35,137 bases of DNA from Solirubrobacterales bacterium. Lineage in GTDB: Bacteria > Actinomycetota > Thermoleophilia > Solirubrobacterales > Solirubrobacteraceae. The stretch spans positions 1-35,137 of the forward strand of contig JAFASQ010000334.1 in the NCBI GenBank assembly GCA_019244395.1. The letters run 5' to 3'. Under the pieces are notes generated by a model. It saw only the letters and a program-made list of their open reading frames with translations. It did no database searches and was not told where the DNA came from. This document shows positions 1 through 35,137 of this stretch, piece after piece. Position numbers and translations under genes: made by a program. Numbering within the stretch: position 1 is the stretch's first letter; each line of letters begins with the position of its first letter.

Positions 1-23
1 TCGGCAATGAACGGTGCAGACAC
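1..23 (-). CDS. third tail-collar protein, N-terminus only (cut by window edge)
   Basis: Only the first seven codons and part of the eighth lie in the window. They read M-S-A-P-F-I-A from a GTG start and match the first residues of the two complete collar proteins upstream (MADPFVGE and MATPFLSE). A Shine-Dalgarno site sits 5 nt before the GTG, and the gene begins 12 nt after the previous stop codon, the same layout as the other two. I infer a third tandem paralogue continuing beyond the left edge. The length seen is short, so the call rests on start signal, spacing and the N-terminal match together. Confidence 0.7.
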
Positions 24-28
24 CCGAT

Positions 29-35
29 CTCCTTT
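29..35 (-). promoter_or_regulatory. Shine-Dalgarno site of the truncated third collar gene
   Basis: AAAGGAG on the minus strand, 5 nt before the GTG at 23. It lies directly after the stop codon of the preceding collar gene and is the main support for calling a third gene at the edge. Confidence 0.7.
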
Positions 36-542
36 CTAGTTCTGCGACGGGTAGATCCCGAACAGCGAGATGATGAAGCTGACGCACAGGTACGGCTGCA
101 GGTTGTTGTGGGGTTGGCTTCCGCCAGGCGCGGGGCTCACGCTGCCGGACGCCAGGGCGACGCTCGCGACGCCTTCGAGGTAAGCGCTGCCGGCGACAAC
201 CGTGGCCAGAGCGTTCCCGGGCGGATTGGTCTGATTGCCGGGATTCCTCGATGCCTGAAGCGTGTGCGAGTGCTGCGGCATTTGGTTCACTGTCAGGGTC
301 ACCGTCTCCGCGCCCCCCGGCTGCCCCATGACGAAGTTCGCGCCCTGGTGGACCGGCACGCGCCCCTGCAGGTTGGGCAGCGCGAATGTGCTTTGTCCGT
401 CGCCGCCGTAGGTGGTTCCGACCAGGTTGAACAGCACCTCGTACTCGGAAATCGGCAGCAGCTGCCCATTGCAGAAGGCCCATCCCTGCGGGGCGAAGTT
501 GCCCCCGAACATCCTGATCTCGCCGACGAACGGATCTGCCAT
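36..542 (-). CDS. tail-collar domain protein (MdpB / microcystin-dependent protein family)
   Basis: A 168-residue protein that is one phage tail-collar domain over its whole length. Visible family hallmarks are F-x-P-x-GWAFCNGQLLPI near residues 16-31, LVGTTYGGDG near 40-49, FALPNLQGRVP near 53-63 and a C-terminal PHNNLQPYL followed by a short hydrophobic strand. There is no signal peptide or membrane segment. It is the second of at least three tandem collar genes. Its Shine-Dalgarno site (TAGGAG) overlaps the stop codon of the preceding gene and lies 6 nt before the ATG, which points to translational coupling. In phages the domain helps form tail-fibre tips. In free bacterial operons like this one the role is not established, and an adhesin-like or receptor-binding tip is the usual guess. 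Confidence 0.93.
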   Translation of the reverse strand: MADPFVGEIRMFGGNFAPQGWAFCNGQLLPISEYEVLFNLVGTTYGGDGQSTFALPNLQGRVPVHQGANFVMGQPGGAETVTLTVNQMPQHSHTLQASRNPGNQTNPPGNALATVVAGSAYLEGVASVALASGSVSPAPGGSQPHNNLQPYLCVSFIISLFGIYPSQN

Positions 543-551
543 CGTGCGCTC

Positions 552-1049
552 CTAGTTCTGAGTAGGGAAGACGCCCTGCAAGGCGATGCAGAACGACAGG
601 ACCAGGTACGGCTGCATGTTCTCGTGGGGCGCGCTGGCGCCGGCGTTGCCGATCGTGCTCGGATGGAGCGTCGTGGGGTTGGCGAGCGGCGCGTAGAGGT
701 TGTTGGCAGCGCCGAGATAGTTCCCGCCAGGAATCGGCGAGTCCCCGGCCGTAATCGTGCCGAGGACGCTGTGCGTGTGGATGGGCTCTTCACCCAGGAC
801 CAGCGTGTGCGTCTGCTCACCCCCGGGCTGACCCTGTGCGTAGCCGCCGCCGCGATGCAGTGGGACGCGTCCCTGGAGGTTCGGCAGCGCGAAGTTCGTC
901 CGTCCGTCACCGCCGTAGGTCGTCCCCAGGAGTGAGAACAGGGCCTGGTTCTGGTTGATGGGGAGCACTTGCCCGTTGCAGAGCGCCCATCCCTTGGGGG
1001 GGAAGTTGAACGCCATGATCCTCATCTCCGAGAGAAACGGTGTGGCCAC
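552..1049 (-). CDS. tail-collar domain protein (MdpB family), first of the tandem set
   Basis: A 165-residue paralogue of the next gene, with the same order of motifs: FPPKGWALCNGQVLPI, LLGTTYGGDG, FALPNLQGRVPLHRG, then PHENMQPYLVLSFCIALQG near the end. The variable middle part (about residues 75-140) differs most between the two copies, as expected of a tip region that diversifies. The start is the GTG at 1049, chosen because AAAAGGAG lies 5 nt upstream. It starts 18 nt after the stop of the giant secreted protein gene, so the two are very probably cotranscribed. No signal peptide is present, unlike the giant upstream partner. Confidence 0.93.
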   Translation of the reverse strand: MATPFLSEMRIMAFNFPPKGWALCNGQVLPINQNQALFSLLGTTYGGDGRTNFALPNLQGRVPLHRGGGYAQGQPGGEQTHTLVLGEEPIHTHSVLGTITAGDSPIPGGNYLGAANNLYAPLANPTTLHPSTIGNAGASAPHENMQPYLVLSFCIALQGVFPTQN

Positions 1050-1067
1050 GCAAGCTCCTTTTCGTTG

Positions 1068-4000
1068 TCAGGACGGGGTCGGGCAGCCCGTTCCGCCGGT
1101 GAACCCGGGGCCGGTGTTGTTGGTGGTGGCGAGAACGTTGGGCGTGCCGCCGCTGGTGTTGTTGCCTGCCACGAAGTTTTGGACCGCGTTGGTGTCGTAC
1201 TGACCGCCGGTGTACCCGGGGAGCTTGTACGTGACCAAGCCGGCCTGGTCAAGCTCGACGTCCGGGCTTCCCAGGCTCGGCTGACCCGCACCGGCAAGCG
1301 TGTTGCCGGTGATGGCGGCGCATAGCGTGCCGTTGTCGGTGCTGAGCGCGCCGCCCTCGCCCAGGATCCCCCAGGCGCCGCCTTGGGTGGCGCTACCGTC
1401 GGGGTCGGCGAGCGTGTTCCCGGTGATCGTCAGGTTCATCGTCGGGTTCCCCTCTCGGTCGATGTAGTAGATCCCGGCGAAGTTGGCGTAGTGATAGAGG
1501 TTGTTGTTGGTGATCGCGAGCGTCTCGGTGACCGAGCCCTCGGCGAAGATGCCAATGTCGTTTCCCTTGGAGCCGGTCACGGTCGGCGTTCCGATCGTGT
1601 TGCCGTGGACGGTGCCCGATAGCGTCCCGGTGCCGCCGTTTGTGTCGATCCCGATGCCGTTGTCGACAGCGTTCTGGATGCTGTTGCCGTCGATCGTGAT
1701 CTTGTTGCTGGCGTTGCCGCCCGGGCTGATCGTGACACCACCGCCGAGGACACCTGTTCCGGTGGTGTTCAGGGTGTTGTTGGAGAACGTGACGGCGTTG
1801 GTGCCGGTGGCGGCGGTGGTGTTGACCGCCCCGGTCGAGAACTGGAAGTGATCGCCGCGGTCGTTGGTGAACGTCGAGCTGGTGATGCTGACGGTCGCGC
1901 TCGCGGTGTCGTTGGCGTCGACGTGGATCCCGTCGTTGCCCCTGGTGACGCTGTTATTGCTGATCGTGCTGCCGGTGACGGTCAGGTTCAGCGTGCCGCT
2001 GGTGTCGCTGATAACTACGTTGTTGTCCGCGGACCCGGTGATCGTGGAGTTGGTGATCGTCACGGTGCCGGTCAGGCCGTTGGGGGAGCCGGTGCCGCCG
2101 CCCGGTGAGAAGTCCAGGCCGTCGTTGTTCTCACCCGACTGGTTCGCCGGGGTGCCGTTCCCCGACACCGTGGAGCCCGCGAGCGTGAGGCCGTTGACCT
2201 GGGAGCCGTTGATTCCGTCGGCCGCGTTGTTCTCGATCACCATGTCGGTGAAGCTCGGCGAGGAGGTCGAGGATAGGCTGATGCCCTCCCCGGCGGAGTT
2301 CTGAATCGTCCCGCCACTCCCGGCCGAGCCCGTGCCCGTGACGGACAGACCTCCCAAGGAGCCTGTGCTGCTAAGCGAGATGCCGGGGTTGGCCCCGTTG
2401 GAGGAGATGCCCTGGAACGTCAAGCCGCTCGCGCCGATCGTCGTGCTTGCGACATTGAGCGCGGTCGCGGTCGTAGTAGTGAGCGTACTGCCAGTGCCGG
2501 TAGCTGTCACGGTGCCGCCACCGGTGGCCGTGAAGGCGCTGTTCGCGCCCGTGCTGACGGTCAGCGTGCCGGTGAACGCGGTCGCCGCCCCGGCGTTGGA
2601 CGTGAGGGTGATGCCGGTGCCCGTGTCGTTGACGCTGGAGCTGATGGTGAGGGTACCGCCGGTGCGGCCGGTGACGTTGACCGAGTGCCCGGCGGTGTTG
2701 GTCTCGGTGCCGGCCACGGTGACGTTCGCGGTGCCTCCGGAGGCCAGGATGGCGTTGCTCGTGGTGCCCGAGAGGGTGCCGCCGTTGAAGGTGAGCGACC
2801 CGGCGGCGCCCGAGACGTCGATCCCGTTCGCGGCGCCGCCGCTGGACGAGGCAGTGCTGATCGTGCCGCTGTAGGTCGTGCCGCCGGCGTTCTTGAACGC
2901 ACCGGCGCCGGTGCCGGTCAGGCTGTTGGTGCCGGTGAAGTTGATCGTGCCGGCGGCGCTGGCGTTGAACGCCGCCCCGCCGGTGCCGGTCGCGGTCAGG
3001 TCGGAGATGGCCCAGGTGCCGCTGGTCCCGTTCAGGGTCAACCCTCCGGCGCCGGACGCGCCGTGCAAGACGTCATCCGCGATCGTCCCCGAGGCGTCGC
3101 CGGTGCCGCCCGCGATCGCGAACGCGCTCGCGCCCGTGCCGGTGATGTCAAACCCCTTGACCGTATCGCCGGAGGCGAGCGTGACGCCGCTGCCCGCGCT
3201 GTTGCCGATCGCCGGCCGGTTGGCCGGGTTGCCGGCGGTGAGCGTCTGGCCACCCACCACCAGTGCGTATTTCTCGCTGAGCAGCGTCTGGTTGTTCTTC
3301 AGAGTGATCCCGGAGTTCTGCCCGGTCGTGGTGCCGTCGCCCTTGAACACGTAGATGAAGTCCCCGGCCGCCGACCCGGTGGCGCTCTCCGCGCTCGCGA
3401 GCGTGTTGAACGGCGAGCCGGAACGGCCGTCGTGCGCGCCGGACGCGTTGTTCTGCACGTACCAGACCATGCCAGACACGTTCAGGGTGACCTGCCCGGT
3501 GGCAGTCTTCCCGAACGAGTCGGTTGCCGTATATGTGAACGTGTCCGTGCCGGTGAAACCCGGCGCAGGGCGATACGTGAACGCGCCCGTGCTGGCGTTC
3601 GTTACGGTCACGGTCCCGCTATGGGTGCTCGTCGCGGCCGCGCTGAAGGTCAGCGAATCCCCGAACGGAATGTCGGGATCGGAGGAATGCGCAGCGAGGT
3701 TTGTCGGGTCGGTCGTCTTCGGTTCGCTCGACGGCGACGGTTGCGTGCCGACCTCGATCAGCGTGTTCCCGACCACATTCGTTGCCACGGTGAAGTTGTT
3801 CGCGGTCGGGGGCGTATCGACCGCCGTCACCGTGACGGTTACCGTCCCGGTCGCGGTGCCGCCGTGCCCGTCGTTGACCTCGTAGGTGAACGTATCCGTG
3901 GTGCTCTGCCCGATCGTGAGACTCGGGGGATGCAGCTGGGCCGCCCGGGTCGGGTCATACGAGAATGTCCCGTCGGCGTTCATCGTGACCGCCGCGCCCT

Positions 4001-7000
4001 TGCTGCTGGTGCCGGTGAATGGCGCCGCCCCGCCGGTCCCATTGAGCCGGTCGACGCTCAGCGTGTCCCCGTCCAGATCGGTGTCGTTCGCCAGCACGCC
4101 GGCCGACCGGGGCGAAACCGTCAGCACCACGTTGTTGTTGACCGCGTAGCTGTCGGGATTGGCCACCGGCGGATGGTTGAGCACGCCGACCACGGTGATC
4201 GTCACCGTCGCCGTCGACGTCCCTCCGTGCCCGTCGCTGGCCCGGTAGGTGAAGGTGTCGGTCGTCGTCTGGCCACGCGGGAGCGCCTGCAACGTCGCCG
4301 AGGCGGTCGGGTCATAGGAGAACGACCCGTCCGCGTTGAGGGTGATGGTCGCGCCCTTGCCGGTCGTCGCGGTGAACGGTGCGGTCCCGCCGGTCCCGTT
4401 GAGCTGGTCGACGCTCAGCACGTCGCTGTCCGGATCCGTGTCGTTGGCCAGCACGCCGCTGGCCGCCCCCTGGGTCAGGACCGCGTTGTTGTTGGCTGTG
4501 TAGGCGTCGGCGTTCGCGACCGGCGGGTGGTTGACCGCGCCCGTCACGGTGATGGTCACCGTCGCCGTCGCCGTGCCCCCATGCCCGTCATTCGCACGAT
4601 ACGTGAAGGTGTCGGTCGTCGTCTGCCCGCGCGGGAGTGCCTGCAACGTCGCCGAGCCGGTCGGGTCATAGCTGAACGACCCGTCCGCGTTGAGGGTGAT
4701 GATCGCGCCCTTGGCGGTGGTGGCCGTGAACGGCGCCGTTCCCCCCACGCCGTCCAGCTGATCGACCGTCAGGGTGTCGCCATCGACGTCGGTGTCGTTG
4801 GCCAGCACCCCACCAGCGGCGTTTTCGACCAGCGCTGCGTTGTTGTTGGTTGCGTAGCTGTCCGCGGTCGCCACCGGTGGATGGTTGAGCGCCCCGGTGA
4901 CCGTGATCGTGACCGTCGCCGTTGCCGTCCCGCCGTGCGCGTCGTTAGCCCGGTAGGTGAACGTGTCGGTCGTCGTCTGCCCCCGCGGGATCGCCTGCAG
5001 GGTCGCCGAGCCGGTCGGGTCATAGGAGAACGTCCCGTCCGCGTTAAGCGTCACCACCGCGCCCTTAGCGCTGGTACCGCTGAACGGCGCCGCCCCGCCG
5101 GTCCCATTGAGCTGATCGACGCTCAGCGTGTCGCCATCGACGTCGGTGTCGTTGGCCAGCACGCCCGCCGACCGGGGCGAAACGGTCAGCACCGCGTTGT
5201 TGTTCACGGCGTAGCTGTCGGGGTTGGCCACCGGGGGATGGTTGACGGTCCCGACCACGGTGATCGTCACCGTCGCCGTCGCCGTCCCACCGTGGCTGTC
5301 GTTGGCCCGGTAGGTGAACGTGTCGGTCGTCGTCTGCCCCCGCGGGAGCGCCGCGAGCGTGGCCGAGCCCGTCGGGTCGTAAGAGAACGAACCGTCGGCG
5401 TTGAGCGTTACCGTGGCGCCCTTGGCGCTCGTGCCAGTCAGCGGCGGCGTGCCACCGGCCCCGCCCAGCTGATCGACGGCGAGCGCGTCCCCGTCCGGGT
5501 CGGTGTCGTTGGCCAGCACGCCGCTGCCCGCGCCCTGAGTCAGGACCGCGTTGTTGTTCGCCGTATAGCTGTCCGGGTTCGCCACCGGCGGGTGGTTGAG
5601 CGCCCCGGTCACGGTGATGGTCACGGTCGCTGTCGCCGTGCCGCCGTGCCCGTCGTTGGCCCGGTAGGTGAAGGTGTCGGTGGTGGTCTGTCCGCGCGGG
5701 AGCGCCTGCAGCGTGGCCGAGCCGGTCGGGTCATAGGAGAACGATCCGTCGGCGTTGAGCGTCACCGCCGCGCCCTTGGAGCTGGTGCCGGTGAACGGCG
5801 GCGTGCCGCCCGTCCCGTTGAGCTGATCGACGCTCAACACGTCGCCGTCCGAGTCGGTGTCGTTGGCCAGCACCCCGCTGCCCGCGCCCTGAGTCAGGAC
5901 CGCGTTGTTGTTCGCCGCGTAGCTATCGGGGTTCGCCACCGGTGGGTGGTTGACCGCGCCCGTCACGGTGATCGTCACGGTCGCTGTCGCCGTGCCCCCA
6001 TGCCCGTCATTCGCACGATACGTGAAGGTGTCCGTCGTCGTCTGCCCGCGCGGGAGCGCCTGCAACGTCGCCGAGCCGCTCGGGTCATACGAGAACGAGC
6101 CGTCGGCGTTCAAAGTCACCGCTGCGCCCTTGGAGCTGGTGCCGATGAACGGCGGCGCGCCGCCGGTCCCGTTTAGCTGATCGACGCTCAGCGTGTCCCC
6201 GTCCAAATCGGTGTCGTTGGCCAGCACCCCGCCGCCTGCGTTCTGGTTCAGGGGCGTGTTGTTGGCGGCTGTGTAGGCGTCGGCCTGCGCCACCGGCGGA
6301 TGATTGACCGCCCCGGTCACGGTGATGGTCACGGTCGCGGTTGCCGTGCCGCCGTGCCCGTCGTTGGCCCGGTAGGTAAAGGTGTCGGTCGTCGTCTGCC
6401 CCCGCGGGATCGCCTGCAGGGCCGCCGACCCAGACGGGTCATAGGAGAACGACCCGTCCGCGCGGAGCGTCACCGCCGCGCCCTTTGCGCTCGTACCCGT
6501 GAACGGCGGCGTGCCGCCGGTCCCGTTGAGCTGATCGACGCTCAGCGTGTCGGTGTCCAAATCGGTGTCGTTGGCCAGCACCCCGCTGCCCGCGTTCTCG
6601 TTCAGGACCGCGTTGTTGTCCGCTGTGTAGCTGTCCGGATTCGCCACCGGCGGGTGATTGGCGCCCGTCACGGTGATCGTCACGGTCGCGGTCGCGAACC
6701 CGCCGCGGCGGTCGGTGGCGCGATAGGTGAACGTGTCGGTGACCGACTGGCCGTGCGACAGGCCTTGCAGCGCCGCCGCTCCCGCGGGGTCGTAGGTGAA
6801 CGACCCGTCCTCGCCCAGCTTCACCGCCGCGCCCTTGGTGCTGGTGCCCTGCAGCGGCGGTGCTAGGCCGGTGCCGTTGAGCTGGTCGACCCGCAGCGCA
6901 TTGCCGGCGCTGTCAGAGTCGTTGGCCAATACGCCGTTCGCCGCGGAGACCGACAGCGGCCCGGGGAACGCCACCGTGTAGCTGTCCGGGCGGGCCGTGA

Positions 7001-8393
7001 CCACCGGTGGTACTGGCCCGCCGCCACCGCTCGGGGGTCCCGCGGTAAACCCGTGGAAGTGGACGCTGGGCGCCGAACCCAGGCCCGAGCGCGCCACGAA
7101 GTCGACCGGCGCGCCGAGCGCGAACGCCCGCGCCACGATGTAGGCGAGCACCGAAGGCAGCTTCCCCGCATCATCGAGGGCTTGCAGCTGCGCGACCTCC
7201 GCGGGAGTGTCGATCACCCGGTCAAGCCCGTAGACGAGCCGATCGGTCAGCTGCAGGATGTGCAGCGGGTTGGTGTCGTTCGCGACCAGCCGACCGCCGA
7301 CCCGCGCCTCGGGCAGATACGTAAAGCTGCCGCCGCCCGGCGCCAACGGGGCAGCGACCAAGAGCACGTTCCCGATCCCCTCAAGCGCCTCGAACGCCGC
7401 CGCGTAGGGCGCATCCAGCACCAGCTCGAAATCGACCCCCGGATTGGCGGCGGCCAGACCGCGCAGCGCCGCCGCGCTCACGTCCTGGTGCATCGGATCA
7501 GAGACGTTGATCCCCATCCCGACGTTGACCGCGCCGGCGCCCGGATAGCCTCCGCCGGCCATGAACAGCATCACGTCCCGACAGCCGTGCGATGAGATCA
7601 GGCTGGCGACGAACGCGCTCGGCGATACTCCGCTGCTCCGCGAGTAGATAAACGACTGAAAACCGGTTGCGAAATTTGCCAGCTGCGAGAACCGAAACGC
7701 CAGCGCCGCGCGCGACTGCGTGATCTGCGCAAACGCGTAATAGCCACCCGCCACGGTGTCGCTGAAGCGCACCACGCAGGCATGCTCGGACGCGAGCAGC
7801 GCCGCCACCTGCGCGCCCCCGGCGGGGTCAAGCGCCGCCCCAACCAGCCGCACCCCAGGCGCGGACATACGCGATGACAACTGGCTGGCGAGCGCCGCGG
7901 CGCCCGCATAAGGCCGATAGAACACCCGGTAGCGCGAGCTCAGATACGCCGTCTGCGACGCCAAAAACACCGGTAGCCGGCCGTCCAGCGTCGGTGGCCA
8001 CGACAGCCTTCCAGTGACCGTCAGCCGCCCGCTGGCGACATCGACGAGCACCACCCGACCCGCATGTGCGTACTCCCGAAACGGCGCCAGGTCCTCATAG
8101 AAGAACCACGCCCGACCCTTCGTCCTTGCGACCACGCGCGTGGAGGAGCGGCCCGCCCGACCGCCCGGCGCCGGCCCCGCCGGCCCGCCATCACGAACAA
8201 CCGTCCCGGCGGGCACCGCGCCTCGCAAACCGAACACGATCTCCGCGCCAGAGCGGCTGTGGACGCGGAGCGCGCTCAACGTCGACTGAATCGCCTCGGC
8301 ACGGCCCACCTGGTGCCCGGTCCGCGCAGCGGATGCGCTCGCCAGCACGGCCAACGCGCCCACTACGAGCGCCAGCCACCGCCAACGCCTCAC
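1068..8393 (-). CDS. giant secreted protein: N-terminal unknown domain, nine cadherin/VCBS-like repeats, beta-helix
   Basis: A 2441-residue protein. Residues 1-22 form a clear signal peptide (arginine-rich start, hydrophobic core, ASA-SAA cleavage region). Residues ~45-450 are an alanine-rich domain I do not recognise. Residues ~465-1520 are nine repeats of about 117 residues, each with D-S/A-Y, N-NN-A-VL, GVLANDTD, VDQLNGTGG, GTSxKGAxVTL-ADGSFSYDP and TTDTFTYRANDGHGGTATATVTITV. This is the cadherin-like / bacterial Ig type common in adhesins. A divergent tenth domain spans ~1525-1640. Residues ~1641-2441 are a right-handed beta-helix-like tract rich in G, T, N and S, opening with WYVQNNASGAHDGRSGSPFNTL. 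No LPXTG sorting signal or membrane anchor is visible at the C-terminus. The start is GTG with a weak ribosome site. A secreted adhesin or matrix protein is the likely role, but the function is inferred. Confidence 0.93.
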   Translation of the reverse strand: MRRWRWLALVVGALAVLASASAARTGHQVGRAEAIQSTLSALRVHSRSGAEIVFGLRGAVPAGTVVRDGGPAGPAPGGRAGRSSTRVVARTKGRAWFFYEDLAPFREYAHAGRVVLVDVASGRLTVTGRLSWPPTLDGRLPVFLASQTAYLSSRYRVFYRPYAGAAALASQLSSRMSAPGVRLVGAALDPAGGAQVAALLASEHACVVRFSDTVAGGYYAFAQITQSRAALAFRFSQLANFATGFQSFIYSRSSGVSPSAFVASLISSHGCRDVMLFMAGGGYPGAGAVNVGMGINVSDPMHQDVSAAALRGLAAANPGVDFELVLDAPYAAAFEALEGIGNVLLVAAPLAPGGGSFTYLPEARVGGRLVANDTNPLHILQLTDRLVYGLDRVIDTPAEVAQLQALDDAGKLPSVLAYIVARAFALGAPVDFVARSGLGSAPSVHFHGFTAGPPSGGGGPVPPVVTARPDSYTVAFPGPLSVSAANGVLANDSDSAGNALRVDQLNGTGLAPPLQGTSTKGAAVKLGEDGSFTYDPAGAAALQGLSHGQSVTDTFTYRATDRRGGFATATVTITVTGANHPPVANPDSYTADNNAVLNENAGSGVLANDTDLDTDTLSVDQLNGTGGTPPFTGTSAKGAAVTLRADGSFSYDPSGSAALQAIPRGQTTTDTFTYRANDGHGGTATATVTITVTGAVNHPPVAQADAYTAANNTPLNQNAGGGVLANDTDLDGDTLSVDQLNGTGGAPPFIGTSSKGAAVTLNADGSFSYDPSGSATLQALPRGQTTTDTFTYRANDGHGGTATATVTITVTGAVNHPPVANPDSYAANNNAVLTQGAGSGVLANDTDSDGDVLSVDQLNGTGGTPPFTGTSSKGAAVTLNADGSFSYDPTGSATLQALPRGQTTTDTFTYRANDGHGGTATATVTITVTGALNHPPVANPDSYTANNNAVLTQGAGSGVLANDTDPDGDALAVDQLGGAGGTPPLTGTSAKGATVTLNADGSFSYDPTGSATLAALPRGQTTTDTFTYRANDSHGGTATATVTITVVGTVNHPPVANPDSYAVNNNAVLTVSPRSAGVLANDTDVDGDTLSVDQLNGTGGAAPFSGTSAKGAVVTLNADGTFSYDPTGSATLQAIPRGQTTTDTFTYRANDAHGGTATATVTITVTGALNHPPVATADSYATNNNAALVENAAGGVLANDTDVDGDTLTVDQLDGVGGTAPFTATTAKGAIITLNADGSFSYDPTGSATLQALPRGQTTTDTFTYRANDGHGGTATATVTITVTGAVNHPPVANADAYTANNNAVLTQGAASGVLANDTDPDSDVLSVDQLNGTGGTAPFTATTGKGATITLNADGSFSYDPTASATLQALPRGQTTTDTFTYRASDGHGGTSTATVTITVVGVLNHPPVANPDSYAVNNNVVLTVSPRSAGVLANDTDLDGDTLSVDRLNGTGGAAPFTGTSSKGAAVTMNADGTFSYDPTRAAQLHPPSLTIGQSTTDTFTYEVNDGHGGTATGTVTVTVTAVDTPPTANNFTVATNVVGNTLIEVGTQPSPSSEPKTTDPTNLAAHSSDPDIPFGDSLTFSAAATSTHSGTVTVTNASTGAFTYRPAPGFTGTDTFTYTATDSFGKTATGQVTLNVSGMVWYVQNNASGAHDGRSGSPFNTLASAESATGSAAGDFIYVFKGDGTTTGQNSGITLKNNQTLLSEKYALVVGGQTLTAGNPANRPAIGNSAGSGVTLASGDTVKGFDITGTGASAFAIAGGTGDASGTIADDVLHGASGAGGLTLNGTSGTWAISDLTATGTGGAAFNASAAGTINFTGTNSLTGTGAGAFKNAGGTTYSGTISTASSSGGAANGIDVSGAAGSLTFNGGTLSGTTSNAILASGGTANVTVAGTETNTAGHSVNVTGRTGGTLTISSSVNDTGTGITLTSNAGAATAFTGTLTVSTGANSAFTATGGGTVTATGTGSTLTTTTATALNVASTTIGASGLTFQGISSNGANPGISLSSTGSLGGLSVTGTGSAGSGGTIQNSAGEGISLSSTSSPSFTDMVIENNAADGINGSQVNGLTLAGSTVSGNGTPANQSGENNDGLDFSPGGGTGSPNGLTGTVTITNSTITGSADNNVVISDTSGTLNLTVTGSTISNNSVTRGNDGIHVDANDTASATVSITSSTFTNDRGDHFQFSTGAVNTTAATGTNAVTFSNNTLNTTGTGVLGGGVTISPGGNASNKITIDGNSIQNAVDNGIGIDTNGGTGTLSGTVHGNTIGTPTVTGSKGNDIGIFAEGSVTETLAITNNNLYHYANFAGIYYIDREGNPTMNLTITGNTLADPDGSATQGGAWGILGEGGALSTDNGTLCAAITGNTLAGAGQPSLGSPDVELDQAGLVTYKLPGYTGGQYDTNAVQNFVAGNNTSGGTPNVLATTNNTGPGFTGGTGCPTPS
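3870..6990 (-). repeat. nine tandem ~350-bp coding repeats (cadherin-like domains)
   Basis: The DNA inside the giant gene repeats with a period of about 350 bp. The block gtgtcgttggccagcac (or a one-base variant) recurs near 4086, 4438, 4790, 5145, 5505, 5859, 6209, 6566 and 6921. The central copies are closer to each other in DNA than the outer ones. The copy nearest the N-terminus (about 6650-6990) is the most diverged. The pattern is that of unequal crossing-over among domain repeats and not of a CRISPR array. Confidence 0.85.
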
Positions 8394-8676
8394 ACCAACC
8401 CGATAAACGTGACTAAAGACGATGAACCCCTCAAACCCGCAGAGCCTGCGGCCCCACCCAGGCTCATAGAGGTGAGCATCCTCTCACACCCCGGCCTGGA
8501 CCACAAGCCGTCCAGATATTCCGCCGGAGTTGCGATGTCGCGCATACGGATCAATCAAAATTGTGAACTTCTCGGAGAATTAACGACGTTTCGCGTGTAG
8601 TTGGACGGCGGTCGTGGTGGCTCACGACCGATTACCACTGGCTGTCATCCAGCGCCGGGATTGCGTACCCAAGTTG
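8394..8676. other. upstream region of the giant secreted protein gene, no gene seen
   Basis: The first ~110 bp are G/C rich. The stretch 8510-8600 is noticeably A/T rich, with TCAATCAAAATTGTGAA in the middle, and is the most likely place for the promoter of the minus-strand operon. I could not fix a convincing -35/-10 pair. Confidence 0.35.
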
Positions 8677-9003
8677 CTACAGATGGTCTACCAGCCAGGG
8701 CCGGCCGAGCATGTCGATCGGCGTTTGTCGGCCGATCGCGTGCAGCCATGCCAGGAGCTTGGCCGAGCACATCGGACGGGCCACGAAGTCGCCCTGCGCC
8801 CCGGTCACATGCGCAGTCTGGGAGACGCTCCGAGGCAGCCAAGGTCTCGACGCCCTCGGCGATGACGCGGAGCCCCAGCCGGTGGCCGAGCTCGACGGTG
8901 GAGCGGACGGTCGCCGCGTCGTGCGGATCGTCGGCCATGCCTAAGACGAACGACCGGTCGAGCTTGAGCTAGTCGACCGTTAGCTGCTTGGCACTCGCCG
9001 ATG
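8677..9003 (-). pseudogene. decayed C-terminal fragment of an EAL (c-di-GMP phosphodiesterase) domain
   Basis: Minus-strand translation gives, in order, K-Q-L-T-V-D-stop-L-K-L-D-R-S-F-V, then VELGHRLGLRVIAEGVET, then, after a one-base frame change near 8795-8805, A-Q-G-D-F-V-A-R-P-M and a closing P-I-D-M-L-G-R-P. These are the last third of an EAL domain, including the conserved IAEGVE strand. There is an in-frame TAG where the family has an acidic residue (VDELKLDRSF), about position 8970, and a frameshift. The N-terminal two thirds with the EAL motif itself are missing. The upper boundary is approximate because the MarR gene follows at once. It cannot make an active enzyme. Confidence 0.75.
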
Positions 9004-9036
9004 CTCGGGCGACGTGAGCCGCGGGCGCCGTTGCGG

Positions 9037-9537
9037 TCAGTTGCGCCGACCGCGACCTGGCTGTCGCGGCGCGCTGCTGGGACGGTGCTGAGGCCGGCGC
9101 AGCACCTCGTCGATCCGTGCAAGGAAAGCGGCGACGGCCGCACGTTCGTCGCTCTCGAGCTCCCCCGCGACGCTGAGGAGTTGCTCGAGCAGCGGACCGA
9201 TCGCACGGTTGACGACCGCCCGCCCACGACGGGTAGCTTGGAGGACCACGGACCGGCGGTCGGTTGGATGCGCACGGCGCACGATGAGACCTCTGGCCTC
9301 GAGGCGATCGGCGAGTCCGGTCACGGAGCTTGAGCGCATACCCAGCGCGTGAGCGAGGTAAGCGCCGGTCACGCGATCCCCGTTCGTGCTACGGATCAGC
9401 GCCACGAACTCGGTCGACGTCAGCCCGTGCTCCTTCGCCTCCGCGGCGAGGAAGTCTTGGATGCCTCGCGTGAGTCCCTGCAGCCGCAGGACCATCTCCT
9501 CCGGCGTAACCATCGCTCGGTATTGCTCGTTGCGCAT
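9037..9537 (-). CDS. MarR-family transcriptional regulator
   Basis: A protein of about 166 residues with the classical MarR winged helix-turn-helix. LTSTEFVALIRS is the first DNA-domain helix, VTGAYLAHALGMRSSSVTGL the helix-turn-helix, and LEARGLIVRRAHPTDRRSVVL the wing with its D-R-R motif. Long helices for dimer formation flank these at both ends. A basic tail (RPSSAPRQPGRGRRN) follows. The ATG at 9537 is chosen. A TTG at 9564 would add nine residues, and a later ATG at 9513 is possible, since none has a strong ribosome site. Such proteins are dimeric repressors released by small aromatic ligands or oxidation. Neighbouring genes give no clear target. Confidence 0.88.
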   Translation of the reverse strand: MRNEQYRAMVTPEEMVLRLQGLTRGIQDFLAAEAKEHGLTSTEFVALIRSTNGDRVTGAYLAHALGMRSSSVTGLADRLEARGLIVRRAHPTDRRSVVLQATRRGRAVVNRAIGPLLEQLLSVAGELESDERAAVAAFLARIDEVLRRPQHRPSSAPRQPGRGRRN

Positions 9538-9564
9538 CACACCAGTCTGGGCAAGTTTCGCCAA

Positions 9565-10635
9565 AGATAGTCCAGATGGCGGCGAGTTCGCTCGCCCGAG
9601 GATCCCGCGGCGCGACGAAACGGCGATCGGCTGCGAGCCGCGCGCATCGCCGCAATGCCGTTGTTTCCTATGTGCCGCGCAACGGGTTCCGGGCGCTACG
9701 ACGAGGCACGCGCCAAGCCGCCTAGCGCCACTTGACCGGGATCTAGCTCGATTATAGGATTACTCGTCAAACGAAAGATTGCGGCTTCGAGGGGCGTTTC
9801 TCCGCAAAGCCGCTCGTCATGTGCGGCGATGCGTTGACCCCGGTACGCTCAACCTTGCCGCGTCCAATAGGGTTCGCCCCCACGGAGCAGGACGACCGCC
9901 AGGCCGCGCCCCCGGCCTGGCGGCGCTCCGGTTGTGGCGTTTAATGCTCCCCGGCCGCGACAGGACGTAACGGCCACTCGGCATTTCGGGACACCGAATC
10001 CGAGACAGCGCGCGCAGCAAAAAGCCAGCGGCGGTGCGCTCGCCCAGCCCGCAGTGGTCGCTCAGCGACGGTGGTCGTGCACGCACTGGCACGGATAGGC
10101 GACCGCGGGCAGGCCTTGCCTCACGTCCTTCTCGCACTAAGCTGCAGAACAGCCTCACATACGAGGCAATTGCAGGCTCGCAGGACGCGAGCGGTGGGCG
10201 CGCCAGCTTTGCGAGGGAGCGCGGCCAGTGTGGCCGTCGCCGGCCACTCTTTTAGCGTCTCGCGGCCAGAAAGTGGGGCATGGCTGCTGGGACGTGAGCT
10301 CCGAGAACAGCGGCGCACCCACCGGAGGACGTGGATGCGCGACCCGGCGACCATCAGCCGGGTCGGGGACGCCCGAGTCCGGCCTGGCGGTCCGCACAAC
10401 CAGTACAATGGGCCGCTCTCGACGCGACCGTGCAGACGCCGATTCGCAAGTGGGGTCCGACATCGGGATATGCGGAGGCAGTGCGTGGCGATCTCGGAGC
10501 TCACCGACGCGAAGCGGTCGTTACATCCGAGAGCTCCTCGGCAGGGTGGGCGTTGACAGCGTCCGCGAACTCGCACCTAATCTCGGCGCGGTGCGCCGCG
10601 CGGAGCCTATCCCATGAGTCGCGCGGGAAGCCGAC
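9565..10635. other. long intergenic region, no convincing gene
   Basis: About 1.07 kb in which open frames on both strands are short, arginine- and serine-rich and lack family motifs. A short A/T-rich patch at 9740-9780 could serve the MarR gene as a promoter. Near 10485-10612 two plus-strand frames together read V-A-I-S-E-L-T-D-A-K then R-Y-I-R-E-L-L-G-R-V-G-V-D-S-V-R-E-L-A. This resembles the end of a LuxR-type helix-turn-helix with a frame change, perhaps a relic. The rest shows nothing I can name. Confidence 0.5.
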
Positions 10636-11394
10636 GTGACCCAGTCCGGGGGCCGCAAGCCCGATTCCCTCGCTGCCGACAATCGCGCGATCTCGGCCGA
10701 GGGCGCCGGCGGGCAGCTGATCGCGTCTGACCCGACGCTGGATAATTTTTGCCTCCAACTTCATTCGACGCCCGACGGCCAGGGCGTCGTTGTGCAGTAC
10801 ACGGGGATCCCTGGCAACCAGCCCGAGAGTTACCACAACTCCGTCGCGCTGTGGGACTCCTGGAGCCCCGTGATCGACGGGCCGAACAAGACGCCGCCGC
10901 TAGTCGTTGTCCCGATCTCGGGCAATCTCCAACCATCCACGGTCTTCGTCCCCTGGCCGTTCACCGGCACGGACTATCTGATCACCTACCAGGTGGGGGA
11001 CTCGCTGACGACGATGTGCGCAGCACTCGAGCTCTCGCTGAAGCTAAAGGCGACCGTGCCGCCCACTGCGATCTCGCTGAGCGTTAGCCAGCTCGACGCC
11101 ACCAGCATCACGATCGTCTATAACACCTTGGGCGGCTACTTGCCGAAAACCTACGGGAACTGGGTCGGTGTCTGGCAAGGGTTTTCCGGGCCCTACTTCG
11201 CGCCCACTCCGGACTCCTGGGCTCCAGCGGGAAGCGATCACACGCAGGATGTCCTCACCGTCTCGAACCTCCGGATCATCGCGGGGTTCGATTACCGCAT
11301 CATCTACTTCATGGGCCCCCAGGCCGACGGCGTACCGGGGTCCAATATCGGAGCAGTCCTGACATTCAAGGCCACAGAAGCTCTCGCCCCCTGA
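10636..11394 (+). CDS. 252-residue protein of two tandem beta domains, unknown function
   Basis: I do not recognise a named family. The protein holds two similar halves of ~110 residues (about 35-135 and 145-250), each with the pattern P-E/K-x-Y-x-N-x-V-x-x-W early and a D-Y-x-I-x-Y strand later. The second half contains PKTYGNWVGVWQGF and FDYRIIYFMG. It is a clear paralogue of the 228-residue protein encoded at 13385-14071. The start is GTG with a weak GGGAAG upstream. No signal peptide, membrane segment or coiled coil is visible. The last residues are hydrophilic. It is convergent with the glucanase gene that follows, 125 nt apart. The fold looks Ig/fibronectin-like, so a binding or structural role is plausible but unproven. 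Confidence 0.85.
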   Translation: MTQSGGRKPDSLAADNRAISAEGAGGQLIASDPTLDNFCLQLHSTPDGQGVVVQYTGIPGNQPESYHNSVALWDSWSPVIDGPNKTPPLVVVPISGNLQPSTVFVPWPFTGTDYLITYQVGDSLTTMCAALELSLKLKATVPPTAISLSVSQLDATSITIVYNTLGGYLPKTYGNWVGVWQGFSGPYFAPTPDSWAPAGSDHTQDVLTVSNLRIIAGFDYRIIYFMGPQADGVPGSNIGAVLTFKATEALAP

Positions 11395-11519
11395 TCAGCC
11401 GAGGCCGCCGACGTCAGATCGAGTCGTTCCGTCGAACCTGCTGGGATCCGACGCTGCGCGGGGCTGCGCTCAGCACGCGCGCATGCTCGGCCACTCGGGC
11501 GGGGGCGACCTGATATCGG

Positions 11520-12677
11520 CTACCAGCCGATGCCGATCGTGAGCGCGCTCGGTGGCTCAGCGTTGGGCAGGATCTTCACCGAGCTTTGGTCGTTGACGTC
11601 GTCGTAGGCGAAGCCGTACGCGCGATTATCTATCGAGATTCGGTGGAAGAAGCCCGCGTAGTCGTTGCTCGGCTCGTGCGTGTAGTAGTCGCCGGGCTGA
11701 TACCAGGTGCCGGTGGCGCTCGCGACGCCGCGGTTGAATGCAGCCGCGATCTCGGCGCCGAGCTCCCGCTCCACTACCTTCTCGGGTTCCGGAGGGACCA
11801 GAGCGCCCGCGCACTGCACCACATCCGCGGTCGTCGGCTTGTCCAGGAAAAAGGGGCCCTGCCCGTCCTTGGTAAAACGGAGCCGCCCGTCCACGACTTG
11901 GCCGCTAAAGGTCTGGTTGAGCCGGGTCAGCGTGAAGCCGCTCGTCGCCCACTGATCCCAGGCGGCGTCGATGGCCGGCTGAAGCATGTCACCGTACTCG
12001 CCACCGGTGGCAAACGCCGCCGACGACCGCGGAGCCAGGATACGGTACTCCCCGGCGAGCGCCTGAAAAGGGCTGCCGACCGAGCTGGCGTACTGCGCGA
12101 AGCTCTCGTCGCGGGAGAGGGTCATGCCGACGGTGTGGTCATAGCCCGTGGAGGCCTGCTGTAGGCGCACCGTGAGCGGGATCCCGAACATGTCGACCTG
12201 TGTGGTGTTCCCGCCGAACGGGACAGGCGAGTTCCCGTCGTACGCATACGTGAACTCGTACCAGTCGTAGTACACGTCGGCGTTCGGGTCCTGCGGATTG
12301 TGCAGGTCCGGTCCGCCCCAGCCGCTGTCGTCCTCCGACACAGGAATGTACATCGGCGATCCCGCCGAGAGGTACATCCGCGCGCCCTCGAAGTGCGGCA
12401 GCGGCATCCGCAGCGTTGCCGCCTCCTCGACGGTGAACGACATATTGGGGTAGTTGCGCCCGTTCTTCTCCAGGTGGCCGGGCTCGTCGGCCTCCCGATG
12501 ATCGATCGGCTTCAGCGTGCCGTCGGGGAGCAGGTAGGACCAGCGCCCGGGCGATGCCTGGCCAAGTACGGTGATGTAGATCTGCCCGTCCGCCCACCGC
12601 CCCTGCGTGTTGTTTGCAAACACCACTGGGAACGATCCATCGGCAGTAACGGCCGACCGTTGTGTGCCAGCTTCCAT
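11520..12677 (-). CDS. GH64 beta-1,3-glucanase (laminaripentaose-producing / thaumatin-like type), no signal peptide
   Basis: A 385-residue protein covering a whole GH64 catalytic unit. Recognisable are FPVVFANNTQGRWADGQIYI at the start, RMPLPHFEGARMYLS near 90-104, YYDWYEFTY near 136-144 and TTQVDMFGIPLTVR near 158-171. By the family pattern the catalytic acid pair should be E141 and D162, which I infer from position only. The enzyme would cut beta-1,3-glucan as found in fungal walls, curdlan or callose. GH64 enzymes are normally secreted, but here the protein begins directly with the domain. An in-frame TAG lies four codons before the ATG, so no upstream start can add a signal peptide. The ribosome site is weak. 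Confidence 0.9.
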   Translation of the reverse strand: MEAGTQRSAVTADGSFPVVFANNTQGRWADGQIYITVLGQASPGRWSYLLPDGTLKPIDHREADEPGHLEKNGRNYPNMSFTVEEAATLRMPLPHFEGARMYLSAGSPMYIPVSEDDSGWGGPDLHNPQDPNADVYYDWYEFTYAYDGNSPVPFGGNTTQVDMFGIPLTVRLQQASTGYDHTVGMTLSRDESFAQYASSVGSPFQALAGEYRILAPRSSAAFATGGEYGDMLQPAIDAAWDQWATSGFTLTRLNQTFSGQVVDGRLRFTKDGQGPFFLDKPTTADVVQCAGALVPPEPEKVVERELGAEIAAAFNRGVASATGTWYQPGDYYTHEPSNDYAGFFHRISIDNRAYGFAYDDVNDQSSVKILPNAEPPSALTIGIGW

Positions 12678-12762
12678 AAGGCAAGTCTACACGCGCAGCG
12701 CTCACCAGTGCACACGTGGCGACGCACGCTTTCTCCCGATTGGCACCGGCCGCGACGTAACT

Positions 12763-12784
12763 TTACTTACCTTCGCTGAAGTAA
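12763..12784. promoter_or_regulatory. inverted repeat TTACTT-N10-AAGTAA, candidate operator
   Basis: Six-base arms are perfectly complementary around a 10-bp spacer. A smaller inverted repeat GTAA-CT-TTAC (12757-12766) overlaps it. It lies about 85 bp upstream of the minus-strand glucanase start, in an A/T-rich island, a usual position for a dimeric repressor site. The regulator is unknown. Confidence 0.35.
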
Positions 12785-13372
12785 CTAATCACGGCTCCTC
12801 GTTGCCAAGAGGACACCTTTCTTACGAGAAGATGTGGGCGTTGCTGCCATCGACATCGACCATGAGCAGGCAAGAGTGCGCGGTGCGTTGCGCCTCGGCT
12901 GGGTCCGCGATGTGCGGGTCCGGCGCCCGCGCTGACCTAACTTGTCATGGCTGCCGGTCTTGAGCCCAGCAACCGGTCAAGGTGGCGACTCCTGCGCATC
13001 CGGCCCGCCCTTGGTGGGACTGCAACCAGCCGGTTCGCTCGGCGGCGTCGGCGTCAGTCGCCGAGCGGCGTCACCCTGAGCTTTCGCGGAAGTCGGTCGC
13101 GTTCCCGCGATCGCCGAAGTGCAATTGCAGAGAGATGGCTAGTTTTTCAGAGTCATCGTCAGGCAATTCGTTTATTAGAGAAGTAATCGTGAGTCATTTC
13201 TATGTAGGCACTCCTCTGGATATTCGTTATCATCTGCACTAGGGTATCGGCGCGGGGCGAAGCGCCAAGCCCACCGGACCGATTGGATCGCGTGGGTCTT
13301 AGGAAGATCGTCCCAGTCGCCGCGACTCGGAGCGGCGGGTAACCGAGTGGTCGTCGGCCGTGTCCGGCGCGG

Positions 13373-13379
13373 AAGGAGG
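13373..13379 (+). promoter_or_regulatory. strong Shine-Dalgarno site of the 228-residue gene
   Basis: AAGGAGG lies 5 nt before the GTG at 13385 and fixes that start. It is much stronger than the site of the next gene, which suggests high translation of the small protein relative to the giants. Confidence 0.75.
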
Positions 13380-13384
13380 CTGTA

Positions 13385-14071
13385 GTGAGCGACGTTGCAA
13401 CCAGCTATGAGGCCCCGGCGATCAAGGCCTTATCGGGGAGTGTGGTCGAGATCAAGATCCCGGCGCCCGTTCAACCCAAGGGCGTAGGGGTCAACTATGT
13501 GACCTCGCAGGACAACAAGCCTCAGACGTACGCCAACAACATCTACGTGTGGAAGACGACGAGCAACAACGTCCCGTGGGGCACGACTCCCGACGGGAAC
13601 ACGGCTGTGGCGGCCGACACTCCGGTCAGCACGCAGTTCCTGTCCTTCCCGTTCCTCGTCCAGCAGGATTACATCGTAGGCTACGCCGTGGCCGCCGACC
13701 CCAATGCGGTGTGCTCGACGGTGTACATCCCGGGCGCGACCCAAAGCGACCCCAGCACGTATGTTACGAGCGACACCACGATCTCGATCAACTCGTGGGG
13801 GAATAACTACGTCCAGGTGAAGCTGACCGGCCTCGGAAACTACTCGCCCTCAGCGAACAAGAACTGGGTCGGTGTCTGGGAGCTTGATCACGTGCCGTAC
13901 TCGGGCGACCCGATCGCCAAGACGAACGTGGCGCTGACGTCGGCCCATGGCCTGATCTACATCGGGAACGTGCCTCTTACGATTGGTTCGACGTACTCGG
14001 TGGGGTACTTCATGGCCGCGTCGCCGGCCGGGCGGACCGCTTTGGCCTGCAGCGTAACGTTCAACACCTGA
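13385..14071 (+). CDS. 228-residue protein of two tandem beta domains, first gene of the giant-protein module
   Basis: A paralogue of the 252-residue protein at 10636-11394. Two ~105-residue halves each show the same skeleton: P-Q-T-Y-A-N-N-I-Y-V-W with DYIVGYAV and VCSTVYIP in the first, and NKNWVGVWELDHVPYSG with STYSVGYFMAASP and LACSVTFNT in the second. The run NWVGVW is shared between both paralogues, down to an 18-base match in DNA. No signal peptide or membrane segment is visible. It precedes the 1247-residue gene by 52 nt on the same strand, with a strong hairpin between. I do not know a function. A repeated small beta protein placed before two giants would fit a subunit or decorating component. 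Confidence 0.88.
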   Translation: MSDVATSYEAPAIKALSGSVVEIKIPAPVQPKGVGVNYVTSQDNKPQTYANNIYVWKTTSNNVPWGTTPDGNTAVAADTPVSTQFLSFPFLVQQDYIVGYAVAADPNAVCSTVYIPGATQSDPSTYVTSDTTISINSWGNNYVQVKLTGLGNYSPSANKNWVGVWELDHVPYSGDPIAKTNVALTSAHGLIYIGNVPLTIGSTYSVGYFMAASPAGRTALACSVTFNT

Positions 14072-14074
14072 ACG

Positions 14075-14091
14075 GGCGCGGCTGCCGCGCC
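14075..14091 (+). terminator. stem-loop between the 228- and 1247-residue genes
   Basis: GGCGCGG-CTG-CCGCGCC is a perfect 7-bp G/C stem with a 3-nt loop, starting 3 nt after the stop codon. No T-run follows. It may be a partial terminator, or an element that shields the 3' end of the small gene's mRNA so that the small protein is made in excess. Confidence 0.45.
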
Positions 14092-14123
14092 TATCGCTCC
14101 GGCGCGTCGATGGCGACCCGGGC

Positions 14124-17100
14124 ATGACCAGCTTCAGGCGGATCGGAACCTCGGCGCTCTATAGCGCGGTCTCGAACGCTGCGTCGGGCGGGTGGGGATT
14201 CGCCATCACCCGGACGCTGCCCGACGGGCAGGAACTTCCGGCGGGTCCGATCACGCTGGGCGACGCGCTGGCGAACCTGACGTGGCAAGGCAGCTTCATA
14301 TACGTGGCCGCGGGGGCGTTTCCGGGTTCTGATGGTAACCCGCAGCCGTTCCTCGACAAGCTCACGACGTTCATCCAGAACGCGTCGGTCAGTGGCCAGG
14401 GCGCGATCCTGTTCCTACCGGACGGGTCCGGCGACGAGCTCGACCCGCCGACGTTGGAAACGTACGTCCTGCTGAACCGCTCCAGCCAGAAGATCACGCT
14501 GAGCGGACCGGGGCTGAAGGTCGGCCTCACGGGCGTCTCCGGCATCCAGTTGCAGATCGACCCAAACGCCCAGCTGTCTGTTCCTCCGGAGGGCGATCGG
14601 ATCGACCTCGACCTCGACACGCCGGTCGCCACTCTCGGCGGTACGTTCCCGCCGGAGGTCAAGGCGCCACCGACCAACGGTGCGCAATTGCACGTCGGCG
14701 GCTCGTCGAGCGGGGCGCTGACGTTCTCGCTGATCGTCGTGCAGAGTTCGCTTTACAAGCCGACAAACTGGGGATTTCAATTCTTGATCCCCAGTGAGTC
14801 GGGGGGCGCTCGGACGTTCCCCAACGAGCCCAGGGGCGCTGGGAACGGAAACTCAACGCCGCTCGATTTCGTCGCCGCGTGGCTCCCGTTCGCCGACCGT
14901 GGCCCGCCGAACGCCGTCCTCGGGTTCACCGCGCAGGTGAATCTGGTCAATCCGCGCAACCACATCAAGGACGCGACGCGCACGGTCTTCATGTTCGACG
15001 GCACCGGTACCGACACCGCGCTCCCTTCCTTCTACCGCACCAACTACGGAAAGCAGGTCACGCTGACGCCGGTGACCGATGGGTCGGGCGAGCCGGCCGG
15101 GCTGGTCATCAACGACGGCTACGTGGCGACCCCCCAGCAGAACGGGTTCCGTCTCGCGCCGGCCGGCGACTTCGTGATGGCGATCCCGGGTGCCGAACCG
15201 AACGGGCCGTACAAGCTCCTCTGTGGGCTGTCAGGCACCGAGACGATCGACTTCCTCCCCGAGGTCGAAGGCAAGCAGCACGGCACGCGGCTGCGCTTTT
15301 GGGCCAACCAACCCGCCAACATCCCGCAGTTCCCCCTCAAGGCAGCGTCCCCAACCGGGCCGCCGATCGAGGCCAATCTGCATCTCTTCGACGACCGGTT
15401 CGAGACGTCATGGGTGTCGGTTGTCCCGCCGTCGACGGTCGTACCGCTGCCGACGGACCAGCAACCTCTCGCGCACTACGCCGCGGCACCGAAAGGTGCC
15501 GAGCTCTTCGGCGAGGGGACCGCCGCTCCCGAGGGTCTGCTGGGTCCGAAGGACCCGGGGGTCGGCGTCCCGGCCACGGTCGTGTTCCCAATGTTGCCCT
15601 TCGCGGGCTTCACCCCGCAGAACGGCGTCCAGGACGCCAGCGCCGACCAGTTGGAGCAGGTGGCCCGAGAGATCGTTAGCCCGACTCGGAAGGCCGAGAT
15701 CGCCAATTCGAAAGAGATCGTCACCGCGTCGTCGGCGCACATGAGCCTGTTTGCCACCACGGCCGCGGACGGCGATGGCGATGCGCTGGTCAGTACCACG
15801 ACGCCGACCGGGTTCATTACGCGGTACCGCGAGAGCGACGGCAGGTGGAAGCAGCTCCTACTCGCGCAGGTCGCCAGCGGCTCGGGCGTGACCAGGCAGA
15901 TGGGTTTCACGGGACTCGACGGCGAGCTTCAGTCGGCCTTCCAGACCAGCGACCAGTTCCTGGTCATCGTGAACAACGAGCACCTCGGACCGATCGTCCC
16001 GGCCTCGTCGCCGCAGTGGTTCATGCCTCCTGCGCCTCCGCCGCCCGTTACGACGCCCGGGTTCTACAACACGATCAACATCGGCGACTGGAACTTCGCC
16101 AGTAACACCGGATCCGCGAATGCGTACGGCGACTACCACAGCGTGATCATCGTGAAGGGCGTGAAGGGCAAGCTCCTCGACGTCGATCCAGTCAACGGTG
16201 AGGCGTTGCCGACGAGCCTCGTGCGCAGCCCCGACAAGTGGACGATGCGCGACGTCTTCGCCTCGCCGGACCCGCCGGATACCTCCGAGCTGGGCGCGGT
16301 GTCGAACTGGCTGGTCGACTACTGCCTGTCCGCCTACCGGAAGCGCGACGACCCCTACTTCCAGAACTTCGCCAAGATCATCCAGGACCCCAACTGGACG
16401 GGCGTGCTCATCCTGAAGGCGACGGTCGAGGACGTGCCGACCGAGCTGGCCGGCATCCTAGCCGGCGTCAAGGATCCGAGCGCCTTCTACGCCCATCACG
16501 TGGGCATCGAGATCGGCCAGATCGACGGCAAGAACGTCCAGCAGACCGACACGACCTCGATGTTCGGTCTCATCTACTACATCGATCCGGAGTACGACAG
16601 CAGTCAGGAACCGCACACCGTCGCGCCCCACGATCCCAACGCCCCGTACGACTTCACCCTTCTGACGCTCAAGGCGCTCTTCGAGAACTCGGCGATCAAG
16701 AAGTTCGACAGCCTCGCGCAGATGGTGCTGAACCGGATCTTCGGCAGCGCGGTGACGGAGATGGTCGACCTGAAGAGCGATGACCCGCAGGCGAACCTCT
16801 ACAACGCCGTGCTCCTCGAGGGTGGCGTTCAACGCAACGGCGATGCCGTGGTCTACAGCCTCGCCTCCCGCTGGCCGAACCGGTACTCGCTGGCGAATAA
16901 CGCCCTCCAAAGCGTCGAGGTCGATACCGCGCAGATGTCGACGAGGGACGCCGGCTCACAGAGCGGCAAGACCGTCTCCTGGATCGCCATGAGCGGGTTC
17001 ATGAACTTCGGGATCATCCCTGCGGTTTCGGATTCGAAAACGCCTCTGCCGGCGTTCGACATCTTCTCCTTCGGCTCGACCGATCCGGAGCACCCCGCGC

Positions 17101-17867
17101 TCCGTGCGGGTCTGAGCTTCGACGGTCTCGGCCTGTCGATCACTGTCCCTGCCAACGACCCTCAGCACCCCATCCTTGCGATGGTCGAAAGCGAGATTGC
17201 GTTTAATACATCGGCGAGTCACCCCCGCGACGAGAGCATCTTCAACAGCTTCCAGCTCGAGCTGCTCGGGCTCATTTCCGGCGATGCCAACGCCGCCAAG
17301 AGCGGGGACAAGAGCGACCCGGCGAGCCTCGGCTACCTCCCTGCGGTCACGCAGTACAACCTTCGCGGAGTCACCTCGGGCGCGGGCGGATGGCACGGGC
17401 TGAACTTCAAGCTGAACCTCGGGACACCCGGCGCGCTCGCTGGAAAGGTCAACCTCGATTCCAGCCTCCTCGTGGCGTGGGCTGATGACAGCGGCGCCTC
17501 GGAAGGCTTCGCCGCGTTCGTCGGGGTCCAGCTTCCCGGCGCCGGCACAGGTGGCGAGCTGTTCAGCCTCCAGACGGTGATCAAGCTGTCGGTCGGTCTC
17601 ATCCAGCTGATGTACGTGTCGCCCTCGACCGGCGGTGACGGGAAGACCGGCACAGGTGGATTCCTCCTGGTGCTCAACGAGATCGCGCTGAAGCTCCTCG
17701 GGCTGCTCAAGATCCCTCCGAGCGGCAACACGGCGTTCCTGCTGTTCGGCGATGCCGAGGCGGCCGACTCAGCCGGCCTCGGCTGGCTGGCGGTCTACAA
17801 CCAGGCCAAGAAGAAGCCGGCGGAATCGCGCGCCAAGCGGGAGCTCGCCCAGCTGGCGGAGAGCTGA
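14124..17867 (+). CDS. 1247-residue protein of unknown function, partner of the following giant
   Basis: I do not recognise a named domain. The composition is that of a large, mostly beta protein: many short alternating hydrophobic strands, few cysteines, proline-rich linkers (for example PPAPPPPVTTPG near 634-645). The N-terminus is polar with no signal peptide. A segment near 495-545 (VVFPMLPFAGFTPQNG, then an acidic helix ending SPTRKAEI) and the C-terminal ~90 residues (FLLVLNEIALKLLGLLKIPPSGNTAFLLFG) look like conserved core elements. The latter is a hydrophobic amphipathic helix, not a clear membrane span. The tail is lysine/arginine rich. Third-position G/C is very high throughout, with no frame break. 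The start has a weak ribosome site, so expression may depend on the gene before. Only 7 nt separate it from the 3928-residue gene, so the two are almost certainly cotranslated partners. Confidence 0.93.
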   Translation: MTSFRRIGTSALYSAVSNAASGGWGFAITRTLPDGQELPAGPITLGDALANLTWQGSFIYVAAGAFPGSDGNPQPFLDKLTTFIQNASVSGQGAILFLPDGSGDELDPPTLETYVLLNRSSQKITLSGPGLKVGLTGVSGIQLQIDPNAQLSVPPEGDRIDLDLDTPVATLGGTFPPEVKAPPTNGAQLHVGGSSSGALTFSLIVVQSSLYKPTNWGFQFLIPSESGGARTFPNEPRGAGNGNSTPLDFVAAWLPFADRGPPNAVLGFTAQVNLVNPRNHIKDATRTVFMFDGTGTDTALPSFYRTNYGKQVTLTPVTDGSGEPAGLVINDGYVATPQQNGFRLAPAGDFVMAIPGAEPNGPYKLLCGLSGTETIDFLPEVEGKQHGTRLRFWANQPANIPQFPLKAASPTGPPIEANLHLFDDRFETSWVSVVPPSTVVPLPTDQQPLAHYAAAPKGAELFGEGTAAPEGLLGPKDPGVGVPATVVFPMLPFAGFTPQNGVQDASADQLEQVAREIVSPTRKAEIANSKEIVTASSAHMSLFATTAADGDGDALVSTTTPTGFITRYRESDGRWKQLLLAQVASGSGVTRQMGFTGLDGELQSAFQTSDQFLVIVNNEHLGPIVPASSPQWFMPPAPPPPVTTPGFYNTINIGDWNFASNTGSANAYGDYHSVIIVKGVKGKLLDVDPVNGEALPTSLVRSPDKWTMRDVFASPDPPDTSELGAVSNWLVDYCLSAYRKRDDPYFQNFAKIIQDPNWTGVLILKATVEDVPTELAGILAGVKDPSAFYAHHVGIEIGQIDGKNVQQTDTTSMFGLIYYIDPEYDSSQEPHTVAPHDPNAPYDFTLLTLKALFENSAIKKFDSLAQMVLNRIFGSAVTEMVDLKSDDPQANLYNAVLLEGGVQRNGDAVVYSLASRWPNRYSLANNALQSVEVDTAQMSTRDAGSQSGKTVSWIAMSGFMNFGIIPAVSDSKTPLPAFDIFSFGSTDPEHPALRAGLSFDGLGLSITVPANDPQHPILAMVESEIAFNTSASHPRDESIFNSFQLELLGLISGDANAAKSGDKSDPASLGYLPAVTQYNLRGVTSGAGGWHGLNFKLNLGTPGALAGKVNLDSSLLVAWADDSGASEGFAAFVGVQLPGAGTGGELFSLQTVIKLSVGLIQLMYVSPSTGGDGKTGTGGFLLVLNEIALKLLGLLKIPPSGNTAFLLFGDAEAADSAGLGWLAVYNQAKKKPAESRAKRELAQLAES
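17858..17863 (+). promoter_or_regulatory. Shine-Dalgarno site supporting the TTG start of the giant gene
   Basis: GGAGAG sits 11 nt before the TTG at 17875, inside the last codons of the preceding gene. It supports starting the giant at this TTG and not at an ATG at 17752. The extra 41 residues from that ATG are an arginine/serine-rich shadow of the upstream gene. Confidence 0.5.
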
Positions 17868-17874
17868 TCACACC

Positions 17875-20800
17875 TTGGGATTCCTTGACGGCATCTTCGC
17901 CGCTCTCAGCTCGTCCACGAGCGATTTCACCGCCGAGGCGATCACCAAGCAGCTCAACGCTCTCAGAGCGCTGCTCGGCGATGGCCAGGCGGCCAACAGC
18001 ACCGTGCGGCTGTGGGTGGAGTCAGGCTCGAGCTACGGGCACCAGGCGTCGACAGTCAACGTCATGTACCGCATCGCGAGGCCAGCGGGCGCGGACGGCC
18101 TGAACCTGGGGTACACCGGGACCATCGAGATCTATTACGAGTCGGCGGACGACCTGCAGAAGCTCTACCAGCTGATCCCGCAGATGGCCGGCCAGCCTGA
18201 GCACGCGGTCGGCAGCGCGACGGTCAAGCTGATCCAGTACACGACCGCCCCCTCCACGGCGGTGAACTTCGGATTGACCGGTGGAGCCGGGAAGGACGCA
18301 AACTATCCCGCGAAGCTGAACGTCAACTACTTCCTCCGGCTCCAGCCATACAACTGGGGCGGCAGCGAGCAGATCCAGTTCAGGTCCGGGAATCCTGTCG
18401 ACCTCACCACGGTCGACGCCGTCGGCGCGGCGCGGTTCAAGCGCAGGCTCTACTACGTGGAGCAGTCAATGTACGCAGATCCGCCCTGGGATGCGCTCGC
18501 CGCCAACGCGACCCCGTACGAACAGGAAAAGCTGAAAACCGTTAGGTACCTCTTCGGCGATGCGACCCTCGCGGATTACCAGGTCCAGGCCTGCTACAGC
18601 ATCAAGACCGGCAGCCTGCGCTTCAACCAGAACACCGCATTCGGTGCGGCGGTCATCTGCGCGGCCGCGTTCGAGTGGCAGAAGAGGAAGGGCGCGCCGT
18701 ACAACAAGGCCAAGCCCGTCATCATCGTGAACTTCGATGAATTTGGTGAGGCGAACGACTCTTCCGAAGGCGATTTGCGCAAGGTGGCCGCGGGGGATTT
18801 GGCCAAGGATGAGCAGGGCTTCAGGTACAACATCGACAGTGGCGACCGCACGGCGATCGACAACTTCAAGCGCCGGTCGGCCTACTTCAAGGGCCTCGCG
18901 GTCGGCGGCCGCCTCCATTACCTGAACTATCCACAGACCCTCGTCGACGTGCAGACCGCGGTTACCGCCATCGCGAATCAGAAAGACGCCGTCCTGTTCG
19001 TCCAACTCGGCAGGAGCTTCCCGGCCGCCTTCTCGTACGCGCTGTTCAAGTCGGCGTTGCCGCCGATCTTCGAGGGGCAGAACACAGCGAACGACGCTGT
19101 GAACATCGGTCGTCCCTACATGCAGATCCCGGGGACGAAAGACACCGAGGAAACGAAGCTACGGATCTACCCGGCGGTCACCCTGTCGCAGTACTCCTCG
19201 CAAGAGGTGCCGCGCGCTCTGCTCATGGTCGCCGGCCAGGTGTCGCACTCGCCGATGGTATGGCCGACTGCCGCGAGCCAGGCACCGCCGCTCATCATCG
19301 GCCAGTACTACCAGCAATACACCGACGAGGTTCCGAACAACAACACGATCAACCTCTACTTCGCGAAGGTGAAGGAGTTCTTCGCCAGCCCGTCACAGGA
19401 CAAGCTGCTCCTCGCCCTCGCCTATCTCAACTCGCTACTGCCCGAGACGACGACGCTGATTGCCGTCGAGGCGTCCGCCAACCCGTTGGACGGGCTGTGG
19501 GACGAGATCCACGCTGCGGTGACGAAGGGCGGCCCGGTCGACCTGATCCCCGGCATCATGACCAAGGGCGCGATCCCGGGGTTCATCCAGAGCTTCCTCA
19601 AGGACTTCTCGGGCGGGCTGACGCTGACCGTCAGCTCGTTCGAACCACCCACCAAGCCCACTCGAGTCGAGAAGATCACCCTCACCGGATCGACGGACGC
19701 GTTCGCCAAGATCGGGGTCAAGAACGAGGTCTCGATCGTCTTCACCGCGCCGGACGACAAGTTGACGGCCGACTTCGCGTTCACCGCCGTCGAGAAGTGG
19801 AGCATGCCGGACGCGCCGTGGATGGCCTTCGAGAAACCGTTCATTGCTCTGACCGTGCCGGACGCCAGCCTGCCGGTGGCTGCGACCATCGGCGGCTACT
19901 ACCCGGCGCTCGAGCAAAAGGACCCGCCGATCGCTGCCAAGCTCGAGATCGCGCTCGGCGGCGCGGACGGGCGGTGGCCGGCCAGCATCACCTTCAGCCC
20001 GCCGAGCTACCCGGGAATCGCCACGGCATACCAGTTGGCCACCGGGTTTAACATCGTCAAGAGCCTGCCGCCGCCGTTCAACGTCGCCGCGGACCTGGGC
20101 ATCAGCAACATCGAGGTCGACTACGACTACGCTAACTCGACCGTCGATTCCGTCGCCGTGGTCGCCCAGTCCAACACGCCCGGGCTCACGCTCATCGGCA
20201 ACCTGAAGCTCGACAACCTTGTCGTGACCGCTGCCGTGCTGAATCCTACGACGACCCGCGAACTGGCGCTCGGAGCGTCCGCCGAGTTCGGGATCGGCAC
20301 CGAGAAGAACCCGTCCGTCGTCGCGATCTCGTTTAACTATCCCGACATCGTGCTCCAGGGCACGTTGAAGTCCGGGACCCCGACCTTCACCGAGTTCATC
20401 GCGACGTTCGTTCCCGCGCTGGAGGGTGTGTCGCTCCCACATGAACCGAAGCTCGACAAGTTCGACTTCATGTACAACCAGCCTAATGACTACCTGTCAG
20501 TGTCGACTGAGCTGACGATGCCGGGGTGGGATTTCACCTTCCCCCTGTTCCAGGATCCACTGTTCTCGCTCAACACGGTCGCGTTCTCGGTCACCCGCGA
20601 CAAAGGCACGAACACGGGCAGCATCACCGCCCACACGACGCTGCTGCCCAAGAGCCAGGCGCCGATCGGGGTCGACATCGGCGGCGAGTACCTTGCCAAC
20701 AAGGACCTGAAATTCTTCGCCAGGACCACCACCGAGGTCGACATCGACACGCTCGTCGGCGAGTACCTCGGCCAGGGATGGATTCCAAGCGGGGTGACAC

Positions 20801-23800
20801 TGCCGAAGCTCAAGGACGTCGGCGTCACGCTCGTGTGGGGCTCGAACGGCGGCGGCGCCGCCTCGGCGAAGTCGTTCGAATTCACCGCGAAGACGGCGAC
20901 GGCTTGGGAGCCGATCGACGCGCTGGGCAGCGACCTTTCGGTGACCGCCGAACTGAAGCTCGGCTACAAGTCGGGCAAAACGCACGCGGCGCTGGATTCG
21001 GCCGCCGCGGTTGCCCGGCGGAACGGTCCGGTGATCGAAGCCGCAGTCACGGGCGACCCGGGCCTCGCGCTCGTCCCCACCGCCGACGAGGCCGGCGCGT
21101 ACGGCACGCTTTCTGCCGACGTCACGCTGTGGTTCATCCACCTGAAGGTCGAGCTCGACTTCGACCCCAAGGTGAAGAAGGTGTGCGTCACGTGGACTGA
21201 CGTCGGCCTGAAGGCGTGCCTCGAGACCAAGCAGGGCGAGGAGATCGCCACCTTCACGCTCGAGAACCAGACCATCGGGAGCATCGTCGAGAAGTTCGTG
21301 TCGTGGGCAACGGGCACCGAGTTCGGCCTGATGGCGCCGTTCAGCGTGCTCAACGACATCAGCCTCAGCGGACTGAAGATCACCTACAACTTCACCAAGA
21401 AGAAGGTCGACTTCACCGTCGACATCGGCCCGATCGACCTCGGCCTGTTCAAGATCACGGGCATCACGCTGGCCTACAACCCGGACGGCAACGACGACGG
21501 GAAGTCGAACAACAAGGTGGAGATCACGGTCAACGGGTCGTTCGCCTGGCAGGACGGCGACTCGTTGAAGTGGGAGCCCGATGATCCTTCGACGACGCCG
21601 GCGCCGCCGGGTGGGGGCAACAAGTATTTCGACCTGCGGCTCCTTGCGCTCGGCCAGCACGTCACCGTGCCGGGCCTTCTCGAGGAGACGAACGTCGAGA
21701 AGGTGATCGGCGACCTCGAGGTGCTCGACATCCCCAAGCCGCCCGAGATCCCGATCGGGGGCCCCAATCAGCCGACGTTCGACGCCACTAGCTCGTGGTT
21801 CGTGGCGTTCGACTTCGGCGTTCTCAAGGTCGAGGAGAAGCCCAACGACGGCGGTGACGGTGGTGACGGCGGCGGTGACGGGGGTGACGGCGCTGGGCCG
21901 GCCGACTTGCTCCCGGCGGCCGCCGGCGGGCCGACGCCGCCTCCTCAGTACTTCATCTCGCTGGCCGTCGTTTTCAACGACCCGCGTTTGTACGCGCTGC
22001 GGGTCGGGCTCGAAGGTCCGATGGCGAAGGTGTTCGCCGGGCTCGACTTCCAGATCATGTACCAGCAGGTCTCGGAGAACGTCGGCCGGTATTCGGCCCA
22101 GATCGCGCTCCCGGCGATCATGCGGAAGTTCCAGATCGGCGTCGCCTCGGTCACCCTGCCCATCTTCGCGATCGAGGTGTACACCAACGGCGACTTCCAA
22201 GTCGACCTTGGCTTCCCCTGGAAGGAGGACTTCTCCCGGTCGTTCTTGATCGAGGTCCAGGCCGGACCGTTTCCCGTGACGGGTGCGGCTGGGTTCTACT
22301 TCGGCAAGCTCAGCAGCGCGACGACCGACAAGGTTCCCCAGCACACGCGACCCGGCTGGTTCAACCCCGTCATCGTCTTCGGCTTCGGGGCGCAGGTCGG
22401 GCTTGGGAAGTCGATCGAGGCCGGCGTCCTTCGCGCCGGTTTCAGCGTCACGGTGTTCGGGATCATTGAGGGAGTCATCGCACGGTGGCAGCCGTACGGC
22501 GAGGTGACGACGGGCGGCGACAAGAACTCGCTCCAGGACGGGTACTACTTTGCGCTGACCGGCACCTTCGGACTACAGGGCCGCCTCTACGGATCGATCG
22601 ACTTCGCGATCATCTCCGCGGAGCTCGACGTCCGGATCTCGCTCTACGTGCGGATCACGTTCGCGTCCTACGAGCCGATCCCGATCACCGCCAACGCATC
22701 GGTGTCGGTGACGCTGACCGTGAAGATCGACCTCGGTCTCTTCAAGATCTCCATTCACCTGAGCTTCAAGGCGGCGGTCGAGGTCACGTTTGTCCTCGAC
22801 AACCCGATGGGGGACCCGAGCAAGGCCCCGTGGGCGCCGGTCGCCGGCGCGCTCATGGCCGCGTCGGCCCCGGAGCGGCTGTCCGCCCGCGGTCTCGCAA
22901 TGGCATTCGTGCGCGACGCGGCCGACGCCAATGAGTTCACCCCGGTGTGGACGAACCTCCAGCCGGGGACGCAGCTCCAGATGAAGGGCTGGGTCGTCCC
23001 CGTGCTCACGGTGGCCGGCGACGTCGCCAAGCAGCCCAGCGACCAGAAGATCTGCTATGTCCTCAATTTCTTCGTCGACGGCGGCGAAGCACCGGTCCAC
23101 ACCGGCGACCACCTGACCGAAATGGGCGCCGCGCCCGGCGATGCCCACGTCGTGTCCGCGTCGCAGGTGGCCCAGGTCGCCCTCGAGCGCGCTCGCAGCG
23201 TGCCGAGCGTGGGCGACTTCACCAACACGTTCGAGGACCTCGCCATCCGTGTCCTCCAGTGGGTTATCGCCGCCGGTCAGACGGGTCCGCGGACCCCCGA
23301 CGCGGTCGACGAACTAGTCGTGTCGGACGAGTTCCTCGCGGACGCGCTGAGCTACCTCTCGGGCGCGACGACGCCGACGCCGGTCCCGGGAACCGCCATC
23401 GGGGAGTTCCTGAAGGACCAGACCAAGTTCCTCTTCGCGCTCGAGCAGGACGCGCAGCCGGGCGGGCAGCCCGTTCCGGCCGTCTTCTTCCCAGCGGCAC
23501 CGGGGATCGCGCTTGATGTGCCCGCATTCGGCGGGGAAGGGCCATTCAGCTACTCGTTCGGGGGCTACAACAGCAGCTCGACCGACTACCTGTCCAAGCT
23601 CAATGACTATTTCAACAAGCTCAAGGTCCAGGTCCAGCAGGAGGAGGGCACGAAGCCGCTGGCGGCCGCCGAGGCCGTGACCGACGACGGTCCTTCGATC
23701 GCTACGTACGTCTTCGGCGACTACTTCGCGATGATCGGCCGACTGACGACCCAGGCCATGCGTGACGGCCTGCGCAACTTCAAGCTGCTCCTCGGCGACT

Positions 23801-26800
23801 ACAAGGGCCAGACGGTGCAGGCGATCGTCGACGCCATCAACCGGAACGGCAAGCTCACCGGTGCCGACGAGTACACGTGCGGCGAGCTGTTCGCCGCCAA
23901 CCAGAAGCATCCGCTCAATCCCGCCGCACGGGCGGGGAGTCCGGGCATCGCGATTGCCACCATGACGTGGCGGTCACCCGGCGGGAAGAGCTTCACCGAC
24001 ATCGCAACGGCGCCCGTGTTCGCCCGTGGCTTCGACGCGATCACGCTTGGGCTTGCGAATGCCGCCTCGGCCACCATCGTCGCCGCCGGCGTGCAGATCA
24101 TCGCCCCCGGCAACGCCGAGTACCGGACGCAGAGCGGGGACAGCCTGGAGACGATCGCAAAAGCACTCGGGTTTGTCGACGCGGGCAAGCAGCCCGACGT
24201 CGCCAAGATGCTGCGCGCCGTGCCGGCAATGCTGACGAGCCCGGACCTCCTCGCGCCGCAGTCGATCCTCGCCGTCCCCCAGTTCCGCCACACCGTCGCC
24301 GACGGGGACACGCTCCAGACTGTCGCGGCGCAGTACGGAATCAGCCTCGACGCACTGGCCAACGCTAACGGCGACGTCACGAATCTCTTCCTCGACGATG
24401 CGAGCAACCTCAACCTCGACGTGCCGCACCTCCCGCAGTATCAGGTCGGGCTGCTCATCGACGAGATGAAGCGCACGCTCGCCCTCCAGCACATGGGTGC
24501 GATGGCATCGCGTTACTACCTCCACGGGCTCCGGCTGCCCACGAAGTTCGCGACCGGCGGCCTGACGCCGAAGGCGGACGGGCTGTTCGTAAAGGCGGGC
24601 GGCTCGTATCCGGACGATCTCGGTCTGTTTGCCCTCACCGGGCAGGCTTTCCCGCTCGGCGACATCCCGGATCCATCGAACCCGAACAACGCCAAGTACC
24701 AGTTCACGGTCAAAGGAGCGAACGAGGCGTGGCTGAGTCTCGGCGCCGAGGGCAACACGAGCGTGACGTTCACGCTCTCCAAGAGCGAGGACTACCAGCG
24801 CTACTACGGGGTCAAGATGGTCGCCGCGTCGTTCCTCGACACCGAGTCCAGCGATGTTCAGCCGATCGCCGTCGCAGGCATCAAGCCCCGACGGTACCCG
24901 CTGTCGACAGAGATCGCGTGGCAGCCGGCAGTCGACGTCGTCCTCCCCGCGCAGCCATCGGCGCCCTCGAACCCCAAGCCAAGCCTCTGGTCGCTGCCGG
25001 ACGAGCTGATCAGCACCCCCCACGGCGGCCCGGTGTACCCCACGGTGAAGCCGCTTCTCGCCCGCTCCGACCCGGCGACCGGCGTTACCGTCGACGAGGC
25101 GGTCGCAAACTTCGGGTTCGGCACACTGGTCACCTTCACGGTGAAGAAGCTCGCAGGCGCGAGCGAGGGTGGTGTGACCCAGCGGACCTACGAAATCATC
25201 GGCGCGCCGGAGAGCGAGATCACGCTGCTCGAACGGCTTCTCGATCAGCTGACCGACGATGCGTCGACCTTCGACCAGGTGAACCTCTTCTACCGGCCGA
25301 GCTCGACGGGCAGCGACGCGAACGGCTGGCAATCCGACGACCCCGCCTCGAGCCTCATGGGCATCACGCAGACCAACCTGTCGACCGAGACCCGCCCGCC
25401 GGTCAGCATCGCAATGCTCGAGGCCTTAGCCCCCAAGCCCCACCCGAACCTGATCGGGGCGCCCAACGAGTTTCTGCGGTTGCTGTGGGAGGCGAGCATC
25501 ACCCGCCAGGGCGGCTTCTACCTCGGTTACACCACCGAGATCGGCGGCCCCGGCCCCCTCAAGGGTTTGCCGGAGCATGCGTTCAACGATCGCGGCGAGG
25601 CGGAGGTCGCGGTCTTGGCGATCTTCACGACGGGCTCGGACGGTGGACAGGCGCTTCGCAATTTCATGAACGTCGCCGTCACCAACGAGGCATTCGACCT
25701 CAGCCACGCGGCGCTCGTGGCCGAGGCCGTGCCGATGAGCGTTGCCGCCTCCCGCGACTTCGCAGCGACCGACAGCCTCTCGTCGTACGCGGCCTCCTAC
25801 TACACCAGCGCCGGAGTCCTCGCCGAAGCCAACGCGTCGGTCGACTTCCGCGCAGGAGTGAACGTGACGGTCGTCGGCGGCCTGTACCAGGTCCCGCCGA
25901 ACCCTACCTCCTCGCCGACCCGGCAGGACCCCGGGGCGGATCTCACGCTGATCGCAGCGCACTTCGGCACGACACCGGCCGCCATCCGCGCGGTCAACAT
26001 CGGGCAGCTGACCGATACGCTAGCCCCGCTCACGGCGATCAAGCTGCCGACCGTCGCGGTTCCGTCCGCCGGCCAGAGCCTCAAGAAGCTGGCCGACTAC
26101 TTCGCCATTCCGGTGCCCGAGGTCGCAGCGGCCAATCTCGACGTCGAGGGGCTCTATCCGGCTGCACCGCTCACGGTGAACACCGGGCCGGCGAGCCTCG
26201 CCCCGACCGTTCGCCGCGGTGTTGCGGGGCTGCAGCTCCAGCGTGTCGCGCCGCAGGTCCCGGACACCCCCACCGGTGACTGGGCGCTCGAATACCTTCG
26301 CCAGAACTTCAGCCTCCTCGGCTACCGGGTGGCCACGAACAACGGCAACGACTACTTCCCGCAGAGCGCCTGGGGCCTTCCGAGCGGGCCGATCGATCCC
26401 GACGCGACGCCCGGCGGCGACAAGATCCAGGCACCAAAGGCGATGGTCGCCGGCGACCCCTGGAACTTCGCCTTCTCGGTCCCCTACGCGTCGGTCCTCG
26501 CCGCCGGGAAGGACACGGTGAACCCGTACGCGGGCGTCGGCGGCATCCTCCAGTTCGAGCTCGCGTGGCTCGACATCTTCGGCAACCGGATCCTGAGCGA
26601 GCTGGCCAACCCGGCGCCGGCTCCGACAGCCCCGCGCCAGCGCCCGCCGCAGCTCCTCGGCTACACCGACCGGCTGATGGGCATCGGCCAATGGGCTGCC
26701 GTCGCCAACGCGTACCGGGTCGTGCTGGACAGCACGACCCGCGCGCCGAGCCTCCTCCTCCAGCTCGACTTCGATGCCAGCTCGTATCAGGAGGCCGCCG

Positions 26801-29661
26801 CGGCGATCGGCGGGAACGACCCCGCAGCGGCGCAGGCCGGGAAACACACGATCGCACAGGGGATCGCTGCCTACACCCTGATCACCGAACAGCTCGCCGA
26901 CCCGTCTGGCGTGACGATCGAGCTCTCAACATCGGCCACGCCCACGGCGACCTGGACCCTGCCCGACGCACCTCGGATGGGCGCGCCGGCGAGCCTCCGA
27001 GCCTGGGCCGAAACGATCCTGGCCTACCTCCAAGCCTTGGAAACCAACCCAAAAACGCCGCCGCCCGCCCCATACGAGTCGGCGGTCCAGCTCGATGCCG
27101 GCGCCATCAACACCGACGAGATCTTCAAGCTCGAGACGCGACTAACGGTCCGGCGGCAGAAACAGCTCGTGGCGGGTGAGCTGGCGACCGTCGACGGCGT
27201 TGCGGAGGCGTCGACCGCGATCGCCCCGTTCACCGGGACACTGACAAGTGGAAACGGGGGGCCGCCGCAGCGCAGCCTCACCGCCTTCGCCACGGACTTC
27301 AAGGACGCGTTCGCGTCGCTCGACGGCATCGAGCTCCGGATCGCCACCGGCGCGGACCGCACGCAGTTCATCGGTACCGGCACGTCGCCCGTGTGGGTCG
27401 TCCAGCTCGGCAAAAAAGGCTCCGGCAAGCCGATCTCGTTCACGATCACCGATGCCGGCAGCCCGACGGTGTACGCACCGCGACCGATTTCCAACGTCTT
27501 GGCATCGCGGGCCACGACGCCGATCATCCAGTACACCACCGGCTCGGTGATCAAGCTCGACGGGCCCTATGTCGACCGGTCGTTCACCTCGATCGACCTC
27601 GACAAGTGGATGGCGACCACGCTCACGTTCATCGACGAGCTGTTCACCCCGAAGTACACGATGGCCGCCGACATCCTGCGCCGGAACATCGCCAACGTCC
27701 CGCCCGACGACGGCGCATGGCCCGATGCCCTCGAGCTACTCGTCAATGCGAAGAAGAAACTCGCCGACAACCTGCGATCGGCGATGATCCCGGTGTACAA
27801 GGGCGAGTCCGCGAACGCCCAGCAGCTCGCCGACATCCGCGAGGCCTTCTACCAGACGATGCTGGCCAGGCTCGGCGGGTTCTACGGCGTCGCGGCCGGG
27901 ATCCAGTTCACTGCCGACGTCAAGGCGGCGATCAGGCTCGAGCCAGACGCGACCAAGGTCCCGCGGGTGTTCGGTGACATGGTGATGAACGGCACGAACT
28001 CGAACAACGGCACGATGATCTCCATCTCGTCGCCGAAGCTCGACCTCGCGTTCGGCGCCTCCAAGAGCGGCGTGATACCTCCCAGCCCCTATTTGAGCTC
28101 GCTGGTGAGCACCCCCTCGGTCGACACGGGGAGGGTCTCGCTGAACCTCGACTACAAGGGGCAGTACATCGAGCACGACATCGGCCGGCTCGCGGGCATC
28201 CAGGGCTACGAACCGTCGACGTGGCTGAGCTTCGTCGACATCGGCGGTAGCGACGACGCCAACCCGCTGTGCGCGGAGCTCGGCGGGTTCGACGTACCGA
28301 TCGTGCTCCGCGAGTTCCCGGCGATGCCCATGCTGGTCAACCAGGACGAGGTCGCGCAGATCACCTCCTCATGCCACCAGCCGATCACCCTCGAGGCCGC
28401 GGCCTCATCGGCCACCTCGCTCCTCGCTGGGATGCAGTGCGTCCGCACCGGGAACTACGACCCGCTGGCCGCCGCAGCCCGCTGGCACTACTCGTTCACC
28501 TACTCCATGCAGGTCCACCGCCAGCAGGACGAGATCCACGGGAAGGTCAACTTCAACGTCGCGGGTGAACGCGGCGTGATGACCATGGCGGACGCCGGGC
28601 GGGACATGTTCGACAACCTCGCGCAGTTCACACAGGTGTACCCGCAGGTGCGGACCGATCTCAACTCGTACCTGGTGCCGATCGACGTCGACACCACCGA
28701 CCCGACGCAGCTGCGAAACGCGCAGACCGCGCTCGAGTCGGCCGCGGCCATGATCGACTGGCTTGGCACCAGCCCGCCCGGCCCCGGCGACGCCGGTGGC
28801 TTTGTAAGGTCGACCCAGGTAGGGCCGGTTGAGTTCACGATCTCGGAGGGCAATAGGCCGATTGGCGGCGTCGATGCGCTCACCATCACGGTCGAGCTGA
28901 CCGCTCAGCTCCCGCCGCGGGTAGGTCCCCCGTTCGTCGAGATCGCTGGATACAGCTGTGAACGGCAACCAGACAGCGGCGGACTGACCAGTGTCTTTGC
29001 CTATAAGTCCGACGTCGACGGCCAGTACCTCACCGCCTCGGTGGGCATGAATATCCCCGCCCGGACATTCGTCCTCCCCGACCTCGACATCCTCGAGCGC
29101 CAGGACGCGCAGGCCGAGGTGTACATCACGCGCAACGCCGACCTGGTGCCCGGCAAGACGATCGCCGATCCCCTCGTTTACATGACGCCCACGGTGTCCT
29201 TCGACCAGCCGCTGCATCCCACGCTGGTCGTCGACGACCCGATCAACCTGGCGACCATCTTCTCAACCGGCCCGAACAACCCGGTGCAGCGCTCACTCGA
29301 CTGCCAGCTCGGGTTGCTGTACGACGCGCTCTTCGCGAACGCCGGGACCGACGACGTCACGTTGCAGGCGAGCCTGTACTACGAGTACGAGATCAACTCC
29401 GAGATTTCGAAGGTCCGTCTCCCTGTCTACCTGTTGCCCCCGACGCGCACCCAGCTGCGCCAAGGTGGTTCCGGGACGCCACTGGCCGACGTGATCACCC
29501 TGCAGGTCGCCGGATGGACCGGGTGGTTCGGTACGAACACGCCCGTGACGACCGGCGGATCGCTCGTCGTCGATCTGACAGTGATGTCGGATCTGACGGC
29601 GCGACCGATGCCGATTCTGCACCTGGCCAATCTGTACGTACCGTACGCGGAACTGGGCTGA
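17875..29661 (+). CDS. 3928-residue giant LysM-containing protein, unknown function
   Basis: A single unbroken frame. Residues ~1-525 look like a globular mixed domain (contains KPVIIVNFDEFGEA) that I do not recognise. Residues ~560-1320 are a long run of alternating-hydrophobicity beta strands. A Gly/Asp-rich linker (GGDGGDGGGDGGDGAG) is near 1324-1341. Residues ~1345-1660 are another beta-rich tract with hydrophobic runs such as VTLTVKIDLGLFKISIHL. Degenerate LysM-like motifs follow: about 1975-2080 (weak), then two clear ones at ~2083-2190 (YRTQSGDSLETIAKALG and FRHTVADGDTLQTVAAQYG). A second LysM-like pair lies at ~2680-2772 (LTLIAAHFGTTPAAIRAVN and SLKKLADYFAIPVPEVAAAN). The C-terminal ~1100 residues are mixed, ending in beta strands. 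There is no signal peptide, sorting motif or toxin catalytic motif that I can see. LysM binds N-acetylglucosamine polymers (peptidoglycan, chitin). Placing it mid-protein suggests a scaffold. Function is unknown. Confidence 0.92.
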   Translation: MGFLDGIFAALSSSTSDFTAEAITKQLNALRALLGDGQAANSTVRLWVESGSSYGHQASTVNVMYRIARPAGADGLNLGYTGTIEIYYESADDLQKLYQLIPQMAGQPEHAVGSATVKLIQYTTAPSTAVNFGLTGGAGKDANYPAKLNVNYFLRLQPYNWGGSEQIQFRSGNPVDLTTVDAVGAARFKRRLYYVEQSMYADPPWDALAANATPYEQEKLKTVRYLFGDATLADYQVQACYSIKTGSLRFNQNTAFGAAVICAAAFEWQKRKGAPYNKAKPVIIVNFDEFGEANDSSEGDLRKVAAGDLAKDEQGFRYNIDSGDRTAIDNFKRRSAYFKGLAVGGRLHYLNYPQTLVDVQTAVTAIANQKDAVLFVQLGRSFPAAFSYALFKSALPPIFEGQNTANDAVNIGRPYMQIPGTKDTEETKLRIYPAVTLSQYSSQEVPRALLMVAGQVSHSPMVWPTAASQAPPLIIGQYYQQYTDEVPNNNTINLYFAKVKEFFASPSQDKLLLALAYLNSLLPETTTLIAVEASANPLDGLWDEIHAAVTKGGPVDLIPGIMTKGAIPGFIQSFLKDFSGGLTLTVSSFEPPTKPTRVEKITLTGSTDAFAKIGVKNEVSIVFTAPDDKLTADFAFTAVEKWSMPDAPWMAFEKPFIALTVPDASLPVAATIGGYYPALEQKDPPIAAKLEIALGGADGRWPASITFSPPSYPGIATAYQLATGFNIVKSLPPPFNVAADLGISNIEVDYDYANSTVDSVAVVAQSNTPGLTLIGNLKLDNLVVTAAVLNPTTTRELALGASAEFGIGTEKNPSVVAISFNYPDIVLQGTLKSGTPTFTEFIATFVPALEGVSLPHEPKLDKFDFMYNQPNDYLSVSTELTMPGWDFTFPLFQDPLFSLNTVAFSVTRDKGTNTGSITAHTTLLPKSQAPIGVDIGGEYLANKDLKFFARTTTEVDIDTLVGEYLGQGWIPSGVTLPKLKDVGVTLVWGSNGGGAASAKSFEFTAKTATAWEPIDALGSDLSVTAELKLGYKSGKTHAALDSAAAVARRNGPVIEAAVTGDPGLALVPTADEAGAYGTLSADVTLWFIHLKVELDFDPKVKKVCVTWTDVGLKACLETKQGEEIATFTLENQTIGSIVEKFVSWATGTEFGLMAPFSVLNDISLSGLKITYNFTKKKVDFTVDIGPIDLGLFKITGITLAYNPDGNDDGKSNNKVEITVNGSFAWQDGDSLKWEPDDPSTTPAPPGGGNKYFDLRLLALGQHVTVPGLLEETNVEKVIGDLEVLDIPKPPEIPIGGPNQPTFDATSSWFVAFDFGVLKVEEKPNDGGDGGDGGGDGGDGAGPADLLPAAAGGPTPPPQYFISLAVVFNDPRLYALRVGLEGPMAKVFAGLDFQIMYQQVSENVGRYSAQIALPAIMRKFQIGVASVTLPIFAIEVYTNGDFQVDLGFPWKEDFSRSFLIEVQAGPFPVTGAAGFYFGKLSSATTDKVPQHTRPGWFNPVIVFGFGAQVGLGKSIEAGVLRAGFSVTVFGIIEGVIARWQPYGEVTTGGDKNSLQDGYYFALTGTFGLQGRLYGSIDFAIISAELDVRISLYVRITFASYEPIPITANASVSVTLTVKIDLGLFKISIHLSFKAAVEVTFVLDNPMGDPSKAPWAPVAGALMAASAPERLSARGLAMAFVRDAADANEFTPVWTNLQPGTQLQMKGWVVPVLTVAGDVAKQPSDQKICYVLNFFVDGGEAPVHTGDHLTEMGAAPGDAHVVSASQVAQVALERARSVPSVGDFTNTFEDLAIRVLQWVIAAGQTGPRTPDAVDELVVSDEFLADALSYLSGATTPTPVPGTAIGEFLKDQTKFLFALEQDAQPGGQPVPAVFFPAAPGIALDVPAFGGEGPFSYSFGGYNSSSTDYLSKLNDYFNKLKVQVQQEEGTKPLAAAEAVTDDGPSIATYVFGDYFAMIGRLTTQAMRDGLRNFKLLLGDYKGQTVQAIVDAINRNGKLTGADEYTCGELFAANQKHPLNPAARAGSPGIAIATMTWRSPGGKSFTDIATAPVFARGFDAITLGLANAASATIVAAGVQIIAPGNAEYRTQSGDSLETIAKALGFVDAGKQPDVAKMLRAVPAMLTSPDLLAPQSILAVPQFRHTVADGDTLQTVAAQYGISLDALANANGDVTNLFLDDASNLNLDVPHLPQYQVGLLIDEMKRTLALQHMGAMASRYYLHGLRLPTKFATGGLTPKADGLFVKAGGSYPDDLGLFALTGQAFPLGDIPDPSNPNNAKYQFTVKGANEAWLSLGAEGNTSVTFTLSKSEDYQRYYGVKMVAASFLDTESSDVQPIAVAGIKPRRYPLSTEIAWQPAVDVVLPAQPSAPSNPKPSLWSLPDELISTPHGGPVYPTVKPLLARSDPATGVTVDEAVANFGFGTLVTFTVKKLAGASEGGVTQRTYEIIGAPESEITLLERLLDQLTDDASTFDQVNLFYRPSSTGSDANGWQSDDPASSLMGITQTNLSTETRPPVSIAMLEALAPKPHPNLIGAPNEFLRLLWEASITRQGGFYLGYTTEIGGPGPLKGLPEHAFNDRGEAEVAVLAIFTTGSDGGQALRNFMNVAVTNEAFDLSHAALVAEAVPMSVAASRDFAATDSLSSYAASYYTSAGVLAEANASVDFRAGVNVTVVGGLYQVPPNPTSSPTRQDPGADLTLIAAHFGTTPAAIRAVNIGQLTDTLAPLTAIKLPTVAVPSAGQSLKKLADYFAIPVPEVAAANLDVEGLYPAAPLTVNTGPASLAPTVRRGVAGLQLQRVAPQVPDTPTGDWALEYLRQNFSLLGYRVATNNGNDYFPQSAWGLPSGPIDPDATPGGDKIQAPKAMVAGDPWNFAFSVPYASVLAAGKDTVNPYAGVGGILQFELAWLDIFGNRILSELANPAPAPTAPRQRPPQLLGYTDRLMGIGQWAAVANAYRVVLDSTTRAPSLLLQLDFDASSYQEAAAAIGGNDPAAAQAGKHTIAQGIAAYTLITEQLADPSGVTIELSTSATPTATWTLPDAPRMGAPASLRAWAETILAYLQALETNPKTPPPAPYESAVQLDAGAINTDEIFKLETRLTVRRQKQLVAGELATVDGVAEASTAIAPFTGTLTSGNGGPPQRSLTAFATDFKDAFASLDGIELRIATGADRTQFIGTGTSPVWVVQLGKKGSGKPISFTITDAGSPTVYAPRPISNVLASRATTPIIQYTTGSVIKLDGPYVDRSFTSIDLDKWMATTLTFIDELFTPKYTMAADILRRNIANVPPDDGAWPDALELLVNAKKKLADNLRSAMIPVYKGESANAQQLADIREAFYQTMLARLGGFYGVAAGIQFTADVKAAIRLEPDATKVPRVFGDMVMNGTNSNNGTMISISSPKLDLAFGASKSGVIPPSPYLSSLVSTPSVDTGRVSLNLDYKGQYIEHDIGRLAGIQGYEPSTWLSFVDIGGSDDANPLCAELGGFDVPIVLREFPAMPMLVNQDEVAQITSSCHQPITLEAAASSATSLLAGMQCVRTGNYDPLAAAARWHYSFTYSMQVHRQQDEIHGKVNFNVAGERGVMTMADAGRDMFDNLAQFTQVYPQVRTDLNSYLVPIDVDTTDPTQLRNAQTALESAAAMIDWLGTSPPGPGDAGGFVRSTQVGPVEFTISEGNRPIGGVDALTITVELTAQLPPRVGPPFVEIAGYSCERQPDSGGLTSVFAYKSDVDGQYLTASVGMNIPARTFVLPDLDILERQDAQAEVYITRNADLVPGKTIADPLVYMTPTVSFDQPLHPTLVVDDPINLATIFSTGPNNPVQRSLDCQLGLLYDALFANAGTDDVTLQASLYYEYEINSEISKVRLPVYLLPPTRTQLRQGGSGTPLADVITLQVAGWTGWFGTNTPVTTGGSLVVDLTVMSDLTARPMPILHLANLYVPYAELG
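21846..21898 (+). repeat. low-complexity Gly-Asp linker tract
   Basis: Short imperfect repeats of GGTGACGGC-type units encode GGDGGDGGGDGGDG. They separate two beta-rich parts of the giant protein. The tract is likely a flexible hinge and a possible slippage hotspot. The period is not the nonapeptide of RTX calcium-binding repeats. Confidence 0.6.
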
Positions 29662-30373
29662 CCGAGGCTCGGGAGCCTGAGCGATGCGCAAGAGGATTCT
29701 GGCCGGTATGGGAGATGCCGGCAGACTCCAGCAGGACCTTACCATTGCGGCACCGATCCCAAGTGCCCGTTTGCGGACGGCCGTCCTCTTGCAGACGGGT
29801 AGGCTCGAACAATTTCCTCCCTCTCAGTACGCGCAGACGCTGTTCGGGAGTGCGATCAGGCCAACCGACCGTACACGGCGTCCTCGCTAATCCGGCGTTC
29901 TTCGCCATCGCTCTGTGGGCGAAGTACGCGCCTCAGGCTTCCGCGGCATTCGCAGGGAGGGTGGTGTTCGTGCTCTCTAGGATCGGGGTCATCGGTGGCC
30001 TAGCCGCAGCATCCCGCACCCACCACGCCCTTGGTCGACGGCGCTGAGGAATGGCCCGGCGACCGACCCCGTCGTTTCCCACCAGCCGATCTGCGACGGA
30101 CCCCTGCGCGGTAGACCCGCCTTGCGCGCCGCACTCCAAATGCCGGCGGGCGCGAGTCACCCAGCCGCAAGAACAGATCCCGGACGGCTGGAACTCCCGT
30201 ATCCTCATGACGGGTCGGTAGCCGACGTCGGGGCTGCCGCGGTCTTGGCTGTCGTCTCAATCTGCGCCCAAGGGTGTACCAGAAGCGAACCGACGCGATC
30301 AGCCGCCACAGGTTCGACGGACTCGTGTGCGGCTGCCGATCGAACGTGAACGACCACGCCGACTCTCGCACCA
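29662..30373. other. intergenic region between the giant gene and the ABC permease gene
   Basis: About 710 bp between two convergent genes. Short open frames here have no ribosome site or family motif. It holds a small hairpin just after the giant's stop (AGGCT-CGGG-AGCCT, 29665-29678) and a larger one at 29766-29799. I see nothing else. Confidence 0.5.
29766..29799. terminator. large extended hairpin downstream of the giant gene
   Basis: The outer arms CCCGTTTGC and GCAGACGGG pair over 9 bp with one G-T wobble. They enclose the 12-bp palindrome GGACGGCCGTCC with a small TCTT bulge. It lies ~105 nt after the stop codon of the giant. There is no T-run, but actinobacterial terminators often lack one. 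It would act on transcripts from either strand. Confidence 0.45.
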
Positions 30374-31420
30374 TCACCTGGAGGCTGCGCGCCCAAACAA
30401 TCTGGTGAGACCCACTGCGCCGATGAGGCATGCACCATTGAAGACATCGACAATCCAGTTTTGGATACCCAGCAACTGAAGGCCTGTGATGCCCACGGCA
30501 AGCAGGTAAATAGCCACTAGCGTTCCCAAAACGTTGAATCGGCCGAGCTTGATAGCTGATGCTCCAAGGAAAGCTGCGGTGACCGGTGGCAGCAGGTAGG
30601 CCGAGCCGGCGGATGGATCCACTGATCCTAAAGCGCCGGAGAACAACAAACCGGTCATGGAGCTCAACGTGCCCGAGACAATGAACGCACCCCGTCGGAA
30701 TGCGTTTACTCGCAGGCCGGCCAGACGCGCCGCGTCCCGGTTTCCGCCGATGAACAGCAGGTACCGACCGCAGGGAGTGAGTTCGAAGATATACAAGAGC
30801 AAGAGCGCGATGATCCATCCGACCCAGACCGGGGTCGCAAACCCCAGGAACGTCTGGGAGGCGATGTCGATTAGTCCCGTCGGGAAGGTCGCGATCGTGG
30901 ACCCGCCGCTGATCAGAGTCGCAAGTCCGCTCAGGATCGTCAGACTTCCGAGCGTGGCGATGAAGCTGTCGATACCGAAACTCACCACGAGCAGTCCGTT
31001 GATCACACCGACGGCTGGGCCGATAAGCACAGCGAGGACGCAGGCGACGGCAGGCGGGTAGTTGTGTGCACTGAGCGCGCCGATCGTGCAACCGCTGAGG
31101 ATCATCACCGCGGAGATCGAAAGATCAAAGTCGCCTGCGCGCAGTGGGACGATGATTGCCATGGCCAGCAACACAATCGTCGCTTGTCCGCCGATCATCA
31201 CGCGGACATTCGCGAGTGTGCCGAAGGTGCGCGGCGCTAAGACGCTAAATGAGATGAACAGGATGCAGAGCAACATCGGCACTGCCCACGGACCGACCGT
31301 GGACAGCCTGAGCGACGCTCTGGATCCCCCAGCGGCGTGCCCGCCGGTCTCGGCCGACGTGGCGGGTTCGGGTGAGAGCGGGACACCCCGGTCCGCCGCC
31401 GGTCCGGTGTTCGTCTGCAT
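30374..31420 (-). CDS. sugar ABC transporter permease (RbsC/XylH type)
   Basis: A 348-residue integral membrane protein of the ribose/xylose/galactose permease family (CUT2 importers). After a polar cytoplasmic N-terminus of ~45 residues come about eight to ten hydrophobic segments. Family hallmarks are AIIVPLRAGDFDLSISAVM near 90-110, NGLLVVSFGIDSFIATLGSL near 140-160, GRYLLFIGGNRDAARLAGLRV near 215-235 and the C-terminal GAVGLTRLFGRAASR. As a homodimer it would form the channel driven by the ATPase encoded 24 nt upstream. It is the last gene of a three-gene operon. The transported sugar cannot be told from sequence. Confidence 0.93.
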   Translation of the reverse strand: MQTNTGPAADRGVPLSPEPATSAETGGHAAGGSRASLRLSTVGPWAVPMLLCILFISFSVLAPRTFGTLANVRVMIGGQATIVLLAMAIIVPLRAGDFDLSISAVMILSGCTIGALSAHNYPPAVACVLAVLIGPAVGVINGLLVVSFGIDSFIATLGSLTILSGLATLISGGSTIATFPTGLIDIASQTFLGFATPVWVGWIIALLLLYIFELTPCGRYLLFIGGNRDAARLAGLRVNAFRRGAFIVSGTLSSMTGLLFSGALGSVDPSAGSAYLLPPVTAAFLGASAIKLGRFNVLGTLVAIYLLAVGITGLQLLGIQNWIVDVFNGACLIGAVGLTRLFGRAASR

Positions 31421-31444
31421 CCTCAGACTCGACCCCGCCCCGTT

Positions 31445-32980
31445 TCAGGACGTACCGGGGATCCTTGTCTGGCCAACGAGCGCGCATTGTGAAAGCGAAA
31501 GGATTCTGTCCTCCGAAATTTCGTCTGGCGAAAGGCTCGAGGAGATCCGTCCGTAGCGCATGATCAGTACGCGGTGGCACAGCTCTGCCACCTCCTCGCT
31601 GTCGGAGGAGACGACAAGCACTGCGGCGCCCTCGTCCGCGGCTCGGCGCACGATGTTCAGGATTTCCTTCTTCGCGCCGGCGTCGACGCCCTGCGTTGGC
31701 TCGTGGAGCAGGAGTACGCGCGGATCCTGGTGAAGCGTGCGCGCAAGAACGATCTTCTGCTGATTACCGCCGCTGAACTTTGTGATCTCCAGGGACGGAG
31801 CCACAGGCCGCACTGAATACCGGCGCATCTCGCTCTCGGCGAACGCGCGTTCGCGTCTCGAACTGATTCGCAGTCCTTGCCAGAATTTCCCGAGATAAGG
31901 CAGTGTCATGTTTTCCGATGCCGTCCCGCCGAGCCAGAATGCATCTCGTTGCCGGTTTCCGGGAACGAGCTCGACACCGGCGTGCTTGGCCGACTTGGCA
32001 GAGCCGTCGACCATGACGCCGTTGACACACACCTCTCCCTTCAGCCGCGCCCGTCCGCCGGCGATGAGATAGGGGATGTCGTCGTGCCCCATGCCGGCTA
32101 AGCCGGTGATGCCCAGGATCTCGCCCTTGTGGGCGGTGAACGACACATGGGATACCGCGCCGTGCGTGAGGTTTCGCACCTCGAGTCGAATCGCCGTGTT
32201 CGTGCTGAGATGCTTTTCCGGGTAAAACGCGCCGAGCTCGTACCCGAGCATCAGCCGCACGATCTCCGACTCGGTCGATCCGGCCGCATCTCGTGTACCC
32301 ACGAGGTGGCCGCTGCGCAGAATGCTGATCCGGTCGCAGACATTTAGCACCTCGTGCATCCGGTGGCTGATGTACAGCACCGCGATGCCGTTGCGCGCCA
32401 TCGTGCGTAGCAACTCGAGAAGTCTGATCGACTCATCACGCGGCAGGGCCGCCGTGGGTTCGTCCAGCACGATTACGTGCCCGCTGCGGCCCTCGCCTAC
32501 CTGCCGTAGCGCACGCAGGATCGCCACGACGGATCGCTCGGCCGGCGTCAACTCGCTGACCGGGCGGGCCGGATCGAGCGAAAGCCCCAACGTCTCGCCG
32601 AGACTGCGCACGATCCTATGTTCACGACGGCGGCTAATATGAGCGGCCAGCGGCCGGTCAAAACCGGTCGAGATACCGACGTTGTCCGCCACCGACATTG
32701 ACTCGACCAGCGCAAGGTCCTGATGGACGATAGCCAGGCCGTGACGCCCCGGGTCGCGCATGGGCAGCGACACAGGTTCGTCGCACAGGAAGATCTCTGA
32801 GCCCGGGTCGGCCGTGTGCACCCCACCGAGAATCTTCACCAGCGTCGATTTACCGGAGCCGTTCTCACCAACGAGACCGTGGATCTCGCCGGGAGCGATC
32901 GATAGATTCACACTGTGGAGGACGCGAACACCTGCGAAACTCTTCGAGACATCCTTCACGACGACCGCCGGAGTACTCAT
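31445..32980 (-). CDS. sugar ABC transporter ATP-binding protein (RbsA/XylG type, two nucleotide-binding domains)
   Basis: 511 residues with two ABC domains. Domain 1 has an intact Walker A (GENGSGKST, ~37-45) and Walker B (VIVLDEPTAAL), but its signature is changed to LTPAERSVV. Domain 2 has a degenerate Walker A (GITGLAGMGHDD), an intact signature (FSGGNQQKIVLAR) and an altered Walker B, LLLHEPTQGVD, in which histidine replaces the usual aspartate. Only one composite site (Walker A of domain 1 with the signature of domain 2) should hydrolyse ATP, which is the common state in this family. I chose the ATG at 32980 because the ABC fold starts five residues later. A GTG at 33016 would add 12 residues and lies 12 nt from the preceding stop. 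The ribosome site does not decide between them. Confidence 0.93.
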   Translation of the reverse strand: MSTPAVVVKDVSKSFAGVRVLHSVNLSIAPGEIHGLVGENGSGKSTLVKILGGVHTADPGSEIFLCDEPVSLPMRDPGRHGLAIVHQDLALVESMSVADNVGISTGFDRPLAAHISRRREHRIVRSLGETLGLSLDPARPVSELTPAERSVVAILRALRQVGEGRSGHVIVLDEPTAALPRDESIRLLELLRTMARNGIAVLYISHRMHEVLNVCDRISILRSGHLVGTRDAAGSTESEIVRLMLGYELGAFYPEKHLSTNTAIRLEVRNLTHGAVSHVSFTAHKGEILGITGLAGMGHDDIPYLIAGGRARLKGEVCVNGVMVDGSAKSAKHAGVELVPGNRQRDAFWLGGTASENMTLPYLGKFWQGLRISSRRERAFAESEMRRYSVRPVAPSLEITKFSGGNQQKIVLARTLHQDPRVLLLHEPTQGVDAGAKKEILNIVRRAADEGAAVLVVSSDSEEVAELCHRVLIMRYGRISSSLSPDEISEDRILSLSQCALVGQTRIPGTS

Positions 32981-33028
32981 CTCCCGCCACCGCGGCAGCA
33001 CGGCGACGAGCAGCACCGTACGCTCAAC

Positions 33029-34228
33029 CTAGCGTCCCCAGGCCCTTTTGAAGGCGTCCTGGATACTGACGTAGTTCGGGAACTGCGCATTGAGGTCCGC
33101 GCTCTTTCCCCAGTTCGAGGAATCCAACAGTCGCACGGGGAGAGCTTCGTTCCGCGGCACGCCGGTCACGGCACGCATGATCGAGTCGGCCATGTAGTAA
33201 CCCCATATTGCTCCTGGGAGCTGCTGAACGTCTGCCACTTCTCCGTTACCCCCCTGAGCTGCGGCAAGGCCGACACCTTGGTCCCCGATGATCGGAATAT
33301 GACGGCCCACGGCTTTTAGCCCCTGGATGGCATACGGCACGAAGAGGTCTGCTGCGGAGAGCACGTAGTTGATGTCTGGCGACCGCTGCAGTGTGGTCTC
33401 CACCTGGCCCGCCTCTGCTGTCGTGAACGTCGCGGGATCGACGTTCACTCGAACAAGTGAGCAGTCCGTGGAGCAAAGCTTCTTGATCTCCCCTTCTGCT
33501 CCGGTAACGGTATCCGTGTTGCCCGAGCCCGCGCTCGTGTAGATCGCGACCGCATGAAGGCTGCAGTTCGTGTGAGCAAGGGCGTAGTCTGCCTGGAGCA
33601 CACCCTCCTGAAATGAATTGTCTCCGAGATTAGCGACGACGCCGGGCGACAGAGGTGCGGTCGGCTCCGCCCCTGAAAACACGACCGGAATGTTCGCTGC
33701 CTTAGCCGCGGCCACGGGCGCTAAGACAAGTGACGGAGGCCAGCCGTCATCGACGATGCCTGCAGTGTGTTGCGCTATGGCGGACCGAATGTCCTGCGCA
33801 ACGACGTCGGGCGTCCCCTGGCCGTCGAAGTTGACTAGTGTCGCACCGACCACAGTCAGCGCCTGCTGAAGCCCTATCGCGTTGGTCAACTCAACGACAT
33901 TGTTCTTTCTGGCGTAAGAGATCAGCGCAAACTTCTTGCCCGTGATTGAAGACGTGTTTAGCGGGCCAGGCGGTTCGGCCCTTATGGGCGCCATGCCGGC
34001 ATGCGCGCTGGCAGTCGCCGTCGCAACACAATGCGATGCTGTACTGGTCGACGGACTCGCCGAACCGGTGCTCGAGCCGCCTGCCTTCGCCCTATCCCCC
34101 GAACTTCCGCACGCACTCAGTAGGACGGCGATGGTCGCAAGCTTAGCCACGAACAGTGAGCCGCGGTGGTCAGTGAGGCGCAGGGTCAACTTCATAAGGG
34201 CATTCGACCGACCCGCTGGTTTGCGCAC
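33029..34228 (-). CDS. sugar-binding lipoprotein of the ABC importer (type 1 periplasmic-binding fold, RbsB-like)
   Basis: 399 residues from a GTG start. The N-terminus has basic residues, a hydrophobic core (FVAKLATIAVLLSAC) and a lipobox L-S-A-C with cysteine 40, so it should be a membrane-anchored lipoprotein. A Ser/Thr/Ala linker (~41-70) leads to a Peripla_BP_4-type domain: KKFALISYARKNNVVELTNAIGLQQAL, then IVDDGWPPSLVLAPVAAAKAANIPVVF, then INYVLSAADLFVPYAIQGLKAVG and IPIIGDQG. The start was moved from a longer frame (to 34330) to the GTG at 34228, because AAGGAG lies 8 nt upstream. It is the first gene of the importer operon. The ligand, a sugar or sugar-like molecule, is unknown. Confidence 0.9.
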   Translation of the reverse strand: MRKPAGRSNALMKLTLRLTDHRGSLFVAKLATIAVLLSACGSSGDRAKAGGSSTGSASPSTSTASHCVATATASAHAGMAPIRAEPPGPLNTSSITGKKFALISYARKNNVVELTNAIGLQQALTVVGATLVNFDGQGTPDVVAQDIRSAIAQHTAGIVDDGWPPSLVLAPVAAAKAANIPVVFSGAEPTAPLSPGVVANLGDNSFQEGVLQADYALAHTNCSLHAVAIYTSAGSGNTDTVTGAEGEIKKLCSTDCSLVRVNVDPATFTTAEAGQVETTLQRSPDINYVLSAADLFVPYAIQGLKAVGRHIPIIGDQGVGLAAAQGGNGEVADVQQLPGAIWGYYMADSIMRAVTGVPRNEALPVRLLDSSNWGKSADLNAQFPNYVSIQDAFKRAWGR

Positions 34229-34236
34229 ACAACAAT

Positions 34237-34242
34237 CTCCTT
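34237..34242 (-). promoter_or_regulatory. Shine-Dalgarno site fixing the start of the binding lipoprotein
   Basis: AAGGAG on the minus strand, 8 nt before GTG 34228. An ATG at 34195 (starting MKLTLRL) has no such site but would also keep the lipobox. Confidence 0.7.
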
Positions 34243-34349
34243 CAGCTTGGGAGTCCGGTCCCCGACAACCAGGTGACGTAGTCGACGTCGGCCTACCGAC
34301 GTTGAATTCCCAGGGCACGTCCTCCCACACCCCTCACACGACGCTAGCT

Positions 34350-34378
34350 CCCCAAGGCTAGCGGCTTGAGGCCTGGGG
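34350..34378 (-). other. leader stem-loop before the ABC importer operon
   Basis: CCCCAAGGC (34350-34358) and GCCTGGGG (34371-34378) can pair over 8 bp with one bulged base and a 12-nt loop, in the ~180-nt leader between the candidate promoter and the first gene. It may affect mRNA stability or translation. No riboswitch class is recognised. Confidence 0.25.
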
Positions 34379-34405
34379 CGCAAGCGGCAGAGGAGGTACG
34401 GGGAA

Positions 34406-34433
34406 GCTTTAGTTAGTCCTGGACAACTTTCAA
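34406..34433 (-). promoter_or_regulatory. candidate promoter and palindromic operator of the sugar ABC operon
   Basis: On the minus strand TTGAAA (34428-34433) and TAAAGC (34406-34411) are spaced by 16 bp, a sigma-70-like arrangement. The spacer is filled by a near-perfect palindrome, AGTTAGTCC-T-GGACAACT in plus-strand reading (34411-34428), whose arms match apart from one extra base. A repressor of LacI or similar type bound there would block the polymerase. Both are predictions from pattern only. Confidence 0.35.
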
Positions 34434-35137
34434 ACCAGATTTACTGGTCACGCAGTCGCCCAGTGAGGTCAATGCCGGCGTGCCGCCTCCAGACTGCGTC
34501 GCCTCCCAAGGACGGAGAGACTGGTGACACCGGCCCACTGAAGCACGTCGCGTCACCACTTCGTGGAGAAAGCGGCGTTGAGTCGGCCACGCGTGTGCCG
34601 AGCAAGCGATCGCCCGGCCGCCGCGGGGGCCGTCCGGCCATCGTCGTCGCCGCGGCGCTGACGATCTGCTCGTTCTCCTGCTTGCGCTCGGTGTCGAGGA
34701 ATGTGACCCCGGCGTCACCTAAGCCAGTCAGCAAGCGGTTTCGACGGTCAGACTCAAACAGCAAGGCACGTTTGGTAGCGTGCTCTCGAGACGAGCGGGC
34801 GTCGACCGTCTAGGGCCGATCTCGCGGGATGAGGGCAGGCGGGCGAAGGTCCAGCGTCGTGCCGCACGATCTGCTCGAGCTAGAAGATCGTGGTTCGGAC
34901 GGGCAGTGTGAATTCCTCGGACCCGTGGTTCTCTCTGCGGGCCGGCGCCACCTTGCGTCGCAGTGGGTCGTGGTGGGGGCGAAGTCACCGATTAAGTCCG
35001 CAGCGTGGGCACGCGCCGATCCCCGACACGCGGAGTCAAAACGACCACGACTACCGAAAGAGCGTCTGCTCGATCTCCGATCTGTTCTGACCGCGACAGC
35101 AGCAGATCCGCTGCGACGCTCACAGGCAGACGATCAA
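34434..35137. other. right-end region, no supported gene
   Basis: About 700 bp in which most frames are short and lack motifs. One plus-strand frame stays open from an ATG at 34829 to the window edge (103 codons, containing P-H-D-L-L-E-L-E-D and K-R-P-R-L-P-K-E-R-L-L-D-L). It could be the start of a gene running off the right end. Third-position G/C is lower than in the real genes and no ribosome site stands out, so I leave it uncalled. Confidence 0.4.

What the first reader, a model, noticed from the sequence alone, without database searches (positions are those of the whole stretch)
13385..29661. Undescribed three-gene module: small double-beta protein, 1247-residue and 3928-residue partners
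Three plus-strand genes, the last two only 7 nt apart, encode a small repeated beta protein and two giants with no domain I can name except LysM-like repeats. Together they use 16 kb, a heavy coding investment, and all frames are intact with strong codon bias, so the module is under selection. None has a signal peptide. The pattern (small abundant subunit first, then a large partner, then a LysM giant) fits a large assembled particle or surface fibre. The assembly idea is inference.
Basis: partly seen in the sequence, partly recalled or inferred. Interest (0 to 1): 0.8.

Follow-up and report, generated by a model that had tools for sequence, protein, structure and literature searches.

The report
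Giant protein module with swappable enzyme
Two giant proteins and small partner proteins of unknown kind are inherited together in scattered bacteria and an archaeal genus, and the spot between the giants holds different enzyme-like proteins in different lineages, which suggests a shared machine that carries exchangeable enzymes.

Summary
The genes are real: A2 (228 aa), B (1247 aa) and C (3928 aa, TTG start 7 nt after B). A second A paralogue (A1, 10636-11394) was missed. Apart from LysM in C, none has a convincing match in Pfam, NCBIfam, PADLOC or PHROGs. The module is not private: C's core found 116 loci in a genome scan; the 88 compared span 11 phylum-level groups including Methanosarcina. 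B is present in all 83 loci with enough upstream DNA. In 298 genomes of one order, B occurs in exactly the 7 with a strong C match (one was the chosen centre; without it p 1e-12). B and C are fused in L070. In relatives, A2, B and C are under purifying selection. The B|C junction is a slot: here a GT-B glycosyltransferase-like domain of C (model pLDDT 87; best PDB match EarP), elsewhere a DNase-I-like or metallo-beta-lactamase-like gene. C's core has long, strongly amphipathic beta strands. Best reading (0.40): B and C co-assemble into a membrane-active scaffold carrying an interchangeable enzyme, possibly into other cells. Assembly is well supported, payload moderately, delivery inferred. Lipid machine, surface fibre and defence remain open. 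No description was found in limited searches.

The parts
10636..11394 (+).
   Evidence: Iterated HMM from A2 finds it at E 7e-50; 36 of 45 loci with a listed A gene have two or three
13385..14071 (+). A2: small beta protein (228 aa), GTG start after GGAGG
   Evidence: ORF, start context; among 42 A proteins only five single-member Pfam hits, best E 0.008
14124..17867 (+). B: 1247 aa, no known family
   Evidence: homologues in 86 of 90 loci by iterated HMM
17875..29661 (+). C: 3928 aa giant, TTG start 7 nt after B
   Evidence: relatives by its core
17875..19494 (+). D1: C aa 1-540, GT-B glycosyltransferase-like fold; occupies the exchangeable slot; separate gene in L040 and L041
   Evidence: AF2 model of aa 1-560, pLDDT 87.2, pTM 0.86; Foldseek best EarP E 5e-5 prob 1.00; separate ORFs
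19495..21924 (+). C aa 541-1350: long beta-rich region with an internal repeat (aa 1105-1228 resembles a unit near aa 680-810)
   Evidence: E 2.6e-20; model mb7c30d744e0f of aa 501-1700, pLDDT 76.7, pTM 0.46
21952..22854 (+). C core, aa 1360-1660: most conserved part (consensus share 0.60-0.69 in the four 60-residue blocks from aa 1381 to 1620)
22543..22797 (+). Four long amphipathic beta strands, aa 1557-1641, strongest beta moment in C
24289..24372 (+). LysM domain (C aa 2139-2166)
   Evidence: Pfam PF01476 E 2e-11
25732..26052 (+). Second stretch resembling the LysM-containing region (C aa 2620-2726)
   Evidence: profile match E 1.2e-12
26575..29658 (+). C aa 2901-3928: conserved C-terminus, not a variable tip
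   Evidence: consensus share 0.23-0.52 per 60-residue block, against 0.17-0.34 in D1

Best explanation
A1, A2, B and C are one co-inherited system. B and C assemble (supported) into a very large beta-rich scaffold. The slot at the B|C junction carries an enzyme that differs between lineages: a GT-B glycosyltransferase-like domain (as here), a DNase-I-like protein, or a metallo-beta-lactamase-like protein (fold classes supported; activity not tested). The amphipathic beta core of C acts at or in a membrane (inferred), LysM binds cell-wall glycan and A proteins serve as adaptor or docking subunits (inferred). The most likely purpose is delivery of the slot enzyme to other cells, released without a classical signal (inferred; the weakest step).
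For: Co-inheritance: 83/83 loci, 82 distinct; the same 7 of 72,556 plasmid records for B and for both halves of C, an eighth record (A. lipoferum) with a match to the N-terminal half of C and a diverged B; B in exactly the 7 genomes with a strong core match among 298, one of them the chosen centre, with 8 of 8 B places within 5 kb of a core (p without the centre 1e-12). Fusion of full B to the C core in L070; in G565 B and core lie in the same open frame of 3190 aa. C is split in other genomes. Slot: D1 in 55 of 90 loci, EEP in 15 (14 distinct), MBL in 3, pairs of small proteins in 7. EEP motifs WN, GDFN and S(D/N)H present in 14/14, MBL HxxxDH, GD and HHG in 3/3. EEP profile (11 rows) nearest DNase I (E 1.5e-4), MnuA nuclease in 3 of 11; L063 MBL nearest ComEC/Rec2 (E 0.0013). 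Membrane: amphipathic strands; Foldseek best hits are mostly beta-barrel proteins and ApoB100, with TM about 0.1.
Against: No immunity gene and no secretion or lysis gene was seen to recur next to the module in what I scanned. Slot types mostly follow clades (5 changes for 5 states on 79 of 88 tree rows, least possible 4), so there is no fast shuffling as in polymorphic toxins. D1-EarP kinship is not supported by sequence (hhalign probability 0.7%; the PDB profile search lists only weak viral capsid matches). Ten of 90 loci were not assigned to a slot type (L080 of these aligned over D1). L007's and L009's MBL assignment rests on motifs and, for L009, weak PADLOC matches; L009 had no PDB match. 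The core model has pTM 0.46, and the barrel matches may reflect generic amphipathic beta. Three of the eight B matches span one TAA each. No target is known.
Confidence: 0.4

Rival explanations
1. A lipid- or glycolipid-handling machine: the amphipathic beta region of C forms a lipid-binding groove or belt, and the slot enzyme modifies a lipid or glycan head group.
For: Strong one-sided beta amphipathicity; ApoB100 and LptD among the Foldseek hits; GT-B-like fold of D1. EEP, MBL and GT-B superfamilies all have lipid-modifying members (recalled).
Against: The EEP profile is nearer DNase I than sphingomyelinase C (E 1.5e-4 against 0.028) and MnuA nuclease matches 3 of 11; L063 MBL is nearest ComEC/Rec2. 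Structural matches of the core are weak (TM about 0.1).
Confidence: 0.2
2. A surface fibre, adhesin or matrix: B and C are structural, LysM anchors to the wall, and the slot domain is a minor accessory.
For: LysM; beta-rich architecture; signal-like A copies in 16 of 36 multi-A loci; LamG domains beside B and C in Nostoc; collagen-like Gly-X-Y repeat proteins beside the module in six loci.
Against: By a simple test 83 of 84 B proteins have no signal-like N-terminus, and in the 16 loci with a signal-like A there is also an A without one; enzyme-like proteins with motifs intact in the slot.
Confidence: 0.15
3. An intracellular anti-phage defence system with interchangeable nuclease or glycosyltransferase effectors.
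For: Patchy presence (no other genome of 246 in the window's phylum), plasmids, cross-phylum tree, swappable nuclease-like effectors; the Tistrella MBL slot protein's best PADLOC matches are the defence proteins RTasMBL (E 2.4e-5) and LmuA (1e-4).
Against: No PADLOC hit for A1, A2, B, C or one EEP protein; LysM and signal-like A copies point outward; 12-kb giant genes would be unusual for defence (recalled).
Confidence: 0.12

Closest known systems
Polymorphic toxin systems (PMC3482391: abstract start and passages from a term search only)
   Same: Common scaffold, exchangeable enzymatic domain; the passages mention giant proteins and LysM adhesion domains
   Different: Here the exchangeable part is at the N-terminus of C or a separate gene before it, C's C-terminus is conserved, no immunity gene was seen to recur, and slot change is slow
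Tc (ABC) toxin complexes (recalled)
   Same: Several large proteins with an enzymatic part; environmental bacteria (recalled)
   Different: No Tc-family domain found (Pfam); the modelled part of C is mostly beta with short helices; enzyme position differs
Extracellular contractile injection systems (PMC8213781 and PMC11297309: search listing with abstract start only)
   Same: Environmental bacteria and archaea; toxin delivery would be the shared purpose if delivery is true here
   Different: No sheath match among the window proteins scanned; 3 of 7 module genomes of one order have no detected sheath
EarP protein-arginine rhamnosyltransferase
   Same: Closest PDB fold to D1
   Different: 8-10% identity in the structural alignments, no significant profile match, fused to a giant

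Membership tests
Polymorphic toxin system | Variable toxin domain at the C-terminus of a conserved protein (recalled) | tested here: not met
   C's C-terminus is conserved; variation is at the N-terminus or in a separate gene
Polymorphic toxin system | Adjacent immunity gene (recalled) | tested here: inconclusive
   No recurring immunity-like neighbour recognised; 104 of 168 candidate flank proteins scanned, no Pfam family in more than 3; an immunity protein of unknown type could be missed
Tc toxin complex | TcA, TcB and TcC domains | tested here: not met
   No such Pfam hit in A2, B or C of the window or in 42 A, 39 B and 10 C rows scanned one by one
eCIS or other contractile injection | Sheath gene in the cluster | tested here: not met
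   Not among Pfam hits of the 10 window proteins scanned; not among the 25 families listed of 125 in the flank scan
eCIS or other contractile injection | Contractile system elsewhere in the same genome | tested here: inconclusive
   Sheath family in 10 of 12 chosen module genomes, 9 over cut-off, the window's own genome among them (C441, E 4e-10); 3 of 14 control genomes. In 298 genomes: 4 of 7 with and 64 of 291 without the module, p 0.05; over the cut-off 2 of 7 and 29 of 291, p 0.16; without the chosen centre 3 of 6, p 0.13
EarP family (PF10093) | Sequence homology to EarP | tested here: not met
   No EarP Pfam hit for C up to E 1; hhalign probability 0.7% against four EarP rows
GT-B glycosyltransferase fold | Fold matching known GT-B structures | tested here: met
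   Model pLDDT 87.2; the seven PDB matches at E <= 0.001 are EarP and glycogen synthase chains; TM only 0.25-0.41 by query, up to 0.55 by target
GT-B glycosyltransferase fold | Catalytic activity | not testable with these tools
   Needs biochemistry
EEP nuclease (slot variant elsewhere) | Conserved WN, GDFN and SDH motifs (recalled) | tested here: met
   14 of 14 proteins, three of them with SNH; profile match to DNase I

The most novel reading that the evidence does not exclude
An unrecognised class of giant delivery machine shared by bacteria and archaea, built from three new protein families, with a membrane-inserting beta core and an interchangeable glycosyltransferase or nuclease warhead.
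Probability: 0.3. Interest if true: 0.92.

Novelty: categorically new. Interest (0 to 1): 0.77.

Why it matters
A 16-kb module with a recurring gene order in many phyla, including an archaeal genus, under purifying selection and without a named family in the libraries searched, is a sizeable gap in gene catalogues. Its exchangeable enzyme slot makes function testable, since several named carriers come from culture collections (for example Chitinophaga filiformis DSM 527). If it delivers enzymes it would be a new kind of delivery system; if it handles lipid it would be a new kind of lipid machine.

Tried and rejected
Led nowhere: B in GenBank phages (no match). Viral contigs: 1 locus of 91 pattern matches (L091). 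First genome scan with B alone: 41 pattern matches, no relative. PDB profile search with A: only weak matches, mainly antibody heavy chains, from E 0.003, read as generic Ig-like; with B: none. hhalign of B vs C and A vs B or C: no relation, so A, B and C are treated as three families. Paper searches: no description of this system found; only term searches in an open-access library.

Considered and rejected: chance ORFs; a lineage-private curiosity; prophage genes. Transfer by phage was not tested. eCIS in trans is left open. Strong statements on slot shuffling were dropped after the tree count.

Cautions: the 'C1' domain (aa 1-880) mixes D1 with beta repeats; D1 was later taken as aa 1-540. 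L006 and L088 are the same Nostoc locus, so 90 loci are 89 distinct. My notebook says 89 loci examined; the count is 90. Genes were called by a greedy ORF script that can pick shadow ORFs (f4 is probably that). The genome scan kept 80 of 116 loci. In one search, 9 of 298 genomes matched the core; two (G430, G515) are weak matches in frames of 157 and 92 aa and I left them out of the 7. The centre G361 of that sample was chosen because it carries the module. L080 is counted outside the 55 D1 loci, though it aligned over D1. The tree warns of long branches, and 11 of its 88 rows are in no group. One search translated an ORF between B and C of G029 that looks like an out-of-frame reading; the slot of G029 was not identified.

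Full report
Observation. The three ORFs are present as stated. C starts at TTG 17875, seven bases after B stops, and A2 at GTG 13385 behind GGAGG. Third-position G+C is 0.86-0.89 in A2, B and C. An iterated HMM from A2 finds a second A at 10636-11394, E 7e-50. Between A1 and A2 lies a GH64 gene on the minus strand; it has no relative among the genes called in the other loci.

No known family. Pfam and NCBIfam give LysM (and LysM-like models) for C and nothing for A2 and B. Scanning 42 A, 39 B and 10 C rows one by one adds only LysM models, a few Ig-like and scattered weak or single-member hits. PADLOC gives nothing for A1, A2, B and C, PHROGs only a weak endolysin match in the LysM region of C. 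PDB profile searches give LysM proteins and weak viral capsid matches for C, nothing for B, and weak matches, mainly antibody heavy chains, for A. Profile comparisons show no relation among A, B and C.

Spread. B hits 7 of 72,556 plasmid records, from four phyla; the same seven match both halves of C, and an eighth, A. lipoferum, has a C relative with a diverged B. With the conserved core of C (alignment A3, five rows) a scan of 84,980 species genomes gave 235 pattern matches, of which 116 encode relatives; the best 80 were kept. They include Alphaproteobacteria, Chromobacterium, Chitinophaga, Aquimarina, cyanobacteria, Clostridium, Actinomycetota and Methanosarcina. One of 91 viral-contig matches was a relative. 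In a tree of 88 cores (77 rows in 11 phylum-level groups, 11 in none), the groups need 18 changes (least possible 10; shuffled mean 36.7). The Methanosarcina pair joins eight Pseudomonadota (99/97), and the window joins an alphaproteobacterial contig (97/91); several long branches make details unsure. Among 246 genomes of the window's phylum only the window's own has it; among 61 relatives (the window's genome included) two have B, the other being G029, which also carries C. Horizontal transfer is the simplest reading, but the window is a whole 35-kb contig of a draft genome with 4% contamination, so misbinning is not excluded.

Co-inheritance. Of 90 loci (89 distinct), 83 have at least 7.5 kb upstream of the core and all 83 have B; of seven shorter ones three have B and four do not, and those four are cut by contig ends (ranges). 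Further test: in 298 genomes of the order of L027's host (the host, G361, is the chosen centre and one of the 298), the core model hits nine; two are weak hits in short frames, seven are strong. B hits exactly those seven genomes, at eight places, all within 5 kb of a core. Chance of such overlap is 2.6e-14, or 1.1e-12 with the centre left out. In L070 full-length B (aa 42-1261 of the frame) and the C core and tail are one open frame of 3467 aa, 3437 from its first start; in G565 B and core lie in the same frame of 3190 aa. C is split into two ORFs in several genomes. This is strong evidence for physical association, though no interaction was measured.

A proteins. A is found in 46 of 90 loci; of 45 loci with a listed A gene, 36 have two or three. 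By a simple hydrophobicity test, 16 of these 36 have at least one A with a signal-like N-terminus and one without, 20 have none, and B is signal-like in 1 of 84. In EEP-type Bacteroidota without A, a pair of small proteins shows the same pattern in the examples read. In four loci without A (L068, L069, L080, L084) a collagen-like Gly-X-Y repeat protein lies upstream of B, and in L079 and L081 a relative lies downstream of C. The meaning is unknown.

The slot. Between B and C, or as the N-terminus of C, lies an exchangeable element. D1 (C aa 1-540) is present in 55 of 90 loci, and as a separate gene in L040 and L041. Its model has mean pLDDT 87.2 and pTM 0.86, and Foldseek puts EarP first (E 5e-5, probability 1.00; TM by target 0.40-0.55 for the top EarP chains), then glycogen synthases: a GT-B-like fold. 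Sequence kinship with EarP is not supported. In 15 loci (14 distinct) the slot gene is an endonuclease/exonuclease/phosphatase-like protein with WN, GDFN and S(D/N)H present in 14 of 14; the nearest solved structure to an 11-row profile is DNase I (E 1.5e-4), with sphingomyelinase C far weaker (0.028); MnuA nuclease matches 3 of 11. In three loci it is a metallo-beta-lactamase-like protein with motifs intact: L063 (Pfam E 5e-5, nearest ComEC/Rec2), L009 (weak PADLOC matches to defence MBL proteins, no PDB match) and L007 (by motif only). Seven loci have pairs of small proteins there. Ten are unassigned, cut or without a slot. On the tree five slot states, set for 79 of 88 rows, need five changes, least possible four: exchange is real but slow. 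In three Chitinophaga pairs D1 changes faster than the rest of C (omega 0.17-0.20 against 0.01-0.10), in the Chromobacterium pair slightly, in the Aquimarina and three Pseudovibrio pairs not; one pair was not computable.

The core. C aa 1360-1660 is the most conserved part. The model (aa 501-1700, pLDDT 76.7, pTM 0.46) is mostly beta, with strands of 18-23 residues in the core. Beta amphipathicity is the highest of C at aa 1551-1650, 44-66% of windows above the 99% null. Foldseek lists S-layer and outer-membrane barrels, the T9SS translocon, LptD and ApoB100 among others, the top ones with TM about 0.1. So a membrane or lipid role is likely as a class, but no fold is established.

Selection. 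Omega is 0.054-0.166 for B and C in six close pairs and 0.042-0.053 for A2 in two; one EEP pair reaches 0.47, another 0.11.

Surroundings. Apart from slot and A-like families, few neighbour families recur: the collagen-like f2 in six loci and sensor or regulator proteins (f3) in five; others lie mostly in near relatives. Among 104 flank proteins (of 168 candidates) the commonest Pfam families occur three times. The contractile sheath family occurs in 10 of 12 chosen carriers, including the window's own genome on another contig, against 3 of 14 control genomes. In the order sample it is 4 of 7 against 64 of 291 (p 0.05), or 2 of 7 against 29 of 291 over the cut-off (p 0.16), and 3 of 6 (p 0.13) without the centre: inconclusive.

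Interpretation. Shown: co-inheritance, recurring order, fusion, purifying selection in relatives, slot exchange, fold classes. Inferred: assembly, enzyme activity, membrane action, delivery. My odds: assembly of B with C about 0.85, slot enzyme as working payload about 0.6, delivery into other cells about 0.4. The lipid, fibre and defence rivals stand as given.

Novelty. I found no description in eight term searches of an open-access paper library; of two papers I saw passages only. No library of predicted cellular structures and no eukaryotic genomes were available, so unnamed relatives elsewhere are possible.

Noticed in passing
11520-12677 (-): GH64 beta-1,3-glucanase gene sits between the two A genes in the window; no homologue among genes called in the other loci.
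   Followed up: partly
1068-8393 (-): 2441-aa protein with at least ten bacterial Ig/cadherin-like repeats and a weak beta-helix match, with a long overlapping ORF (2685-6176) on the other strand.
   Followed up: no
30374-34330 (-): ABC transporter genes: permease, ATPase and periplasmic binding protein, probably for a sugar (recalled pattern).
   Followed up: no
L068 1233-2495, L069 901-2445, L080 3-662, L084 1236-2483, L079 17267-19192, L081 17270-19402: Collagen-like Gly-X-Y repeat proteins next to the module, upstream of B in four loci and downstream of C in two.
   Followed up: partly
L047 1439-2192, L064 1394-2163: Pair of small proteins upstream of B, one with and one without a signal-like N-terminus, repeating the A1/A2 pattern.
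   Followed up: partly
L063 6170-7531: Metallo-beta-lactamase-like slot protein with a signal-peptide-like N-terminus.
   Followed up: no
L071 5098-6228 and L083 5209-6282: Extra 358-377-aa protein between B and C with a GGH...LPIC motif, beside a highly diverged D1 (12-13% identity to the window's).
   Followed up: no
L009 10954-12699: Hint-domain protein upstream of the Tistrella module.
   Followed up: no
L091: Module on a contig filed as viral in IMG/VR; whether it is truly viral was not checked.
   Followed up: no
G000:C441:1539-2057: The window's own draft genome holds a contractile sheath match (E 4e-10) on another contig.
   Followed up: no
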